Positions 1-64,000 of a DNA stretch of 64,000 nt are shown here, one piece after another. Source of the stretch: an uncultured Lachnospiraceae bacterium (lineage in GTDB: Bacteria > Bacillota > Clostridia > Lachnospirales > Lachnospiraceae). A program made the position numbers and the translations under genes. The DNA lies in contig CAMWFQ010000014.1 in the NCBI GenBank assembly GCA_947173495.1, positions 62,001-126,000 of the forward strand, written 5' to 3'. The notes beneath the pieces were generated by a model, which was not told the DNA's origin, did no database searches, and was given only the letters and a program-made list of their open reading frames with translations. Every line of letters starts with the position of its first letter. The first letter of the stretch is position 1.

Positions 1-2
1 TG

Positions 3-1403
3 TTGATTGCGCTGACAATGAAAGAAGGACAGGTGCGCAGAAAAGAAACCGGAGAGGCTATGGTCTACTTAAATTCGGAGGATTATATTCCTACGGAAGT
101 TATGATACTGGCAGCGGCAGCGGTATTCTCCGGACTGTTCTATGGAACGTCACAGATCGTGAATACCTTCTGGCAGTCCATGGACAATGTCTTCATGATC
201 ATTGTGGCGGGAGTGGTATCCCTGATCATCAGTCTGATGTTCTCCTTCTTTTATTATAGCTTCGTGAGAAGGATAAAGGCCAGGATCCTCTGGAGAGGAA
301 GCCTGCTCAGAAGATTTTCCCGTTTCCTGAAGAAGACTGTGCTGTATGGCTATGATCACTCTAATATTATTTTAAGAACCTGGGTACCTTTTGGTATATT
401 TGTGGTTTTGAATCTGGGCGGGACGTTTTTGCTGGCCGCCGTCCATGAAAACAGAAGAGAAGGTCTTTTTACGGTGGGGCTTCTGGTGCTCGTTCTGCTG
501 GATGGTGCAGTGGGATATATGCTGTATCGTTCTTCTCTGGCAAAGCAGAAAATCCTTGATGGAATCAGACTGATCAGAGAAGGAAACCTTTCCCATAAGG
601 TAAGCGAGGAAGGGATGTACGGGGACGATCTGGAGCTGGCGCGTGCAGTAAACAGCATTGGCGAGAGTGTCAGGACAGCTGTGGAAACCAGTATGAAGGA
701 TGAACGTTTAAAGGCGGATCTGATTACCAATGTGTCCCATGATATTAAAACACCTTTGACTTCTATCATTAATTATGTGGATCTGCTCAAAAGACAGAAT
801 GTGAAAGAACCTAAAGTCACAGAATATATCCAGGTACTGGATGCCAAATCCCAGCGGCTGAAACAGCTGACGGATGATCTGGTGGAAGCTTCCAAAATCT
901 CTTCCGGCAATATCATTCTGCAGTGGGAGAAAATCAATCTGGTGGAGCTTTTGAATCAGACCATAGGAGAATTTTCTGAAAAATTCGAGGAAAAAGCGCT
1001 GTATCCTGTATTCCGCGCTCCCAAAGTATCTGTCTACATTGAAGCGGACAGCAGAAGAATATGGCGTGTGATTGAAAACCTTTTTAACAATATTTTCAAG
1101 TATGCGCTGGAGGGCACACGGGTCTATATTGATCTTGAATTTACAGAGCAGGAAGAGGTAAAATTGGTGGTGCTGTCAGTCAAGAATATATCGGCGCAGC
1201 CTCTTAAGGTGTCTCCGGAAGAACTGACAGAGAGATTTATACGGGGAGACGAATCGAGGACTACGGAAGGAAGCGGACTCGGGCTGTCTATCGCGAAGAA
1301 TCTTACGGAAGTACAGAGGGGAAAATTTGAAATCATTATGGACGGCGATCTGTTTAAAGTGAATTTGACCTTCCCCCTGCTGGAAGAATCAAACACACTC
1401 TAG
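3..1403 (+). CDS. sensor histidine kinase, 5' end missing
   Basis: Membrane sensor kinase of a two-component system. The visible part has four hydrophobic segments (about residues 30-50, 62-85, 128-148 and 155-175), then a HAMP-like linker and a HisKA domain with the phospho-acceptor in NVSHDIKTPLTS (His about residue 246 of the visible part). HATPase boxes follow: an N box around IENLFNNIFKY and a G box in GSGLGLSIAKNL. The reading frame is open to the window edge and the first codon here is TTG, so the real start and the partner response regulator probably lie upstream. The ligand cannot be told from sequence. Confidence 0.9.
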   Translation: MIALTMKEGQVRRKETGEAMVYLNSEDYIPTEVMILAAAAVFSGLFYGTSQIVNTFWQSMDNVFMIIVAGVVSLIISLMFSFFYYSFVRRIKARILWRGSLLRRFSRFLKKTVLYGYDHSNIILRTWVPFGIFVVLNLGGTFLLAAVHENRREGLFTVGLLVLVLLDGAVGYMLYRSSLAKQKILDGIRLIREGNLSHKVSEEGMYGDDLELARAVNSIGESVRTAVETSMKDERLKADLITNVSHDIKTPLTSIINYVDLLKRQNVKEPKVTEYIQVLDAKSQRLKQLTDDLVEASKISSGNIILQWEKINLVELLNQTIGEFSEKFEEKALYPVFRAPKVSVYIEADSRRIWRVIENLFNNIFKYALEGTRVYIDLEFTEQEEVKLVVLSVKNISAQPLKVSPEELTERFIRGDESRTTEGSGLGLSIAKNLTEVQRGKFEIIMDGDLFKVNLTFPLLEESNTL

Positions 1404-1420
1404 AATTTCATGAATGAAAT

Positions 1421-1588
1421 CGGGCAGAGGAGGCTTTTGCCTCTGCTCGTGCGCGGCCCGCAAGCTGCTTCAGCAGCAAATTTCCTTGTGCGGGCCTGTA
1501 CAAAATCGAGCAGGGGAAGATTTTTGCCCCTGCTCGTGCGCGGCCCGCAAGCTGCTTCAGCAGCAAATTTCCTTGTGCGGGCCTGTAC
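1421..1588 (+). repeat. two tandem compound-hairpin repeats (family R1)
   Basis: Two 87-bp units in tandem. Each has a first hairpin (second unit CGAGCAGGGG at 1507-1516 pairing with CCCCTGCTCG at 1527-1536) and a second compound one: outer arms GGCCCGCA and TGCGGGCC (1455-1462/1489-1496 and 1542-1549/1576-1583), inner hairpin GCTGCT-tc-AGCAGC, then an unpaired AAATTTCCTTG. The second halves of the two units (1449-1501 and 1536-1588) are identical. The repeat sits directly after the sensor-kinase stop. Related copies occur at 7737, 23085, 30973 and 50961. Function unknown. Confidence 0.8.
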
Positions 1589-1592
1589 ATCA

Positions 1593-1624
1593 AAAACGGA
1601 TGGGAAACATTTCCCATCCGTTTT
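1593..1624. terminator. bidirectional terminator between sensor kinase and prs
   Basis: Perfect 15-bp stem (1593-1607 with 1610-1624) and a 2-nt loop. The stem ends in A/T runs, so U-tracts exist on both strands. It overlaps the last bases of the prs stop codon and separates convergent genes. Confidence 0.9.
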
Positions 1625-2819
1625 AATCTGTTAAAGAGTATTCATCTTCCCGGTTATTGTATTTTGAAAGAAATTCCCGAATCTTCTCAGTGGGCGTATA
1701 TACATTGGACATGGAAGAATCATGGTTCATAAAATCAATAATAGAAGCCAGGAATTTGCTCATATCCGCTTCGATATAATAAGGACGGGACAGCAGCTCC
1801 GGCCTGCGGTAGGTGAGGTTCGTAGTGATTACTTTGTCGAAATAGCATTTTTCATAGGCCTCATCGAAAAGCTCCAATCCTCTGTTGAACAGACCGAAGG
1901 TACAGCAGATGTATACCCGTTTGGCATTCATATTTTTAAGAACCTTGGCTGTTTTGAGCATATTATGTCCTGTGGAAAGAATATCGTCGATGATGATTAC
2001 ATCTTTTCCGTCCACGCCCTCCCCCAGAAATTCCCGGGCGATGATGGGATTCGTTCCGCTTGAAGCGGAGGAGTAATCCCTGCGCCGGTAAAACATGCCG
2101 GTATTGACGCCTAGGACATTGGCAAAATAAACGGCTCTGTCCAGCCCGGATTCGTTAGGGCTGATAACCACCAGATGATCCTTATCGATCAAAAGGTTGT
2201 CTTCTGTGGCCAGAAGCGCGCGTATAAACTGGTAGGGAGGCGTGAAATTATCAAAACCACATAAAGGCGCGGCATTTTGAATACTGGGATCATGCGCATC
2301 AAAGGTGATCAGATTGTTGACGCCCATGCGGTCCAGCTCTTCAATGGCATAGGCACAATTCAGGGATTCACGGCCGCTTCTTCTGTAGTGACGCCCCTCG
2401 TATAAAAATGGCATGATCACATTAATGCGATGTGCTTTGCCGTTGATAGCAGTGATGACTCTCTTCAGATCCTGAAAATGATCATCGGGGGATTTATAAT
2501 TGGTATAACCGTTTACCGTATAAGAAATACTGTGATTACATACATCTGTAAGAATAAAAATATCCTTTCCACGCACAGACTCTGCAATCATGGCTTTGCC
2601 TTCTCCAGTACCGAAACGATAACAGGCGGCATCCAGAATATAATGATCAGACACATACCCTTTGAAGGCAGGATCATTCTTAGCCACATTCCTGACATTT
2701 TTTCTGAAATTCACGATGTAGTTATTGACCCGCTCTCCCATTGCAGCGGCGGAATCCATCACCACCAGTTTCAAAGGAGCGACAGGAATAGCGGCTTCAA
2801 GTTCACGTATATTAGGCAT
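1623..2819 (-). CDS. prs: ribose-phosphate pyrophosphokinase
   Basis: Makes PRPP from ribose 5-phosphate and ATP for nucleotide, histidine and tryptophan synthesis (cytoplasm). The PRPP-binding loop is visible as DVIIIDDILSTGHNML (about residues 272-287), and the phosphoribosyltransferase fold covers most of the protein. At 398 residues it is about 80 longer than the classical 310-320 residue enzyme; the extra length is spread over N-terminal and internal segments and there is no obvious added domain. Monocistronic, with its own promoter at 2863-2891 and a terminator at the stop. Start ATG has GGAGGT 4 nt upstream. Confidence 0.9.
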   Translation of the reverse strand: MPNIRELEAAIPVAPLKLVVMDSAAAMGERVNNYIVNFRKNVRNVAKNDPAFKGYVSDHYILDAACYRFGTGEGKAMIAESVRGKDIFILTDVCNHSISYTVNGYTNYKSPDDHFQDLKRVITAINGKAHRINVIMPFLYEGRHYRRSGRESLNCAYAIEELDRMGVNNLITFDAHDPSIQNAAPLCGFDNFTPPYQFIRALLATEDNLLIDKDHLVVISPNESGLDRAVYFANVLGVNTGMFYRRRDYSSASSGTNPIIAREFLGEGVDGKDVIIIDDILSTGHNMLKTAKVLKNMNAKRVYICCTFGLFNRGLELFDEAYEKCYFDKVITTNLTYRRPELLSRPYYIEADMSKFLASIIDFMNHDSSMSNVYTPTEKIREFLSKYNNREDEYSLTD

Positions 2820-2862
2820 GGCGACCTCCGAAAAAGTATGACAGGGATTGTTGCTACTTTAT

Positions 2863-2891
2863 TTTATAACATTATGCTAGTGACACGTCAA
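2863..2891 (-). promoter_or_regulatory. sigma-A promoter of prs
   Basis: On the minus strand TTGACG (2891-2886), 17-bp spacer, TATAAA (2868-2863), about 45 bp upstream of the prs start. Confidence 0.8.
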
Positions 2892-3133
2892 GGAATTTCT
2901 AGTAGAATGAATAAGAGGTGGCAACTATTCAGCCAGGACTTTGCACTTGCTGCAAAGTCTGTGAGAACGTGATGCAGGTGTGAGGGGCGATTTTGGTGTA
3001 GCAAAACTTGGAATGTCGCCCCGAATTGTTGCTATGAGCGGTCCCAGACCGTGAATTGTAACACGGTTCAGCAGCTATGAAGCCGAAGGCTGAACCGTTA
3101 TGAAGAGATGTAAGATTCAGAGGAAAACGTAAA
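2892..3133. other. intergenic region with two long hairpins
   Basis: No gene seen. GGGGCGA (from about 2983) pairs with TCGCCCC (to about 3026) around an inner TTTTG-gtgtag-CAAAA hairpin and an unpaired CTTGGAATG, the same geometry as the R1 repeats. A second perfect 10-bp stem, ACGGTTCAGC (3063-3072) with GCTGAACCGT (3089-3098), lies just upstream of the DUF512 gene. They may be a leader, a terminator remnant or repeat copies. Confidence 0.5.
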
Positions 3134-4498
3134 ATGAAATCTGGAAACAAGAACGGGCCAAAAGGGCATGTGATCAGCAAAGTACTTCCTGAAAGCATTG
3201 CCGCAGAGCTGGAAATCGAACCGGGAGACAGGCTCCTTACAGTGAATCATGAAAAGATAGAGGATATATTTGATTATCAGTATTATACAACAGATGAATA
3301 TGTGGAATTGCTGGTAGAGAAACCGGATGGGGAACAGTGGGTGCTGGAGGTGGAGAAGGAGGCAGATGAAGAGATCGGAATCGAATTTGAAAACGGTCTT
3401 ATGGACGACTATAAATCCTGTCACAATAAATGCATTTTCTGTTTTATAGATCAGATGCCGCCGGGAATGCGTCCAACCCTGTATTTTAAGGATGACGACT
3501 CCAGACTTTCCTTTCTTCAGGGTAACTATGTTACGCTGACCAATATGTCGGATCATGATATTGACAGAATCATTCGATACCATCTATCCCCTATTAACAT
3601 TTCCTTCCAGACCATGAATCCGGATCTGCGCTGCCGGATGCTGAATAACCGCTTTGCGGGGGAGGCTTTAAAGAAGGTAGAGAGGCTGTATCAGGCAGAA
3701 ATCGCCATGAACGGACAGATTGTACTCTGTAAAGGAGTCAATGACGGAGAGGAGCTTGCATTCAGTATCCGCAGACTAATGGAATATATTCCGGTGCTTG
3801 AGAGTGTGTCGGTGGTGCCTGTGGGCCTTTCAAAATATCGGGAAGGGCTTTACCCATTAGAGCCTTTTACACGGGAGGATGCGGAAAAGGTGCTTGATAT
3901 GATCCATGGATTCCGGCAGGAGATCTTTAAGCGGCATGGAATCCGGTTTATTCATGCAAGTGACGAGTGGTATCTTCTGGCAGGCAGAGAGCTTCCTCCG
4001 GGGGAGAGCTATGACGGATATCTCCAGCTGGAGAATGGCGTGGGAATGCTGCGCCTTTTGATGGATGAATTCGACGATGCCTGTAAAAAGCTGAAAGCAA
4101 GTGCCCGGACTGTCCCGCAGGAGGAGAGCGGCGGGGGATTGAAAGAAATCTCCATGGCAACCGGAAAGCTGGCCTATCCGACAATTCTGCAGATGGCAGG
4201 ACGGCTTATGGAATTGATACCGGGGATCAGGATTCATGTATATGAAATCACGAATTATTTTTTCGGAGAGATGATCACAGTATCAGGACTGTTGACCGGG
4301 AAGGACCTGATCGGGCAGCTGAAGGAAAAGGATTTGGGGGATACACTGCTCCTTCCCCAGAACATGCTGCGCAGCGGCGAGGATGTGTTTTTGGACGATG
4401 TGACGGTAAGAGAGGCTGAAAAAGCTTTACAAGTAAAAATAGATATTGTAAAATCAAGCGGATATGATTTTGTGGAAGCGGTTATGAGAAACAGATGA
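3134..4498 (+). CDS. DUF512 PDZ/radical-SAM-like protein
   Basis: Cytoplasmic 454-residue protein of the DUF512 family, whose biochemical role is not established. A PDZ-like segment occupies about residues 10-75, followed by a radical-SAM-type cysteine motif C96-x3-C100-x2-C103 (CHNKCIFC) and a long C-terminal DUF512 region. The four-iron cluster is inferred from the cysteine motif. It lies 12 bp upstream of der, an arrangement common in Clostridia, and probably shares its transcript. Length is usual for the family. Confidence 0.85.
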   Translation: MKSGNKNGPKGHVISKVLPESIAAELEIEPGDRLLTVNHEKIEDIFDYQYYTTDEYVELLVEKPDGEQWVLEVEKEADEEIGIEFENGLMDDYKSCHNKCIFCFIDQMPPGMRPTLYFKDDDSRLSFLQGNYVTLTNMSDHDIDRIIRYHLSPINISFQTMNPDLRCRMLNNRFAGEALKKVERLYQAEIAMNGQIVLCKGVNDGEELAFSIRRLMEYIPVLESVSVVPVGLSKYREGLYPLEPFTREDAEKVLDMIHGFRQEIFKRHGIRFIHASDEWYLLAGRELPPGESYDGYLQLENGVGMLRLLMDEFDDACKKLKASARTVPQEESGGGLKEISMATGKLAYPTILQMAGRLMELIPGIRIHVYEITNYFFGEMITVSGLLTGKDLIGQLKEKDLGDTLLLPQNMLRSGEDVFLDDVTVREAEKALQVKIDIVKSSGYDFVEAVMRNR

Positions 4499-4510
4499 GG
4501 TTTATAAGTT

Positions 4511-5845
4511 ATGAATAAAAGCAGAAAGCCCATTGTGGCAGTGGTGGGAAGACCCAATGTGGGAAAATCCACTTTGTTTAATACACTGGCCGGGCAGCGG
4601 ATTTCGATTGTGAAGGATACGCCAGGTATTACCAGAGACAGAATTTATGCGGATGTAACGTGGCTGGACAGGGCATTTACGCTGATCGATACCGGCGGGA
4701 TCGAGCCTGAGAGCCAGGATATTATTTTGTCCCAGATGCGTCAGCAGGCGCAGATTGCCATTGATACGGCGGACGTAATCCTCTTTATGGTAGATGTAAA
4801 ACAGGGACTTCAGGATGCGGATGCAAAGGTGGCGGATATGCTGCGGCGGGCACGTAAACCGGTGGTTCTTGTAGTCAACAAGGTAGATCACTTTGAAAAA
4901 TATATGGCGGATGTGTATGAATTTTATAATCTGGGTATTGGAGAGCCGCATCCCATTTCCGCATCCAACCGGCTGGGTGTGGGAGATATGCTGGATGAGG
5001 TAATCAGCCATTTTGGAGAGGAAGCAGTCCGGGAGGAAGAGGATGATAAGACGCGGATTGCCATCGTAGGAAAACCCAATGTAGGAAAATCTTCTCTGAT
5101 CAACAGACTGATCGGGGAAGAGAGGCTGATCGTTTCAGATATTGCCGGTACGACCCGGGATGCGGTGGACACGCCTGTTATCCGGAATGGAAAAGAATAT
5201 ATTTTTATTGACACGGCCGGGTTGCGGCGCAAAAATAAAGTAAAGGAGGATCTGGAGCATTATATGATCCTGCGGACCGTCAGTGCTATTGAGCGTGCGG
5301 ATATTGCCGTTCTTTTGATTGATGCGGCGGAGGGTGTGACAGAGCAGGACGCCAAGATTGCGGGAATTGCCCATGACAGGGGTAAGGCGGTGATCATTGC
5401 TGTGAATAAATGGGATGTCATTGAAAAGAATGATAAGACCGTGAAGGAATACACCGCAAAGATCAGAGAAATTTTATCCTTTATGCCTTATGCGGAGATC
5501 ACTTTTATCTCGGCTCTGACAGGTCAGCGTCTGCCAAAGCTGTTTGAGCTGATCAATGCGGTCAGCGAAAATCATGCCATGCGGATTTCTACCGGTGTGC
5601 TCAACGAGATTATGAGTGAGGCCGTGGCGCTTCAGCAGCCGCCATCTGACAAAGGAAAAAGGCTCCGTCTGTACTATATCACCCAGGTGGGGGTCAAGCC
5701 GCCTACTTTTGTAATTTTTGTCAATGACAAGGAATTGATGCATTTTTCTTATACGCGGTATATTGAGAATAAGATCAGAGAGGCTTTCGGCTTTAAGGGG
5801 ACACCGTTGCGATTTTATATAAGAGAGAGAAAGGAAGCGAAGTAA
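4511..5845 (+). CDS. der: ribosome-assembly GTPase Der (EngA)
   Basis: Double GTPase needed for maturation of the 50S ribosomal subunit. Two GTP-binding domains are visible: P-loops [11 protein letters not shown] (about residue 13) and [11 protein letters not shown] (about residue 184), with DTGG/DTAG switch motifs and NKVD/NKWD specificity motifs. A C-terminal KH-like domain (from about residue 355) binds rRNA. 444 residues is typical. It is followed after 1 bp by plsY, so the two are translationally close. Confidence 0.97.
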
Positions 5846-5846
5846 A

Positions 5847-6494
5847 GTGGAGAGAGTGATCTGCATTGTCATCGGTTACGTATTTGGTCTGTTTCAGACC
5901 GCATTTATTTATGGTAAACTCCATGGGATCGATATCAGGGAACATGGAAGCGGAAACGCGGGCACAACGAATACACTGCGGGTACTTGGGACCAAAGCGG
6001 GGCTGATTGTGCTTGCAGGGGATATTCTCAAATGCATTTTTGCGATTGTCCTGTGCGGCCTTTTGTTTGACAAATCCCATCCGGGAGAAATTTATCTTCT
6101 GAAGCTTTACGCGGCGGCAGGAGCTATTTTGGGACATAACTTTCCCTTCTATCTCAAGTTTAAAGGGGGAAAAGGGATTGCTGCCACAGCGGGCCTGATT
6201 CTGTCCTTTCACCCGGCGTTTATACCCATGGGAGTGATCATCTTTTTTGGGATCTTCTTTTTGACGCATTATGTTTCGCTGGGATCGCTTCTGGTGTATG
6301 CAGGACTGATGATCGAGATGGTGATAGCGGGTCAAATGGGCCTGTTTGGTTCGTCTCAGGCGGTGCTGAACGAAATGTATGTGCTCACAGCGCTTCTGAT
6401 GATCCTGGCATATTACAAGCATCGTGAAAATATTCTCCGTCTCATAAAAGGGCAGGAGAGAAAGACGTATCTGACAAAGAAAAACAAAGAGTGA
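5847..6494 (+). CDS. plsY: glycerol-3-phosphate acyltransferase PlsY
   Basis: Integral membrane enzyme transferring an acyl group from acyl-phosphate to glycerol 3-phosphate, the first step of phosphatidic-acid synthesis. PlsY signatures: HGSGNAGTTNTLRVLG near residue 32, HNFPFYLKFKGGKGIA near residue 98, and several membrane spans. GTG start at 5847 immediately after the der stop, with its ribosome-binding site inside the end of der. It is followed by gpsA, which makes its substrate. Confidence 0.95.
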   Translation: MERVICIVIGYVFGLFQTAFIYGKLHGIDIREHGSGNAGTTNTLRVLGTKAGLIVLAGDILKCIFAIVLCGLLFDKSHPGEIYLLKLYAAAGAILGHNFPFYLKFKGGKGIAATAGLILSFHPAFIPMGVIIFFGIFFLTHYVSLGSLLVYAGLMIEMVIAGQMGLFGSSQAVLNEMYVLTALLMILAYYKHRENILRLIKGQERKTYLTKKNKE

Positions 6495-6531
6495 GACGGG
6501 TGCACAACAGCAGTGCAGAAATGAGGTGGAT

Positions 6532-7569
6532 ATGGCAAAAGTAGGAATTATTGGAGCCGGAAGCTGGGGATGCGCTCTGGCATGGCATCTTCATAACAAT
6601 GCTAATCAGATCACACTGTGGTCGGCACTGGAAAGTGAGATCCGGATGCTGAAAGAATATCATGAGCAGAAGGACAAGCTCCCTGGTGTGAAGCTTCCGG
6701 AAGATATAGAAAGTACGACAGATTTAAAGAAAGCGGTGGAAGGCCAGGATGTGCTGGTTCTGGCGGTTCCCTCTCCCTTTACAAGAAGTACGGCTGCGAA
6801 AATGGCGCCTCTGGTGGTAGAAGGACAGAAAATTGTCAATGTTGCCAAGGGAATTGAGGATAAGACGCTGATGACCTTATCCCAGATCATAGAGCAGGAG
6901 ATTCCTCAGGCGGATGTGGCGGTTCTTTCCGGACCTTCTCATGCGGAAGAGGTGGGAAAGGGAATCCCTACTACGATAGTAGTCGGTTCTCAGAAGAAGG
7001 AAACGGCGGAATATCTTCAGAATCTGTTTATGAATAAGGTATTCCGTGTATACACCAGCTCGGATGTACTGGGAATCGAGCTGGGGGCGGCGCTTAAAAA
7101 TGTAGTGGCGCTGGCTGCCGGGATTGCGGATGGACTGGGCTATGGTGATAATACCAAGGCAGCGCTGATTACCAGAGGAATCGCGGAAATCGCAAGGCTG
7201 GGAATCCATATGGGCGGAAGGATTGAAACCTTTTACGGCCTTACGGGAATCGGAGATCTGATTGTCACCTGCGCTTCCATGCATTCCAGAAATCGCCGGG
7301 CCGGAATCCTGATCGGAAAGGGCGCAACCATGGAAGAGGCCATGGCAGAAGTAAAAATGGTGGTGGAGGGTGTCTATTCCGCGAAAGCAGGATATGCGCT
7401 TTCACAGAAATATGGGGTAAGCATGCCTATCATTGAGCAGGTAAATAAGATATTGTTTGAAGGAGAGTCCGCAGCCGGAGCAGTGAGCGAGTTGATGCTG
7501 CGGGATAAAAAAGTAGAAAATATTGACTTGCGGGAGCTGTATCAGAATAGCGTGGAGATCCCCTGGTAA
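6532..7569 (+). CDS. gpsA: glycerol-3-phosphate dehydrogenase [NAD(P)+]
   Basis: Reduces dihydroxyacetone phosphate to sn-glycerol 3-phosphate, the acceptor used by PlsY encoded just upstream. The Rossmann motif GAGSWG is at residues 8-13. The catalytic Lys lies in GAALKNVVALAAGIADG and a substrate-binding motif in NTKAALITRG. ATG 6532 is preferred over the in-frame GTG 6526 because AGGTGG sits immediately upstream and the protein then starts MAKVGIIGAG, as is usual. Probably last gene of the DUF512-der-plsY-gpsA operon. Confidence 0.95.
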   Translation: MAKVGIIGAGSWGCALAWHLHNNANQITLWSALESEIRMLKEYHEQKDKLPGVKLPEDIESTTDLKKAVEGQDVLVLAVPSPFTRSTAAKMAPLVVEGQKIVNVAKGIEDKTLMTLSQIIEQEIPQADVAVLSGPSHAEEVGKGIPTTIVVGSQKKETAEYLQNLFMNKVFRVYTSSDVLGIELGAALKNVVALAAGIADGLGYGDNTKAALITRGIAEIARLGIHMGGRIETFYGLTGIGDLIVTCASMHSRNRRAGILIGKGATMEEAMAEVKMVVEGVYSAKAGYALSQKYGVSMPIIEQVNKILFEGESAAGAVSELMLRDKKVENIDLRELYQNSVEIPW

Positions 7570-7570
7570 C

Positions 7571-7703
7571 GGGATGAACAAACACTAAAGCAGCAAAATA
7601 CGCTGCTTAAGTGTTTCTATGTCATCCCGCGAAATACTACTAAGGCAGCACAGAACGCTGCCTAAGTAGTATTAAGTCATTCCGGGAAGAACGCGTAGCG
7701 TTC
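7571..7703. repeat. tandem hairpins after gpsA
   Basis: Three stem-loops in a row. The first has arms AAACACT..AGCAGC and GCTGCT..AGTGTTT (7580-7616), nested in an outer GGGATGA/TCATCCC stem (7571-7577/7622-7628). The second is AATACTAC..GGCAGC with GCTGCC..GTAGTATT (7633-7673). The third is GGAAGAACGC-gta-GCGTTCTTCC (about 7685-7707). The first two look like diverged copies that kept pairing, each followed by GTCATYCCG. Likely transcription end of the operon. Confidence 0.6.
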
Positions 7704-7736
7704 TTCCGCTGGAGTCGAACAGGATAATTGGGAATC

Positions 7737-7809
7737 GTGCAGGGGACGCATTGCTCCCCTGCACGCCGGGCGCCAGTCAGCTTTTCTGACATATTTCACC
7801 TGGGTGCCC
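7737..7809 (+). repeat. compound-hairpin repeat (family R1)
   Basis: First hairpin GTGCAGGGGA (7737-7746) with TCCCCTGCAC (7755-7764). Then outer arms GGGCGCC (7768-7774) and GGGTGCCC (7802-7809, one G-T pair) enclose inner GTCAG/CTGAC (7776-7780/7786-7790) and an unpaired ATATTTCACCT. Same plan as the copies at 1421 and 50961 but with different paired bases. Confidence 0.65.
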
Positions 7810-7852
7810 GTGCGCATGAAAAAAGCACGGAAGGTGCGGAAGTGAGGTTGAG

Positions 7853-8668
7853 ATGAAAGGACAGGAATTTAGCAGTACACAGGATTATGTGGCATCGGAG
7901 CAGCTGATGGCAAGTGTGAATGTGGCCATTGCGCTTAAGAAGCCGCTCCTGATCAAGGGAGAGCCGGGAACGGGCAAGACAATGCTGGCGGAGGCGGTGG
8001 CCAGGTCTCTGGGCAAGAGGCTGATTATCTGGAATATCAAATCTACTACCAAGGCCCAGGACGGTCTTTATATGTATGATACCATACAGCGGCTTTATGA
8101 CGGACAGTTCGGAGAGGAAGGCGTGGATGACATCGCCCACTATATCAAGCTGGGAAAGCTGGGGGAAGCTTTTGAGGCGGAGGAACAGGTGGTGCTTCTG
8201 ATCGATGAGATCGACAAGGCGGACCTGGAATTCCCCAACGATCTGCTCTGGGAGCTGGATCAGATGGAATTTTATATCCACGAGACCAAACGGACGGTGA
8301 AGGCAAAACAGCGTCCCATTGTGATCATCACCTCCAATGCGGAGAAGGAGCTTCCGGACGCATTTCTGCGCAGATGCATTTTTCATTATATTGATTTCCC
8401 GGATGAGCAGCTGATGGAGGAGATTGTAAGAACCCACTATCCCGACGTGGAGGATCATCTCCTGAAAAATGCTATGGAAGTATTCTATAATATCCGCTCT
8501 CTGCGGGATATCCGCAAAAAGCCCAGCACTTCGGAGCTGATCGACTGGATCAACGCCCTGCAGATCGGCGGGATTTCTGCAGATCAGATTCGTGCGAAAC
8601 TTCCGTTTATCGGAGTGGTGGTGAAAAAGGATGAGGATCTGGAGACCGTAAGACAGAAACTGGATTAA
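7853..8668 (+). CDS. MoxR-type AAA+ ATPase
   Basis: AAA+ ATPase of the MoxR/AAA_5 group, thought to act as a chaperone together with a VWA-domain partner. Walker A is GEPGTGKT (residues 36-43) and Walker B is VVLLIDEIDKAD (about residues 118-129); sensor-1-like asparagine in IIITSNAEKELP. 271 residues, short for MoxR (about 300-330). The next gene, 30 bp downstream, encodes the VWA partner, so the two probably form one unit. The client protein is unknown. Confidence 0.88.
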   Translation: MKGQEFSSTQDYVASEQLMASVNVAIALKKPLLIKGEPGTGKTMLAEAVARSLGKRLIIWNIKSTTKAQDGLYMYDTIQRLYDGQFGEEGVDDIAHYIKLGKLGEAFEAEEQVVLLIDEIDKADLEFPNDLLWELDQMEFYIHETKRTVKAKQRPIVIITSNAEKELPDAFLRRCIFHYIDFPDEQLMEEIVRTHYPDVEDHLLKNAMEVFYNIRSLRDIRKKPSTSELIDWINALQIGGISADQIRAKLPFIGVVVKKDEDLETVRQKLD

Positions 8669-8698
8669 AACAGCACAAACAACATATGGGGGAAACAG

Positions 8699-9904
8699 AT
8701 GTTTTCAAATTTCTTTTATATCTGTAAGGCCAAGGGACTGAACATCACCCTGAGCGAGTGGCTGACCCTTCAGGAGGCGCTGGATAAAGGACTTTGCGAG
8801 AGCAGTCTTACGCAGTTCTATTATCTTGCCAGGATGATACTGGTCAAAAGCGAGACAGACTTTGATAAATTTGATATGGCCTTTGAGGAGGCTTTTAAGG
8901 GCATTGCGTCTGAAAACGAAATATCCAAAAACATGATGAAGTGGCTGGACAAGTCGGAGCTGATCGATATGGTGGACGAGGAAGAGCGTTACCGCATGAA
9001 TGAGCAGGACGGGATTCAGTTTATCGATAAGGATGAGGTGGAGGCCAAATTCAAGGAAAGGCTCCGGGATCAGGACAGTGAGCACAACGGCGGAAGCTTC
9101 TGGATCGGTAGTATGGGCAAAACGGCCTTCGGCAATATGGGTGGCTTTATGGGCGGTATCCGGGTAGGCGGAAAGACTGGTTATCAGAGCGCTTTTCAGG
9201 TGATTGGCGCCCGGAAATACAGGGATTTCAGAGATGACCGGATGCTGGATAACCGCCAGTTCCAGCTGGCTTTCCGGAAGCTGCGGCAGTTTTCCACGAA
9301 GCTGGATATCCCCAAGACGGAGCTGGATATCGACGGAACCATAGATAAAACCTGCAACAACGGAGGCTGTCTGCAGATCGTTATGGATAAGCCCCGCAAA
9401 AATGCGGTAAAGCTGCTTCTTTTAATGGATTCCGGGGGAACCATGATCCCCTTCAGTACCCTGCTCAACGAGCTGTTCCAGGCGGTGCATAAGTCCAATC
9501 ATTATAAGGATGTGAAGACCTATTATTTTCACAACTGTATCTACTCCAAGCTCTACAAGACGCCCGAGTGTGAAAACGGAGACTGGATCGATACGGACTG
9601 GATGTTCCGGAACCTGGGGAGCGACTACAAGGTGATTGTGGTGGGAGACGCGGCTATGGCGCCGGAGGAGCTTTATTCCACCAGCGGGAATTACAGAGGA
9701 CCCAATGGAGGACTTTCTGGCTGGGAATGGTTGCAGCTCTTAAAACGCCATTACAAGAAGGTGGTGTGGCTCAATCCCAAGATGGCGCCGGGCCATGCGC
9801 CATGGCGGGAGGCGGAGACAGCCATCAAGGGGCTGTTCCCTATGTACAAGCTGACAGTGGATGGACTGAACCAGGCAATGATCAAGCTGATGTTGAATAA
9901 ATAG
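8699..9904 (+). CDS. VWA-domain (CoxE-like) partner of MoxR ATPase
   Basis: 401-residue cytoplasmic protein with a C-terminal von Willebrand A-type fold. The metal-site strand reads LLLLMDSGGTMIP (about residues 238-250), a degenerate MIDAS in which DxSxS is replaced by DSGGT. A glycine-rich segment (about residues 132-165) precedes it. Pairing with the MoxR ATPase 30 bp upstream is the standard arrangement for this system and is the main functional clue. The N-terminal 120 residues are helical and charged. Confidence 0.8.
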   Translation: MFSNFFYICKAKGLNITLSEWLTLQEALDKGLCESSLTQFYYLARMILVKSETDFDKFDMAFEEAFKGIASENEISKNMMKWLDKSELIDMVDEEERYRMNEQDGIQFIDKDEVEAKFKERLRDQDSEHNGGSFWIGSMGKTAFGNMGGFMGGIRVGGKTGYQSAFQVIGARKYRDFRDDRMLDNRQFQLAFRKLRQFSTKLDIPKTELDIDGTIDKTCNNGGCLQIVMDKPRKNAVKLLLLMDSGGTMIPFSTLLNELFQAVHKSNHYKDVKTYYFHNCIYSKLYKTPECENGDWIDTDWMFRNLGSDYKVIVVGDAAMAPEELYSTSGNYRGPNGGLSGWEWLQLLKRHYKKVVWLNPKMAPGHAPWREAETAIKGLFPMYKLTVDGLNQAMIKLMLNK

Positions 9905-9945
9905 TAGAATCCACGCTCCGCGAAGATTCTATTGTCATAAATAAA
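9905..9945 (+). repeat. short hairpin repeat with TTGTCAT tail (family R3)
   Basis: TAGAATC (9905-9911) pairs with GATTCTA (9925-9931) and is followed by TTGTCATAAATAAA. A second copy with the same 25-bp hairpin length and same tail is at 35576-35620. Confidence 0.5.
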
Positions 9946-9975
9946 CGAAGATATTAACCGGGAGAGGAACTGAAA

Positions 9976-11199
9976 ATGACGATTTTTGACGAATTAAAGG
10001 CCAGAGGACTTCTGGCGCAGCTGACAGATGAGGAAGAAATCAAGGAACTGATCAATAACGGAAAGGCGACCTTTTATATCGGATTTGATCCCACGGCAGA
10101 TTCCCTGCATGTAGGACATTTTATGGCGCTGTGCCTGATGAAGCGCCTGCAGATGGCGGGAAACAAACCGATTGCGCTTCTGGGAGGCGGAACCGGTATG
10201 GTGGGAGACCCTTCCGGAAGAAGCGATATGCGATCCATGATGACGAAGGAGACCATAGAGCATAACTGTGAATGTTTTAAGAAACAGATGAGCCGTTTTA
10301 TTGATTTTTCCGATGGGAAGGCACTTATGGTCAACAATGCGGAATGGCTTATGGATCTGAATTATATTGAATTTCTGCGGGAAATCGGTCCTCATTTTTC
10401 CGTGAACAGAATGCTCACAGCCGAATGCTACAAACAGAGAATGGAGAAGGGATTAAGTTTCCTGGAATTCAATTACATGCTGATGCAGAGCTATGATTTC
10501 TATGAGCTGTACCAGAGATACGGCTGTAACATGCAGTTCGGAGGAGACGATCAGTGGAGCAATATGCTGGGCGGAACCGAGCTGATCCGCAGAAAACTGG
10601 GGAAGGATGCCTATGCCATGACCATCACCCTGCTGCTGAATTCCGAAGGAAAGAAGATGGGAAAGACCCAGAAGGGGGCTGTGTGGCTTGACCCCGAAAA
10701 GACCACGCCTTTTGAATTTTATCAGTACTGGAGAAATGTGGCGGATGCGGATGTGCTCAAGTGTATCCGTATGCTCACCTTCCTGCCTCTGGAGCAGATC
10801 CAGGAGATGGATCACTGGGAAGGCAGTCAGTTAAACCAGGCCAAGGAAATTCTGGCCTTTGAGCTGACAAAGCTCGTCCACGGGGAGGAGGAAGCCGCCA
10901 AAGCTCAGGAGAGCGCCAAAGCGCTTTTCAGCGCCGGGGTAGCTGCCGATATGCCCACTGCAGAACTGGCGGAGGAGGATTTTACGGAAGGAAGTATCGA
11001 TCTGATCTCCGTGCTCTGCAAAGCGGGACTGGTGCAGAGCCGTTCGGAGGGAAGACGCGCCATTGAGCAGGGCGGCGTGACGGTTGAAAACGACAAGATC
11101 ACGGACGTGAAGGCGGCCTTCGGAAAGGATACCTTTGCAGGGGAAGGCGTAGTGATCAGGAGAGGAAAGAAAAATTTCCGCAAAGTTGTATTGAAATGA
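9976..11199 (+). CDS. tyrS: tyrosyl-tRNA synthetase
   Basis: Class I aminoacyl-tRNA synthetase charging tRNA-Tyr. The HIGH motif appears as HVGH (residues 45-48), the KMSKS motif as KKMGKT (about residue 233), tyrosine-pocket motifs are [24 protein letters not shown] (in the middle region), and an S4 RNA-binding domain covers about residues 340-407. 407 residues is typical of the TyrRS-short type. No T-box leader was seen in the short 71-bp upstream gap. It overlaps the following gene by 4 bp (ATGA). Confidence 0.97.
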
Positions 11200-11888
11200 T
11201 GAAATATCAATTGATCAGAAGCAAACGCAAAACCATTGCCATCTCTTTTGACAGAGATGGCAATTTGATCGTGAAGGCGCCTGTGTGGCTGACCTCTGCC
11301 GAAATTGAATCTTTTGTAAACGCAAAATCGGAATGGATCCTGGCCACGGACAGACGGCTCAAGAGAGCCAGGGAAAAAGAACTTGCATCCCGTCTGCCGC
11401 TGGAGAGAGGAGATCTGCTGCCCTATCTGGGAGAAAAGCGGGAGCTGACTGTAATCCGGGAGGAGAGAAGCAGGGCGAAGGTAAAGTGTCTTATGGGACG
11501 TATGCTTCTGTATGTCCCCTATGAGGCGGACTACGAGTACAAAAGGGAGCAGCTTGAAAAATGGTACCGCAGGCAGGCCCAGGAGATCTTTGCGGAGAAG
11601 GCGGAGAAATTTGCGGATATTCTTGCAGTGCATTTTGAGACAATCCGTATCAAAGATCAGAGGAGCCGCTGGGGGAGCTGCAGCGGCAAAAGGAATCTGA
11701 ATTTTAACTGGCGCCTCATTATGGCGCCGGAGCCGGTCTGCGATTATGTGATCATTCATGAACTGTGCCATCTGGTGCATATGGACCATTCCCGGGAATT
11801 CTGGCTGTTGGTTGAGAGCATCTGCCCGGATTACCGTCAGTACAAAAACTGGCTGAGAGAGAACGGAAAGCAGCTCTATCCTTTTTAG
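11196..11888 (+). CDS. YgjP-type (M48/DUF45) zinc metallopeptidase
   Basis: 230-residue YgjP-like protein with the zinc-protease helix [12 protein letters not shown], giving H-E-x-x-H plus a downstream His, near residues 186-197. WGSCS and [10 protein letters not shown], also typical of this family, precede it. Starts by ATGA overlap with tyrS, so it is translationally coupled; ATG 11196 or ATG 11199 could be used. The physiological substrate of the family is not known. Confidence 0.85.
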
Positions 11889-11936
11889 GAATAAACTTGT
11901 GCCCCCTTTCATACATTTAACTAAGTATGGAAGGGG
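11888..11936 (+). promoter_or_regulatory. sigma-E-like promoter and RBS-hiding stem of spoIVA
   Basis: GAATAAA (11889-11895) and CATACATT (11910-11917) with a 14-bp spacer resemble a mother-cell sigma-E promoter. CCCCTTTCATAC (11903-11914) can also pair with GTATGGAAGGGG (11925-11936; one G-T pair), which contains the spoIVA Shine-Dalgarno GGAAGGGG. Only transcripts read through from tyrS would contain both arms. A start from the sigma-E site would leave the Shine-Dalgarno free. Confidence 0.55.
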
Positions 11937-11943
11937 TAATTTT

Positions 11944-13431
11944 ATGGACATCAATGTAAAGAAAGAATATGATCTGTACAATGACATTCAGTCAAGATGC
12001 GGCGGAGAAATCTACATAGGCGTTGTGGGACCGGTCCGGACCGGCAAGTCCACTTTTATTAAGAGATTTATGGATCTGATGGTCCTGCCCAATATGACGG
12101 AATCTTATGAGAAGGAGCGGGCGGTGGATGAGCTGCCTCAGAGCGCGGGAGGAAAGACCATCACCACCACGGAGCCCAAATTCATTCCCAAGGAAGCAGC
12201 AAAGCTTTCCCTGGGAGAAGGGATCGAGGCCAGAGTAAGACTGATAGACTGTGTGGGCTATATGGTGGATGGGGCCAGCGGCCATATGGAAAACGAGACG
12301 GAGCGGATGGTGAAGACTCCATGGTCGGCGGAAGAGATCCCATTTACCCAGGCAGCGGAGATCGGTACCAGAAAAGTGATCAATGATCATTCTACCATAG
12401 GAATTGTAATTACCTGCGACGGCAGCTTTGGCGACATCCCAAGAGAAAACTATTCTCCGGCAGAAGAACGCACCATCAAAGAACTGAAAAAACTGAAAAA
12501 GCCTTTTGTGGTGCTCTTAAACACAGCCAAACCTTACGGTGAAGAAGCGGCGGCACTGGCCCAGGAGATCGGAAATAAGTACGGCGTATCCGTAATGCCC
12601 GTGAACTGCGAGCAGTTGAAAAAGGACGATATCCACCAGATTCTGGAGAATATCCTGTATGAATTTCCGCTCACCATGATCGAATTCTATATGCCCAAGT
12701 GGGTGGAAATGCTTCCCTCCAATCACAAAATGAAGGTGGATCTGATCGGACGGGTGAAGGATATCATGAAGCAGTATAACTGTATCCGGGATGTAAAAAA
12801 CAATCCGGTGACACTGGATGGCCCTTTTATCAAGAAATGCAAGATGGACAGTATCGATATGTCGGACGGCTGCATCAAGGTATGGCTGGATGTGGACGAC
12901 GCTTATTACTACGAGATGCTCAGCGATATGGTGGGAGAAAAGATCGACAACGAGTATCACCTTCTGTCTGTGCTGAAAGAAATGTCAAAGATGAAGAAGG
13001 AGTATGTAAAGGTACTTCATGCCATTGACTCTGTCCGCCAGAAAGGGTACGGAGTGGTGACGCCGGAGAGAAGCGAGATCCGTCTGGATAAGCCGGAAGT
13101 GATCAAACATGGTAATAAATTCGGCGTTAAGATCAGGGCGGAGAGCCCCAGTATCCATATGATCCGCGCCAACATTGAGACAGAGATATCCCCCATCGTA
13201 GGTTCGGAGGAACAGGCCCAGGATCTGATCCGCTTTATTTCGGATTCCAGCCAGAGCGAGGCAGGGATCTGGGAGACCAATATTTTCGGAAAATCCGTAG
13301 AACAGCTGGTAAACGACGGCATTACCGGAAAGCTCACCATGATCGGAGACGAGAGTCAGTTAAAGCTCCAGGAGACCATGCAGAAGATCGTGAATGATTC
13401 CAATGGAGGGATGGTCTGTATTATTATCTGA
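11944..13431 (+). CDS. spoIVA: stage IV sporulation protein A
   Basis: ATPase that polymerises around the forespore and forms the basement layer of the spore coat. P-loop GPVRTGKST lies near residue 25. 495 residues, close to the 492 of Bacillus subtilis, and the last residues CIII match the family's hydrophobic end. ATG 11944 is chosen over the upstream in-frame GTG because GGAAGGGG is 7 nt before it. Flanked by a sigma-E-like promoter and a terminator at 13470, so an independent sporulation transcript. Confidence 0.97.
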   Translation: MDINVKKEYDLYNDIQSRCGGEIYIGVVGPVRTGKSTFIKRFMDLMVLPNMTESYEKERAVDELPQSAGGKTITTTEPKFIPKEAAKLSLGEGIEARVRLIDCVGYMVDGASGHMENETERMVKTPWSAEEIPFTQAAEIGTRKVINDHSTIGIVITCDGSFGDIPRENYSPAEERTIKELKKLKKPFVVLLNTAKPYGEEAAALAQEIGNKYGVSVMPVNCEQLKKDDIHQILENILYEFPLTMIEFYMPKWVEMLPSNHKMKVDLIGRVKDIMKQYNCIRDVKNNPVTLDGPFIKKCKMDSIDMSDGCIKVWLDVDDAYYYEMLSDMVGEKIDNEYHLLSVLKEMSKMKKEYVKVLHAIDSVRQKGYGVVTPERSEIRLDKPEVIKHGNKFGVKIRAESPSIHMIRANIETEISPIVGSEEQAQDLIRFISDSSQSEAGIWETNIFGKSVEQLVNDGITGKLTMIGDESQLKLQETMQKIVNDSNGGMVCIII

Positions 13432-13469
13432 ATATGTGACTGGGATAAAAAAATGCAGTGTGGAGAGCG

Positions 13470-13500
13470 CCCGCAGACGATAGAGTTTGCGGGTGTTTTT
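13470..13500 (+). terminator. terminator of spoIVA
   Basis: CCCGCA (13470-13475) pairs with TGCGGG (13488-13493), followed by TGTTTTT. The rest of the 240-bp gap to hydE shows no convincing gene. Confidence 0.75.
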
Positions 13501-13671
13501 GCGGACTTGGAGTATCATGTCAGTTTTTGCTATTCACGGCCAATGTCAGTTACTTTTTCACGGGGATGGACATATGCGCCCCTTGCCATTTCATTCCCCA
13601 GAGCTTATAATTTCCTTTGGAGAGATGCAGGAGGGCAGTAACAACTGAGAAGGGCAGGGAACCGGCGAATT

Positions 13672-14739
13672 ATGAGTGAGCAGAAAATGACAGAGAAATT
13701 CAGATCCCTGACGGAAACGCTTATTCTGCACCATTCCCTTTCTTCTGAGGATTACGAGTACCTGCTTGCAAACCGCAGCGAGGAGAGTGCAGCGCTTCTT
13801 GCTAAAGAGGCGGTAAGGGTGAGAAAGGAAATGTACGGCAATACCGTATATATACGGGGACTGATAGAGATCAGTAATATCTGCCGCAACGATTGCCTGT
13901 ACTGTGGAATCCGAAAAAGCAATCTTAAATGTAAGCGCTACCGTCTTATGCCGGAGGAGATTTTGGCCTGCGCAGAAGAGGGATATGCCCTCGGTTTTCG
14001 CACCTTTGTGCTTCAGGGCGGGGAGGATGCCTTTTATACAGATGATATTCTGTGTGATCTGATCGGCAGGATCAGGGAGAGGTATCCGGAATGTGCAGTT
14101 ACCCTTTCTCTGGGGGAGCGCAGCACAGAGAGCTTCTTACGGCTCTATGAGGCAGGGGCGGAGCGGTATCTTCTGCGCCATGAGACTGCAGATGAGGGGC
14201 ATTACGGACAGCTTCATCCGCCGGAAATGTCGTTTCGAAACAGGATGAAATGTCTGTATGCGCTTAAGGAAATCGGTTATCAGACAGGCTGCGGCTTTAT
14301 GGTAGGATCGCCTTTTCAGACTTATAAAACACTGGCGGAGGATCTGAAATTCATAGAAACCTTCCGGCCGGATATGTGCGGAATCGGGCCCTTTATTCCC
14401 CATAAAGATACGCCTTTCGGAAAAGGGAAAGGTACATCTGAGAAAGTGGAGCTGACCTGCTATCTGCTCTCTATCATAAGGCTGATTCATCCACCTGTAC
14501 TGCTTCCGGCTACAACGGCGCTGAGCACCCTCCACCCTCAGGGAAGAGAAAAGGGGATCCTGGCGGGAGCCAATGTGGTGATGCCCAATCTTTCTCCGCA
14601 GTCGGTGCGGGCAAAGTACGAGCTTTATGATCATAAGCTTTTTTCGGGCGAGGAATCCGCCGAGGAAATAGAAAATTTAAGGCAGAGAATGAAACGGATC
14701 GGTTATGAAATCGTCACAGACCGGGGCGACAGGGCCTGA
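13672..14739 (+). CDS. hydE: [FeFe]-hydrogenase maturase HydE
   Basis: Radical SAM enzyme that acts on the organometallic cysteine intermediate during H-cluster assembly. Cluster motif C71-x3-C75-x2-C78 (CRNDCLYC); family segments LRHETADEGHYGQLHP and GFMVGSPFQT are clear. 355 residues, normal. First gene of hydE-GNAT-hydG-hydF. The hydrogenase itself is not in the window, so it must be encoded elsewhere. Confidence 0.95.
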   Translation: MSEQKMTEKFRSLTETLILHHSLSSEDYEYLLANRSEESAALLAKEAVRVRKEMYGNTVYIRGLIEISNICRNDCLYCGIRKSNLKCKRYRLMPEEILACAEEGYALGFRTFVLQGGEDAFYTDDILCDLIGRIRERYPECAVTLSLGERSTESFLRLYEAGAERYLLRHETADEGHYGQLHPPEMSFRNRMKCLYALKEIGYQTGCGFMVGSPFQTYKTLAEDLKFIETFRPDMCGIGPFIPHKDTPFGKGKGTSEKVELTCYLLSIIRLIHPPVLLPATTALSTLHPQGREKGILAGANVVMPNLSPQSVRAKYELYDHKLFSGEESAEEIENLRQRMKRIGYEIVTDRGDRA

Positions 14740-14773
14740 GGAGACAGAAAACACCATTGCGGGGGTGATATTT

Positions 14774-15295
14774 GTGGTGATACAAACAGAAAGATTGATC
14801 ATCCGGGATTTGGAAACAAGAGATGGCATAATTTTTGCAAATATGGCCTCTGATGGCAGCCTTCATGATATTGGGTTTGATATCGGGTGTCACAGTTGGA
14901 TAGATGAATGGATGGCCGAAGCACGAGAGCTTGCAGACAAGGATAATCCGAACGCCGATTATCTGGCTTACACTTTGGAACGCAAAGATACCCGGGAAGT
15001 GATCGGTTCCGTGGGATGTTCATATTATGAGGATATGGAGAAAATTGGTATTACCTGTTTTGTCGGGGCAGAATACAGAAATCAAGGCTATGCCACAGAG
15101 GCAATAGCGGCATATGCCCGGTATTTCTTACAGCGATATAGGCGGGATGAAATGATTGCGACCATCAGAGAAGATAATGCGCCTTCCTGGAGGGCGATAG
15201 AAAAAGCCGGATTTATCTTGAAAGCACGAAAAATGTATCAGGATATCAATGATGAGACAGAACAGATGTATCGGTTCTATTGTTATAGTGGGTGA
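14774..15295 (+). CDS. GNAT family N-acetyltransferase
   Basis: RimJ/RimL-like GNAT fold: begins VIQTERLIIRDL and has the acetyl-CoA loop region EYRNQGYATEAIAAYARY (about residues 95-112) and the NAPSWRAIEKAGF motif. GTG 14774 (or GTG 14777) is preferred as start because GGGGGTGA lies 6 nt upstream; a longer frame from 14705 would overlap hydE. Inserted between hydE and hydG, which are normally neighbours; substrate unknown. Confidence 0.8.
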   Translation: MVIQTERLIIRDLETRDGIIFANMASDGSLHDIGFDIGCHSWIDEWMAEARELADKDNPNADYLAYTLERKDTREVIGSVGCSYYEDMEKIGITCFVGAEYRNQGYATEAIAAYARYFLQRYRRDEMIATIREDNAPSWRAIEKAGFILKARKMYQDINDETEQMYRFYCYSG

Positions 15296-15327
15296 CAAAC
15301 AACAGTGATTAAGTACGGAGGATTGGT

Positions 15328-16776
15328 ATGGCAGTGTATGATCCCGGCTCCTTAAAGGCGGAGGAGTTTATCAATGATGAGGAGATCCGTGCCACTCTTA
15401 AGTGGGCGGAAGAAAATAAGGATAACGAAGAGCTGATCGACAGGATTCTTGAGAAGGCGCGTCCCGTAAGAAAGGGAGGGAGCTTTTCCTGTCCGGGACT
15501 GACCCACAGGGAGGCGTCGCTCCTCCTTGCCTGTGAGAATCCGGAAAAGATCGAGGAGATGTACCAGATAGCGGAAGAAATCAAGCTGGCCTTTTACGGC
15601 AACCGCATTGTGATCTTTGCCCCTCTTTATCTGTCCAATTATTGTGTGAACGGATGCCTCTACTGTCCCTATCACAGCACAAACCGGCGTATTCCCCGGA
15701 AAAAGCTGACCCAGGAGGAAGTAAGAGGCGAGGTGACGGCCCTTCAGGATATGGGGCATAAGCGCCTTGCCATCGAAGCCGGGGAGGATCCGGTCAATAA
15801 TCCCATTGACTATATTCTGGAATGTATCCGGACGATTTATGGTGTTCACCACCAAAACGGAGATATTCGCAGAGTTAACGTCAATATTGCGGCCACCACG
15901 GTGGAGAATTACCGGAAGCTGAAGGAGGCGGGAATCGGCACCTATATTCTGTTTCAGGAGACCTATCATAAGGAGAGCTATTTAAAGCTTCATCCCACAG
16001 GTCCCAAGCATGACTATGATTACCATACCCAGGCCATGGACAGAGCCATGGAAGGCGGGATCGATGATGTGGGGCTGGGCGTTCTGTTCGGACTGGAACG
16101 ATATAAATACGAATTTGCAGGACTGCTCATGCATGCGGAGCATCTGGAGGCAGTGCATGGAGTGGGGCCTCATACCATCAGCATTCCCAGAGTAAAGCGG
16201 GCGGATGATATTGACCCCTCGGCCTTTGACAACGGAATCGACGACGAGACCTTTGCCAGAATCACCGCCTGTATTCGTCTGGCAGTGCCCTATACGGGGA
16301 TGATCATCTCCACCCGGGAGAGCGAGGAGGTCCGCACCAGGCTTTTGAGGCTGGGGATTTCCCAGGTAAGCGGCGGTTCTCGTACCTCTGTGGGCGGTTA
16401 TACCCAAAAAGAACGCCCTCATGATACGGAGCAGTTTGATGTTTCCGATCAGCGCTCTCTGGATGAGGTGGTCAGATGGCTTATGAAAAACGGGCACATC
16501 CCCTCCTTCTGCACCGCCTGCTACCGGGAGGGACGAACCGGAGACCGTTTTATGAGCCTTTGTAAAAACGGACAGATCCTCAACTGCTGTCATCCCAATG
16601 CCCTGATGACGCTGGCGGAATATCTGGAGGATTATGCCTCTGAGGAGACCAGAAGGACAGGCCTTCAGATGATCGACGAGGAGCTGAAGCGGATTCCCAC
16701 AGAGAAGGTGCGCGCCACCGCGCAGGAGAATATCAGACAGATCAGAAATATGGGTCGGCGGGATTTCCGGTTTTAA
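15328..16776 (+). CDS. hydG: [FeFe]-hydrogenase maturase HydG
   Basis: Radical SAM tyrosine lyase that makes the CO and CN ligands of the H-cluster. N-terminal cluster motif C106-x3-C110-x2-C113 (CVNGCLYC) and the auxiliary-cluster CxxC...C in the C-terminal region (FCTACYREG, then LNCCHP) are both present, which separates HydG from ThiH. 482 residues, typical. GGAGG lies before ATG 15328. Confidence 0.96.
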   Translation: MAVYDPGSLKAEEFINDEEIRATLKWAEENKDNEELIDRILEKARPVRKGGSFSCPGLTHREASLLLACENPEKIEEMYQIAEEIKLAFYGNRIVIFAPLYLSNYCVNGCLYCPYHSTNRRIPRKKLTQEEVRGEVTALQDMGHKRLAIEAGEDPVNNPIDYILECIRTIYGVHHQNGDIRRVNVNIAATTVENYRKLKEAGIGTYILFQETYHKESYLKLHPTGPKHDYDYHTQAMDRAMEGGIDDVGLGVLFGLERYKYEFAGLLMHAEHLEAVHGVGPHTISIPRVKRADDIDPSAFDNGIDDETFARITACIRLAVPYTGMIISTRESEEVRTRLLRLGISQVSGGSRTSVGGYTQKERPHDTEQFDVSDQRSLDEVVRWLMKNGHIPSFCTACYREGRTGDRFMSLCKNGQILNCCHPNALMTLAEYLEDYASEETRRTGLQMIDEELKRIPTEKVRATAQENIRQIRNMGRRDFRF

Positions 16777-16791
16777 AGGAGGGCGGTAAGT

Positions 16792-18030
16792 ATGGGACTG
16801 AATGATACGCCCTTTGGGGAACGCATTCATATCGGATTTTTTGGGAAGCGGAATGCAGGAAAGTCCAGTCTGGTAAACGCCCTTACGGGCCAGGAGCTTT
16901 CGGTGGTTTCTCCGGTAAAGGGTACGACAACTGATCCTGTGAAAAAGGCAATGGAGCTTTTGCCGCTGGGTCCTGTGGTACTGATCGATACCCCTGGTCT
17001 GGATGACGAAGGGGAACTGGGCGCATTGCGGATGAAAAAGACCGGGACGGTTCTTGAAACTGCCAATATAGCGGTTTTAGTGGTGGATGCTGTTCAGGGG
17101 ATGGAGGAAGCGGACAGGAAGTTGCTGGCGGTTTTGGAAGAAAAAAAGATTCCCCGTCTGATCGCCTGGAATAAATCAGATCTTTTGCCGGAAAGGCCGG
17201 TTTTGTCAGCGGGCAGAGAGGAAGAAATCTATGTCAGCTCTCTCTCAAAAGAAGGTATCCCTGAACTGAAAGAAAAGATAGGAAGTCTGGCCAAAAGAGC
17301 AGGAACGGCGGCAGGAGACAGAAGGCATCTGGTGTCTGACCTGCTTCTGCCAGGTGAACTGACGGTTCTGGTGATCCCGGTTGATGAGGCGGCTCCCAGA
17401 GGAAGGCTGATTCTGCCACAGCAGCAGGTAATCAGAGAGATTCTTGACAGCCACGGCGTGCTCTCTGTCTGCCAGGATTCAGAGTTAAAGGAAGTGTTTG
17501 CTTCTCATTCGAGCAGACCCCGGATGGTCATTACTGATTCCCAGGTATTTGGAAGAGTGGAGAAAGAAGTGCCGCCGGATATTCTTCTTACCTCTTTCTC
17601 TATTTTATTTGCCCGGTATAAGGGAGAGCTTGTCGAGCTGGTAAAAGGCGCTGTAAAGCTGGACCATCTGAAAAGCGGGGATCAGATTCTGATCTCCGAG
17701 GGCTGTACACATCATCGGCAGTGCAATGACATCGGAAGTGTAAAACTGCCGGCATGGATTGAGAATTATACAGGGATACGGCCGGAATATACCTTTTCTT
17801 CCGGAGCAGATTTCCCGGAGAATCTGGCGGATTTTTCTCTGATTATTCACTGCGGAGGGTGCATGCTGACAGAAAAGGAAATGAAACACCGCATTGAGAT
17901 GGCTCGAAGAGCAGGAGTGCCTGTGGTCAATTACGGTGTGGCTATCGCACAGATGCATGGGATGCTGAGACGCAGCCTTGAGCCGTTCCCGGAAGTATTA
18001 AAGCTTCTGGAGAGAGCAGAACAGGGATGA
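16792..18030 (+). CDS. hydF: [FeFe]-hydrogenase maturase HydF
   Basis: GTPase scaffold on which the di-iron subcluster is assembled and passed to the hydrogenase. P-loop GKRNAGKSS (residues 18-26), DTPG and NKSD motifs. C-terminal iron-sulfur ligands are visible as EGCTHHRQC and HCGGC, the CxH...HCxxC pattern of HydF. 412 residues, typical. 15 bp after hydG with a good ribosome-binding site; last gene of the operon. Confidence 0.96.
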   Translation: MGLNDTPFGERIHIGFFGKRNAGKSSLVNALTGQELSVVSPVKGTTTDPVKKAMELLPLGPVVLIDTPGLDDEGELGALRMKKTGTVLETANIAVLVVDAVQGMEEADRKLLAVLEEKKIPRLIAWNKSDLLPERPVLSAGREEEIYVSSLSKEGIPELKEKIGSLAKRAGTAAGDRRHLVSDLLLPGELTVLVIPVDEAAPRGRLILPQQQVIREILDSHGVLSVCQDSELKEVFASHSSRPRMVITDSQVFGRVEKEVPPDILLTSFSILFARYKGELVELVKGAVKLDHLKSGDQILISEGCTHHRQCNDIGSVKLPAWIENYTGIRPEYTFSSGADFPENLADFSLIIHCGGCMLTEKEMKHRIEMARRAGVPVVNYGVAIAQMHGMLRRSLEPFPEVLKLLERAEQG

Positions 18031-18136
18031 TCAGGCTGCGCGGCTTACCGTTGCAGGTATTATGGTTCTGTGTTACTATGAAAGTATCGAACACTTACGG
18101 TAGGTCTGCGCACTTGCTGCGCTGACCGTACAGCGC

Positions 18137-18161
18137 CAAAATGCCTGCTTTTGGCATTTTG
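18137..18161 (+). terminator. hairpin after hydF
   Basis: CAAAATGCC (18137-18145) pairs perfectly with GGCATTTTG (18153-18161). It lies in the 362-bp gap between hydF and punA, which also holds a TACGGT/ACCGTA stem near 18096-18130 and the repeat at 18239. No gene of normal size is seen in the gap. Confidence 0.55.
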
Positions 18162-18238
18162 TGTGCATCCCCCGGAGGGTTCAAAGTAACCCCCTTTCAT
18201 TCATGGTGGTATCTGCAATGTCGATATGGGGGTTTACT

Positions 18239-18319
18239 ATGAAAGTCAGGGACTTTCATAGCATGGATGGCTATACGGCCCGCGAAAGCGGCAGGCTGAG
18301 TATGATGGGGCGGCTATGA
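18239..18319 (+). repeat. three-hairpin element with short leader-like ORF (family R2)
   Basis: Begins with palindrome ATGAAAGTC-agg-GACTTTCAT, followed by a weaker second hairpin and a CCGC/GCGG stem. It can be read as a 26-residue peptide starting MKVRDFHSMDG. A copy with 64 of 72 identical bases lies on the minus strand at 52262-52333 upstream of aroC. Most differences change the amino acid, so the conserved thing may be the nucleic-acid structure. Located about 75 bp before punA. Confidence 0.6.
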
Positions 18320-18392
18320 AGAAAGAAACTGCCAAAAATATCATAAGCAAAAATTCAAAGAGCGCGAAAAGTGCGCGGAAATGAGGGTAAGT

Positions 18393-19214
18393 ATGAATCA
18401 GGTATATGAAAAAGTGGTAAAATGCTATAACAGTATTAAGGACAGAATCCCTTTTCAGCCGAAAGTGGCGCTTGTGCTTGGTTCCGGTCTTGGAAATTAT
18501 GCGGATACCATGGATGTGAAGGGAGAGATATCCTACAGTGAGATCGAGGATTTCCCGGTTTCAACGGTTCCCGGACATGAGGGGAAATTTATTTTCGGTT
18601 ATGTGGAAAAGACACCGGTGGTATGCATGAAAGGGCGGGTGCATTTTTATGAGGGATATCCTGTGTCAGATGTGGTGCTTCCCACTCGTCTGATGAAAAT
18701 GATGGGAGCAGAGATCCTGTTTCTGACCAATGCTTCCGGCGGTATTAATCCGGATTTTTCAGCCGGATGCTTTATGCTGATCAGGGATCACATTTCCTGC
18801 TTTGCTCCTAATCCGCTGATTGGCTCCAATATCGATGAGCTGGGTTGTCGTTTTCCGGATATGAGTAAGGTCTATGATCCGGAGCTTCAGACCATCATCC
18901 GCAGTAAGGCGGAAGAATATAAAATTCCTTTGAAGGAGGGGATCTACGTACAGCTTACAGGTCCTTCATTTGAGTCTCCGGCGGAGATTCGGATGCTGCG
19001 CACGCTGGGCGCAGACGCTGTGGGAATGAGTACGGTGGTGGAGGCCATTGCTGCAAATCATATGGGAATGAGGATCTGCGGGATTTCCTGTGTGGCGAAT
19101 CTGGCTGCCGGTATGACAGACAACCCGCTTACGCATGATGAGGTGCAGGACGCCGCAAATAAGGCGGCTCCGCTGTTCAGAGAACTGATCACCAAATCAA
19201 TTTCGGCATTTTGA
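18393..19214 (+). CDS. punA: purine-nucleoside phosphorylase
   Basis: Phosphorolysis of purine nucleosides to free base and (deoxy)ribose 1-phosphate. Family motifs: LVLGSGLGNYAD, phosphate-site VPGHEGKF, GRVHFYEGYP, FLTNASGGINPDF, LTGPSFESPAEIRML, and base-site NLAAGMTDNPLTHDEV. ATG 18393 (GAGGG 7 nt upstream) is preferred over in-frame ATG 18381, which would overlap that site. Length about 273, typical of the trimeric type. First gene of a salvage cluster with cdd and an amidohydrolase. Confidence 0.94.
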   Translation: MNQVYEKVVKCYNSIKDRIPFQPKVALVLGSGLGNYADTMDVKGEISYSEIEDFPVSTVPGHEGKFIFGYVEKTPVVCMKGRVHFYEGYPVSDVVLPTRLMKMMGAEILFLTNASGGINPDFSAGCFMLIRDHISCFAPNPLIGSNIDELGCRFPDMSKVYDPELQTIIRSKAEEYKIPLKEGIYVQLTGPSFESPAEIRMLRTLGADAVGMSTVVEAIAANHMGMRICGISCVANLAAGMTDNPLTHDEVQDAANKAAPLFRELITKSISAF

Positions 19215-19302
19215 TCCATTAGGCAGGAATCGGCAGAGAGTGCTTCTCTTAAACAGAGAGAGGTTAAAATTCAATATGAAATTCAACGGGAGGAAATTAT
19301 CG

Positions 19303-19755
19303 GTGGAGGCAGAAAAAAACTGGGAAAGACTGGAAGAAATACCGATTAAAGAGCTGATCGGCTCAGCACTCAGAGCAAGAGAAAAAGCATATGCACCTTA
19401 TTCAGGCTATGCCGTGGGTGCAGCGCTTCTGACCAATGAGCTCAGGATCTATACCGGTTGTAACATTGAAAATGCCGCTTACGGTCCTTCTATCTGTGCG
19501 GAGAGAACAGCCATCAGTAAGGCGGTCAGCGAAGGATGGCGCAGATTTAAGGCAATTGCCATAGCAGGAGGACCAAAAGGAGAGACGATATCCGGATATG
19601 CCTATCCCTGCGGTGTGTGCCGGCAGGTGATGCGCGAATTTACGGATCCGGAACAGTTTCTGGTGATTGTTGCGAAAAATGAAACGGATTACAGAATATA
19701 TGATTTGAAGGAGCTTTTACCGGACAGCTTCGGTCCCGAAAGCTTAAATGAATAA
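19303..19755 (+). CDS. cdd: cytidine deaminase
   Basis: Zinc enzyme converting (deoxy)cytidine to (deoxy)uridine. Catalytic CAE (in CAERTA) and PCGVC zinc ligands are present, with substrate motif YAPYSGYAVGAAL. GTG 19303 is the likely start: GGGAGG lies 9 nt upstream and the product (about 150 residues) fits the family; an upstream frame from ATG 19276 would place that ribosome-binding site inside the gene. Lies between punA and an amidohydrolase, consistent with nucleoside salvage. Confidence 0.9.
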   Translation: MEAEKNWERLEEIPIKELIGSALRAREKAYAPYSGYAVGAALLTNELRIYTGCNIENAAYGPSICAERTAISKAVSEGWRRFKAIAIAGGPKGETISGYAYPCGVCRQVMREFTDPEQFLVIVAKNETDYRIYDLKELLPDSFGPESLNE

Positions 19756-19796
19756 AACCCTGTAGCTTTGCACAGAGAAGAAAGGAACGGATTCAT

Positions 19797-21074
19797 ATGA
19801 ATATCAGATTATACAATGCCAGAATTCTGACAATGGAGGAGGGAGCAGAGATTTTTGAAGGAGAAGTCCTGATCCAAAACGACAGGATTCTCTATGTAGG
19901 AGAGAAAGATTCTGAGGCGGTGTTTCAAAACACATGGGACAGAGAGATCGACTGTAAAGGAAATCTTCTGATGCCGGGATTCAAGGACGCACATACACAC
20001 TCCGGCATGACACTGCTGCGTTCTCACGCGGATGATCTGCCTCTGGATGAGTGGTTGAACCATCAGATCTTTCCGGTAGAAGCCAGGATGACCGGGGAGG
20101 ATATTTACGAATTATCCAGACTGGCGGCTTTGGAATATCTCACCAGTGGAATTACAGCGGTATTTGAAATGTATCTGACACCGGAAACCATTGCGGATGC
20201 TTTTGACCACATGGGGATGCGGTGTGTTCAGGTAGGAGGTATAAACAATTTCGGCGGAACCATGCAGGAGATGGAAGAGCGGTATCAGAAGCTGAACCAT
20301 AAGAGTCCGCTGCAGTCGTATATGCTGGGATTCCATGCAGAATATACCTGCTCCAAAGCGCTTCTTGAGCAGGTTTCCGCCCTCGCGCACAAATATCAGG
20401 CGCCGGTTTTTACCCATCTGGCGGAGACAGAAAATGAGGTGATGGGATGCAGGGAGCGTTATGGCATGAGTCCCATGGCATTTCTGGACAGCCTGGGGAT
20501 CTTTGACTATGGCGGGGGAGGCTATCACTGCGTTTATATGACGGCGGATGATATTGCCATTATGAAAGAAAAGGGGCTCTTTGCAGTGACCAATCCGGCT
20601 TCCAATTTGAAGCTGGCAAGCGGTATTGCTCCTGTGACGGATTTCCTGAAAAGCAAAGTCAGAGTAGCCATCGGAACAGACGGCCCTGCCAGCAATAATT
20701 GTCTGGATATGTTCCGGGAAATGTTTCTTGTAACGGCGCTTGCAAAATTCCGTGAGAAGGATGCCTCTGCAGTAGATGCCATGGAAGTGCTGAAAATGGC
20801 AACCGTAAACGGTTCATATGCTATGGGCCTTGTTGACACCGATGTGCTTGCTGCGGGAAAGCTTGCAGATATGATCATGATCGATCTGCACCAGCCCAAT
20901 ATGCAGCCTCTGAATAACATAGCAAAGAATCTGGTGTACAGCGGAAGCAAGCAGAACGTGGTTATGACGATGATCCACGGAAAGATTCTCTATGAAAACG
21001 GAAAATTTACAGCCTGCGATCCGGAGGAGATTTATGAAAGGGCGGAAAAGATCAGAAACAGGATAGGATCTTAG
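19797..21074 (+). CDS. amidohydrolase, SAH/MTA/5'-deoxyadenosine deaminase type
   Basis: Metal-dependent deaminase of the MtaD/SsnA-like amidohydrolase family, probably acting on adenosine-type nucleosides. Metal ligands visible: HTHSGMT (about residue 62), HAEYT, HLAET and GTDGPASNN. 425 residues, typical. 41 bp after cdd and next to punA, which supports a nucleoside substrate; the exact one (SAH, MTA, 5'-deoxyadenosine, guanine) cannot be assigned from sequence alone. Confidence 0.85.
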   Translation: MNIRLYNARILTMEEGAEIFEGEVLIQNDRILYVGEKDSEAVFQNTWDREIDCKGNLLMPGFKDAHTHSGMTLLRSHADDLPLDEWLNHQIFPVEARMTGEDIYELSRLAALEYLTSGITAVFEMYLTPETIADAFDHMGMRCVQVGGINNFGGTMQEMEERYQKLNHKSPLQSYMLGFHAEYTCSKALLEQVSALAHKYQAPVFTHLAETENEVMGCRERYGMSPMAFLDSLGIFDYGGGGYHCVYMTADDIAIMKEKGLFAVTNPASNLKLASGIAPVTDFLKSKVRVAIGTDGPASNNCLDMFREMFLVTALAKFREKDASAVDAMEVLKMATVNGSYAMGLVDTDVLAAGKLADMIMIDLHQPNMQPLNNIAKNLVYSGSKQNVVMTMIHGKILYENGKFTACDPEEIYERAEKIRNRIGS

Positions 21075-21087
21075 CGGGGTAGCGGAG

Positions 21088-22800
21088 ATGGAATACGTTG
21101 TTTTTGCTGTCGTAATGGCCGGTATCATCCTGCTTCTGATGCTGAAAGGGTTTTACGATTACAGAAAATCTGAGAAAAGCTTCATTCAAAAGCTTCACAG
21201 CGATTACGGCAGGCTGCCCGAACGGGAATATAAGCCGGAGCAGTTTGCCAATATTTCTCATTATTATTTAAAGCATCAGGGAGAGGCATGCATTGACGAT
21301 ATTACCTGGAATGATCTGAATATGGATGAAGTATTCAAAAAAATGAACTACACTTATTCAGCAGCAGGCGAAGAATATCTCTATTATGTTCTGCGCAGCC
21401 CGTGTCTGAGGGAGGAGGAACTTCTTCATCGTGAGGAACTGATCGAGTACTTCAGAAATCATTCGGATCAGAGAGTTTCCTGCCAGTTTATTTTCAGCAG
21501 GCTGGGAAGAACCGGCAAGTTTTCCATTTATGATTATCTGGATTATCTGGATCAGCTGGGAAGCCGCAGTAATCTTTCCCATTATATCGCGATGGTGCTG
21601 ATTGCGGCGGCAACAGGGGCAATGTTTGTGGATTTGCCTATGGGTTTAGTGGCGCTTGTGTGTGTGCTGATTTATAATAATATTTCTTATTTTAAAGAAA
21701 AAAGCGAGATCGATCCTTATATTGTCAGTTTTGCCTATGTATTTCGTCTGCTGGATGCAGTAAAAAAATTAAGGGCGCAAAAGATTCCGCCTCTGGAAGA
21801 AGAGTTTGAGATTTTAAGGAAAAGCAGTGCGTCCATGAGCGGATACAGGCGGGGATCTTTTCTTGTAATGTCGGGAGGACGTATGTCAGGCTCAGGAAAT
21901 CCTCTGGACATGCTCCTGGATTTTATCAGGATGGGATTTCATCTGGACCTGATCAAATTTAATCAGATGCTGAGCGAAGTGCGGGGACATATTTCGGAGA
22001 TAGACGATATGATCACAGTTTCAGGGAAAATAGAGGCAATGATCGCGGTGGGCGCTTATCGTCAGGCTCTTGGAGAATATTGTATTCCTGTCTTTGAAAG
22101 TCAGAATGAGAGGAGTCCCCTGATTGATGCGGAGGCGCTTGCCCATCCGCTGATCGACGATGCAGTCCGAAACGATATTTCCGCACGCAGAGGCGTGCTG
22201 ATCACCGGCTCAAATGCATCGGGGAAATCCACCTTTTTAAAGACGGTTGCGCTGAACAGTATTCTGGCTCAGACCATTCACACCTGTCTGGGAAGTAAAT
22301 ACAGGGCAGTTATGTTTCAAATCATATCTTCCATGAGTCTGAAGGATGATGTACAGGGCGGGGACAGCTACTATATGGCGGAGATCAAATCTCTGAAGCG
22401 GATTCTCGACAGGATTGCATCTGAAGAAGAGCCGGTGCTGTGTTTTGTGGACGAAGTCCTCCGGGGAACCAATACGGTGGAGCGGATCGCCGCATCCGCC
22501 CAGATTCTGAAGAGCATGGCGGGACAGAATTGTATCTGCTTTGCGGCAACACATGATATTGAGCTGACCCATCTTCTTGAAGAACAATACGATAATTACC
22601 ATTTTTCGGAGGAGATTCGTGGGGATGATATTTCCTTCAGCTATAGAATCATGAAAGGGCGTGCATCCACCCGTAACGCTATTAAACTTCTTGATATTAT
22701 GGGGTATGAACCTGTGATTACGCGGGAAGCGGAAAGCATGGCGGCGGAATTTCTGCGTTCCGGAAGGTGGCACAGACTTGACGCAGCATCCTCAAAATGA
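21088..22800 (+). CDS. membrane-anchored MutS-like ATPase
   Basis: 570-residue MutS-superfamily protein lacking the mismatch-recognition domain. A hydrophobic N-terminal segment (about residues 4-22) and a further hydrophobic pair (about residues 168-195) suggest membrane anchoring. A MutS core follows, and the C-terminal ATPase has Walker A GSNASGKST (about residue 373), Walker B LCFVDEVLRGTN and the signature STxD-like region. Annotated in genomes as MutS-related; no direct role in mismatch repair is established. Follows the amidohydrolase by 13 bp. Confidence 0.8.
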   Translation: MEYVVFAVVMAGIILLLMLKGFYDYRKSEKSFIQKLHSDYGRLPEREYKPEQFANISHYYLKHQGEACIDDITWNDLNMDEVFKKMNYTYSAAGEEYLYYVLRSPCLREEELLHREELIEYFRNHSDQRVSCQFIFSRLGRTGKFSIYDYLDYLDQLGSRSNLSHYIAMVLIAAATGAMFVDLPMGLVALVCVLIYNNISYFKEKSEIDPYIVSFAYVFRLLDAVKKLRAQKIPPLEEEFEILRKSSASMSGYRRGSFLVMSGGRMSGSGNPLDMLLDFIRMGFHLDLIKFNQMLSEVRGHISEIDDMITVSGKIEAMIAVGAYRQALGEYCIPVFESQNERSPLIDAEALAHPLIDDAVRNDISARRGVLITGSNASGKSTFLKTVALNSILAQTIHTCLGSKYRAVMFQIISSMSLKDDVQGGDSYYMAEIKSLKRILDRIASEEEPVLCFVDEVLRGTNTVERIAASAQILKSMAGQNCICFAATHDIELTHLLEEQYDNYHFSEEIRGDDISFSYRIMKGRASTRNAIKLLDIMGYEPVITREAESMAAEFLRSGRWHRLDAASSK

Positions 22801-22840
22801 TATGATAAAAAAGGAATATTTGGAAAGGCCAGGTGCAAAC

Positions 22841-22999
22841 ATGAATAATCTAATTTTGTTTTTAAATTCATTTTTTTCTTATCTTCTGGTTGTGGTAATT
22901 GTTGCCGCACTGGGCGGTGTTGCCATATACATCGGTATCAGGATGCGCAAGAATAAGAACCGTCAGCTTGAAAACGGGGAGAAAGCGGCGGATGCATGA
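22841..22999 (+). CDS. small single-pass membrane protein
   Basis: 52-residue protein: MNNLILFLNSFFSYLLV start, one transmembrane helix (about residues 8-33) and a basic tail RMRKNKNR, giving an N-out topology prediction. AGGTG lies 6 nt before ATG 22841. Family not recognised. It follows the MutS-like gene and precedes a terminator, so it may be the last gene of that transcript. Confidence 0.65.
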   Translation: MNNLILFLNSFFSYLLVVVIVAALGGVAIYIGIRMRKNKNRQLENGEKAADA

Positions 23000-23054
23000 A
23001 GCATAGGCCGGTTAGACTGCTGAGCTATAAAAAAATATTTTGATTCTGTTTCTC

Positions 23055-23080
23055 AAAGCGCAAAAGTATTTTTGCGCTTT
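23055..23080 (+). terminator. terminator after the small membrane protein
   Basis: AAAGCGCAAAA (23055-23065) pairs with TTTTGCGCTTT (23070-23080), followed by TT. Good intrinsic-terminator shape. Confidence 0.8.
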
Positions 23081-23084
23081 TTAT

Positions 23085-23347
23085 GCGCAGCCCCATGCAG
23101 AGGAAGTATGCCGCTAAAGCGGCGCATGGGGCGCGCGGCGAGTAGGGGAAGATAAATCTTCCCCTACTCGATTGCGCAAGTGTGCCCAGAGAAAATAGCT
23201 GCTGACGCAGCGTGCGCCCCGCGCGGCGAGCAGGGTAAAGCGCCCCTGCTCGATTGCGCAAGTGTACCCAGAGAAAATAGTTGCTGACGCAGCGTGCGCC
23301 CCGCGCGAGCAGGGTAAAGCGCCCCTGCTCGATTATACAGGGGCGCA
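23085..23347 (-). repeat. three compound-hairpin repeats (family R1), inverted orientation
   Basis: Three units read on the minus strand fill the gap before the HAD gene. Unit a: outer arms GCCCCATGC (23090-23098) and GCATGGGGC (23124-23132), inner GCCGC-taaa-GCGGC, then a 13-bp stem at 23139-23151/23158-23170. Units b and c (about 23171-23335) are near copies of each other with GCTGC-tgac-GCAGC-type inner stems and CGAGCAGGG/CCCCTGCTCG stems. Unit a is almost identical to the copy at 51050-51136. Open frames here are by-products. Confidence 0.8.
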
Positions 23348-23373
23348 CACGCATAAATGAGAGGAGAAGAAGC

Positions 23374-24099
23374 GTGAAAACTTATGATATCATACTGTGG
23401 GATGTGGACCAGACACTGCTGGACTTTGAAAAGTCCCAGAGTTATGCCCTGCAATACAGCCTGGAACAGTTCGGGATCGAAATGAAGGAGCAGACGCTGG
23501 CCCTCTATCAGTCCATCAATGATGTTTACTGGAAACGGCTTGAGCGGGGAGAGGTGTCCAGACAAGAGCTCCTGACAGGGAGATTTAGGACTCTTTTTGA
23601 GCAGCTATCGCTTTCATCCATTCCGGTAAAGGAGTTTGCGGATATGTATCAGAAAGCTTTAGGATCAGTATATTATTTCCGGGATGATTCATATGAGCTG
23701 TGTTGCAGATTAAAGGGAAAAGTGAGACAATACGCAGTTACGAACGGTGTTTCCGCTACCCAGAGAAATAAACTCAGGCTTTCCGGACTTGATCAGGTTC
23801 TGGATGATCTTTTTATTTCCGAGGAGATTGGTTTTCCAAAACCCGGCAGGGAGTATTTTGAAGAATGCTTTCGCAGGATCCCGGATTTCCGGAGAGAAAA
23901 GACGCTGATCATAGGGGATTCTCTCACCAGTGATATACTGGGCGGCAATAATGCGGAGATCGCCTGCTGCTGGTACAATCCGGAAGGAAAATGCCGGGAA
24001 TATCCGCAGACGGAATCGGGCCGGACAGAATTAAAGATTGATTATGAAATAAAAAATTTGTGGGAAATCAGGGAGATTCTTTCATGCCGAGAACTGTAA
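23374..24099 (+). CDS. HAD-superfamily phosphatase, YjjG-like
   Basis: HAD hydrolase with motif I DVDQT (residues 10-14), a helical cap, motif II in YAVTNGVS, motif III Lys in FPKPG and motif IV IGDSLTSDILGG. It resembles the YjjG pyrimidine nucleotidase subfamily, which would fit the nearby nucleotide genes, but the substrate is not proven. GTG 23374 is preceded by GAGGAGAAG; upstream in-frame sequence belongs to the R1 repeats. Overlaps the WYL regulator start by 16 bp. Confidence 0.87.
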   Translation: MKTYDIILWDVDQTLLDFEKSQSYALQYSLEQFGIEMKEQTLALYQSINDVYWKRLERGEVSRQELLTGRFRTLFEQLSLSSIPVKEFADMYQKALGSVYYFRDDSYELCCRLKGKVRQYAVTNGVSATQRNKLRLSGLDQVLDDLFISEEIGFPKPGREYFEECFRRIPDFRREKTLIIGDSLTSDILGGNNAEIACCWYNPEGKCREYPQTESGRTELKIDYEIKNLWEIREILSCREL

Positions 24100-25076
24100 A
24101 TCAGAAAATGAAGCTTTTGTATCTGATCAGGATCCTGAGTGAAAAAACAGATGAAGAACATGCCCTTTCCACCAGAGAACTGATCTCTCAGCTGGCCGCT
24201 TACGGCATTTCCGCCGAGCGAAAGAGTATCTATGACGATATGGAATGCCTGAGTCATTTTGGATACGACATCGGCTATGTGAAATCCCGGAAGGAAGGCG
24301 GCTATTATCTGGCCAGCAGAGAATTTGAACTGCCGGAATTAAAGCTTCTGGTGGATGCAGTGCAGTCTTCCCGGTTTATCACCCGGAAGAAATCCAGGGA
24401 ACTGATCTCCAAAATCGAGAAACTTGCGGGGCCTTATGAGGGAAAGCAGCTGCAAAGACAGGTATTTGTAGCCGGCAGGATCAAGACAGAAAATGAGAGC
24501 ATTTATTACAACGTTGACCGTATTCACAAAGCAATACAGGACAATGCACCTGTCACTTTTACCTATCTGTACTGGACAGTGCAGAAGGAGTTAAAACCCC
24601 GGCGCGAGGGCAGGCGATATCGGGTCAGCCCATGGGCGCTTACCTGGAAGGATGATAACTATTACCTGGTTGCTTATGACGATGAGGAGGAGAAGATTAA
24701 GCATTTCCGGGTGGATAAGATGAGCCGCATCACGGAACTTGAAAATGAAAGCCGCAAAGGCGTCGAGGCATTTCAGGAATTTGATGTGGCGGAATACACC
24801 AACAGGACTTTCGGAATGTTTGGAGGTGAAGAGCAGACAGTGACACTGCAGCTTCCGGAGGAGATGATCGGGATCATTCTGGACCGTTTTGGCAAAACCA
24901 TCAGTGTCAGGAGGATCAGGGAAGGAATTGTCAGTGTGCGTGTAAAGGCGGCAGTCAGCAGACAGTTTTACGGATGGCTGACAGGATTGGGGGAAAATGT
25001 GCAGATCCTTTCCCCGGACCAGGTCAGAAAGGGGTATGTGGATTACGTGGAACAGATTATAAAAAAATACCGTTGA
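24084..25076 (+). CDS. WYL-domain transcriptional regulator
   Basis: 330-residue regulator: an N-terminal helix-turn-helix (about residues 8-75; LLYLIRILSEKT...RKSIYDDMECL), then a WYL domain with RVSPWALTWKDDNYYLVAYD (about 185-205) and a C-terminal WCX region. WYL proteins bind nucleic-acid ligands or ssDNA and control transcription in several systems. The ATG lies inside the end of the HAD gene. Its stop codon lies within the nrdD promoter. Confidence 0.88.
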   Translation: MPRTVNQKMKLLYLIRILSEKTDEEHALSTRELISQLAAYGISAERKSIYDDMECLSHFGYDIGYVKSRKEGGYYLASREFELPELKLLVDAVQSSRFITRKKSRELISKIEKLAGPYEGKQLQRQVFVAGRIKTENESIYYNVDRIHKAIQDNAPVTFTYLYWTVQKELKPRREGRRYRVSPWALTWKDDNYYLVAYDDEEEKIKHFRVDKMSRITELENESRKGVEAFQEFDVAEYTNRTFGMFGGEEQTVTLQLPEEMIGIILDRFGKTISVRRIREGIVSVRVKAAVSRQFYGWLTGLGENVQILSPDQVRKGYVDYVEQIIKKYR

Positions 25077-25101
25077 CATCCGTATATGGGTTCTTTATAC
25101 T
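25073..25101 (+). promoter_or_regulatory. sigma-A promoter of nrdD-nrdG-dut
   Basis: TTGACA (25073-25078), 17-bp spacer, TATACT (25096-25101). The -35 overlaps the stop codon of the WYL regulator. Confidence 0.88.
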
Positions 25102-25110
25102 GAATAAGTA

Positions 25111-25156
25111 ACACAATATATTGAGAACAACAGATTGTAGATACTAGATTTGGTAT
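25111..25156 (+). promoter_or_regulatory. two NrdR-box-like sites upstream of nrdD
   Basis: ACACAATATATTGAGA (25111-25126) matches the NrdR box consensus in 14 of 16 positions. ATACTAGATTTGGTAT (25141-25156) is a weaker second box. Start-to-start distance is 30 bp, about three helical turns. They lie just downstream of the -10, where binding would repress. nrdR itself is not in the window. Confidence 0.6.
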
Positions 25157-25189
25157 CCGGAGCTGTGCCAGGGGAATGGAGGAGAAAAG

Positions 25190-27367
25190 ATGGATAACGT
25201 GCAGAAGGAGCCTGCAACATACAGCGAATTGTTCCGACCGAAGAAAAATGTGAAAGTGATCAAAAAGGATGGAAGTCTGGAGGCCTTTAATGTACAGAAG
25301 GTTATTGATGCGGTAGGGAAAAGCGCCTACAGGGCTTTGACCAAATTTACGGATAAGGAGAAGGAGCATATCTGCCAGTATGTTGTAGATAAAGTGGATG
25401 AGATGGAGCAGGAACAGATTCCTATCCCGATCATGCACAATATTGTTGAGAGCGCCCTTGAGGATGTGAAGCCCATCGTTGCAAAGAGCTATCGGGATTA
25501 CCGCAATTACAAGCAGGATTTCGTACGTATGATGGATGATGTATACAAAAAAAGCCAGTCCATCATGTATGTGGGAGATAAGGAAAACGCCAATACGGAC
25601 AGTGCCCTTGTATCTACTAAGAGAAGTCTTATTTTCAATCAGTTTAATAAAGAGCTTTATCAGAAATTCTTTATGACCATCGAAGAAATTCAGGCCTGCC
25701 GGGATGGCTATATTTATGTTCATGATATGTCGGCAAGACGGGATACCATGAACTGCTGCCTGTTCGATGTGTCAAATGTACTCACCGGCGGTTTCGAAAT
25801 GGGAAATATCTGGTATAACGAACCTAAGACGCTGGATGTGGCTTTTGACGTGATCGGAGATATTGTTTTAAGTGCTGCGAGCCAGCAGTATGGCGGCTTC
25901 ACGGTGCCGGAGGTTGACAAAATTTTAGAGCCCTATGCGGAGAAAACCTACCGGAAGAGCCTGAAGCGTTATCTGGATCTTGGAATCGGGAAAGAGCGTG
26001 CCGAAAAGGAAGCATGGTCCGATGTGGAGAGAGAGTTTGAACAGGGCTTCCAGGGCTGGGAATATAAGTTCAATACCGTTGCTTCCAGCCGTGGGGATTA
26101 CCCTTTTATTACGGTGACAGCGGGAATCGGCACAGGAAAGTTTGCGAAGCTGGCTACGATTTCCCTTCTGGAAGTCAGAAGAAAAGGGCAGGGAAAAGAG
26201 AACTGTAAAAAGCCGGTTTTGTTTCCGAAAATCGTGTTTTTATATGATGAGAAACTCCATGGTCCCGGCGGAGAGCTGGAGGATGTGTTCGAGGTGGGGG
26301 TGAGGTGTTCGGCAAAGACCATGTATCCCGACTGGCTTTCCCTTACAGGAAAAGGTTATATTGCAAGCATGTATAAACAGTATGGAAAGGTGATTTCGCC
26401 CATGGGATGCCGGGCGTTTCTTTCGCCCTGGTATGAAAGAGGGGGGATGCATCCTGCAGATGATCAGGATGTACCTGTGTTTGTAGGACGCTTTAATGTG
26501 GGGGCGGTTTCCCTTCATCTGCCGATGATTCTGGCTAAGTCCAGACAGGAGAGCCGGGATTTTTATGAAGTGCTGGATTATTATCTGAATCTGGTACGTA
26601 ATCTGCATATCAGAACATATGCGTATCTGGGAGAAATGCGTGCGTCCACGAATCCGCTGGCTTATTGCGAAGGAGGTTTCCTGGGAGGACATTTAAAGCT
26701 TTCCGATAAAATCAAACCTATTTTAAAGAGCGCAACAGCCAGCTTTGGCATTACGGCCTTTAATGAGCTGCAGGAGCTTTACAATGGAAAATCCTTGGTA
26801 GAAGATGGACAGTTTGCGCTTGAAGTGCTGGAGCACATTAATCAGAAGATCGAAGAGTTTAAGGAGGCGGATGGCAATCTGTACGCCATTTACGGAACGC
26901 CGGCAGAGAGTCTGTGCGGGCTTCAGGTCAAGCAGTTCCGGGCAAAGTACGGAATCATTGAAGGTGTTTCCGACAGAGAGTATGTTTCCAACAGCTTCCA
27001 TTGCCATGTGACGGAGGATATCACGCCTATCCAGAAGCAGGACCTGGAATATCGTTTCTGGGAGCTTTCCAACGGGGGGAAGATTCAGTATGTAAAGTAT
27101 CCCATCGACTACAATGTGGAGGCCATCAAGACATTGATCCGCCGGGCGATGGAAATGGGGTTTTATGAGGGAGTGAATTTGTCTCTTGCGTACTGTGACG
27201 ACTGTGGACATCAGGAACTGGAGATGGATGTGTGCCCTGTATGCGGAAGCAGGAATCTGACCAAGATCGACCGTATGAACGGTTATCTTTCTTATTCCAG
27301 AGTCCACGGAGATACCAGGCTCAATGAAGCCAAAATGGCGGAAATCGCAGAAAGGAAGAGCATGTGA
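25190..27367 (+). CDS. nrdD: anaerobic ribonucleoside-triphosphate reductase
   Basis: Oxygen-sensitive glycyl-radical class III ribonucleotide reductase producing dNTPs. An N-terminal ATP-cone (about residues 20-110) gives allosteric control. The C-terminal zinc site is formed by CDDC and CPVC (about residues 673-693), and the glycyl-radical loop is RMNGYLS near the C terminus. 725 residues, typical. Forms an operon with its activase nrdG (5-bp gap) and dut. Confidence 0.96.
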   Translation: MDNVQKEPATYSELFRPKKNVKVIKKDGSLEAFNVQKVIDAVGKSAYRALTKFTDKEKEHICQYVVDKVDEMEQEQIPIPIMHNIVESALEDVKPIVAKSYRDYRNYKQDFVRMMDDVYKKSQSIMYVGDKENANTDSALVSTKRSLIFNQFNKELYQKFFMTIEEIQACRDGYIYVHDMSARRDTMNCCLFDVSNVLTGGFEMGNIWYNEPKTLDVAFDVIGDIVLSAASQQYGGFTVPEVDKILEPYAEKTYRKSLKRYLDLGIGKERAEKEAWSDVEREFEQGFQGWEYKFNTVASSRGDYPFITVTAGIGTGKFAKLATISLLEVRRKGQGKENCKKPVLFPKIVFLYDEKLHGPGGELEDVFEVGVRCSAKTMYPDWLSLTGKGYIASMYKQYGKVISPMGCRAFLSPWYERGGMHPADDQDVPVFVGRFNVGAVSLHLPMILAKSRQESRDFYEVLDYYLNLVRNLHIRTYAYLGEMRASTNPLAYCEGGFLGGHLKLSDKIKPILKSATASFGITAFNELQELYNGKSLVEDGQFALEVLEHINQKIEEFKEADGNLYAIYGTPAESLCGLQVKQFRAKYGIIEGVSDREYVSNSFHCHVTEDITPIQKQDLEYRFWELSNGGKIQYVKYPIDYNVEAIKTLIRRAMEMGFYEGVNLSLAYCDDCGHQELEMDVCPVCGSRNLTKIDRMNGYLSYSRVHGDTRLNEAKMAEIAERKSM

Positions 27368-27371
27368 CACA

Positions 27372-27890
27372 ATGAGATATCACAATATCACAAAGGATGA
27401 CATGTTAAACGGCGATGGCTTGAGAGTAGTGCTCTGGGTAGCCGGCTGTTCCCACTGCTGTAAAGACTGCCAGAATCCTGTTACCTGGGATCCGGCAGGG
27501 GGACTTCTGTTCGATGAGAGTGCCAGAGAGGAGATCTTTGAACAGCTGAAGAAGTCCTATATATCCGGCATCACCTTTTCCGGAGGGGATCCTCTCCATG
27601 GTGCCAACCGGGCGGATGTGAAAAAGCTGATGCAGGAGATCAGAGAGAAATTTCCCCATAAGACAATATGGCTTTATACCGGCGATCTGTGGGAGAATGT
27701 AAGAAGCTATCCGCTCATGAAATATGTGGATGTGCTGGTAGATGGAGAATTCCAGAGAGATAAAAAGGACAAAAAGCTCCTCTGGAAAGGGAGCAGCAAT
27801 CAAAGAGTGATCAATGTTCAGGAAAGCCTGAAGCAGGAGGCGTCCCTTCCTCCCATTCTTCACTGCAGTGACTACGAACAGGAGAGATGA
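27372..27890 (+). CDS. nrdG: anaerobic ribonucleotide reductase activase
   Basis: Radical SAM enzyme that installs the glycyl radical on NrdD. Cluster motif C26-x3-C30-x2-C33 (CSHCCKDC), preceded by [12 protein letters not shown] and followed by [11 protein letters not shown] 27372 gives the standard N terminus [10 protein letters not shown]; an upstream in-frame start would overlap nrdD. Overlaps the possible first ATG of dut. Confidence 0.95.
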
Positions 27891-27895
27891 TAGAA

Positions 27896-28330
27896 ATGGA
27901 GACCATCAAGATCAAGTATTTTACAGACAAAATAGAAAGACTGACTTATATCGGCGGGAAGTCCGACTGGATCGATCTGCGCGCTGCCGAGGATGTGGAT
28001 ATGAAGAAGGGAGAGTACCGACTGATTCCCTTAGGAGTGGCGATGGAGCTTCCTAAGGGATATGAGGCACATATTGTTCCCCGGAGTTCTACCTTCAAAA
28101 ATTATGGTATTATTCAGGCAAATCATCAGGGCGTGGTGGATTCCTCCTACTGCGGGGACAATGATCAGTGGTTTATGTCGGCATATGCCATGCGGGACAC
28201 ACATATATCCTGTAATGACCGAATCTGCCAGTTCAGGATCATTGAAAATCAGCCGGAGATCGTATTTGAGCAGGTTGAGTCCTTAGACAGCGCAGACAGA
28301 GGCGGTTTCGGAACCACAGGAAAACAATAG
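27896..28330 (+). CDS. dut: dUTP diphosphatase
   Basis: Hydrolyses dUTP to dUMP and PPi, keeping uracil out of DNA and feeding dTMP synthesis. Motifs: DLRAAEDV (I), [10 protein letters not shown] (II), [12 protein letters not shown] (III), RICQFRI (IV) and the C-terminal P-loop-like RGGFGTTGK (V). ATG 27896 has AGGAG 11 nt upstream; ATG 27887, overlapping nrdG, is only 2 nt from it and is less likely. Co-transcription with nrdDG makes sense because class III reductase can generate dUTP. Confidence 0.93.
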
Positions 28331-28375
28331 AGTACTTACTGCTGACCTGTTTCATTTGTAAGTCCAGGTGTATAA

Positions 28376-28472
28376 AAAAGCTCCTTTTGCCACATAATGC
28401 TATAAGAAACGTCATAAAAAATTTATGACGTTTCTTAACTTTAAAATGCATTCATGCGCGGAAGGAGCTTTT
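28376..28472 (+). promoter_or_regulatory. long-range stem covering the spoVAF ribosome-binding site
   Basis: AAAAGCTCCTT (28376-28386) is perfectly complementary to AAGGAGCTTTT (28462-28472), which holds the Shine-Dalgarno of the next gene. Between them lies a perfect 15-bp hairpin (28404-28418 with 28422-28436, loop AAA). Read-through from dut would hide the ribosome-binding site. The inner hairpin may also end the dut transcript. Confidence 0.6.
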
Positions 28473-28473
28473 A

Positions 28474-29907
28474 ATGGATAATAATGTAACGAATAAAGAA
28501 AAGATGAGCGCATCGCTGTCCGAAAATATGAATTATCTGAACCGCTATCTGTCAGTGGATACCAACTTTGACGTTGTTTACCGTGTCATTAAAATCGGGG
28601 GAAAAGATGCCTGCATGTATTTCATAGATGGATTTTGCAAGGATGAAATGATGCAGAAAATGCTTCAGTACTTCATGGATATCAAGGAAGATGAAATGCC
28701 GGCTGATGCCCATGAAATGTCGAAGAAAAAGCTCCCATATGTGGAGGTGGACCTGAAGGATGAGTGGGATCAGATTACGTATTTCATTATGTCCGGCGTG
28801 TTTGCCCTCTTTATTGACGGGTATGACCGGTGTCTTCTGATTGATTCCAGAACTTATCCGGCAAGAGGAGTTGAGGAGCCGGAGAAAGATAAGGTGCTTC
28901 GGGGATCCAAGGATGGGTTTGTGGAAACCATAGTGTTTAATACGGCGCTGATCAGGAGAAGAATCAGAAGCCCTCAGCTTCGCATGGAGATGCTTCACGC
29001 AGGTAACAGCTCCCGGACGGATATCGTACTCTGCTATATGAACGACCGGGCAGATCACGCTTTTCTGGATAAGCTAAAGGAGAGAATCGGACATATTCAG
29101 GTGGACGCGCTCACCATGAATCAGGAAAGCCTGGCCGAATGTCTGTATAAGAAAAAATGGTATAATCCCTTTCCCAAATTTAAATTTACGGAAAGACCTG
29201 ATACGGCTTCCGCGCAGATCCTGGAAGGAGATATTGTCATTCTGGTGGATAATTCCCCTTCCGCCATGATTACGCCCACCTCAATTTTTGATATTGTGGA
29301 GGAGGCGGATGACTATTATTTTCCGCCCATCACCGGCACCTATCTAAGGCTGTCACGGTTTTTGATTGCAATCCTTACCTATTTCCTTACCCCCACATTT
29401 CTGCTTCTGATGCAGCATCCGGAGTGGATCCCTGCAGGATTTGAATTTATAGCGGTCAAGGATCCCACCAATATCCCTCTGGTCTGGCAGTTTCTGATTC
29501 TGGAGCTTGCCATCGATGGCCTGCGCCTGGCGGCAGTTAATACCCCCAATATGCTGAGCACCCCTTTAAGTGTCATGGCGGCGCTGGTGCTGGGAGAGTT
29601 TTCGGTCAACAGCGGCTGGTTTAATTCGGAGGTAATGCTCTATATGGCCTTTGTAGCTATTGCAAATTATACCCAGGCCAGCTATGAGCTCAGCTATGCC
29701 CTCAAGTTTATGCGTATCATCAATCTTATCCTCACGGCTATCTTCGGTGTTTGGGGCTATCTTGCAAGTATCATTCTGCTGATTCTGGCCATCAGTACCA
29801 ACCGGACAGTGTCGGGGAAAAGCTATGTGTATCCCCTGATTCCCTTTAACTTAAAGCAGCTTTCCAAAAGGCTGTTCCGGTACCGGCTGCCGGGATCAAG
29901 GGAGTAG
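28474..29907 (+). CDS. GerA-family spore protein, SpoVAF-like
   Basis: Membrane protein of the GerA/SpoVAF family (GerA domain), found in the spore inner membrane and linked to germination and dipicolinate release. A soluble N-terminal half contains VDNSPSAMITPTSIFDIVEEADDYY-type family sequence (positions 29249-29320), then about five transmembrane helices (residues about 285-465). 477 residues, typical. Not accompanied here by gerB/gerC or the spoVA operon, so SpoVAF rather than a GerA receptor is the better, but not certain, assignment. Confidence 0.85.
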   Translation: MDNNVTNKEKMSASLSENMNYLNRYLSVDTNFDVVYRVIKIGGKDACMYFIDGFCKDEMMQKMLQYFMDIKEDEMPADAHEMSKKKLPYVEVDLKDEWDQITYFIMSGVFALFIDGYDRCLLIDSRTYPARGVEEPEKDKVLRGSKDGFVETIVFNTALIRRRIRSPQLRMEMLHAGNSSRTDIVLCYMNDRADHAFLDKLKERIGHIQVDALTMNQESLAECLYKKKWYNPFPKFKFTERPDTASAQILEGDIVILVDNSPSAMITPTSIFDIVEEADDYYFPPITGTYLRLSRFLIAILTYFLTPTFLLLMQHPEWIPAGFEFIAVKDPTNIPLVWQFLILELAIDGLRLAAVNTPNMLSTPLSVMAALVLGEFSVNSGWFNSEVMLYMAFVAIANYTQASYELSYALKFMRIINLILTAIFGVWGYLASIILLILAISTNRTVSGKSYVYPLIPFNLKQLSKRLFRYRLPGSRE

Positions 29908-29917
29908 AGGACCGGAG

Positions 29918-29946
29918 GGCAGCCCGGGCAACCGGCTGCCTTTTCT
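29918..29946 (+). terminator. terminator of the spoVAF-like gene
   Basis: GGCAGCC (29918-29924) with GGCTGCC (29934-29940), followed by TTTTCT. Confidence 0.88.
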
Positions 29947-29961
29947 ATATACTCTGAAAAT

Positions 29962-29990
29962 TTGCAAATTCTTTTCAGGAATGATAAAAT
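29962..29990 (+). promoter_or_regulatory. sigma-A promoter of degV
   Basis: TTGCAA (29962-29967), 17-bp spacer, TAAAAT (29985-29990), about 60 bp before the DegV start. Confidence 0.7.
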
Positions 29991-30053
29991 AGAAAAGATC
30001 ACAAATTTGCGCTGACGCCCCAATTTGCAGGTGCTGGCAGAATGGAGGTTACT

Positions 30054-30926
30054 ATGGATGCATTTAAGATTATCACGGATACGACGGCGGATCTGTCAAT
30101 GGAATATATAAGGGAAAATCATCTGGGGCTGATTTACTTTAATTATATTATGGATGGCATTTCCTACAGCAGAGAACGGCAGCTTGACTGGAAGGAATTT
30201 TACAGGCTGATGCGGGAAGAAGGGAAGATGCCCACCACATCACAGGTCAATCCTCAGGAATACCGGGAATATTTTACGGAATTTCTCAAAGAGAGCAAAA
30301 ACCTTCTGTATATCGCTTTTTCTTCCGGGCTGAGCGGTTCCTGTTCAAATGCGCTTCTGGCTGCGAATGAACTTATGGAGGAAAATCCGGAATGTAAGAT
30401 CATCGTCGTAGATTCCAGGGCGGCTTCCATGGGAGAAGGGCTGCTGGTACATAAGGCACTGCAGAAGCAGGCTATGGGAAAATCCATGGAAGAGGTGGCG
30501 GACTATCTGAAAGAGCTTATCCCTCATCTGGTACATGTCTTTACTGTGGACGACCTGAATCATCTTTATCGTGGCGGAAGGGTGAGCAAAGCAGCCGCTG
30601 TGATTGGAACCATTGCTGCCATCAAGCCGATCCTTCATGTGGATGATGAAGGACATCTGATCCCCATCAGCAAGGTGCGGGGGCGGAAGAAATCCCTGAA
30701 CGCCCTTCTGGATTATATGGAAGAAAAAACTGCCGGATATGAGGGCATGAATGATATGATTTTCATCAGCCACGGAGATGCCTCAGAGGACGCAGAGTAT
30801 GTACGGCAGGAGATAGAGCGGCGCTTCGGGATCAAAAACTTCAGGATCAATCATATTGGGCCTACCATTGGCGCGCATTCGGGTCCTGGTACCATCGCAC
30901 TGTTCTTTGAAGGAAGCTCTCGATAA
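30054..30926 (+). CDS. DegV family fatty-acid-binding protein
   Basis: DegV-fold protein; the family binds fatty acids and includes the FakB subunits of fatty-acid kinase. Family marks: FKIITDTTADLS at the N terminus, TSQVNPQEYREYF, AFSSGLSGSCSNA, and IGPTIGAHSGPGTIALFF near the end. GGAGG 5 nt before ATG 30054 sets the start. Transcribed alone. Confidence 0.92.
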   Translation: MDAFKIITDTTADLSMEYIRENHLGLIYFNYIMDGISYSRERQLDWKEFYRLMREEGKMPTTSQVNPQEYREYFTEFLKESKNLLYIAFSSGLSGSCSNALLAANELMEENPECKIIVVDSRAASMGEGLLVHKALQKQAMGKSMEEVADYLKELIPHLVHVFTVDDLNHLYRGGRVSKAAAVIGTIAAIKPILHVDDEGHLIPISKVRGRKKSLNALLDYMEEKTAGYEGMNDMIFISHGDASEDAEYVRQEIERRFGIKNFRINHIGPTIGAHSGPGTIALFFEGSSR

Positions 30927-30972
30927 AGATAGAATTCACGTTTTGCGAGCCGGCGTATGTGTGGAGCTGCAC

Positions 30973-31070
30973 AATCGAGGAGGGGCGATTTTCTCCCTGC
31001 TTGTCAGGCGGGGGGCACGTTGCGTCAGCATTTACTGACATTTTTCCTCTGGATGCCCATGCGCAACAAC
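30973..31070 (+). repeat. diverged compound-hairpin repeat (family R1)
   Basis: A degenerate CGAGGAGGGG hairpin is followed by GGGGCA...TGCCC outer arms, inner GTCAG/CTGAC (31024-31028/31035-31039) and an unpaired ATTTTTCCTCTG. Lies downstream of degV. Confidence 0.55.
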
Positions 31071-31089
31071 GGAGGCCGGGTTTTGCCAG

Positions 31090-31120
31090 ACGCTCCTGCG
31101 GAATAATTCCGCAGGAGCGT
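31090..31120. terminator. strong hairpin between degV and the nitroreductase remnant
   Basis: Perfect 14-bp stem (31090-31103 with 31107-31120), 3-nt loop, followed by TTT. Separates convergent transcription. Confidence 0.75.
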
Positions 31121-31143
31121 TTGAGTAATTCTATATCATGTTT

Positions 31144-31505
31144 TTAAACCCTTAATATACGGTCATTTTTTCGTGGTTTTGCCGTGGGGTGCTTGTCGTC
31201 CAGCTTGGGATAGCCCAGTAAAAGCTGCATGACAGCATAATAATCTGTGCGGATTCCCCACTTACGCAGGATATCCTGTCCATAAGTATCTGCAAAAGCT
31301 GTCCAGCCCTGTCCGATATAGCAGGAACCAACGCCCAGAGAATCCGCCGCCAACATCATATTTTCAGCAGAAACAGCACAATCTTCTGCCGCAAAGAGAA
31401 AATTTTTCGGTGCAAACATAGTAGCAAGCTATCTTCTTCAATCTGCCGTGCGTCAAAGCGTCTGATTGCCCGACGATGTAAAATGGTCTTAATTGTTTCA
31501 TTCAT
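31144..31505 (-). pseudogene. nitroreductase, internally deleted
   Basis: Starts normally from ATG 31505 after AGAGGT (MNETIKTILHRRAIRRFDAR, the FMN-site N terminus of nitroreductases). After about 30 codons it changes frame and continues as a C-terminal nitroreductase segment (APKNFLFAAEDCAVSAEN...GVGSCYIGQGW...LLLGYP). The 60-70 codons that normally join these parts are missing, so no working enzyme is expected. It lies 3 bp downstream of the ACGX radical SAM gene, so it was once the third gene of that cluster. Confidence 0.8.
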
Positions 31506-31507
31506 AA

Positions 31508-32542
31508 TTACATTACCTCTTTCCAACATTGCGGGTCTGCCGCATAGAAATTTCCGTCTTTGCCGCTTGCTACCGCAGGACAGCCCCGGCAAAATGCCAG
31601 TAATTCACATTTAGAGCATTTTTCAAATTTTGTGTAATCCCGGTATTGCTCTATTTGACAAATCCATATATCTGCAAGCCGGTCATGAAATACATTTCCG
31701 ACTTTGCTGTTCTGTACCCGGCGACAGGCATATACTTCTCCTGTTGGTAAAATCGTCATGTGGCAGTTGCCGCAATTACATCCTCCATATATCATGCCGT
31801 CCTGTATGTCCTCCGGGATTTTGAAAATTCCCTTTTCATACTCATAAAGCGTCCAAAGATGGTCTTTTTTGTTGAAATAAGTAGAGCAGCCCGCCGCTTC
31901 GTATTTCTGGAATTTTTGATAGCAAATATCCAGTAGTTCTCTGTATTCCTGTGGAGTAATCCCGGTGTCTTTTTCTTCACTTGTCGGGCAGTAACGGGCA
32001 AAGGCGAATACGTCTGCCTTTGCCGCAACGACTGTATCAATAATATCGGGAATCTCATTAATGTTCGTACCGGATACGGTAGTCATAATGACAGAACGAA
32101 TACCAGCCTTTTTAATACAGCCGATTTTTTCAAGCGTACAGTCAAAAGACCCCGACTTGCGGAACCAGTCATGCGTTTCTCTCATACCGTCAAGGGAAAG
32201 CTGATATTTCTGACAGCCGTAGAATTTTAATTCTTGGCAAACCTCATCTGTTAAATGAAATGGATTGCCTAAAATTGTAAATGGAATTTTATGCTCTTTC
32301 AGCAGAGAAAGTAGCCGCCAAAAATCCGGGTGCAAAATGGGGTCGCCGCCCGTGATATAAAAATAAGGCACGCGTCCGTAAACTTCACAAAAATCAAGAC
32401 AGTTATAAAAGGTTTCCTGCATTTGCTCCCAGCTCATTACGTCTAATTTTCTGCAATTATCTTCCGAAAAAATATAGCAATGCTTGCAGCGTTGGTCGCA
32501 CTCATCTGTAATGTGCCATTGAAAGGCAAAATATTGTTTCAT
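31508..32542 (-). CDS. radical SAM/SPASM peptide maturase, ACGX system
   Basis: 344-residue peptide-modifying radical SAM enzyme. SAM cluster motif C15-x3-C19-x2-C22 (CDQRCKHC), TGGDP glycine-rich motif, and a C-terminal SPASM domain with auxiliary-cluster cysteines (CNCGNC, then CSKC, CRGC and a late Cys). The precursor with six ACGX repeats is encoded just upstream on the same strand, the pairing that defines the ACGX family of predicted RiPP maturases. The chemical modification is unknown; cysteine thioether formation is a guess from related enzymes. Confidence 0.88.
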   Translation of the reverse strand: MKQYFAFQWHITDECDQRCKHCYIFSEDNCRKLDVMSWEQMQETFYNCLDFCEVYGRVPYFYITGGDPILHPDFWRLLSLLKEHKIPFTILGNPFHLTDEVCQELKFYGCQKYQLSLDGMRETHDWFRKSGSFDCTLEKIGCIKKAGIRSVIMTTVSGTNINEIPDIIDTVVAAKADVFAFARYCPTSEEKDTGITPQEYRELLDICYQKFQKYEAAGCSTYFNKKDHLWTLYEYEKGIFKIPEDIQDGMIYGGCNCGNCHMTILPTGEVYACRRVQNSKVGNVFHDRLADIWICQIEQYRDYTKFEKCSKCELLAFCRGCPAVASGKDGNFYAADPQCWKEVM

Positions 32543-32610
32543 GCTCTTTTCCTCACTCTTTCATCGTGTAATCTATAAGCAACCGATAAAATCGGAATTA
32601 TCTGAAATTA

Positions 32611-32641
32611 TCTCCGGTAAAGCGAACAGCCTTGCCGGAGA
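32611..32641 (-). terminator. stem-loop between ACGX precursor and maturase
   Basis: TCTCCGG (32611-32617) and CCGGAGA (32635-32641) form a 7-bp stem with 17-nt loop and no long U-tract. It could act as a partial attenuator so that more precursor than enzyme is made. Confidence 0.45.
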
Positions 32642-32660
32642 TTGTTGGAAGTGAAGCTGC

Positions 32661-32846
32661 TTATTTATCCGAAGCCCCACAAGCGGAACCGCAGGCAGCG
32701 GGTTTTTCCTCCGGCTTATCGCCAGTTCCGCAGGCAGAGCCGCAAGCGGCTGGCTTTTCTTCCGGCTTGTCTGAAGCCCCGCAAGCTGTACCGCAAGCGG
32801 CGGCAACCTCTTTTTCATTCCAACCAGCTAAATTTGAAAGCGCCAT
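32661..32846 (-). CDS. ACGX-repeat RiPP precursor peptide
   Basis: 61-residue peptide beginning MALSNLAGWNEKEVAA (leader-like), then six ACGX tetrads grouped as three pairs (ACGTACGA, ACGSACGT, ACGSACGA) separated by charged spacers (SDKPEEKPA, GDKPEEKPA). All six cysteines lie in ACGX. Coding DNA shows the same 51-bp periodicity. Start at 32846 with GGAGGT 8 nt upstream. The radical SAM/SPASM enzyme follows directly. Matches my memory of the named ACGX-repeat peptide family; the mature product and its activity are not known to me. Confidence 0.87.
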   Translation of the reverse strand: MALSNLAGWNEKEVAAACGTACGASDKPEEKPAACGSACGTGDKPEEKPAACGSACGASDK

Positions 32847-32899
32847 TTTTCATTACCTCCATTGTGATTGATTTGGAACCTTTCCCGTTCCTTGATTAC

Positions 32900-32909
32900 A
32901 CTGTACAGT
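32900..32909. promoter_or_regulatory. palindrome between divergent ACGX and hxlR genes
   Basis: ACTGTACAGT is a perfect 10-bp palindrome about 55 bp upstream of the ACGX precursor start. It is a candidate operator for the divergently encoded HxlR-type regulator. Confidence 0.35.
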
Positions 32910-32972
32910 ACAATTTCAAAGAAAAAAAGTACGCACAAATCTATTACTTGGTCACCTTTTTATAACCTACCC

Positions 32973-33001
32973 TTGAATGAAATTAAGTGCTGTATTATAA
33001 T
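32973..33001 (+). promoter_or_regulatory. sigma-A promoter of the HxlR regulator
   Basis: TTGAAT (32973-32978), 17-bp spacer, TATAAT (32996-33001). Confidence 0.8.
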
Positions 33002-33045
33002 TTGAGTGTAACATTCTTTTGGAAACTTTTGAAAGGAGCGATACC

Positions 33046-33369
33046 ATGCTGACAAAGGAAGAATTACCGGAATGCCCGGTAGCCACAACAGTACAGCTTA
33101 TTGGCAGTAAATGGAAATTGCTGATTTTGAGAAACCTTTTACAGCGTCCGTGGCGATTTAATGAAATGAAAAAAACGTTAGAGGGTATCAGTCAAAAGGT
33201 ATTGACGGACAGTTTGCGGTCTATGGAAGCGGACGGTCTTATTACGCGGACTGTTTATCCGGAAGTGCCGCCCCGTGTTGAATATGCTTTAAGTGATTTG
33301 GGACAATCTATGCGCCCTATTATTAAGGCTATGGAAGAATGGGGAATAAGTTATAAGCAACAGCTATAA
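33046..33369 (+). CDS. HxlR family winged-helix regulator
   Basis: 107-residue HxlR/MarR-like DNA-binding protein: CPVATTVQLIGSKWKLLILRNL contains the conserved N-terminal Cys (about residue 10) and the first recognition elements, then RFNEMKKTLEGISQKVLTDSLR and the wing. Some relatives sense electrophiles or redox through that cysteine. ATG 33046 follows AAAGGAG. Divergent from the ACGX genes, so a plausible local regulator. Confidence 0.88.
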   Translation: MLTKEELPECPVATTVQLIGSKWKLLILRNLLQRPWRFNEMKKTLEGISQKVLTDSLRSMEADGLITRTVYPEVPPRVEYALSDLGQSMRPIIKAMEEWGISYKQQL

Positions 33370-33416
33370 ATGATTGAAACGTCGCAGACTGCCCGCCGAC
33401 GAAAGGAGCAGAAACT

Positions 33417-33482
33417 ATGTTAGGCAGTCTGACAAAATTATCCGCTGTGCTGAATGACCTACAAAACGGAAAAACGGCATAG
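33417..33482 (+). CDS. possible 21-residue peptide
   Basis: ATG 33417 is 8 nt after AAAGGAG and reads MLGSLTKLSAVLNDLQNGKT(A) to TAG. It is followed by a GC-rich imperfect hairpin (about 33467-33512) and a T-rich run that could be a terminator. Probably translated given the ribosome-binding site, but it may be the surviving start of a lost gene. Rest of the 290-bp gap is AT-rich with nothing clear. Confidence 0.35.
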   Translation: MLGSLTKLSAVLNDLQNGKTA

Positions 33483-33657
33483 CCCGAAAGCTGCGCCGTT
33501 TCCGAAAACATTTTTAATACTGTCTTATGAGTGCCGCCCGTCAGGCTGATCTTTTTTAGTAAAAAGTTTGATTTTCATATTTTGTCCCTGTAATGTTCAT
33601 AATAATATGGAGAAAAAGCAAACTTAAAAGAAATCAGAAAGGACCTTGGGTAAAATT

Positions 33658-34632
33658 ATGTGTACAGCAGCTACCTATAAAACAAAGGATTTTTATTTTG
33701 GACGAACATTGGATTATGAATTTTCTTACGGTGAAGAGATTACAGTGACACCACGTAATTATGTGTTTCATTACAGTACAATGGGCGTAATGGAGAACCA
33801 CTATGCAATGATCGGCATGGCTCATATTGCGGATGGATATCCGCTGTATTATGATGCAGTCAATGAGAAGGGACTTGGCATGGCAGGGCTTAATTTTGTG
33901 GGAAATGCTGATTACAGGCAGGAGAAACCGGATCAGGACAACGTGGCCGTCTTCGAATTTATTCCCTGGGTCTTAAGTCAGTGCGCCTCGGTAATGGAAG
34001 CGCGGAAGCTGCTGAAAAGGATCAATCTGACGGACAGAAGATTTAACCAGACACTTCCTGTGGCGGAGCTCCATTGGATCATTGCCGACAAGGAAGAGGC
34101 CGTAACGGTGGAATCCGTGAAGGAGGGGATTCGGATATACGACAATCCGGCAGGGATTCTTACCAATAATCCGCCCTTTGATGAGCAAATGTTCCAGCTG
34201 AATAATTATATGCATCTTTCCCGCAGGGCGCCGAAGAACTATTTTTCAGATAAGCTTCCTTTGCACGCTTACAGCAGAGGGATGGGCGCAATGGGTCTTC
34301 CGGGGGATCTCTCCTCCCAATCCCGTTTTGTGAGGGCGGCATTTGTAAAAATGAATGCATTATCCGGAGATTCAGAGTCGGAGAGCGTCAGCCAGTTTTT
34401 TCATATCCTTGGATCTGTGGATCAGCAGAGGGGATGCTGCGAGGTGGAAGAAGGAAAATTTGAAATCACCATCTATACCTCATGCTGTAATGCGGACAGA
34501 GGAATTTATTATTATACCACGTATGATAATCATCAGCTCACTGCTGTGAACATGCGGAAAGAAAATATGGATGGCAGTGAGCTCATCAGATATGCGCTTG
34601 TGCTGGGAGAACAGATCAGATGGCAGAACTGA
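33658..34632 (+). CDS. choloylglycine (bile salt) hydrolase family protein
   Basis: Ntn-hydrolase of the linear-amide C-N hydrolase family: bile salt hydrolase or penicillin acylase. The start must be ATG 33658, because it gives MCTAATYKT with Cys2 exposed as the catalytic N-terminal nucleophile; an upstream TTG frame would bury it. Other active-site residues: Arg16 and Asp19 in FGRTLDYE, Asn pair in ILTNNPPFDEQ, and Arg in SRFVRAAF. 324 residues, typical of bile salt hydrolases, and a gut habitat supports that reading. Substrate not provable here. Confidence 0.88.
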   Translation: MCTAATYKTKDFYFGRTLDYEFSYGEEITVTPRNYVFHYSTMGVMENHYAMIGMAHIADGYPLYYDAVNEKGLGMAGLNFVGNADYRQEKPDQDNVAVFEFIPWVLSQCASVMEARKLLKRINLTDRRFNQTLPVAELHWIIADKEEAVTVESVKEGIRIYDNPAGILTNNPPFDEQMFQLNNYMHLSRRAPKNYFSDKLPLHAYSRGMGAMGLPGDLSSQSRFVRAAFVKMNALSGDSESESVSQFFHILGSVDQQRGCCEVEEGKFEITIYTSCCNADRGIYYYTTYDNHQLTAVNMRKENMDGSELIRYALVLGEQIRWQN

Positions 34633-34682
34633 AGCGGCACAGGGAACAGGGAGTGTTAAAAATTACGAAGTGAGGTATCATC

Positions 34683-35426
34683 ATGTACAAAGCAGGGATT
34701 ATTTCAGATACCCATGGGTTGTTGCGCCCTGAAGTGACCGGGTTGCTTCAGGGCTGTGATGCGATCTTGCATGGAGGAGATTTTGACAGGGAAGAAATAC
34801 TGGATGAACTGGAGAGGATTGCACCTGTCTATGCTGTCCGGGGGAATAATGACGATTGGGCAGCTCTTACATCAGGAGGGGGATCTGCTTTGCAGCCAAA
34901 ATCCGGATATCTGCCCGAAACTCTTTCAATTGAGCTTGGCGGAATTCGCTTTCTTATGACCCATGACAAAAAGAATCTTCCGGAGAATACGGAAGATTAT
35001 GATGTGGTTATCTGCGGACATTCCCATAAATACGAAGAAATTTATGCAGGCCGCAGGCTTATGCTGAACCCAGGGAGCTGCGGACCGAAGCGATTCATTC
35101 TGCCGGTCACAATGGCCATATTGGAAATCAATACAGACAAAAGCTTCCAGGTAGAGAGAATTGATCTGGATGCAAGGGAAGGTATTCCGGCGGTAAGAGC
35201 AGCAGTAAAGTTACATAGAAGGAAAAGGTCGGATCTAGAGAGGCCGGTTCCGGATATGAAAAGATTGATCGGACGGGTGATGAGGGATGTGGAGAAAGGA
35301 ACAGAGATCCCTAAGATTGCGAATAGGAACGGCATCAGCCCGGAGCTGGCGGAACAGATATGTCGTCTCTATCTGACACATCCGGGAGTGGACGAAGAAG
35401 GGATTATGAAAAAGATGGGGATATAA
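34683..35426 (+). CDS. YfcE/MJ0936-type metallophosphoesterase with C-terminal extension
   Basis: Calcineurin-like phosphoesterase: ISDTHG (about residue 7), GGDFD, GNND, and HSHKY metal motifs within the first 160 residues, as in the YfcE/MJ0936 family. A basic C-terminal extension of about 80 residues (RRKRSDLERPVPDMKRL onward) has a helical, HTH-like look and is not part of the core fold. Convergent with cotJC exon 3. Confidence 0.85.
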   Translation: MYKAGIISDTHGLLRPEVTGLLQGCDAILHGGDFDREEILDELERIAPVYAVRGNNDDWAALTSGGGSALQPKSGYLPETLSIELGGIRFLMTHDKKNLPENTEDYDVVICGHSHKYEEIYAGRRLMLNPGSCGPKRFILPVTMAILEINTDKSFQVERIDLDAREGIPAVRAAVKLHRRKRSDLERPVPDMKRLIGRVMRDVEKGTEIPKIANRNGISPELAEQICRLYLTHPGVDEEGIMKKMGI

Positions 35427-35575
35427 AAAGAAAGGGTATTTCCGGGCTGTTTGTATACCTGAACGGCTGCCACAGAGCAGTATGACAGGCAGAATTCTGC
35501 TGTCTGTCCGGATCCAGGGATAAAAATTTTGAAACCAACGGGGTTATCGCCATTTCTCAAAATATATCTTAAAAA

Positions 35576-35648
35576 ACAGAATTTGCGCGCTGCAAGGATT
35601 CTGTTGTCATGAATGAAAGCATCGGCCAGAAACAGCCGATGCTTTCAT
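35576..35648. terminator. R3 hairpin repeat and terminator-like stem downstream of cotJC
   Basis: ACAGAAT (35576-35582) with ATTCTGT (35598-35604), then TGTCATGAATGAAA (R3 repeat, compare 9905). Next to it a perfect 14-bp stem at 35613-35626/35635-35648 with an 8-nt loop. This separates the phosphoesterase from the end of cotJC; no T-run on the plus strand, a weak one on the minus. Confidence 0.6.
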
Positions 35649-35693
35649 GCTTATATCTACTTAAATCAGTATGGTTCGTTTACAAGGCTCTTC

Positions 35694-35786
35694 CTAGCAT
35701 TTACACTTGTCAAACTCAGGATTAAACGCATAGAAGTTCTTTGAATCCAGCTTATCCTGAACGATGCGGAGAGCTTCACCGAAACG
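35694..35786 (-). CDS. cotJC: cotJC exon 3 (C-terminal 30 codons and stop)
   Basis: Minus-strand frame from the 14-bp core CGTTTCGGTGAAGC (35786-35773) reads RFGEALRIVQDKLDSKNFYA... and ends EFDKCKC then TAG at 35696-35694. This is the usual end of CotJC and is missing from exon 2, whose frame runs through the same RFGEA and then leaves homology. No start codon or ribosome-binding site of its own, so it is meaningful only after joining to exon 2. Confidence 0.88.
   Translation of the reverse strand, partial: RFGEALRIVQDKLDSKNFYAFNPEFDKCKC
35773..35786. other. element A attachment core, left copy
   Basis: GCTTCACCGAAACG, identical to 41316-41329, in direct orientation. Lies inside the cotJC coding frame at the exon 3 border. 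Confidence 0.88.
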
Positions 35787-35803
35787 GGAGGATTGAAGTG
35801 AAT

Positions 35804-36148
35804 CTATCTGTTGATTTTCTGCATTTTCTTGATAATGGACTGCCAATACATGCGGTCTTTCAAGACCCGGATTACCGTAATCGTGGAATCCTCCACAACA
35901 AAGAAGATTAAATATGTACTATAAGGCTTGAAATAAATGCTCAATCCCTCAATCACATATCCCGTAGCTTCATAGCCCTTGGGAAAGGAATCCAGTTCCT
36001 TGATTGCCTTCTTTATCTTTTTTGAAAAGTTTTCCGCATATTCACGATATTTGAAAGTGTCGAGAATATACTTTTTGGTTGACTTAATATCCAGAAGAGC
36101 ATCTTTGGAAATCACGATTTTGTATTTTTTAGGTCTATCCATAGGCAT
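35804..36148 (-). CDS. ParE/RelE-type toxin
   Basis: 114-residue small basic protein of the RelE/ParE toxin superfamily: KYKIVISKDALLDIKSTKKYI start and a C-terminal beta-rich YLIFFVVEDSTITVIRVLKDR. Starts within the antitoxin stop (TAATG, 1-nt overlap), the normal toxin-antitoxin coupling. Ends only 17 bp from the element A core. Whether it targets gyrase or mRNA is not decidable. Confidence 0.85.
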   Translation of the reverse strand: MPMDRPKKYKIVISKDALLDIKSTKKYILDTFKYREYAENFSKKIKKAIKELDSFPKGYEATGYVIEGLSIYFKPYSTYLIFFVVEDSTITVIRVLKDRMYWQSIIKKMQKINR

Positions 36149-36318
36149 TATATTTTGTCAATTTCCTCCCATGCTTCATCAATCGTATAAACATCGCCCT
36201 TTTTCATACTGTCTATTCCCCTGGAGAGTTCGTCATATAATGCGCCTATGGCTGCTTTTTCGGAATAATCTGTTTTTAGGACTTCTTGATTTCTAATTGC
36301 TTGTGCTGCAGGTGCCAT
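36148..36318 (-). CDS. antitoxin of the ParE/RelE pair
   Basis: 56-residue protein beginning MAPAAQAIRNQEVLKT and ending YTIDEAWEEIDKI. ATG 36318 follows GGAAGTG; a longer in-frame start is less likely. Short, acidic, directly upstream of and overlapping the toxin gene, so called antitoxin by position and size. Could stabilise element A in the vegetative genome. Confidence 0.75.
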   Translation of the reverse strand: MAPAAQAIRNQEVLKTDYSEKAAIGALYDELSRGIDSMKKGDVYTIDEAWEEIDKI

Positions 36319-36434
36319 AGTATCACTTCCTTTCAATGATTGATTTTATTATACGGTATTTAGGATTGGCTTATCAACAGATTTTTATTAAAATATTCTC
36401 AAAACTGTGTGTCTTAGGCTTTCATGGTTAATCG

Positions 36435-37958
36435 TTAAATGTTCCAAGTGATTTCAATGTTTCCGTCTGCAATCCGAATAACTTTGATGAGCGTATCGAC
36501 TACCGCCTGTCTGTCCTCGAAAGAGAGCGTTTCCCATGTTTTCACATGATTGGTTATCTGCTTCAATCTGTCCTCTGTATCTGTGACATTAGCCGTAACG
36601 ATTTCTTCCTGCAAGGCTTTTCGCTCTGCGTCCAGTTCTGATACTTTTTCGTCTATGTATTTCATCAGAACGCCGCTTGCCCCGGACACTTTGGAGAGAA
36701 GCTCTTCGATTTCTTCCTCAATCTGTGTCAGACGGATTTTTTTCGTCATATTCGTTTGTTCTTCTCCTGTGTCAGATAGACAGGAGAGTAAGCTCTCTTT
36801 GAGAGCTGAAAATTCTGACAGTCTTTCCTTGATTGCACCAAGCATATATTCTTCCAAAATGTCCGCATAAATCGTACAGCCTGCCCCGGTACAGTTGCTT
36901 CTACGGCTTCCCGACTGGCTGCAAACAAAGTAACGTCCCCACTTTGTTTTTGCCTTGCGGATTGTCAGCGCATAACCGCATTTGCCGCATTTTACCTTAC
37001 CAACGAGCCATGAATTTTTAGGCTTGCAAGTCTTTGTTGACTGTCGGTTGTTCAGACACCGTATGCGGCAGGCTAACCATGTCTTAGAGGGGATAAAACC
37101 CTTATGCGGCGCAAGCACAATCTCTTTGTCGGACAAATCACTTTGCTTTCTTGAAGTGGAAACCGTACCCTTGTAGAGATAGCAGGCATTGTAACCCGTA
37201 AAATCACTTGCCGGATTACAGATGGTTGCACCTTGACTTTGGAAAAACTGATACACGTCAATATCGGCTTGCACATACACGGGATTGCGGAGCATTTCAC
37301 TGATACGGGCGGTATTCCAGTTTGCACCGCGCAGATTTTTAATCTGATGTTCATTTAAGTACCGTACAATATCCCCAAGGGAATTGTCCGTGTCCACATA
37401 CATGGAGTAAATCAGCTTTAGCTGTTCGCTTTCCTCCGGGACTTCCTCGTACATGGACGTACGGATATTGTCAATGACTGTGTTCGTCAGACGGTAGCCG
37501 TAGGGAATACGTCCGCCCATGTAGAAGCCGCGCTTACATCTTGCATAATAAGCGTCTGTTACGCGCTTTTGTATGGTTTCCCGTTCCAGTTGGGCGAACA
37601 CGATACAGATATTTAACATCGCCCTGCCGATTGGCGTGGACGTGTCAAATTTTTCCGTGGAAGAAACAAACTCCACATGATATTTCTGAAATATCTCCAT
37701 CATGTTTGCAAAATCCAAAATGGAACGGCTGATACGGTCCAGTTTGTAGACGATAACCCGTTTGATTTTTCCTGCGCGAATATCATTCATCATTTTTTCA
37801 AAGCCGGGGCGGTTGGTGTCCTTGCCCGAAAAACCTCTGTCCGTATATTCAATACAGGCTTCCCCGTGGGTTTCGTATCTACAATACTCAAGCTGGCTTT
37901 CCACGGATATGCTGTCCTTTTTCTCGATTGACTGTCTTGTATATAATGCGTCGTACAT
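36435..37958 (-). CDS. large serine recombinase of element A
   Basis: 507-residue site-specific recombinase. Resolvase catalytic domain at residues 1-150 with nucleophile Ser10 in YTRQSIEKK and arginines in YKLDRISRS; Recombinase DNA-binding domain about 160-290; zinc ribbon CGKCGY...C...C about 325-370; coiled-coil and C-terminal part to the end. Intact frame with AGGAGGT 7 nt before ATG. Encoded at one end of element A in cotJC direction, as expected for the enzyme that excises it. Confidence 0.93.
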   Translation of the reverse strand: MYDALYTRQSIEKKDSISVESQLEYCRYETHGEACIEYTDRGFSGKDTNRPGFEKMMNDIRAGKIKRVIVYKLDRISRSILDFANMMEIFQKYHVEFVSSTEKFDTSTPIGRAMLNICIVFAQLERETIQKRVTDAYYARCKRGFYMGGRIPYGYRLTNTVIDNIRTSMYEEVPEESEQLKLIYSMYVDTDNSLGDIVRYLNEHQIKNLRGANWNTARISEMLRNPVYVQADIDVYQFFQSQGATICNPASDFTGYNACYLYKGTVSTSRKQSDLSDKEIVLAPHKGFIPSKTWLACRIRCLNNRQSTKTCKPKNSWLVGKVKCGKCGYALTIRKAKTKWGRYFVCSQSGSRRSNCTGAGCTIYADILEEYMLGAIKERLSEFSALKESLLSCLSDTGEEQTNMTKKIRLTQIEEEIEELLSKVSGASGVLMKYIDEKVSELDAERKALQEEIVTANVTDTEDRLKQITNHVKTWETLSFEDRQAVVDTLIKVIRIADGNIEITWNI

Positions 37959-38038
37959 TCTATCTACCTCCTAAAACGTAAGACGCAATACCCAATGTCA
38001 AACAGATCATATCGTTTCCATGATTTTTTGCAAGGGAC

Positions 38039-38254
38039 TTACGCATATTTCTTAAAAATCTGATAGAGCCTTGCCCCGATTTCCTGTCGGGTTTCCTGCT
38101 CTGATTTTTTCTGAAAGGCGGGGTAGATGTTGGTAACGGTCAGCCTCATTTTATCTATGGAAAGACTTTCTTCCATGAAAGGCTTTTCTTCATTGGAAAG
38201 GATTTCCATTCGTATCTGGGTATCGGGTGTAGGAGAGTTATTAGTTCTTGGCAT
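38039..38254 (-). CDS. short ORF upstream of recombinase A
   Basis: 71-residue charged protein (MPRTNNSPTPDTQIRMEIL start, KKSEQETRQEIGARLY near the end). AAAGGAG 7 nt before ATG. 80 bp upstream of the recombinase on the same strand. The opening resembles small transposon-encoded proteins of Clostridia, but no function is known. By size and position it is a candidate recombination directionality factor; this is inference. Confidence 0.65.
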   Translation of the reverse strand: MPRTNNSPTPDTQIRMEILSNEEKPFMEESLSIDKMRLTVTNIYPAFQKKSEQETRQEIGARLYQIFKKYA

Positions 38255-38690
38255 AAACTTTCTCCTTTGACGGTTTCCCTAAATTTTATGAGAAGCGGCA
38301 AGTACACTATACGGGAATAGCGAAAACTCCGCGAGCAACGAGCCAAACGGACGTGCTTGCACGTACATTTGGCGACTGCCGCGAGAGTCACATACTGCAA
38401 AGTATGTGACTCTCCCCTCTACAACTTACTACGCACGGGAGGTAAAGATTGAAAATTGAAATTTTCAATCGCGAGATTTGTGTCTGCGCGTTGCTTGCCA
38501 CAAACTTGTTTGTTAAGCATATTATATGCTTTAGCCATATCATGGCTTTGCGCAACAAAGCATCGCAGAAATGGAGTAAAAAATGGAAAAGTTTCCGGGA
38601 AATTTTATAAAAAGTTTAGAATTTTGCGTGTTGGGAAGTTTCCCAAATCTTCTTGAATAACAGAAAAATACACCGGAAAATGACAGTATA
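38255..38690. other. gene-free stretch with nested stems in element A
   Basis: GCGGCA (38295-38300) pairs with TGCCGC (38377-38382), enclosing a GCCAAA/TTTGGC stem with inner ACGTGC-tt-GCACGT. Directly after comes a perfect 14-bp stem with GCAA tetraloop (38383-38396/38401-38414). Further on, GATTGAAAATT/AATTTTCAATC (38447-38470). Could be an RNA leader, a DNA-processing site or a terminator. No gene seen. Confidence 0.5.
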
Positions 38691-39149
38691 TCATTCATCA
38701 TTCCCTGGCGTTTCTCCGCCGAATTGATAGCCGGCACCTAACACGGTTTTGATGTAGGTCGGTTTTTTGCTGTTCGGCTCTATCTTTTTCCGTAAATTAT
38801 AAATCACGTTGACAACGCTTGAATGGCAGCTATCACTGTCCATCTTCCAAACGGCTTCAAAAATCTGCGTCTGTGAGAGGACAATGCCGGGACTGGAAGC
38901 AAGGAATACAAGGATACTGTATTCAAGGCGGATAAGGTTGACGTCCTCCCCGTCTTAAAATACCCGGCGGTGGTTTTGCCTTGTTTCCAGTCCCGGAAAT
39001 GACATTCCCGAAGCAGGAATAGGGATAGTCTGAATGGCCTCAAGCTCTATATAATTAGACAAAGCTGCTATGATTTTGTCAATCACTTTTTCCTCGTGTT
39101 CATTAAGTGTCAGTACTAATATTTTACTTATGCTATTACTACCTCCCAT
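38691..39149 (-). pseudogene. OmpR-type winged-helix regulator with internal stop
   Basis: Frame starts MGGSNSISKILVLTLNEHEEK and reaches TAA at 38957-38955. The same frame continues without further stop as a clear OmpR-family winged helix (LEYSILVFLASSPGIVLSQT, WKMDSDSCHSSVVNVIYNLRKKI, IKTVLGAGYQFGG) to TGA at 38691. A single nonsense codon thus separates the halves. The N-terminal part is too short for a full receiver domain. Confidence 0.75.
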
Positions 39150-39169
39150 TAAATAGGTGTGCTTTCACA

Positions 39170-40009
39170 TTATATGCCATAGTAATGTTGAATAGCGTGT
39201 GCAATGTATTCAGAACAGCCGTTCCCATACTGATTATCGGTTTCTTCTGCAAGTTTTTCTCTCTGTAAATATTCTTTTGCCAAATCAAGCAGGATATTTC
39301 TTGCATTATCAAGTGCAAACATTGTTTTGTAATTCTCCACAAGCATTTCAACAGCAGAATATGCCATATCCATATTGTCAGTTTCTTTTGCAGCCATAAA
39401 TTGTTTATAGATTTTGGCATTATTCTCTTGTTCTTTTTTTATTTCTTCGGTATTCCCGGTTGAATGCATGACTGCTTCCATTGCTTTCTCTTTGCTGCCA
39501 TACCATTTCAATAAGTCTGCGGTAGCCTGCTCATTGGCAAAGCCAGATACCAAATGCTCTTTGTACTTTTCCATACTTCCGTATTTCTGTACCTGTTCGT
39601 CAAGACTTTCTTTTGACATACATTCTAAAGTATGGTTTACCATTTTCTGTACTTCGTCATTGCTAAATGCTCCAAAACTCATAGTATTAACGCCTTTCAT
39701 TACATCTGTTATTAACTCAATAATCCCATTTAGTCGATTTCGCTTCTGCTCCAATAAAGATTTTTGAGCTAATAAAGCCTGTTCTTTATCATAATTAGGG
39801 CTATCCATGATTTTTTTTATGTCTACCAATGGAATTTCCAATTCTCTAAAGAACATAATTTCCTGTAATTTTTCTAATGCTTTGTTGTCATAGAGCCGAT
39901 AACCAGCTCCCGTTAATTTTGTTGGCTTTAATAAACCGATTTCATCATAGTATCTCAACGTCCTTATACTTATTCCGGTTATCTCCGACACGTCCTTTAC
40001 GGTTTTCAT
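39170..40009 (-). CDS. MerR family regulator with TipAS-like domain
   Basis: 279-residue regulator: MerR helix-turn-helix KDVSEITGISIRTLRYYDEIGLLKP (positions within residues 3-30), coiled-coil dimer helix to about residue 110, then a TipAS-type antibiotic/ligand-binding domain (MVNHTLECMSKESLDEQVQK onward). ATG 40009 follows AGGAGG. Preceded by a promoter with the long spacer typical of MerR control, so probably autoregulated. Cargo of element A. Confidence 0.9.
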   Translation of the reverse strand: MKTVKDVSEITGISIRTLRYYDEIGLLKPTKLTGAGYRLYDNKALEKLQEIMFFRELEIPLVDIKKIMDSPNYDKEQALLAQKSLLEQKRNRLNGIIELITDVMKGVNTMSFGAFSNDEVQKMVNHTLECMSKESLDEQVQKYGSMEKYKEHLVSGFANEQATADLLKWYGSKEKAMEAVMHSTGNTEEIKKEQENNAKIYKQFMAAKETDNMDMAYSAVEMLVENYKTMFALDNARNILLDLAKEYLQREKLAEETDNQYGNGCSEYIAHAIQHYYGI

Positions 40010-40029
40010 TATTTCCTCCTTTCGGTTCA

Positions 40030-40060
40030 ATCGTAAACCGTTACGCTACGAGAGAGTCAA
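40030..40060 (-). promoter_or_regulatory. MerR-type promoter with 19-bp spacer
   Basis: On the minus strand TTGACT (40060-40055), 19-bp spacer, TACGAT (40035-40030). The spacer holds an imperfect dyad (TCGTA...TACGA). The over-long spacer is the hallmark of MerR-activated promoters. Confidence 0.7.
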
Positions 40061-40109
40061 TACTCAAATTAAATTTTTTTTAATTTTTTTTATTGATGAT
40101 TATAAATAA

Positions 40110-41037
40110 CTCAAACTTTGCACATAGATTTTAGTTATGCAGAGAAGCATAAAAACAGTTCCCCCATAGAACGGGTATCGTTTGATTCCCGGTTCTCCAC
40201 GGAAAGCATCATATATCTTGTAAAAACGATTGCTATATGGGCAGTCATTGCATCATAAGATATAGATCTGCATTCTTTGCTTAGCTTAAGATGACTCTTG
40301 CAGACTTTGAAGAATACTTCAATATCCCAGCGTTTTCCATAAATGCGGATAATCTCTTCCTCGCTCAGGCCCACGTCCGTGGAAATGAGACAGAGATATT
40401 CGTTTCTCTTGTTTTTGTTACGGATATAGACCACTTTGGCAGGGATGGTCTTTCCTTGCTTTACGAGAAGAACACTGTTGACCGGGAGAAAAGTTCTTCC
40501 ATCTGACCAGCCTAAGGTAAGCATACGGAAACCAAATTTATAACAATGTTTTGCATGGTCATATGCCTTTGCAAGAAGTTCCACTTTTTTGGAACGGTTA
40601 CGTTCAAACATGGAATCGTCAATGATCAGCACGTTGGCACGGTCTGCTGAATCAAGCGGGGCAATGGCATCCTTAATGATTCGGCTGGATAAAATCGTTG
40701 TGAACCGAAGCTAGTTGATACTTCTGTTTGAAAATATCAAAAGAAACAGATACTGGAAGATCAGTGCTGCGTGAATTCCCTTTTTTTATATGCATTAGCA
40801 GATTTCAATACAGAAGAAAGATGAAACCGTGTAAAAAATCTTCTGATAGATTTCGAAATCTGGTTATCATTCTGGTTGTCTTGTGTTATACTTTTATTCA
40901 TAGCATGATCCTCCGGATATATGATTGTTTCTGAACAACTCAATTATATCAAAACCGGACGGTTTCATGCTATTTTTATGCCAGTTATTATTGAATTTTC
41001 AAGGTGTATAGGCACTTATTCAAGTGCGAAGTTTGAG
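40110..41037 (-). mobile_element. degenerate insertion sequence (DDE transposase remnant)
   Basis: 928 bp bounded by imperfect inverted repeats CTCAAACTTTGCACAT (40110-40125) and AAGTGCGAAGTTTGAG (41022-41037; 14 of 16 complementary). Inside, on the minus strand, an N-terminal transposase piece (MNKSITQDNQNDNQIS, from about 40901) breaks into several frames, and a C-terminal catalytic piece (IIDDSMFERNRSKKVELLAK...YGKRWDIEVFFKVCK, 40135-40632) remains. IS4-like DDE type; not active. Confidence 0.75.
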
Positions 41038-41225
41038 AATATAATACATCTGACACGACAGAGTGGCATAAAATATATGATGATAATATAACTGCATTTG
41101 CTACTACGATAGGCGCTGCAGGAATAAATGTTATTCTTGATAGGACAAGTTCTAAAAAAGCTGAATTGCAAAATAATGATTTTTTCTTTTTGTGGAAATT
41201 GCAAAAGGAAAATAAACAGAAGTGA
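41038..41225 (+). pseudogene. C-terminal fragment cut by the insertion sequence
   Basis: Plus-strand frame directly after the IS end reads ...SDTTEWHKIYDDNITAFATT...LQKENKQK to TGA at 41223. No start or ribosome-binding site; its front part was lost to the IS insertion. Family not recognised. Confidence 0.5.
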
Positions 41226-41315
41226 TACATTTTCTTAAACAAAATTTGATAAATGGGTATGCGTCTTAATTATTGTTTTTTTGTGTGTTCTGATTTACTG
41301 CAATCTTCCCGGTTC

Positions 41316-41329
41316 GCTTCACCGAAACG
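41316..41329. other. element A attachment core, right copy
   Basis: GCTTCACCGAAACG, identical to 35773-35786. Lies at the end of exon 2, in the same codon phase as the left copy. Confidence 0.88.
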
Positions 41330-41446
41330 CTGGAAGTGTACGATTTCGCGGGCACGCAGGAATTTGATAGGTTCGCATATATCCGGTTCGTCCTTTACCA
41401 GGCGCAGGATATTGTCGTAGGTTGTGCGGGCCTTCTGCTCTGCTGC
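41316..41446 (-). CDS. cotJC: cotJC exon 2 (middle 44 codons)
   Basis: Minus-strand frame from core GCAGC (41446-41442) to core CGTTTCGGTGAAGC (41329-41316) reads AEQKARTTYDNILRLVKDE... then REIVHFQRFGEA. It contains ExxH (EIVH), the second metal-binding motif of manganese catalases, absent from exon 1. The open frame extends beyond both cores into element sequence (upstream to ATG 41467, downstream as NREDCSKSEH), but there is no ribosome-binding site. No stop or frameshift inside the exon. Confidence 0.88.
41442..41446. other. element B junction core, left copy
   Basis: GCTGC, direct repeat of 47460-47464. A CCATAT shared a few bases further (41449-41454 and 47464-47469) is an alternative crossover that would add one Val codon but keep the frame. 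Confidence 0.65.
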
Positions 41447-41544
41447 AACCATATAAGAACAACTCATGCTTATTGAGCTTGCTCAATAAGATTGGGTTAA
41501 TAGTTTTATGGAGCTAGGGAAGTATTGATTAATCAGCGATTTCC

Positions 41545-43104
41545 TTAGAAATTCCAGTGAATTTCAATCGGAACGTCCTTTGTTCCAGGTATACGTTTTC
41601 CCACGGACACATAATCAATCAGTATTTCCACGATTTCACGGGTAAGGTGTTTTAGATTGGTGTATTGCGAGGTGAGTTCGCGGCGGTTATCGCCAGCCGC
41701 AATTTTTTCTTCGATTTCAGATAACTGTTTTTCACCGTCTGCGACTACACGCTCCAAACGGTCGCACTCTGTGGTAAAGTCCCTTGACATTTCCACATAA
41801 TCGCTTTCGGACAGCAAGCCCTTTACCTTATCCATGTAAAGCTCTCGAATACCTTTTGAGTATTCTGCAATCTTTTTTTCATAGACTGCCATGTCAGAAA
41901 GCAGATGGGCTTTTTGTTCCTGCAAATTATCACAAAATTTTATGTTTTGTTCTAACTCGTCTTTGTCAAGATATTCCGCTGCCAAATGGTTAAGCTCGTT
42001 GATCACAAGTTGTTCTAATTTATCAACGGAGATAAAGGAACCGATACAAGCGTCCTTTGATATATGGCGGCTTGAACATTTTAGATAATGTCGGTCATGG
42101 TTTTTAGAAGAACTCATTGTGTAGCCGCAGTTAGCGCACCGGGCTTTTCTTGCGAACAGACCTATTGTGCCAATCGTGAAAGGCTTTGCTTTTTGCGAGA
42201 TTAACGACTGTACTCTGTCCCATAATTCACGTTCAATGATCGGCTCGTGAGTTGCCTCGACAATATACCATTCGTTTTTAGGGCGGGGCTTGTTCTGCTT
42301 TGTCTTATAGGATACGCTGCCGTATTTGCCCTGTACCATATTTCCGATATACATTTCGTTTGTAAGCATATCGGAGATAGCAAAGTATTTCCATAGAGAG
42401 CTGTTTTTGGTTTTGGGCTGCTGGTAGCGCAAACCATGCAGACGCTTGTATTCAGTTGGATTAGGTATGCCCCTGTCATTGAGCATACGGGCGATTGCAG
42501 TTTTTCCGTAACCTTGTGAAAACAGAGTAAATACTTCACGGACAATGGTTGCGGCTTCTTCGTCAATTATCAAGTGTCCCTTTTGATCGGGGTCTTTCTT
42601 GTAACCGTAGAGAGCAAATGCGCCAATATGAAAACCGTTTACCCGTCTGTTTGTCAAAACGCTGCGGATGTTTTCGGACATATCCTCTAAGTACCATTCA
42701 TTGACAAGCCCGTTGATCTGGCGGGATTTTTTGTTTCCCCTGTTTGCGGTGTCCGCGTTATCAACAATACTGATAAAGCGAATGCCCCAGATCGGGAAAA
42801 GTCCATGTATGTACTTTTCTACAAGCTCAAGCTCACGGGTGAAACGTGACTGCGTTTTGCAGAGGACAATATCAAATTTATGCTGCTCCGCGTCGTTTAG
42901 CAGACGGTTAAATTCCGGGCGGCGTCTGTCTGCGCCTGCATAGTCATCGTCGCTGTAAATGTTATAAAGTTCCCACCCTTGTTCCATGGCATATTGCAGT
43001 AACATTGATTTCTGGTTTTGGATGCTGCCAGAGTCATCGGTTTCAGATTGTTTGTTTTTGTCTTCCTCGGATAAGCGGCAGTAAATAGCTGCTTTCATAC
43101 TCAT
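41545..43104 (-). CDS. large serine recombinase of element B
   Basis: 519-residue TndX-like serine recombinase. Catalytic Ser12 in YCRLSEEDK, resolvase domain to about residue 155 (CKTQSRFTRE), Recombinase domain about 170-290, zinc ribbon CANCGY...C (about 335-365), coiled-coil and the family's C-terminal VEILIDYVSVGKRI...IEIHWNF. Start preceded by AAGGAGGG. Located 100 bp from the exon 2 junction. Clearly different in sequence from recombinase A, so the two elements entered separately. Confidence 0.93.
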   Translation of the reverse strand: MSMKAAIYCRLSEEDKNKQSETDDSGSIQNQKSMLLQYAMEQGWELYNIYSDDDYAGADRRRPEFNRLLNDAEQHKFDIVLCKTQSRFTRELELVEKYIHGLFPIWGIRFISIVDNADTANRGNKKSRQINGLVNEWYLEDMSENIRSVLTNRRVNGFHIGAFALYGYKKDPDQKGHLIIDEEAATIVREVFTLFSQGYGKTAIARMLNDRGIPNPTEYKRLHGLRYQQPKTKNSSLWKYFAISDMLTNEMYIGNMVQGKYGSVSYKTKQNKPRPKNEWYIVEATHEPIIERELWDRVQSLISQKAKPFTIGTIGLFARKARCANCGYTMSSSKNHDRHYLKCSSRHISKDACIGSFISVDKLEQLVINELNHLAAEYLDKDELEQNIKFCDNLQEQKAHLLSDMAVYEKKIAEYSKGIRELYMDKVKGLLSESDYVEMSRDFTTECDRLERVVADGEKQLSEIEEKIAAGDNRRELTSQYTNLKHLTREIVEILIDYVSVGKRIPGTKDVPIEIHWNF

Positions 43105-43183
43105 TCGTTTTTATCCCTCCTTAAGAGATAAAAACAAGCCTGCTCCATGCACCTATTATACATGGCAACAAATAACTTGCAAA

Positions 43184-43369
43184 TTATCGTTTTCCTTCAA
43201 CTGATTTATTGTTAAACACAGGGGTGGCAGGTAAAGCCTGGTATCTGTTGTTTTTTTCAAGCTGGTTGATAAGGCTGATCCATGCTTTGGTAAAATTATC
43301 TTTAGAAGTTGTGCTTTCACCATTTTTAAATATATTTTTGCAAATATTTTTTGGATCTGTATTGGACAA
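43184..43369 (-). CDS. short ORF upstream of recombinase B
   Basis: 61-residue protein starting at TTG 43369 (GGAAGG, spacing 7): (M)SNTDPKNICKNIFKNGES... ending NKSVEGKR. 79 bp before the recombinase, the same layout as the short ORF of element A but unrelated in sequence. Function unknown; candidate directionality factor by size and position only. A longer frame from TTG 43399 is possible. Confidence 0.55.
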   Translation of the reverse strand: MSNTDPKNICKNIFKNGESTTSKDNFTKAWISLINQLEKNNRYQALPATPVFNNKSVEGKR

Positions 43370-43399
43370 GATATCACCTTCCTTTGAACTATATGACAA

Positions 43400-44189
43400 C
43401 GTATGTAGAATTACTTGTACGTTATGCTGATCTTATGAAAATGAAAGTTGTTGAAAGATTTTTCAAATTTTTGAAATTGTTTTTGAAAAATTTTTACCTT
43501 TCACTAATAGCAGACGGGAGATGGTAAAAAGTAAGCAGTTTATAGAAAGTTTATAATTTTTATTTTTTTCTTAGATTTTTTGGATTGGGTTGTTGTTTTA
43601 TAAACAGAAAATAATAGTATATAGTGCATAGAATATGCCAAGAGCCGAGGGTATGGGGCGCTGGACATCCGGTGGATGTCCGCTTAGCGCGGACCCAAGC
43701 GGAGCGTAGACCGGAAGCTCCATCAAGTAAGCTGGAGCAACTCAAAATGTATACAGTGGGTTTTGAGTTGCTCCGGTGAAACTTGCTTTTTATTTGCTTT
43801 TTTATTAATACATTTTTCAACATGAATGCGAATAATCTAAAATGCTTGGCTCCGAAATATTTCAACAACATTTCTGTAAATGAGTATGATGTGACGCGCA
43901 TATCCCGGAATACCGGTCATTACTGGTATTATAAGAACCGGGCATCCCATCCATACCACTACGACAGGGCGAACACCCTGCGGCAGGCGGTACGGAGTAT
44001 CCGGGGCATAGCAAGTGGCAGTTGAATGTCAAGAGGGTACATTCCCCGCTGCTTGCAGCGTACAAACTAAAGCCGAACATAGTGAGGCATGGGCTGATAT
44101 CCCGTAGCTTGCTACGTGGAGTGCTTCATTGGAAGAAAATAATTGAGAGTGAGAGCCGGACACGGGTGTCTAGCTCTCATTAAAATTGT
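43400..44189. other. gene-poor part of element B with strong hairpins
   Basis: No confident gene. GGACATCC-ggt-GGATGTCC (about 43663-43681) is nested in a GCGCT/AGCGC stem. GGAGCAACTCAAA with TTTGAGTTGCTCC (about 43734-43773) is a perfect 13-bp stem. A frame from ATG 43822 to 44025 (+) reads MNANNLKCLAPKYF...RSIRGIASGS; it may be a real small protein or a fragment, unrecognised. GAGAGC/GCTCTC stem at about 44152-44178. Looks like debris of earlier mobile DNA. Confidence 0.4.
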
Positions 44190-44242
44190 AATTATAATTA
44201 AGGAATAAAATTTCATAAGAAAAAGACTTTAATTATAATTAA
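44190..44242 (+). promoter_or_regulatory. paired AT-rich palindromes before the antitoxin gene
   Basis: AATTATAATTAA at 44190-44201 and 44231-44242, 41 bp apart (about four helical turns); the second is part of the 14-bp palindrome TTAATTATAATTAA. A TAAAAT -10-like hexamer follows at 44250. Typical position for antitoxin autoregulation. Confidence 0.5.
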
Positions 44243-44310
44243 CTTGTGGTAAAATTATTTTGTTGAGTTGGGCGATGAAATTGATGATACCGATAAGGGA
44301 GTAGGGCAAA

Positions 44311-44511
44311 ATGAAGAAAGAATTGGTTCCGATGGAACATTTAAATATTGGAGAATATAACCGTGGTCAGGCATCGAAATTAATTCGTGGACTGGCTGAG
44401 AACGATAAAACAGCTTTTATCCAGAAGAACGGAAAGCCCATAGCGGTTGTGATTTCTTATGAACGATATGCGCGTTTATTTAAAGCGGGTATTGATATTA
44501 ACGAGTATTAA
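44311..44511 (+). CDS. Phd/YefM-type antitoxin-like protein
   Basis: 66-residue protein: SKLIRGLAENDKTAFIQKNGKPIAVVISYERYARL is the Phd/YefM fold (N-terminal DNA-binding half). No toxin gene follows; instead a DNA methylase begins within 25 bp. So it is an orphan antitoxin or a small regulator of the methylase. Confidence 0.7.
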   Translation: MKKELVPMEHLNIGEYNRGQASKLIRGLAENDKTAFIQKNGKPIAVVISYERYARLFKAGIDINEY

Positions 44512-44534
44512 ACTATAGTAAGGGGGATGCCCGT

Positions 44535-45704
44535 CTGGCACTGAAAAAGTATGGAGTAGTATATACGCCGGATAGGCTTGCGGATTTTGTTGCCAAGCTT
44601 TTGTCAGAAGAAATGAAAAAAGACTCTGTTGATGGTGGAATGATTCTGGATCCAGCTTGTGGTGAATGTGCACTTTTAAAAGCGGCAGAAAAAGAGTGTG
44701 GTTCTCAATACAAGTATTACGGAATTGATGTAGATAAAGAGGTGGTTTTTCGTAACGCTAAGGGAAGAATTCTCGTGTGCAATGATAGTATTTTACCAAA
44801 AAACGTAAAAAAGAATACCGATAAATATTGGATAGAGAAGCTTGGTAGAGTACAAGCCATCATTGCAAATCCACCTTGGAGTTCTGAAAAAATATACAGT
44901 AGAGAACAACTGAGCGATGCAGGTTTTGATTTGATAAAAGGTCAGTATGACAGTTATGTGCTATTTGTAGATTTGGCATATAAAATTATAGCTGATGGAG
45001 GGTACTTTGCATTTATTTTACCTGATTCATTGTTCGATGCTCAGAACATAAGTCTTCGAGAGTTTCTGGTAAGAAACACAGAAATTAAGATTATAGCCCG
45101 GCTTGGTGAAAAAATTTTCAGTGAAGTCAATAGAGCTACAACAGTAATAATCTGTAAAAAAGTTGTTCCAACTGATATTTGCAAAACAAAGTGTTTTAGA
45201 TTAACGACTGATGATAGGAAAGCATTTTTGAATGGAGAAAACACTCTGTATTATTATTATTATATAGAGGGTTTCCACAAGGTTACTCAAAGTAGATTTT
45301 GTCGGAATGGTAATTACTTGTTCGATATTGACATCAGAGAAGAAGAGGAAATTTTAATAAGTAAAATAAGGGAACAAGGAGTTGATTGGAAAGATTTATT
45401 TCTATTTGGACGAGGTGTAGAGATTTCTAAGACGGGAAATGTTGTTTGCTGTCCTCATTGTGGAATGGCCCAGGGCTATAAAAAGAAGCAGTTAGAGGAA
45501 GGAAAGAAAAGCTGTTCTTTTTGTGAAAGATTCATTCCTGTAACGAGTGATACCGTTCAAAGTGTTGTTTCAAAGAAAAGGATTAAAAACAGCGTAGCGT
45601 TATATGTGCAGGAAAGAAATTTAAAAAGTGTTTTCGGGAGGGGACAAAAAGCCCCCTGCTGGGAACATCAAGGAGGACAAAGAGAAGTTCACGGAGAAGA
45701 ATGA
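44535..45704 (+). CDS. N6-adenine DNA methylase, truncated
   Basis: Eco57I/TaqI-type methyltransferase: KKYGVVYTPDRLADFVAKLL opening, motif I LDPACGECALL, motif IV IIANPPWSS, and TaqI-like specificity region GRGVEISKTGNVVCCPHCG. No ATG/GTG/TTG lies before the conserved opening in this frame (frame opens at 44502), so CTG 44535 with AGGGGG 8 nt upstream is the best guess; TTG 44601 would lose the YTP motif. The tail after about 45635 (RGQKAPCWEHQGG) is unlike the family and indicates truncation by a junction. No partner endonuclease seen. Confidence 0.7.
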   Translation: MALKKYGVVYTPDRLADFVAKLLSEEMKKDSVDGGMILDPACGECALLKAAEKECGSQYKYYGIDVDKEVVFRNAKGRILVCNDSILPKNVKKNTDKYWIEKLGRVQAIIANPPWSSEKIYSREQLSDAGFDLIKGQYDSYVLFVDLAYKIIADGGYFAFILPDSLFDAQNISLREFLVRNTEIKIIARLGEKIFSEVNRATTVIICKKVVPTDICKTKCFRLTTDDRKAFLNGENTLYYYYYIEGFHKVTQSRFCRNGNYLFDIDIREEEEILISKIREQGVDWKDLFLFGRGVEISKTGNVVCCPHCGMAQGYKKKQLEEGKKSCSFCERFIPVTSDTVQSVVSKKRIKNSVALYVQERNLKSVFGRGQKAPCWEHQGGQREVHGEE

Positions 45705-45857
45705 CGATGCCATTGCAGTGAACATGGGGCTAGAAAGGGCAATTCGATGCGGGAATGAGAAAGGAGAATCCGTTTATGATTCTAGGGAGCTTGTGATCCT
45801 CTGACAGGGGCAAATCTGTGATGCAGGTTGAAGATTCACGGATGTGGGGAAGTACTG
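45705..45857 (+). pseudogene. short coding fragment after the methylase
   Basis: A frame crossing the end of the methylase (about 45645-45804) reads GNIKEDKEKFTEKNDDAIAV... and ends with TGA; no start or ribosome-binding site. Looks like the remains of another mobile-element gene joined here. Unrecognised. Confidence 0.3.
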
Positions 45858-45888
45858 AAAAAAGAGAGCCGGGGCAGAACCCCGGCTC
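45858..45888 (-). terminator. terminator of the Abi gene
   Basis: GAGCCGGGG (45866-45874) with CCCCGGCTC (45880-45888); on the minus strand followed by TCTTTTTTC. Confidence 0.9.
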
Positions 45889-45966
45889 CAGACCGCCCAC
45901 AGTATTGCGCCGGAAATCGGCTCGTGGGAGAAGTCGTAGATAGTATATGCGGCTGTGGAGATATTA

Positions 45967-46848
45967 TTATATTTTTTGTTGCCAGTCACTGCGGAAACCG
46001 TAATAATCCATCCGGACAAAGGGATACTTTTCTGTCAATGCAATGACAGATTTCTTCATTTCATTGAATTTATCGGCAGAAAGCAGTCGTTTCATGACGA
46101 GAAAGAAACCATAAAAATGTGCATTGTCAATATTTCCGCTGCTGTCCTTCATCAGCAGCGCCTTTTCCCTTTTGTTGAGGGAGGGCTTCTGCTCAAAAAG
46201 GCGGTTATAGATCCGGCTTCCGTGTGCACACAGATTGCGGATGATCGTCATGCTGTGCATATAGCTTCCGAGGATAGAAGCCCCCTTGTTCATAGTCAGA
46301 CCAAAAGTATGAGCAACGGCATCCTTGATGGGTTGCTCAGAAATAGAGTATAAAAACGAGATGTCGGATATAGTAAATAAATCAACGTATGCCCATAAGG
46401 GAATATCCTGCTGTAGATCATTCACAAAGTGTTTCAGATAGGCTTCATGGGGGAGCCGGCTCATTTTCTGCTGCTCTGCTTTGGCGATGATTTCTTTGTG
46501 TTTGGTTTTGTTGGTAAAAAAGTTAAGGTCAAGATAGCCGACAGACCCGTGAACTTTTGTGAATTCATAAGCATATACGGATTTCATCTGCACTTCGATC
46601 ACTTCAAGATATTGGAGGATGATGTGCCTGAGTTCATGGTCAAAGTGATAAATATCAACAATATTTTGGAATGCTACAGATTTGGAAAAGACGTTATTTT
46701 TACGGAGGGTCAGCGAATAGCCGCTGATACGGTAGTAATTATTGTGCAGCAGGAAATCTTTTGCCTGGCATTCATCATTGATGGTGAGACCGCGGGAACG
46801 GAGGATTTCCAGCTGTTCTTCAATTGTCTTAAAATCCTTATCTGCCAT
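45967..46848 (-). CDS. Abi_2 (AbiD/AbiF-like) abortive-infection protein
   Basis: 293-residue Abi_2 family protein. Family opening DFKTIEEQLEILRSRGL and LLHNNYYRISGYSL. The HEPN-type RNase motif RNLCAHGSRIYNR (R-x4-H) lies near residue 210. Such proteins abort phage infection, probably by RNA cleavage. ATG 46848 follows AAGGAGC. Own strong promoter and terminator, so an independent cargo gene of element B that could protect the cell while the element persists. Confidence 0.88.
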   Translation of the reverse strand: MADKDFKTIEEQLEILRSRGLTINDECQAKDFLLHNNYYRISGYSLTLRKNNVFSKSVAFQNIVDIYHFDHELRHIILQYLEVIEVQMKSVYAYEFTKVHGSVGYLDLNFFTNKTKHKEIIAKAEQQKMSRLPHEAYLKHFVNDLQQDIPLWAYVDLFTISDISFLYSISEQPIKDAVAHTFGLTMNKGASILGSYMHSMTIIRNLCAHGSRIYNRLFEQKPSLNKREKALLMKDSSGNIDNAHFYGFFLVMKRLLSADKFNEMKKSVIALTEKYPFVRMDYYGFRSDWQQKI

Positions 46849-46924
46849 ATCATTGCTCCTTATAAACAAAACGCCCTCAAGTGTGCGTGTGTTTCCACAG
46901 AGGCCTGAGGGAGATGTTACATAA

Positions 46925-46952
46925 ATAATACCACAAAACAGAAAAATGTCAA
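46925..46952 (-). promoter_or_regulatory. sigma-A promoter of the Abi gene
   Basis: TTGACA (46952-46947), 16-bp spacer, TATTAT (46930-46925), minus strand. Confidence 0.85.
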
Positions 46953-47010
46953 GGAACAGGATTTCTGTTTTTGAAAATTCGGGAGACGGAAATGGGTAAG
47001 ATCATATTGA

Positions 47011-47292
47011 GGATATTCAGAAGGCGGAAAGCCGGAACTGTTTGAAGATGACGTTTTTAAAATTTCTATTCCTTTGAGTAAAATAGCGGCAGATTCAGCA
47101 AAGGAAAATAAGACATTATCTAAAAGAGAACAGAAAATTTATGATATGATTTGTGAAAATATTCATTTGTCAGTGGAGCAGGTTATGGCGGAACTGGATA
47201 TTTCGAGAGCAACCGTATTTAGAGATTACGCAAAAATTAAAAGAGTTACAGGTGCATCCTATGATAAAAACACCTCAACATGGACTTTATAA
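47011..47292 (+). pseudogene. C-terminal HTH fragment of an AlbA/AAA_4-type protein
   Basis: Frame reads ...KPELFEDDVFKISIPLSKIA, then KREQKIYDMICENIHLSVEQ and a helix-turn-helix (VMAELDISRATVFRDYAKIK) to TAA. This matches the end of the ATP-binding AlbA_2-type regulators. The front is missing; a short product from TTG 47074 (72 residues, HTH only) is possible. Might still bind DNA next to the GTCTCA array. Confidence 0.55.
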
Positions 47293-47299
47293 AATCTCT

Positions 47300-47370
47300 G
47301 TCTCATTTCAGTCTCATGTAGTCTCAAATCAGTCTCATTTTTTCATATAATTTTGAGACTGACTTGAGAC
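47300..47370. repeat. phased GTCTCA repeat array at the end of element B
   Basis: GTCTCA at 47300, 47311, 47321 and 47332 (spacing 11, 10, 11 bp), then inverted TGAGAC at 47354 and 47365 (11 bp). CAGTCTCA and TGAGACTG can form a hairpin (about 47331-47361). One-turn spacing puts all copies on one face of the helix. Ends 90 bp from the exon 1 junction. Confidence 0.7.
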
Positions 47371-47459
47371 TGAAAGCGTTGATTCGTTGACGGATTATAA
47401 AATGAAGAAGACCTGTTTTATCATATTTTTCATGTTGCTTTTACGAAATCGCCCCATCC

Positions 47460-47464
47460 GCTGC
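47460..47464. other. element B junction core, right copy
   Basis: GCTGC, direct repeat of 41442-41446, located at codons 134-135 of cotJC. Confidence 0.65.
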
Positions 47465-47863
47465 CATATCCTCAAACAAATCCGTAATGGCATCTCCCTT
47501 TGACTGGAATTCACAGCTGTTAAAAGGAATGCCTCCGGCGGCCATAGGCCAGATCCCGGTGGTGTGATCCACATAATAATTTGCAAAGCCTGATTTTTCT
47601 ATCTCTTCCATGGACAGGTTCCGGGTCAGCTGATGGACAATGGTGGATACCATTTCAAGATGGGCCAGTTCTTCTGTACCGATATCCGTCAAAACAGCGG
47701 CTACTTCCCTGTAGGGCATGGAATAGCGCTGAGAAATATAGCGCATAGAGGCACCAAGTTCGCCATCCGGTCCGCCGTACTGAGACATGATCGCCTGGGC
47801 GAGTTTTGCATTAGGTTCCTTGATATTGACAGGATACTGTAATCGCTTTTCATAATTCCACAT
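47460..47863 (-). CDS. cotJC: cotJC exon 1 (codons 1-135)
   Basis: Spore-coat protein of the manganese-catalase family, N-terminal two thirds: MWNYEKRLQYPVNIKEPN start, LTDIGTEELAHLEMVSTI with the first metal-binding ExxH, and ITDLFEDMAA at the break. In element-bearing DNA translation leaves homology after codon 135 and ends five codons later at TAA 47443-47441 (DGAIS), giving a 140-residue truncated product lacking the second metal site. Follows cotJB by 3 bp with AAGGAGGATG. Full length after two excisions would be 202 residues; Bacillus subtilis CotJC is about 189. Confidence 0.92.
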
Positions 47864-47866
47864 AAA

Positions 47867-48136
47867 TTAACATCCTCCTTCCCAGGGCCAGGGCTGGGTT
47901 GCCCATTTCCATTCATTCTGTTTGCAGCTGTCAGCGTCGGAAATCCTCAAAGGACCGTATTTCGCAGCATATTCCCGCATAGCCTGATTCTGCATACGGA
48001 CATAATGGTTGAGATACTCCATAGCCTCTTTATCAGTGGGATGGGTATCAAGATACTCTGTCATTTCCACCACGACGAATCCGATAACGCCAATATCATG
48101 AAACAGCCTTTGCTGGTCATTGTTCTGCATGGTCAT
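47867..48136 (-). CDS. cotJB: spore coat protein CotJB
   Basis: Small spore-coat protein: DIGVIGFVVVEMTEYLDTHP and YGPLRISDADSCKQNEWKW...WPWEGG are the family sequence. ATG 48136 overlaps the cotJA stop (ATGA) and has GGAAGGAG 9 nt upstream; ATG 48145 would touch the ribosome-binding site. 89 residues, typical. Middle gene of the cotJABC operon. Confidence 0.94.
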   Translation of the reverse strand: MTMQNNDQQRLFHDIGVIGFVVVEMTEYLDTHPTDKEAMEYLNHYVRMQNQAMREYAAKYGPLRISDADSCKQNEWKWATQPWPWEGGC

Positions 48137-48303
48137 TTTACACATCTCCTTCCTGTAAAGGGCTTTTCAAGTTCAGGGAAAATAGTGCCTGCATCATAGG
48201 CTTTATCGAGATTTTCAAAAACACTGGTAAGATGCTGCCATGGAACATACGCCATTGCCAGCGGAAAACGGTCAAAATATTCATTAAAACTGTAATCCTG
48301 CAT
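48133..48303 (-). CDS. cotJA: spore coat protein CotJA
   Basis: 56-residue coat-associated protein: LAMAYVPWQHLTSVFENLDKAYDAGTIFPEL is diagnostic (positions 48160-48270). ATG 48303 with AGGAG 5 nt upstream. First gene of cotJABC; upstream on the minus strand CATACTAT (48349-48342) resembles a sporulation sigma -10 (cotJABC is sigma-E dependent in Bacillus), but no clear -35 was found. Confidence 0.93.
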   Translation of the reverse strand: MQDYSFNEYFDRFPLAMAYVPWQHLTSVFENLDKAYDAGTIFPELEKPFTGRRCVK

Positions 48304-48433
48304 AAATTCTCCTCTCATAAATTAGAAAGTAATCTAATAGTATAGTATGATCAGGAACTTTTCAGGTTCCGGTCTGGTCTGGTTTTTCTTTTGTCAGACG
48401 TCATTTTCGGCGGGGGTTCCGCTCGTGCTTGCC

Positions 48434-48462
48434 TTGCAGAAACTGTCAAATAATAGTAAAAT
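48434..48462 (+). promoter_or_regulatory. sigma-A promoter of the K+ channel gene
   Basis: TTGCAG (48434-48439), 17-bp spacer, TAAAAT (48457-48462). Divergent from cotJABC. Confidence 0.7.
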
Positions 48463-48498
48463 AACAGAACACGGAACAACTGCAGAGGAGGGATAGGG

Positions 48499-49692
48499 AT
48501 GCAGGAGGCAGGGAGAAGACGGATCTTTGATATCATTCAGATCGGCTATGATGAGGACTGGCCGAGCCGTGCGTTTGATCTGACGCTGATGCTCATGATT
48601 CTGATCAATTTGTTCATTGCTGTTTATGCGACCTTTGACAGCTCGGAACCGTATATGGGAATTCTGGGGATGATAGAACTGGCGACGGTAGTGCTCTTTG
48701 CGGTAGAATACGGGCTGCGTATCTGGACGGCAGAGTATCTGTATCCTGGTCTTTCCGGGAAAAAAGCAATCCTGAAATATATGACTTCTTTTAACGGGAT
48801 CATAGATATGCTGGCATTTTTACCCTATTTTCTTCCTTTCTTTTTTCCAACCGGTGTTGTAGCCTTTCGAATGTTCCGGGTAGTGCGGATTTTCAGACTG
48901 TTTCGAGTAAATGCCTATTATGATGCGCTGAATGTGATCGGAGATGTCATACACAGTAAAAAGGATCAGATTTTGTCGTCTATATTTATTATTCTTGTGC
49001 TTATGACAGCCTCATCTCTTTGCATGTACAGTCTGGAGCATGAGGCTCAGCCGGAGGTATTTCAAAACGCTTTTTCCGGTTTCTGGTGGGCGGTATCGAC
49101 TCTTTTGACGGTGGGATACGGAGATATTTATCCAATCACCATTCCGGGAAGGATATTCGGTATTATCATTACCTTTCTGGGAGTGGGCATGGTGGCGATT
49201 CCTACCGGTATCTTATCTGCCGGATTCGTGGAGCAGTATACACGGATGAAAAGCTTAAAGGATTATTCGATGGAAACAAATATCCGATTCGTGCGTCTTG
49301 AAATACAGGAGAATCATCCATGGAGGGGACAGAAAGTCAGTGAGCTCTGCCTTCCGCCGGGACTTCTGATTGCAGTGATCCAGCGAATGGGAGAGGTGGT
49401 AGTTCCCAGAGGAGATTCTGTTATCATGAAAGGAGATTATGTGGTTTTGGGGGCTGAGGGATACCAGGATGAGCTGGGAATCACCCTGAAGGAGATTACC
49501 TTAAAGGAGCATCATCCGTGGGTGAATCAGATGATACGGGATCTGGATATTTCCAGACAGACGCTGATCGTTATGGTTCACCGGAATGAAAAGCTGCTCA
49601 TTCCGGACGGCGGACTCAGACTTGAGACAGGAGATATGATTCTGATGTATACGAAAAAAAACTATCGCGATATGCAGACTCTGGAGATCTGA
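48499..49692 (+). CDS. voltage-gated-type potassium channel with TrkA-C domains
   Basis: 397-residue six-helix channel: S1 about residues 23-43, S4 with regularly spaced arginines FRMFRVVRIFRLFRV (about 117-131), pore helix and selectivity filter LLTVGYGD (about 205), S6 about 215-240. The cytoplasmic part holds two RCK/TrkA-C-like halves (about 265-330 and 338-395), which bind ligands or nucleotides. No C-terminal Rossmann TrkA-N. A K+ efflux or uptake role is inferred from the family. Confidence 0.9.
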   Translation: MQEAGRRRIFDIIQIGYDEDWPSRAFDLTLMLMILINLFIAVYATFDSSEPYMGILGMIELATVVLFAVEYGLRIWTAEYLYPGLSGKKAILKYMTSFNGIIDMLAFLPYFLPFFFPTGVVAFRMFRVVRIFRLFRVNAYYDALNVIGDVIHSKKDQILSSIFIILVLMTASSLCMYSLEHEAQPEVFQNAFSGFWWAVSTLLTVGYGDIYPITIPGRIFGIIITFLGVGMVAIPTGILSAGFVEQYTRMKSLKDYSMETNIRFVRLEIQENHPWRGQKVSELCLPPGLLIAVIQRMGEVVVPRGDSVIMKGDYVVLGAEGYQDELGITLKEITLKEHHPWVNQMIRDLDISRQTLIVMVHRNEKLLIPDGGLRLETGDMILMYTKKNYRDMQTLEI

Positions 49693-49729
49693 ATTTTATA
49701 TGCTGGGAGACAGGTTTTTGATCTCTTTA

Positions 49730-49758
49730 TTGTATGGGAAAAAAATGTATGATATAAT
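49730..49758 (+). promoter_or_regulatory. sigma-A promoter of the lactonase-like gene
   Basis: TTGTAT (49730-49735), 17-bp spacer, TATAAT (49753-49758). A GTGC/GCAC stem follows in the leader. Confidence 0.7.
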
Positions 49759-49892
49759 AGGAAATGTGCTGATATGCACACAGATCGTAAGGAAATTTCC
49801 CGTTTGTGGCGGTTTCTCTGTACGATATATTATAAAATTATAAGTAAGCCGTTGCGCGTCTGCCGCGTTACGTGTGCTGGGAGAGGTTCATG

Positions 49893-50960
49893 ATGGAAAA
49901 AGAAAAATACGTAGCTTATGTATCTACCTACACTTCAGGAAATAAGAGCAGTTTTGGAATACGGATATATGATGTGGATATGGAGAATGGCAGATTTCAC
50001 GAAAAAGATCAGATTGAAATCACGAATTCATCTTATGTGACCATTTCCCACAACCGCAAATATTTGTATTCCATCACGGATTTCGGTGTGGAAGCCAACC
50101 AGATACTGGAGGATGGAAGCCTTGCGGTGATCAACCGCGCATCCATTAATGGCATGAGAGGATGCTATCTTTCTACGGATTACGAGGACAAATTCCTTTT
50201 CGTAGCGGGCTATCATGATGCAAAGCTGACTGTCCTTAGGCTCCATGAGAACGGAAGGATCGGAGAGATCACAGATGAGATTTTTCACAAGGGACTGGGA
50301 AGTATTGCCGAGAGAAACTTCAGGCCCCACCTCAACTGTGCCAAGATGACCAGGGATAACCGGTTTTTATGTGTGGCGGACCTTGGGATGGATCATGTTG
50401 TTGTCTATGAAGTGAATCATCGTAACGGCAGACTGCGGCAGGTTGATATTATCAGAAGTGAGCAGGAGTCCGCTCCCCGTCATTTGAAGTTTTCTGAAGA
50501 TGGAAGGCTCCTTTATGTGGTGCATGAGTTGAAAAACTGTGTGGATGTATATACTTATAAAGTGGATGAAGTACATGGTATGCCGGTTTTTGAGAGAATC
50601 CAGAGCATTTCTACCTTAAATGATTATCATGCCGGCAGTTCAGCCGCAAGCGCGCTTAACTTTTCCAATGATTTTAAATATCTTTGCAGTTCCAATGCAG
50701 GGGATAACAGCGTTGTGCTGTATTCTGTTGACGAGCAGACGGGGCTGCTCACCAAGATTCTCTGCCTTCCGATCAGCGGAGACTATCCGAAGGACGCTGC
50801 ACTGTTTCCGGACAACAGACATCTGGTATCCTTAAACCAGGAGAGCAGCAGCATGACATTCTTTAACGTTGATATGGACCGGGGAACGATTGTTATGAAT
50901 GGACCGGAGATTAAGGTGGACAGACCGAACTGTGTGATCTTTTATCGTTTAAACAGCTAA
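49893..50960 (+). CDS. lactonase family beta-propeller protein
   Basis: Seven-bladed propeller of the YkgB/6-phosphogluconolactonase (Pgl) type: YVAYVSTYTSGNKSSFGIRIY start, repeated blade pattern (FLCVADLGMDHVVVYEV, PRHLKFSEDGRLLYVVHEL, FPDNRHLVSLNQESSSMTFF). 355 residues, typical. Two adjacent ATGs (49890, 49893); the second has the better spacing from GGGAGAGG. Substrate not known; 6-phosphogluconolactone is only one possibility. Confidence 0.82.
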   Translation: MEKEKYVAYVSTYTSGNKSSFGIRIYDVDMENGRFHEKDQIEITNSSYVTISHNRKYLYSITDFGVEANQILEDGSLAVINRASINGMRGCYLSTDYEDKFLFVAGYHDAKLTVLRLHENGRIGEITDEIFHKGLGSIAERNFRPHLNCAKMTRDNRFLCVADLGMDHVVVYEVNHRNGRLRQVDIIRSEQESAPRHLKFSEDGRLLYVVHELKNCVDVYTYKVDEVHGMPVFERIQSISTLNDYHAGSSAASALNFSNDFKYLCSSNAGDNSVVLYSVDEQTGLLTKILCLPISGDYPKDAALFPDNRHLVSLNQESSSMTFFNVDMDRGTIVMNGPEIKVDRPNCVIFYRLNS

Positions 50961-51137
50961 ATCGAGTAGGGAAGATTTTCTCCCTACTCGCGCGGGGGGG
51001 GGGTGTGTGCTGCGTAGCAGCAATTTTCCATACACACCCCTGTTTTTTCATGCGCAGCCCCATGCAGAGGGAGTACGCCGCTAAAGCGGCGCATGGGGCG
51101 CGCGGCGAGTAGTGGAAAAAAGCGTTCCCCTACTCGA
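50961..51137. repeat. two facing compound-hairpin repeats (family R1)
   Basis: Plus copy: CGAGTAGGGA (50963-50972) with TCCCTACTCG (50981-50990); outer GGGGTGTGT (51000-51008) with ACACACCCC (51032-51040), inner GCTGC-gta-GCAGC, unpaired AATTTTCCAT, then TGTTTTTT (terminator-like). It includes a run of ten G (50994-51003). Minus copy 51050-51136 is nearly identical to 23085-23170 and its first bases supply the aroC stop codon. Two convergent genes each end in a copy. Confidence 0.8.
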
Positions 51138-52233
51138 TTCGGTAAAAATCAATCAGATAGCTCATTCTTGCCGTCATGTTCATCATACAGGCGTCCAGAA
51201 TGGTGAGCGCTGTCATGGCTTCCACCACAACCACAGCCCTGGGAACAATCACTGGATCATGTCGGCCCTTGATAGCAATTTCTATGTTTTCAAAGTCTTT
51301 GTTTACGGTTTCCTGAGAGGAAAAGATAGAGGGGGTGGGTTTGACATGTGCTCTCAGGAGAAGCTGTGTCCCATCGCTGATCCCCCCCAGAATACCTCCC
51401 GCATGATTGGTCTTCTTGGTGATCTTTCTTTCCGTACAGACAAAGGCATCGTTGTTTTGTGACCCACGCGTCTGAGAGACCAGTGTCCCATCTCCGATCT
51501 CCACTGCTTTGACAGCGCCGATAGACATAATTCCTTTGGCAAGATTGGCATCCAGCTTTTCAAAAACAGGATCTCCTATTCCAGCAGGAAGGCCGGATAC
51601 GATACATTCAATGACGCCGCCGCTGGAGTCTTTGTTTTTCATACATTCAGACAGATAGGCCATAGCTCTTCTGTCAGCCTCTGGATCCGGCATGCAGGTA
51701 GGAGTAGTTAAAATGGCCTTACGGTCAAATCGGGCCGGATCTATGGAAACAGGTCCTATAGATTTGGTGTATGCAGTAAGCGTAATTCCCATTTCTTCCA
51801 ATATTTTAACTGCAATAGCGCCTGCGGCTACCCGTCCAATGGTTTCCCGGCCGGAAGAACGTCCGCCTCCCCGGTAATCGCGGAACCCATATTTTGCATC
51901 AAACGTAAAATCGGCATGCCCCGGTCTGTAGCAGGAAGCGATTTCGCTGTAGTCAGAGGATTTCTGCGATGTGTTGCGGACGATCAGAGAAACAGAAGTT
52001 CCGGTAGTACAGCCTTCAAAAACACCGGAAAGAATTTCCACCTCATCTGATTCTTTGCGGGGAGTGGAGACAGCGCTCTGTCCTGGTTTACGCCGGTCGA
52101 GATAGGGCTGAATATCTTCTTCGCTTAAGGGCAGTCCTGCGGGAATACCATCTACGATTACGCCCAGAGCTTTTCCGTGGGATTCCCCCCAGGTAGTTAT
52201 TTTGAATAGATTTCCATAGGTTGAACCTGCCAT
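51130..52233 (-). CDS. aroC: chorismate synthase
   Basis: Converts EPSP to chorismate with reduced FMN; last step of the shikimate pathway. Motifs GESHGKALGVIVDGIPAG, RPGHADFTFDAKYG(F)RDYRGGGRSS(G)RET (within residues 105-135), and RGSQNNDAF are clear. 367 residues, typical. The stop TAG is formed by the R1 repeat (ATCGAGTAG). Start overlaps in another frame a leader-like ORF that begins in the R2 element at 52333. Confidence 0.96.
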   Translation of the reverse strand: MAGSTYGNLFKITTWGESHGKALGVIVDGIPAGLPLSEEDIQPYLDRRKPGQSAVSTPRKESDEVEILSGVFEGCTTGTSVSLIVRNTSQKSSDYSEIASCYRPGHADFTFDAKYGFRDYRGGGRSSGRETIGRVAAGAIAVKILEEMGITLTAYTKSIGPVSIDPARFDRKAILTTPTCMPDPEADRRAMAYLSECMKNKDSSGGVIECIVSGLPAGIGDPVFEKLDANLAKGIMSIGAVKAVEIGDGTLVSQTRGSQNNDAFVCTERKITKKTNHAGGILGGISDGTQLLLRAHVKPTPSIFSSQETVNKDFENIEIAIKGRHDPVIVPRAVVVVEAMTALTILDACMMNMTARMSYLIDFYRIE

Positions 52234-52261
52234 AAGTATCCTCCATTCTTTTAAAGTAAAC

Positions 52262-52333
52262 CTCCATCATGCTCAGCCTGCCGCTTTGGCGGGCCGCATG
52301 GACATCCATGCAATGAAAGTCCTTGACTTTCAT
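52262..52333 (-). repeat. three-hairpin element upstream of aroC (family R2)
   Basis: Minus-strand copy of the element at 18239: palindrome ATGAAAGTC-aag-GACTTTCAT, then GCATGGA-tg-TCCATGC, then CCGC-caaa-GCGG. Readable as MKVKDFHCMDVHAARQSGRL; that frame continues across the aroC start. Sits 30 bp before the aroC ATG, so it is probably in the aroC leader RNA. Confidence 0.6.
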
Positions 52334-52407
52334 AATAATTCAAAATTGGATTTCTATCAAATTATAGCGGAAATAAAATATTTTTACAATTATTTTTCAT
52401 TCGCCTA

Positions 52408-52436
52408 TTGTGGAATGCTGAAGATTTGTGTAAAAT
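52408..52436 (+). promoter_or_regulatory. sigma-A promoter of the VanY-type gene
   Basis: TTGTGG (52408-52413), 17-bp spacer, TAAAAT (52431-52436). Confidence 0.65.
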
Positions 52437-52480
52437 ATTAGGACAACTTGCTTTTTTATGATAAATATTATGGGGGAACA

Positions 52481-53563
52481 ATGCAGACAGGACTTGACCG
52501 GAGCGCAAACTGGAAGTTAAAGGATTTTTTTATAAAAATGGGAAGACGAAGCAGGTATCTTCTGATTCCGGCTGTTTTTGGGCTGACAGTCAGTGTGTTT
52601 CTGCACCATTTTTTTATATACTGCAGAAGAGGAAGCAGACGGTTTGTCTGTACGGCATTTCTGATTTTCTGTTTTGTGGTGGAGAGCAGCTTTGCCTATC
52701 CCGCCTCTTGTATGAAATCCGGTTCCGATACGGATATTATAAAGGAAACTGAAGTGACGGAAACCATTGACCTTGAAATGACCATGGACGGCGGACAGAA
52801 GGTTGAGATTGAAAAGCTTCCCAGACAAGAGGGAGAACCGGAAGATGCAGAACACGCGGGAATGAACCGGGCGGATAAATATTCGCTGGATGAAATCCTG
52901 AATAAAGAACAGGGCACCCATCCGGCGGGGGCGGGCAGAAATAAAGCGGCATCACAGGCAGAGAGCGCTGATGTTTTTGATGCGGAAGACTGGAAACTTG
53001 TACTGGTTAATAAGCAGCATCCCATTCCGGATAACTATGCGTTTACCCTGGGAACCATTAAGACAATTAAGGGGAACATGCAGTGTGATGAGCGGATCGT
53101 GGAAGAACTGCTTTCCATGATGCAGGATGCCGGAGATGCAGGCATTAATCTTGCCATTTGTTCCCCTTACCGTGATTTACAGCGCCAGGAGGTGCTTTTT
53201 AACCGCAAAATCAAGTCTTATATGAATAAAGGCCTGTCTTATATGGAAGCTTACAAGATATCTTCGCAGACGGTAACAGTCCCTGGTGCAAGCGAACATC
53301 AGATCGGACTGGCGATCGATATTGTGTCGGACACATATACCACGTTGAACGCAGGATTTGCGGATACAGATGCGGGCATCTGGCTGGAGCAGCATTGTGC
53401 AGAATATGGTTTTATTTTACGTTATCCCGAGGGAAAGGAATTTATCACAGGCATTGAGTATGAACCATGGCACTTTCGTTATGTGGGAAAAGAGGCAGCG
53501 GAACTGATCATGAAAGAGGAGATTTGCCTGGAGGAGTTCTGGGAGAAATATGTAATTTCATAA
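52481..53563 (+). CDS. D-alanyl-D-alanine carboxypeptidase, VanY type (M15B)
   Basis: Cell-wall peptidase trimming the terminal D-Ala of peptidoglycan stems. N-terminal signal-anchor region (hydrophobic about residues 27-45 and 55-72), a low-complexity acidic linker (about 80-165), then the M15B catalytic domain: zinc motif SEHQIGLAIDIV and EPWHFRYV. ATG 52481 with GGGGGAA upstream; an earlier TTG-type frame is unneeded. 360 residues. Probably outside the membrane. Confidence 0.9.
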   Translation: MQTGLDRSANWKLKDFFIKMGRRSRYLLIPAVFGLTVSVFLHHFFIYCRRGSRRFVCTAFLIFCFVVESSFAYPASCMKSGSDTDIIKETEVTETIDLEMTMDGGQKVEIEKLPRQEGEPEDAEHAGMNRADKYSLDEILNKEQGTHPAGAGRNKAASQAESADVFDAEDWKLVLVNKQHPIPDNYAFTLGTIKTIKGNMQCDERIVEELLSMMQDAGDAGINLAICSPYRDLQRQEVLFNRKIKSYMNKGLSYMEAYKISSQTVTVPGASEHQIGLAIDIVSDTYTTLNAGFADTDAGIWLEQHCAEYGFILRYPEGKEFITGIEYEPWHFRYVGKEAAELIMKEEICLEEFWEKYVIS

Positions 53564-53606
53564 ATGGAATTTTTGTTTAAAGACGGAATGTGAAATGAGG
53601 AGAGAG

Positions 53607-54737
53607 ATGTATAAGCTGTTAAGGCAGGAGGGACGGGCAAAACGCGGAGAACTTACAACTGTTCATGGGGTAATCCAGACACCGGTCTTTATGAATGTAG
53701 GTACCGCTGCCGCGATTAAGGGGGCAGTGTCAACGGAAGATCTGGAACAGATTCATACGCAGGTGGAATTGTCCAACACCTATCATTTACATGTGAGGCC
53801 CGGGGACGAGGTGATCAGAAAGCTCGGCGGGCTTCATAAATTTATGTCATGGGATAAACCGATTCTGACCGATTCAGGAGGATTTCAGGTGTTTTCTCTT
53901 GCAGGACTGCGCCGAATCAAAGAAGAAGGGGTTTATTTCCACTCACATGTAGATGGGCGGAAAATATTTATGGGACCGGAAGAAAGTATTCAAATACAAT
54001 CGCATCTGGCCTCCACCATAGCGATGGCCTTTGATGAATGTGCTCCAAGCAAAGCCGACCGCAGCTATGTGCAGGCATCTGTGGACCGCACCACCCGCTG
54101 GCTGGCACGATGCAGACAGGAAATGAAACGGATGAATTCCCTGGAAGATACCATCAACCGGGAGCAAATGCTGTTTGGAATCAATCAGGGAGCCGTATAT
54201 GCGGATATTCGTGTGGAGCAGGCCAAAAGGATTGCAGAGATGAATCTGGATGGATATGCTCTGGGCGGACTGGCAGTGGGAGAGAGCCATGAAGAAATGT
54301 ATTATATAATAGAAGAAACAGTGCCTTATCTGCCAGTGGATAAGCCGACTTATCTGATGGGAGTCGGCACGCCGGCGAATATCCTGGAAGGCGTTGAACG
54401 GGGAATTGATTTTTTTGACTGTGTCTATCCCAGCAGAAACGGACGGCATGGGCATTTATATACCAATACGGGCAAAATCAATCTTTTTAATGCAAAATAT
54501 GAGCTTGATGAGAGTCCGATTGAGGAAGGCTGCGGCTGTCCTGCCTGTCGCAGGTATTCCAGAGCATATATCCGGCATCTTCTGAAAGCAGGAGAAATGT
54601 TGGGGATGCGGTTGTGTGTACTGCATAATCTGTATTTTTATAATACGATGATGGAGGAAATCCGGGATGCACTGGACAGGGGAGAATTTTCTTCTTATAA
54701 GCGAAATAAGCTGGAGAAAATGAGCCCGAAATCGTGA
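53607..54737 (+). CDS. tgt: queuine tRNA-ribosyltransferase
   Basis: Exchanges guanine for the queuosine precursor at position 34 of GUN tRNAs. Motifs: FMNVGTAAAIKG, LTDSGGFQVFSL (catalytic Asp), GGLAVGESHEEM, and zinc site C-x-C-x2-C (CGCPAC) plus later His (LHNLYFY). ATG 53607 fits the family N terminus; ATG 53595 lies within the ribosome-binding site. 376 residues. Followed by yajC, the usual neighbour. Confidence 0.95.
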   Translation: MYKLLRQEGRAKRGELTTVHGVIQTPVFMNVGTAAAIKGAVSTEDLEQIHTQVELSNTYHLHVRPGDEVIRKLGGLHKFMSWDKPILTDSGGFQVFSLAGLRRIKEEGVYFHSHVDGRKIFMGPEESIQIQSHLASTIAMAFDECAPSKADRSYVQASVDRTTRWLARCRQEMKRMNSLEDTINREQMLFGINQGAVYADIRVEQAKRIAEMNLDGYALGGLAVGESHEEMYYIIEETVPYLPVDKPTYLMGVGTPANILEGVERGIDFFDCVYPSRNGRHGHLYTNTGKINLFNAKYELDESPIEEGCGCPACRRYSRAYIRHLLKAGEMLGMRLCVLHNLYFYNTMMEEIRDALDRGEFSSYKRNKLEKMSPKS

Positions 54738-54868
54738 TCAGACGGCACTGACAGATTTTTTCCAAATACAGACAAAACACAAAAAATGTAAAAAGACTTG
54801 TTTTTGACAGATGAATTGTGTATCATAATTGTTAGACCTATTCAGCAAAACAGACAGGAGGAAGTTAA

Positions 54869-55186
54869 ATGGGTATCTTATTGACAGAAGCAGGGGCCGG
54901 AGCCGCTGCAGGAAGCGGAATTGTCATGGTAGTATATCTTGTTCTTATCTTTGGGTTTTTCTACTTTTTCATGATACGCCCTCAAAAAAAGGAACAGAAA
55001 AAAATGGCCGCCATGTTGTCAGCACTTGAGGTGGGTGACTGTGTGCTTACCAGCAGCGGTTTTTATGGAATCGTCATAGATATTACCGACGACACAGTAA
55101 TCGTAGAGTTCGGCAACAACAAAAACTGCCGTATTCCCATGCAGAAGAGTGCCATATCACAGGTTGAGAAAGCAGATGCGGAATAG
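54869..55186 (+). CDS. yajC: preprotein translocase subunit YajC
   Basis: Small SecDF-associated membrane protein: one transmembrane helix (about residues 17-37), then FMIRPQKKEQKKMAAML and a soluble domain (LEVGDCVLTSSGFYG). 105 residues, typical. GGAGG upstream. A TTGACA at 54804-54809 may be the -35 of its own promoter, but the -10 is weak. Followed by a terminator. Confidence 0.94.
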   Translation: MGILLTEAGAGAAAGSGIVMVVYLVLIFGFFYFFMIRPQKKEQKKMAAMLSALEVGDCVLTSSGFYGIVIDITDDTVIVEFGNNKNCRIPMQKSAISQVEKADAE

Positions 55187-55204
55187 AACATGGAATCTGA
55201 AAGA

Positions 55205-55232
55205 TAAGGCGCACTGACTGCGCCTTATTTTG
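55205..55232 (+). terminator. terminator of yajC
   Basis: TAAGGCGCA (55205-55213) with TGCGCCTTA (55219-55227), followed by TTTTG. Confidence 0.88.
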
Positions 55233-55317
55233 TGGGCAGGGAGAAATTTCCTGTTCGATTCGTACGGGAAAATTTCCGACTTTCTGTATGAAACAAATAG
55301 AAAACGGAGGGATTGAG

Positions 55318-56403
55318 ATGAAATTAAATATTGCATGTATACCCGGTGATGGGATCGGTCCTGAAATCATTGCGGAAGCCAGGAAGGTTCTCGAAAAGGT
55401 CGCTGAAGTATACGGACATGAAATGTCTTTTACCGATATTTTAATGGGCGGAGCGTCGATTGACGTACACGGTGTCCCGCTTACAGACGAGGCAATTGCG
55501 GCTGCCAAAAGTGCAGACGCTGTTCTGATGGGATCGATCGGGGGAAATACCGTGACCTCTCCCTGGTATAAGCTTCCTCCCAACTTACGGCCGGAGGCGG
55601 GGCTTTTGGGACTGCGTAAAGCGCTGAATCTGTTTGCCAACTTAAGACCGGCAGTATTATATGATGAACTGGCGGGGGCCTGCCCTCTGAAGGAGGAGAT
55701 CAGCAGAGCAGGATTTGATATGATGATTATGCGTGAGCTGACCGGCGGGCTCTATTTCGGAGAGCGGTATACCACGGAAGAAGACGGGATCCGCAAGGCC
55801 GTGGACACACTGACCTATGATGAAAATGAAATCCGCAGAATTGCAGTCAAAGGATTTGACATTGCCATGAAGCGCCGCCGGAAGGTTACCAGCGTAGATA
55901 AGGCAAATGTGCTGGATTCCTCCAGATTGTGGCGCAAGGTTGTGGACGAGGTGGCGGCTGACTATCCGGATGTCACGTTGGAGCATATGCTGGTAGATAA
56001 CTGTGCGATGCAGATTGTAAGGGATCCGGCGCAGTTTGACGTGATTCTGACAGAGAATATGTTTGGAGATATTCTTTCCGATGAAGCAAGTATGGTGACG
56101 GGGTCTATTGGTATGCTTGCATCAGCCTCCCTGAACGATACCAAATTTGGTCTGTACGAGCCCAGCCACGGTTCGGCGCCTGACATTGCAGGAAAAAACA
56201 TTGCCAATCCCATTGCAACGATTCTCTCCGCCGCCATGATGCTCCGTTATTCTTTTGATCTTGATAAGGAAGCGGATGCCATTGAACAGGCGGTAAAGAA
56301 CATTCTGAAAAAGGGATTCCGGACCCTCGACATTATGTCGGAGGGATGCCGGCAGGTGGGATGTAAAGAAATGGGTGATTTGTTAGCAGATGAAATCGGA
56401 TAG
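55318..56403 (+). CDS. leuB: 3-isopropylmalate dehydrogenase
   Basis: NAD-dependent oxidative decarboxylation of 3-isopropylmalate in leucine synthesis. Motifs: [57 protein letters not shown], and the NAD-site [14 protein letters not shown]. 361 residues. ATG 55318 follows GGAGGG. First gene of a branched-chain amino acid cluster with ilvD and ilvB; its last 14 bp overlap the next gene. Confidence 0.95.
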
Positions 56404-58033
56404 ATCAGGCAGGATATCTTCCGGCGTACAAAAGATGGATCTGATGTTTGGCGTCTTTTTGGCGGGCATGGCAGTCTATTACGGTTATCGTCTTTTTGCC
56501 CTTACGCCCTGGTATGATGAATTGTATACTTATTATTACTTTATAAGTGAGGGACCGCTGTACGCAGCCATACACTGGCCGCTTCCCAATAACCATGTAG
56601 GCTACTCGGTTTTATCCGCATTTCTGGATTGGCTGGGAAATCCCTATATCGGCCTGCGGGGAGTATCGTATCTGTGTGCGCTGGCCAATATCTGCCTTCT
56701 CTACAGACTGACCGGAAAATATATCGGAAGATATTACGCTTTTATTACCGTCATCCTGTATGCATCCATGAATCTGGTCAATCAACTGGCCGTTCAGGGA
56801 CGGGGCTATACAATGGGAATCACCTGTCTGCTTGTGGCATGGCAGTGTATGATTCTGATCTGTGAGGAAGCTGAGACTTCAGGAAAAATCTACATACTAT
56901 ATGCGCTGGCTCTGATTGCAGGACTTTATACTGTTTCCAGCAATGTATACTGGGTGGTGCCTCTTTGTCTGGCAGGCGGTGCTTATCTTCTCTGCAGAGG
57001 AATGCTGGCTCTGAGGGAGAGCGGGAAAACCGGCATAAAAGAATTTCTGAAAACGATAAGCGGGAAAAAATTGGTCCGGCTTGTTGCGGCATCTTTAGCT
57101 GCGGCTTTGGGAACAGTCCTGCTTTACGCTACGATCTGGACAGCCATTGGTTCCAATCTCCTGGTAAAGGATGAATCCAGTGCTTATTACGGCCTCAGCC
57201 ATGTAAAGATGATTTTGAGAGGTCCCTTTGCTGCAATTTACAGAGGAATGCAGTATATGCTGGATACTCCTTATATTCAAAGTGAAGAGAGAGCCGGATT
57301 TTTGGGCCGGCTGGGAGAATGGATGGTATCCCTTTCCGGCTACTATTATCCTGCTATAGGATATGTGGTCACAGGAATCTGGATAGCGGGAAGCTTTTTC
57401 CTTCTGTATAGACTGATCAGAGAAATACGCAATAAAACGGCTCAGAATCTTCTGCTTTATCTGGTGCTGCTCACGGGTATTTTGTTTGTTCCCGTCTGTC
57501 TGCTGATCCAGTGTAAGCGTCCCTATTACAGAGTTTTTACTTATGGAGGCGTTTTTCTGGCACTTCTTCTGGCGCTGGTGTTCAAAAGTCTTTTGGAATT
57601 GACAGCCGCCGGCGCAGACGGCGACAGAAAGAAAATCGGAATTTATACAGCGGCTTTTTGCCTGGTGTCTGCTTTCTGTGTAAAGTGCTTTGTTTTTTCA
57701 GGTTATAATGAACAATATGGAACCAGAGAGCATGAGATCGCCCAGGCATTGGCTGAAGCAGAAGCTGATCAGATACTAAATTTCTGTGTCACAGACTGCA
57801 ATCAGCAGTATCTGCTCTATTTTCTTTATGGTGTCCGCTGTGAAAACAGAACGATAGAAGGCGCAGATGCACTGATATTGGATAAGAGAATGACAGACCC
57901 TGATTTTGATGAAATGATCTGGGAATTTTATCATTATTATGATACGATTGCATGGGGCTATGTGGATGAGTATATGACACCGGCCTATGAAAATGAAGAT
58001 TACATCCTTTATACGAAAAGGACAACCGAGTAG
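56390..58033 (+). CDS. GT39/PMT-like membrane glycosyltransferase
   Basis: 547-residue protein with about 10-12 transmembrane segments and the GT-C type acidic motif [12 protein letters not shown] in the first external loop (about residues 37-48), as in dolichyl/undecaprenyl-phosphate-sugar dependent mannosyl- or arabinosyltransferases. C-terminal soluble domain from about residue 430. Starts inside leuB (14-bp overlap) and lies between leuB and ilvD; no metabolic link is obvious. Its stop codon is within an R1-like GAGTAGGGGAAG start. Confidence 0.75.
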
Positions 58034-58117
58034 GGGAAGAATGTTTGCCTCTGCGCATAAATAAGTCAGAAATGCGGAATTTTTCCGTAAAGTCAGGAAG
58101 AAGAAAGGGAGGAAAAT

Positions 58118-59788
58118 ATGAGAAGTGATAATGTGAAAACCGGTATGCAGCAGGCCCCCCACAGAAGCCTGTTCAATGCATTGGGATTTACCGAGGAAGA
58201 AATGAAAAAGCCAATGGTTGGTATTGTGAGCTCTTACAACGAGATCGTGCCCGGCCACATGAATCTGGATAAAATTGTGGAAGCGGTTAAGCTGGGAGTC
58301 GCGCAGGCCGGCGGTGTACCGGTGGTATTTCCGGCAATTGCCGTGTGTGATGGGATCGCAATGGGGCATATCGGTATGAAGTATTCCCTGGTTACAAGAG
58401 ATCTGATCGCAGATTCCACCGAATGTATGGCTCTTGCCCATCAGTTTGACGCGCTTGTAATGGTGCCTAACTGTGACAAAAATGTACCGGGACTTTTAAT
58501 GGCGGCGGCCAGAATCAATGTTCCTACGGTATTTGTGTCCGGAGGCCCCATGCTGGCCGGACGTGTAAAAGGACAGAAGCGGAGCTTGTCTTCCATGTTT
58601 GAAGCGGTAGGCTCCCATGCCGCCGGTAAAATGAGTGCAGAGGAAGTCCGGGAGTTTGAGGAAAAGACCTGTCCTACCTGCGGTTCCTGTTCCGGCATGT
58701 ATACGGCGAATTCCATGAACTGTCTGACAGAAGCGCTGGGAATGGGGCTGGCCGGGAATGGAACGATTCCGGCAGTTTATTCTGACAGACTCAGACTTGC
58801 AAAGCATGCCGGTATGGCAGTCATGGAGATGTACCGCAGGGATATCCGGCCCAGAGACATTATGACGAAGGAAGCCATCTTAAACGCGCTGACCGTGGAC
58901 ATGGCGCTGGGATGCTCCACCAATTCTATGCTGCATTTACCTGCCATTGCGCATGAAGTAGGCTTTGACTTTGATATTGCCTTTGCCAATGAGATCAGTG
59001 AAAAAACGCCGAATTTATGTCATCTGGCTCCGGCAGGTCCGACTTATATGGAGGATTTGAATGAAGCCGGCGGGGTCTACGCTGTGATGAACGAGCTGAA
59101 AGAGGCAGGCCTCCTTCATACGGAATGTATGACGGTGACGGGAAAGACGATAGGAGAAAATATTACAGGCGCAGTAAATAAGAACCCGGAGGTAATAAGG
59201 CCTCTTGATAATCCTTATTCGGCCACCGGCGGCCTTGCGGTGCTGAAAGGAAATCTGGCGCCGGATGGCAGCGTAGTGAAACGCTCGGCAGTGGTGCCTG
59301 AAATGATGGTACACGAAGGACCTGCCAGAGTATTCGAATGCGAGGAGGATGCCATTGAGGCTATTAAAGGCGGTAAGATCGTGGCGGGAGATGTGGTGGT
59401 TATCCGTTATGAGGGCCCGAAAGGCGGCCCTGGGATGCGTGAAATGCTTAATCCAACATCCGCTATCGCAGGTATGGGACTTGGGGCTTCGGTAGCGTTG
59501 ATTACAGACGGACGTTTTTCAGGCGCATCCAGAGGCGCATCCATCGGGCACGTTTCGCCGGAAGCGGCGGTAGGCGGTCCTATTGCGCTGGTAGAGGAGG
59601 GGGATCTGATCAGCATCAATATTCCTGAAATGAAGCTGGATGTAAAGGTTTCTCCTCAGGAGCTGGAGGCAAGAAGAGCAAAATGGCAGCCCAGAACCCC
59701 GGCGGTTACCACCGGTTACCTTGCACGATACAGGGAAATGGTTACTAGCGGCAACAGAGGTGCGATACTGGAGATCCCAAAACAATAA
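58118..59788 (+). CDS. ilvD: dihydroxy-acid dehydratase
   Basis: Iron-sulfur dehydratase of valine/isoleucine synthesis. Cluster ligands in NCDKNVPG and [34 protein letters not shown] and [21 protein letters not shown] are diagnostic. 556 residues, typical. AAAGGGAGG before ATG 58118. Confidence 0.96.
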
Positions 59789-59869
59789 AAGATCTGAATG
59801 GAATGAATCATAAAAGTAACTACGAAGCCAAAGGATGAATAGTTACTCATAAAAATCGGAGGAAGATAA

Positions 59870-61549
59870 ATGCAGTTGACAGGTGCTGAAATTGTAGTGG
59901 AATGTTTGAAGGAGCAGGGGGTGGATACCGTCTTCGGTTATCCCGGCGGTACGATTTTAAATGTATACGATGCCTTATATAAACATAGTGATGAAATACG
60001 GCATATCCTGACTTCCCATGAGCAGGGAGCGGCTCATGCGGCGGATGGCTATGCACGTGCCAGTGGAAAGGTGGGAGTCTGCCTGGCGACAAGCGGCCCG
60101 GGCGCTACCAATCTGGTTACAGGAATTGCCACTGCATATATGGATTCGGTTCCTATGGTGGCGATCACATGCAACGTAAATCTTCCGCTGCTGGGTAAGG
60201 ATTCCTTCCAGGAGGTGGATATTGCAGGGGTGACCATGCCGATCACCAAACATGGATATATTGTTAAAAATGTTGAGGAACTGGCGGATACCCTGAGAAA
60301 GGCATTTTCCATAGCACGGGAGGGCAGACCGGGCCCGGTACTGGTGGACATCACCAAAGACGTGACGGCCAATACCTGCGAATACGAGAGGAAAGCCCCG
60401 CAGCCCCTTAAATCTTCCTGCAAGTATACGCAGGAAGACATCCGGAGGGCAGTTGAACTGATCAAAAAATCCAAGAGACCTTTTATCTATGTAGGAGGAG
60501 GCGCTGTAATTTCAGGGGCTTTTGAGGAGGTAAGAAAGCTTGCCGATCTGATAGATGCTCCGGTCTGTGACACGCTAATGGGCAAAGGAGCAATGGATGG
60601 ACATTCCGAACGGTACACGGGCATGATTGGAATGCATGGAACCAAAGCGTCGAATCTGGGGGTCAGCGAATGTGATCTTCTGATTGCTCTGGGCGCCAGA
60701 TTTTCCGATCGTGTTGTAGGAAATGCAGCAATGTTTGCATCCAGGGCAAAAGTTCTTCATATTGATATTGATGCAGCCGAGATTAATAAAAATATCAGAA
60801 CACAGGCTTCTGTGGTGGGAGATCTGAAGGAGATCCTGACATTAATCAATCAGGAACTTCCCGGAATGGAACATCGGGAGTGGAATGCGCATATAAAAGA
60901 ATTAAAAGAATCATATCCGTTAAATTATGCTGAGGAAGGTCTCTCCTGCCCTTACATCATGGAGGAGATTGACAGGATAACCAATGGCGGGGCAATTATA
61001 ACCACTGATGTGGGCCAGCATCAGATGTGGGCGGCTCAGTATTATAAATATTCAGAGCCCAGAACCTTTTTATCCTCCGGCGGTCTGGGGACCATGGGAT
61101 ATGGACTGGGCGCGTGCATCGGGGCCAAAACAGCAAAACCGGATAAGATCTGTATCAATATTGCAGGCGACGGATGCTTCCGCATGAATATGAATGAGCT
61201 GGCAACAGCCTCACGATATCAGATTCCCGTGATAGAGGTTGTGATCAACAATCATGTTCTGGGTATGGTCAGACAATGGCAGACTCTGTTTTATGGACAG
61301 CGCTATTCCCAGACGGTCCTGGAGGACCACGTTGATTTCTGTATGGTGGCAAAAGGACTTGGATGCGAAGCGATCCGCGTCACGCGTAAAGATGAGGTGG
61401 CAGATGCCGTCACGCGGGCAATCGAAATGAAAAAGCCCGTTCTGATCGAATGTGTGATTCCCAAAGATGATAAGGTATTTCCCATGGTGCCTGCAGGGGC
61501 TCCTATCAGCGAAGTATTTGATGCAACGGATTTGGATAAGAAAAAATGA
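59870..61549 (+). CDS. ilvB: acetolactate synthase large subunit
   Basis: ThDP-dependent enzyme, first common step of branched-chain amino acid synthesis. FGYPGGTILNVYDALY with catalytic Glu in HEQGAAHAADGYAR; GxGA and ThDP-binding GDGCFRMNMNELATA...NNHVLGMVRQWQ (within residues 433-470). 559 residues. No regulatory small subunit gene follows in the window. Overlaps the next gene by 4 bp. Confidence 0.95.
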   Translation: MQLTGAEIVVECLKEQGVDTVFGYPGGTILNVYDALYKHSDEIRHILTSHEQGAAHAADGYARASGKVGVCLATSGPGATNLVTGIATAYMDSVPMVAITCNVNLPLLGKDSFQEVDIAGVTMPITKHGYIVKNVEELADTLRKAFSIAREGRPGPVLVDITKDVTANTCEYERKAPQPLKSSCKYTQEDIRRAVELIKKSKRPFIYVGGGAVISGAFEEVRKLADLIDAPVCDTLMGKGAMDGHSERYTGMIGMHGTKASNLGVSECDLLIALGARFSDRVVGNAAMFASRAKVLHIDIDAAEINKNIRTQASVVGDLKEILTLINQELPGMEHREWNAHIKELKESYPLNYAEEGLSCPYIMEEIDRITNGGAIITTDVGQHQMWAAQYYKYSEPRTFLSSGGLGTMGYGLGACIGAKTAKPDKICINIAGDGCFRMNMNELATASRYQIPVIEVVINNHVLGMVRQWQTLFYGQRYSQTVLEDHVDFCMVAKGLGCEAIRVTRKDEVADAVTRAIEMKKPVLIECVIPKDDKVFPMVPAGAPISEVFDATDLDKKK

Positions 61550-62946
61550 AAAAAAATGTTTTAAAAGGAATCGGTATTGGATTTTCAATTATTCTGTTTT
61601 CTATCGCGGCAATGTATTTGGGGCTGGCATATTATTATGCGGACGGCTTCAGTTATGGGACATGGATCAATGGAATTTACTGTACCGGAAAAAGCATTAG
61701 CGAAGTGAATGAAGAACTTTTAAAACATTGTGATTATTCCGGACTTACCATCATAGACAGTGATGGTAAGTCCTATGTTATATCGGCACAGGAGGTAAAT
61801 TTTTCGTTTGACTTTGATGAAGGGTTAAGGCATTTTCTTAAGAGGCAGAATCCCTATCTTTGGATTGATAATTTACTGGAAGGAAAAGAGGACCGAAAAC
61901 TGGAACCTGCGGTCACTTATGATCTGGATGCTTTTGAGCAGATTCTGAATTCTTTTCCCTTATTCCAGGAGAAAATGGATTCCGAAAGGACCGTTGAGAT
62001 ACGCAAAGGAGAACAGGGGTATTATCTTCTGGATGAGAGGACACATGTATTGAACGAACAGCAGGCCAGATTTAAGGTCCGGGAGGCCTTTGAGCGCTGT
62101 GAGTCTGTCCTGGATCTGGAAAAAGAAGAATGCTATGAGGACCTGCCCCAGACGCCGGAGATGAGGGAACAGATTTCGCTTTGGAGCAAGCTTGCCATCT
62201 ACCAGGACTGTGGCATTGTCTATCAGTTTGGCGAAGAACTTTATCCGGTGGATGCAGGTATTGTATGTGATTTCCTTATGCTGGATGAAAACGGCGGCTT
62301 TGTCCTGGATGAAAAGGGAAATTTATGCACGGATGAGGAGAAAGTCTATGCTTTTGTTGACCGGCTTGCCGATGAATATGATACAGTGGGGGCTGCCCGG
62401 CAGTTTCACGCTACCCGGGGGGATATTGTAACAGTGGAGGGAGGCATCTATGGGAACAAAATCGACCGGAAAGCGGAGAAGGAATATCTGCTTTCAGCCT
62501 TTCTGGAGGGGAAGCGGGAGATCCATGAACCCGTATATCTCCAGAAAGCTCTCAGGCAGGGAAAGGATGATATAGGGGATACCTACATAGAAGTGGATAT
62601 GACGGAGCAGATGATGTATTATTATGTGTCGGGAGAGCTGAAAATCGAAACGCCTGTGGTGACCGGAAATACCGGATTGAGAAGAGGAACGCCTTCCGGC
62701 ACCAATTATGTTTATAATAAACAGCGAAACCGGGTACTCCGGGGAGAGGACTATGCCTCTCCGGTGAAATACTGGATTCCGGTCAAAGGGGCCATTGGCA
62801 TTCACGATGCTTCCTGGCGCAGCAAATACGGCGGTGAAATTTATAAGACCAACGGTTCTCATGGCTGCATCAATACACCGCTGGAGGAAGTGTCACAGCT
62901 TTATGATATGGTGGAGGTCGGAACGCCCTGCGTGATGTTTTATTGA
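61546..62946 (+). CDS. L,D-transpeptidase (YkuD) with N-terminal anchor
   Basis: Extracytoplasmic peptidoglycan cross-linking enzyme. N-terminal transmembrane anchor (about residues 7-28), two peptidoglycan-binding-like domains (about 40-330), YkuD domain with IHDASW...SHGCINTP (active-site His and Cys, about residues 426-452). 466 residues. ATGA overlap with ilvB puts it in the same operon although functions differ. Confidence 0.92.
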   Translation: MKKNVLKGIGIGFSIILFSIAAMYLGLAYYYADGFSYGTWINGIYCTGKSISEVNEELLKHCDYSGLTIIDSDGKSYVISAQEVNFSFDFDEGLRHFLKRQNPYLWIDNLLEGKEDRKLEPAVTYDLDAFEQILNSFPLFQEKMDSERTVEIRKGEQGYYLLDERTHVLNEQQARFKVREAFERCESVLDLEKEECYEDLPQTPEMREQISLWSKLAIYQDCGIVYQFGEELYPVDAGIVCDFLMLDENGGFVLDEKGNLCTDEEKVYAFVDRLADEYDTVGAARQFHATRGDIVTVEGGIYGNKIDRKAEKEYLLSAFLEGKREIHEPVYLQKALRQGKDDIGDTYIEVDMTEQMMYYYVSGELKIETPVVTGNTGLRRGTPSGTNYVYNKQRNRVLRGEDYASPVKYWIPVKGAIGIHDASWRSKYGGEIYKTNGSHGCINTPLEEVSQLYDMVEVGTPCVMFY

Positions 62947-62970
62947 GTTTTTTAAGCCGTATTATTTTAG

Positions 62971-62999
62971 TTGACTAAAGTGTTAAATCGGTATAAAAT
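62971..62999 (+). promoter_or_regulatory. sigma-A promoter of serC
   Basis: TTGACT (62971-62976), 17-bp spacer, TAAAAT (62994-62999). Confidence 0.75.
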
Positions 63000-63041
63000 G
63001 TTTTCCAGATATCTGAAGAAGAGGATGAGGAGGAGATTAGC

Positions 63042-64000
63042 GTGTCCAGAGTATATAATTTTTCGGCAGGTCCGGCTGTGTTACCGGAAGAAGTTTTAAA
63101 AGAAGCGGCAGATGAGATGCTGGATTACAGAGGGTCCGGGATGTCAGTCATGGAAATGAGCCACAGATCTAAGGTATATGATACTATTATCAAGGAGGCG
63201 GAAGCGGATCTGCGGGATCTGATGAAGATCCCTGATCATTACAGAGTATTATTTTTACAGGGGGGAGCCAGTCAACAGTTTGCCATGATTCCCATGAACC
63301 TGATGAAAAACCGTAAGGCTGCTTATATCGTAACCGGACAGTGGGCTAAGAAAGCTTTTCAGGAGGCTAAGATTTATGGTGAGGCCGTTGAAGTGGCTTC
63401 TTCGGCGGATCAGACTTTTTCTTATATTCCGGACTGCTCTGATCTTCCCATTCCGGAGGACGCGGATTACGTTTATATTTGTGAAAACAATACGATATAT
63501 GGAACCAAATTCAAGACGCTGCCCAACACAAATGGGCATACGCTGGTAGCCGACGTTTCCTCCTGTTTTCTCTCAGAGCCCGTGGATGTGACAAAGTATG
63601 GTGTGATTTATGGCGGTGTGCAGAAAAATATCGGACCGGCGGGTGTAGTGATTGTGATTATCAGAGAGGATCTGATCACAGAGGATGTTCTTCCGGGCAC
63701 CCCGACGATGCTGAAATATAAAACCCATGCGGATGCAGATTCTCTGTACAATACGCCTCCGGCATACGGTATTTATATTTGCGGCAAAGTGTTTAAATGG
63801 ATTAAAAAGATGGGCGGATTGACGGCTATGAAGGAGATCAATGAACGGAAAGCCGGAATCCTGTATGATTTTCTGGATGAGAGCACGTTATTTAAGGGGA
63901 CTGTGCGCAGGCAGGACCGTTCGCTTATGAATGTTCCTTTTGTCACCGGGAGCGAAGAGCTGGACGCTGAATTTGTAAAAGAGGCTAAGGCGGCTGGACT
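63042..64000 (+). CDS. serC: phosphoserine aminotransferase, 3' end missing
   Basis: PLP enzyme of serine synthesis (3-phosphohydroxypyruvate to phosphoserine). Frame from GTG 63042 (GAGGAGGAGA 6-7 nt upstream) reads SRVYNFSAGPAVLPEEVLKE, with MEMSHRS, LFLQGGASQQFAMIP and the PLP lysine in YGGVQKNIGPAG. About 319 of some 360 codons are visible; the gene runs off the window. Confidence 0.95.
   Translation, partial: MSRVYNFSAGPAVLPEEVLKEAADEMLDYRGSGMSVMEMSHRSKVYDTIIKEAEADLRDLMKIPDHYRVLFLQGGASQQFAMIPMNLMKNRKAAYIVTGQWAKKAFQEAKIYGEAVEVASSADQTFSYIPDCSDLPIPEDADYVYICENNTIYGTKFKTLPNTNGHTLVADVSSCFLSEPVDVTKYGVIYGGVQKNIGPAGVVIVIIREDLITEDVLPGTPTMLKYKTHADADSLYNTPPAYGIYICGKVFKWIKKMGGLTAMKEINERKAGILYDFLDESTLFKGTVRRQDRSLMNVPFVTGSEELDAEFVKEAKAAG

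What the first reader, a model, noticed from the sequence alone, without database searches (positions are those of the whole stretch)
35694..47863. cotJC is split into three in-frame pieces by two recombinase-bearing elements
Seen: minus-strand CotJC homology stops at codon 135 (47460), resumes for 44 codons at 41446-41316, and resumes again at 35786 through the natural stop at 35694. Each gap is bounded by direct repeats in the same codon phase (404+112+14+79 = 609 nt, 203 codons with stop). Known: skin in sigK, SPbeta in spsM and similar elements are excised in the sporulating mother cell by large serine recombinases. Inference: here two separate elements must both leave before a full CotJC can be made, and exon 2 carries the second ExxH metal motif, so catalase-type activity would depend on both events. 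I do not know of a described doubly interrupted cotJC.
Basis: partly seen in the sequence, partly recalled or inferred. Interest (0 to 1): 0.96.

Follow-up and report, generated by a model that had tools for sequence, protein, structure and literature searches.

The report
Spore-coat gene split by two elements
A gene for a spore-coat protein in a gut bacterium is cut into three pieces by two DNA elements that look built to remove themselves when the cell makes a spore, and many related bacteria have the same gene cut at one or more of four fixed places.

Summary
Minus-strand cotJC lies in three pieces (47863-47457, 41438-41319, 35775-35694; 407+120+82 = 609 nt) that join to a 202-aa CotJC. Each gap carries one large serine recombinase (LSR) near its 3' att site; no other cotJC was found in the genome. 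The att pairs imply palindromic attP sites centred on GA: clear for element B and for A's relatives, weak for the window's own A.

It is not a one-off. In the genus 15 of 35 genomes with a match have a split cotJC, four of them twice. In the family 94 of 250 by an automatic rule (93 without one doubtful case), near codons 31, 62, 136 or 176; 20 at two or more sites. Sites have their own LSR families, spread horizontally.

Upstream of both LSRs lies a small ORF (candidate directionality factor) behind a shared sigmaE-like motif, present beside only these 2 of the genome's 15 LSR loci; cotJ has a sigmaK-type promoter. Best model: mother-cell excision before coat synthesis, as for C. difficile skin. 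Excision itself was not seen.

The parts
47457..47863 (-). cotJC exon 1 (codons 1-135 plus GA of codon 136); predicted metal ligands E35, E65, H68
41319..41438 (-). cotJC exon 2 (rest of codon 136 to GA of codon 176); predicted ligands E136 (completed by the join) and H170
35694..35775 (-). cotJC exon 3 (C-terminal residues and natural stop)
41439..47456 (.). intervening element A (6,018 bp), site J1, codon 136
35776..41318 (.). intervening element B (5,543 bp), site J2, codon 176
47434..47482 (-). attL of element A (approximate extent)
41413..41463 (-). attR of element A (approximate extent)
41295..41344 (-). attL of element B (approximate extent)
35752..35802 (-). attR of element B (approximate extent)
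41545..43104 (-). large serine recombinase A, 519 aa (Resolvase, Recombinase, Zn ribbon, DUF4368)
36435..37958 (-). large serine recombinase B, 507 aa (Resolvase, Recombinase, Zn ribbon)
43184..43369 (-). small ORF upstream of recombinase A (61 aa from TTG; 71 aa from 43399), candidate recombination directionality factor
   Evidence: no PHROG family at 0.001; relatives without convincing Pfam or PHROG match
38039..38254 (-). small ORF upstream of recombinase B (71 aa), candidate recombination directionality factor
   Evidence: no Pfam or PHROG family
43398..43425 (-). sigmaE-like promoter motif ATANNGTACN11CATANNNT before small ORF A
38283..38310 (-). the same motif before small ORF B
43155..43182 (-). 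sigmaA-like promoter before recombinase A (TTGCAA-N16-TATAAT)
38006..38033 (-). sigmaA-like promoter before recombinase B (TTGCAA-N16-TATGAT)
48341..48367 (-). sigmaK-type promoter of the cotJ operon (AC-N16-CATACTATA)
48133..48318 (-). cotJA-like gene
   Evidence: position; name recalled
47867..48145 (-). cotJB-like gene
   Evidence: position; name recalled
45967..46869 (-). cargo of A: AbiD/Abi_2 anti-phage protein
44601..45704 (+). cargo of A: N6 DNA methylase domain protein
35804..36148 (-). cargo of B: ParE-type toxin of a toxin-antitoxin pair (ORF 36148-36336 is the antitoxin by position only)

Best explanation
Two unrelated serine-recombinase elements are parked in cotJC and leave it in the sporulating mother cell. 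Shown: three in-frame pieces, one recombinase per element near its 3' att site, att sites whose joining restores the gene, the same sites used in many relatives. Inferred: each recombinase is made in growing cells but does not excise alone; in the mother cell a sigmaE-type promoter switches on the small ORF beside it, whose product (a recombination directionality factor) turns the recombinase to excision at the central GA dinucleotide; both elements leave as circles; later sigmaK transcribes cotJABC from the rejoined gene. Because the mother cell dies and the spore chromosome keeps the elements, this costs the elements nothing, which makes cotJC a safe parking site for cargo such as AbiD and toxin-antitoxin genes. 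The order of excision should not matter, since the arms of the two att sets differ.
For: In-frame join, no other copy found. Inferred attP arms of B palindromic in 5 of 5 elements (18-20 of 25 positions, 0 of 2000 shuffles each) and of A in 5 of 6 (16-18 of 25, 0-8 of 2000), centre on GA; in G036 crossing at GA leaves an A-to-P change (codon 135) on the discarded side. 20 of 20 split genes checked join with 195-202 codons and no stop (G036 redone). Recombinases have the resolvase-type Y-x-R-x-S (motif recalled) and dN/dS 0.04-0.11 in the 13 pairs with the window where dS is measurable. Small ORF upstream of the recombinase in 10 of 10 A, 11 of 12 B and 6 of 6 C units. Motif ATANNGTACN11CATANNNT: 2 in the window, 0 in 100 shuffles; 3 in the whole genome, two being these; beside 2 of 15 recombinase loci, the cotJC pair; in 1 of the 80 contigs, and that one holds element-B remains. 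spoIVA, a sigmaE gene (recalled), has a like -10 in 25 of 30 loci, and cotJA a sigmaK-type promoter in 12 of 15 read. The best sigK-family match in the genome is an uninterrupted 249-aa frame. Precedent: C. difficile skin, recombinase sigmaA-dependent, 72-aa RDF under sigmaE and SpoIIID (PMC5025042, abstract and passages); SPbeta, 58-aa SprB from a mother-cell promoter (PMC4191935, abstract and passages).
Against: No excision product seen: inferred attP of A or B in 0 of 37 genus genomes and in no viral contig. The window's own A attP is weakly symmetric (12 of 25; 979 of 2000 shuffles as good). Insertions look recent (LSR A and B dS 0.38 and 0.56 between G000 and G031, spoIVA 1.9), so intact exons could be merely not yet decayed. 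The -35 is imperfect for sigmaE, ATA-to-CATA spacing is 20 against mostly 19 in spoIVA, and the GTAC box is not in spoIVA. The motif read backwards also occurs once in the genome, so its place, not its number, is the evidence. In 7 of 7 codon-31 units and 2 of 2 other J0 units (L150, L151) no such small ORF with motif was found; L160 has the motif but no small ORF. The sigK match stays below the curated cut-off, as in 37 of 37 genus genomes. 22 of 94 split family genomes also have an intact copy.
Confidence: 0.78

Rival explanations
1. Selfish parking without programme: cotJC is only a convenient attachment gene; the elements excise rarely and at random (for transfer), and the split cotJC is in effect lost in these strains.
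For: Elements spread between genera; a 57-kb element at the same site in G003 has plasmid or conjugative genes (ParA, RepA_N, DUF3801); insertional mutants of two C. difficile CotJC-type genes had lower catalase activity but no significant coat defect (PMC11222575, one passage); 22 of 94 split family genomes have an intact copy.
Against: No stop in 20 of 20 genes checked; sporulation-type motif beside only these two of 15 recombinase loci; 15 of 15 two-sided split genus genomes show no intact copy; in two genomes the gene looks repaired beside an element fossil, as if an intact gene were favoured.
Confidence: 0.17
2. Host-beneficial switch: the elements were kept because they delay or condition CotJC synthesis, as skin delays sigmaK in C. 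difficile.
For: Parallel to skinCd, whose loss makes sigmaK early and spores altered (PMC5025042 abstract).
Against: 15 of 35 genus genomes show only an uninterrupted gene; recombinase families at one site differ between genomes; cotJ has a late sigmaK-type promoter already, so a delay adds little.
Confidence: 0.04
3. Assembly or binning artefact joining three loci.
For: G000 is a 52-contig assembly with a contamination estimate of 4.35%.
Against: All three pieces lie in one 131-kb contig in order and orientation, with att-site structure; the same arrangement (A plus B on one contig) occurs in G265 of another genus, and splits occur in one- or two-contig genomes.
Confidence: 0.01

Closest known systems
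skin element of Clostridioides difficile sigK (CD1231 recombinase, CD1234 RDF), PMC5025042 (abstract and passages)
   Same: serine recombinase with a sigmaA-like promoter; RDF-sized small ORF behind a sigmaE-like promoter; in-frame att join in a mother-cell gene
   Different: target is a coat gene, not a sigma factor; two elements in one gene; elements of 5.5-6 kb in which no phage structural gene was found; relation of the small ORFs to CD1234 not tested; excision not shown
SPbeta in spsM of Bacillus subtilis (SprA/SprB), PMC4191935 (abstract and passages)
   Same: spore-envelope gene rebuilt by a serine recombinase and a small protein from a mother-cell promoter; target gene under sigmaK
   Different: SPbeta is an active prophage; single interruption of spsM
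gin in gerE (PMC5595907, passages), vfbin in spoVFB (named in PMC10747680), yin in yabG (PMC10747680, passages)
   Same: intervening element in a sporulation gene; serine recombinase in gin and yin; yin has a 14-bp att repeat
   Different: one element per gene in what I saw; other target genes; Bacillus or C. botulinum
Interruption elements of heterocyst-forming cyanobacteria, e.g. four elements in nifD of Rivularia PCC 7116 (PMC4874684, passages)
   Same: one gene cut by several elements with recombinase genes, excised in a terminal cell type
   Different: different phylum, genes and cell type; tyrosine as well as serine recombinases

Membership tests
Sporulation gene-intervening elements (skin type) | splits a sporulation gene so that precise excision restores the frame | tested here: met
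   (in silico)
Sporulation gene-intervening elements (skin type) | encodes its own site-specific serine recombinase near an att site | tested here: met
Sporulation gene-intervening elements (skin type) | attL/attR consistent with one attP x attB exchange | tested here: met
   clear for B and for relatives of A, weak for the window's own A element
Sporulation gene-intervening elements (skin type) | directionality factor under mother-cell control | tested here: inconclusive
   small ORF and sigmaE-like motif found; function and transcription not tested
Sporulation gene-intervening elements (skin type) | excision in the sporulating mother cell, circular product | not testable with these tools
   no reads; inferred attP in 0 of 37 assemblies
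Prophage | phage structural genes in the element | tested here: not met
   no structural family among the two recombinases and ten further ORFs of elements A and B scanned with PHROGs; other ORFs not scanned
Mn catalase / CotJC | Mn_catalase domain with the five metal ligands | tested here: met
   ligand identities recalled; complete only in the joined protein

The most novel reading that the evidence does not exclude
In the Lachnospiraceae cotJC is a gene in pieces: four standing integration sites, up to three (G413) and perhaps four (G387, recombinases of all four site families) occupied at once, so that some sporangia must carry out several independent site-specific excisions, each with its own recombinase and directionality factor but a shared mother-cell promoter signal, to make one coat protein. 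Coat genes would thus be safe harbours for defence-bearing mobile elements, kept invisible to selection by excision in a dying cell.
Probability: 0.6. Interest if true: 0.92.

Novelty: new variant of a known kind. Interest (0 to 1): 0.87.

Why it matters
In the papers I saw, programmed excision in spore formers concerns a few genes with one element each. Here a single coat gene is cut at four fixed codons by unrelated recombinases in more than a third of the family genomes with a match (94 of 250 by an automatic rule), about a fifth of these at two or more sites. If excision is programmed, DNA rearrangement would be a routine part of spore formation in a large gut family. The set offers many new recombinase-att-small-protein groups and a direct test of why such elements settle in sporulation genes.

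Tried and rejected
Rejected: that the four sites are simply the most conserved DNA of cotJC; 36-nt windows at the sites average 0.731 identity, reached by 1513 of 20000 random quadruples (92 distinct intact genes). Rejected: a Mn-catalase paralogue standing in for cotJC in this genome (one search finds only pieces 1 and 2; piece 3 appears). Introns or other known RNA families: no Rfam match at the gathering score in 35600-48400. Inteins were not searched. Not useful: viral contigs for attP and for recombinase B (nothing); plasmids (two Campylobacter records matching 2% of the query in a recombinase gene); first promoter alignment (cut and unreadable, replaced).

Faults and dropped rows: the 12 spoIVA loci held on the minus strand were read in the wrong direction; redid this on both strands. 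In one search the spoIVA rows for G019, G034 and G036 are invalid for the same reason and were dropped. In one search the downstream exons of G036 took a foreign tail along (its dN of 0.23-0.31 is void); redid G036 (201 codons, no stop). dS between species is saturated, so its dN/dS medians rest on few pairs and are only indicative. The tally is an automatic rule on rows typed. For the family, 122 of the 250 genomes with a match were listed in full, chosen for weak best hits, partial hits or many hits; the other 128, G000 and G001 among them, were not, so further split copies may be missed. G372 among the 94 is probably miscalled (paralogue fragments), leaving 93. Nineteen further genomes had one-sided evidence only and were not counted; G064 fits no site. 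Second, 66-69% identical copies in G013, G017 and G033 were left out of the genus tally; they do not change it. The cotJA count (12 of 15) covers the window and 14 loci in which I could see the start codon.

Considered and not pursued: folding the recombinases or small ORFs; SpoIIID-box analysis (the GTACAAG box resembles one only in part).
Full report
WHAT IS THERE. The window holds a cotJ operon on the minus strand (cotJA-like 48133-48318, cotJB-like 47867-48145, names recalled) whose last gene, cotJC, is in three pieces. Joined, they give 609 nt and a 202-residue CotJC. Pfam Mn_catalase hits pieces 1 and 2. A search of the window's own genome (4.58 Mb, 97.4% complete) with PF05067 finds pieces 1 and 2 and no other copy. 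Element A (41439-47456, 6,018 bp) and element B (35776-41318, 5,543 bp) each encode one large serine recombinase (519 and 507 aa; 23% identical over the aligned part), oriented like cotJC; A's lies next to attR, B's is separated from it by the toxin-antitoxin-like ORFs. Cargo: AbiD and an N6-methylase in A; a ParE-type toxin, a MerR-type regulator and a DDE transposase fragment in B. No phage structural family was found among the ORFs scanned.

ATTACHMENT SITES. Comparing attL and attR of the window and of relatives with an intact gene, I inferred each attP. B-type sites are palindromic over 18-20 of 25 positions in 5 of 5 elements (0 of 2000 shuffles each). A-type sites give 16-18 of 25 in 5 of 6 (0-8 of 2000); the sixth, the window's own, has only 12 of 25 (979 of 2000): its right arm has drifted. 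The one C-type site tested gives 19 of 25 (0 of 2000). Two further J1 elements, G004 (13 of 25, 1503 of 2000, centre AG) and G020 (15 of 25, 25 of 2000, centre GA), are not or only moderately symmetric. The centre is GA in the six A and five B sites, GG in C. At J1 it is the start of the codon for E136, at J2 the start of E176. Crossing there in G036 discards an A-to-P change of codon 135 that sits on the element side.

RELATIVES. In the genus 37 genomes were searched and 35 match: 15 have a split cotJC with evidence on both sides of a site, 5 have one-sided evidence (one of them, G010, also an intact copy), 15 only intact copies; none of the 15 split genomes shows an intact copy. Four are split twice: G000 and G031 (J1+J2), G002 (J0+J2), G036 (J1+J2). 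In the family 396 genomes were searched with a completeness floor of 90 and 250 match; 122 were listed in full. By an automatic rule 94 have a split copy, at codon ~31 (45), ~62 (42), ~136 (12) and ~176 (16); 20 at two or more sites, G413 at three (G372 is doubtful). G000 and G001 are not among the 94. In G387 recombinases of all four site families lie beside cotJC pieces, but the 136-176 piece was not found in the assembly. Of the 94, 22 also have an intact copy. Named contigs place the group in Lachnospiraceae (L033 is the contig of G021 by length and position).

RECOMBINASES. LSR-like ORFs were found in 19 of 29 genus stretches and 14 of 20 family stretches; the others were cut short or show the other side of an element. 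By position each site has its own main family (A at J1, B at J2, C at J0, others at codon 31), with variants down to 39% identity at J2. Recombinase B is 92-96% identical in other genera (G265, G387, G402). dS between G000 and G031 is 0.38 for A and 0.56 for B, and 0.30 for B against another genus (G265), while spoIVA between G000 and G031 has dS 1.9. A dS of 0.98 (A, G019) and saturation of A between genera show that not all captures are recent. I read this as horizontal movement; dN/dS of 0.04-0.11 suggests that the recombinases are kept working. A 57-kb element in the same J2 site of G003 has ParA, RepA_N and DUF3801 genes, suggesting a plasmid-like or conjugative carrier.

CONTROL REGION. 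Directly upstream of the recombinase lies a small ORF: 10 of 10 A units, 11 of 12 B units, 6 of 6 C units (in two C units only loosely alike). The A, B and C small ORFs do not look alike, and those given to Pfam or PHROGs (A and B types) have no convincing match. Before them stands a motif shared by the three families, ATANNGTACN11CATANNNT: exact in 8 of 10 A units, 10 of 12 B units (one of the other two, L145, is cut by the contig end) and 2 of 6 C units. It occurs twice in the window (0 in 100 shuffles) and three times in the genome, the third inside a gene on the other strand (reversed-pattern control 1). Of the genome's 15 loci matching PF07508 only these two carry it. Its -10 resembles that of spoIVA, a sigmaE gene (recalled), where ATA[AG]..CATA[CT]NNT stands upstream in 25 of 30 loci. 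The recombinases of A and B in the window have sigmaA-like promoters. cotJA has a sigmaK-type AC-N15-17-CATANNNTA in 12 of 15 loci read; in the window alone this pattern is at chance level (2 found, 1.29 expected). In seven codon-31 units and two other J0 units I found no such small ORF with motif; one codon-31 unit (L149) has a loose sigmaE-like match.

SPORULATION CAPACITY. spoIVA is present (window 11965-13428). The best spore sigmaK-family match is an uninterrupted 249-aa frame, below the curated cut-off as in 37 of 37 genus genomes; two further sigma genes (sigE- and sigG-like by my reading) are uninterrupted too.

HOW IT WORKS. The anatomy resembles C. difficile skin, where the recombinase is sigmaA-driven and a 72-aa directionality factor under sigmaE and SpoIIID restricts excision to the mother cell (PMC5025042, abstract and passages), and SPbeta, with the 58-aa SprB from a mother-cell promoter and a sigmaK target gene (PMC4191935, abstract and passages). 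I infer: sigmaE makes the two directionality factors, both elements leave, sigmaK then transcribes the joined cotJ operon. With only A gone the five predicted metal ligands (E35, E65, H68, E136, H170; alignment, identities recalled) are all present, so activity may need A's excision only, and B's the C-terminal end.

WHAT IS NOT SHOWN. No read, transcript or circle supports excision; inferred attP patterns are absent from 37 of 37 genus assemblies and from viral contigs. Because many insertions look recent, intact exons (20 of 20 genes without stops) are not proof of function after insertion.

NOVELTY. Eight paper searches (PubMed Central open licences only, lists capped) showed no title or abstract start about an interrupted cotJC; I read passages of seven papers. 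Gene-intervening elements in sigK, spsM, spoVFB and gerE are listed in PMC10747680, which adds yabG (passages). Several elements in one gene are known from cyanobacteria, up to four in nifD (PMC4874684, passages). So the kind is known; a multiply split coat gene with four standing sites across a bacterial family is, as far as these searches go, a new variant.

Noticed in passing
L140 (G010) 1023-1625 and 4466-4645; L036 10001-10603 and 11184-15391: An intact cotJC directly followed by element-B remains (in L140 also a ParE end, attR and a spare exon 3): looks like a repaired gene beside an element fossil.
   Followed up: partly
L113 (G001) 957-1529, 2107-2517, 2725-2752: A second, broken copy of recombinase A with its own promoter motif beside attR: a tandem insertion at the same site.
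   Followed up: no
L128 (G019) 3265-3351; L125 (G008) 1268-1339: Spare cotJC 3' pieces downstream of the present elements, perhaps traces of earlier insertions at J2.
   Followed up: no
PMC11222575, discussion passage: In C. difficile R20291 the prophage phi027 lies beside CDR20291_1465, a CotJC homologue; a cotJC-type gene may be an attachment region there too.
   Followed up: no
window 11965-13428: spoIVA lies about 22 kb from cotJC exon 3; in G001, G003 and G021, too, the two genes lie on one contig about 17-20 kb apart.
   Followed up: partly
G000:C4:29562-33279: Three large serine recombinase genes in a row in the window's genome, outside the window.
   Followed up: no
window 33646-34632 (+): 328-aa ORF that looks like a linear amide C-N hydrolase of the bile-salt-hydrolase kind (recalled, not tested).
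   Followed up: no
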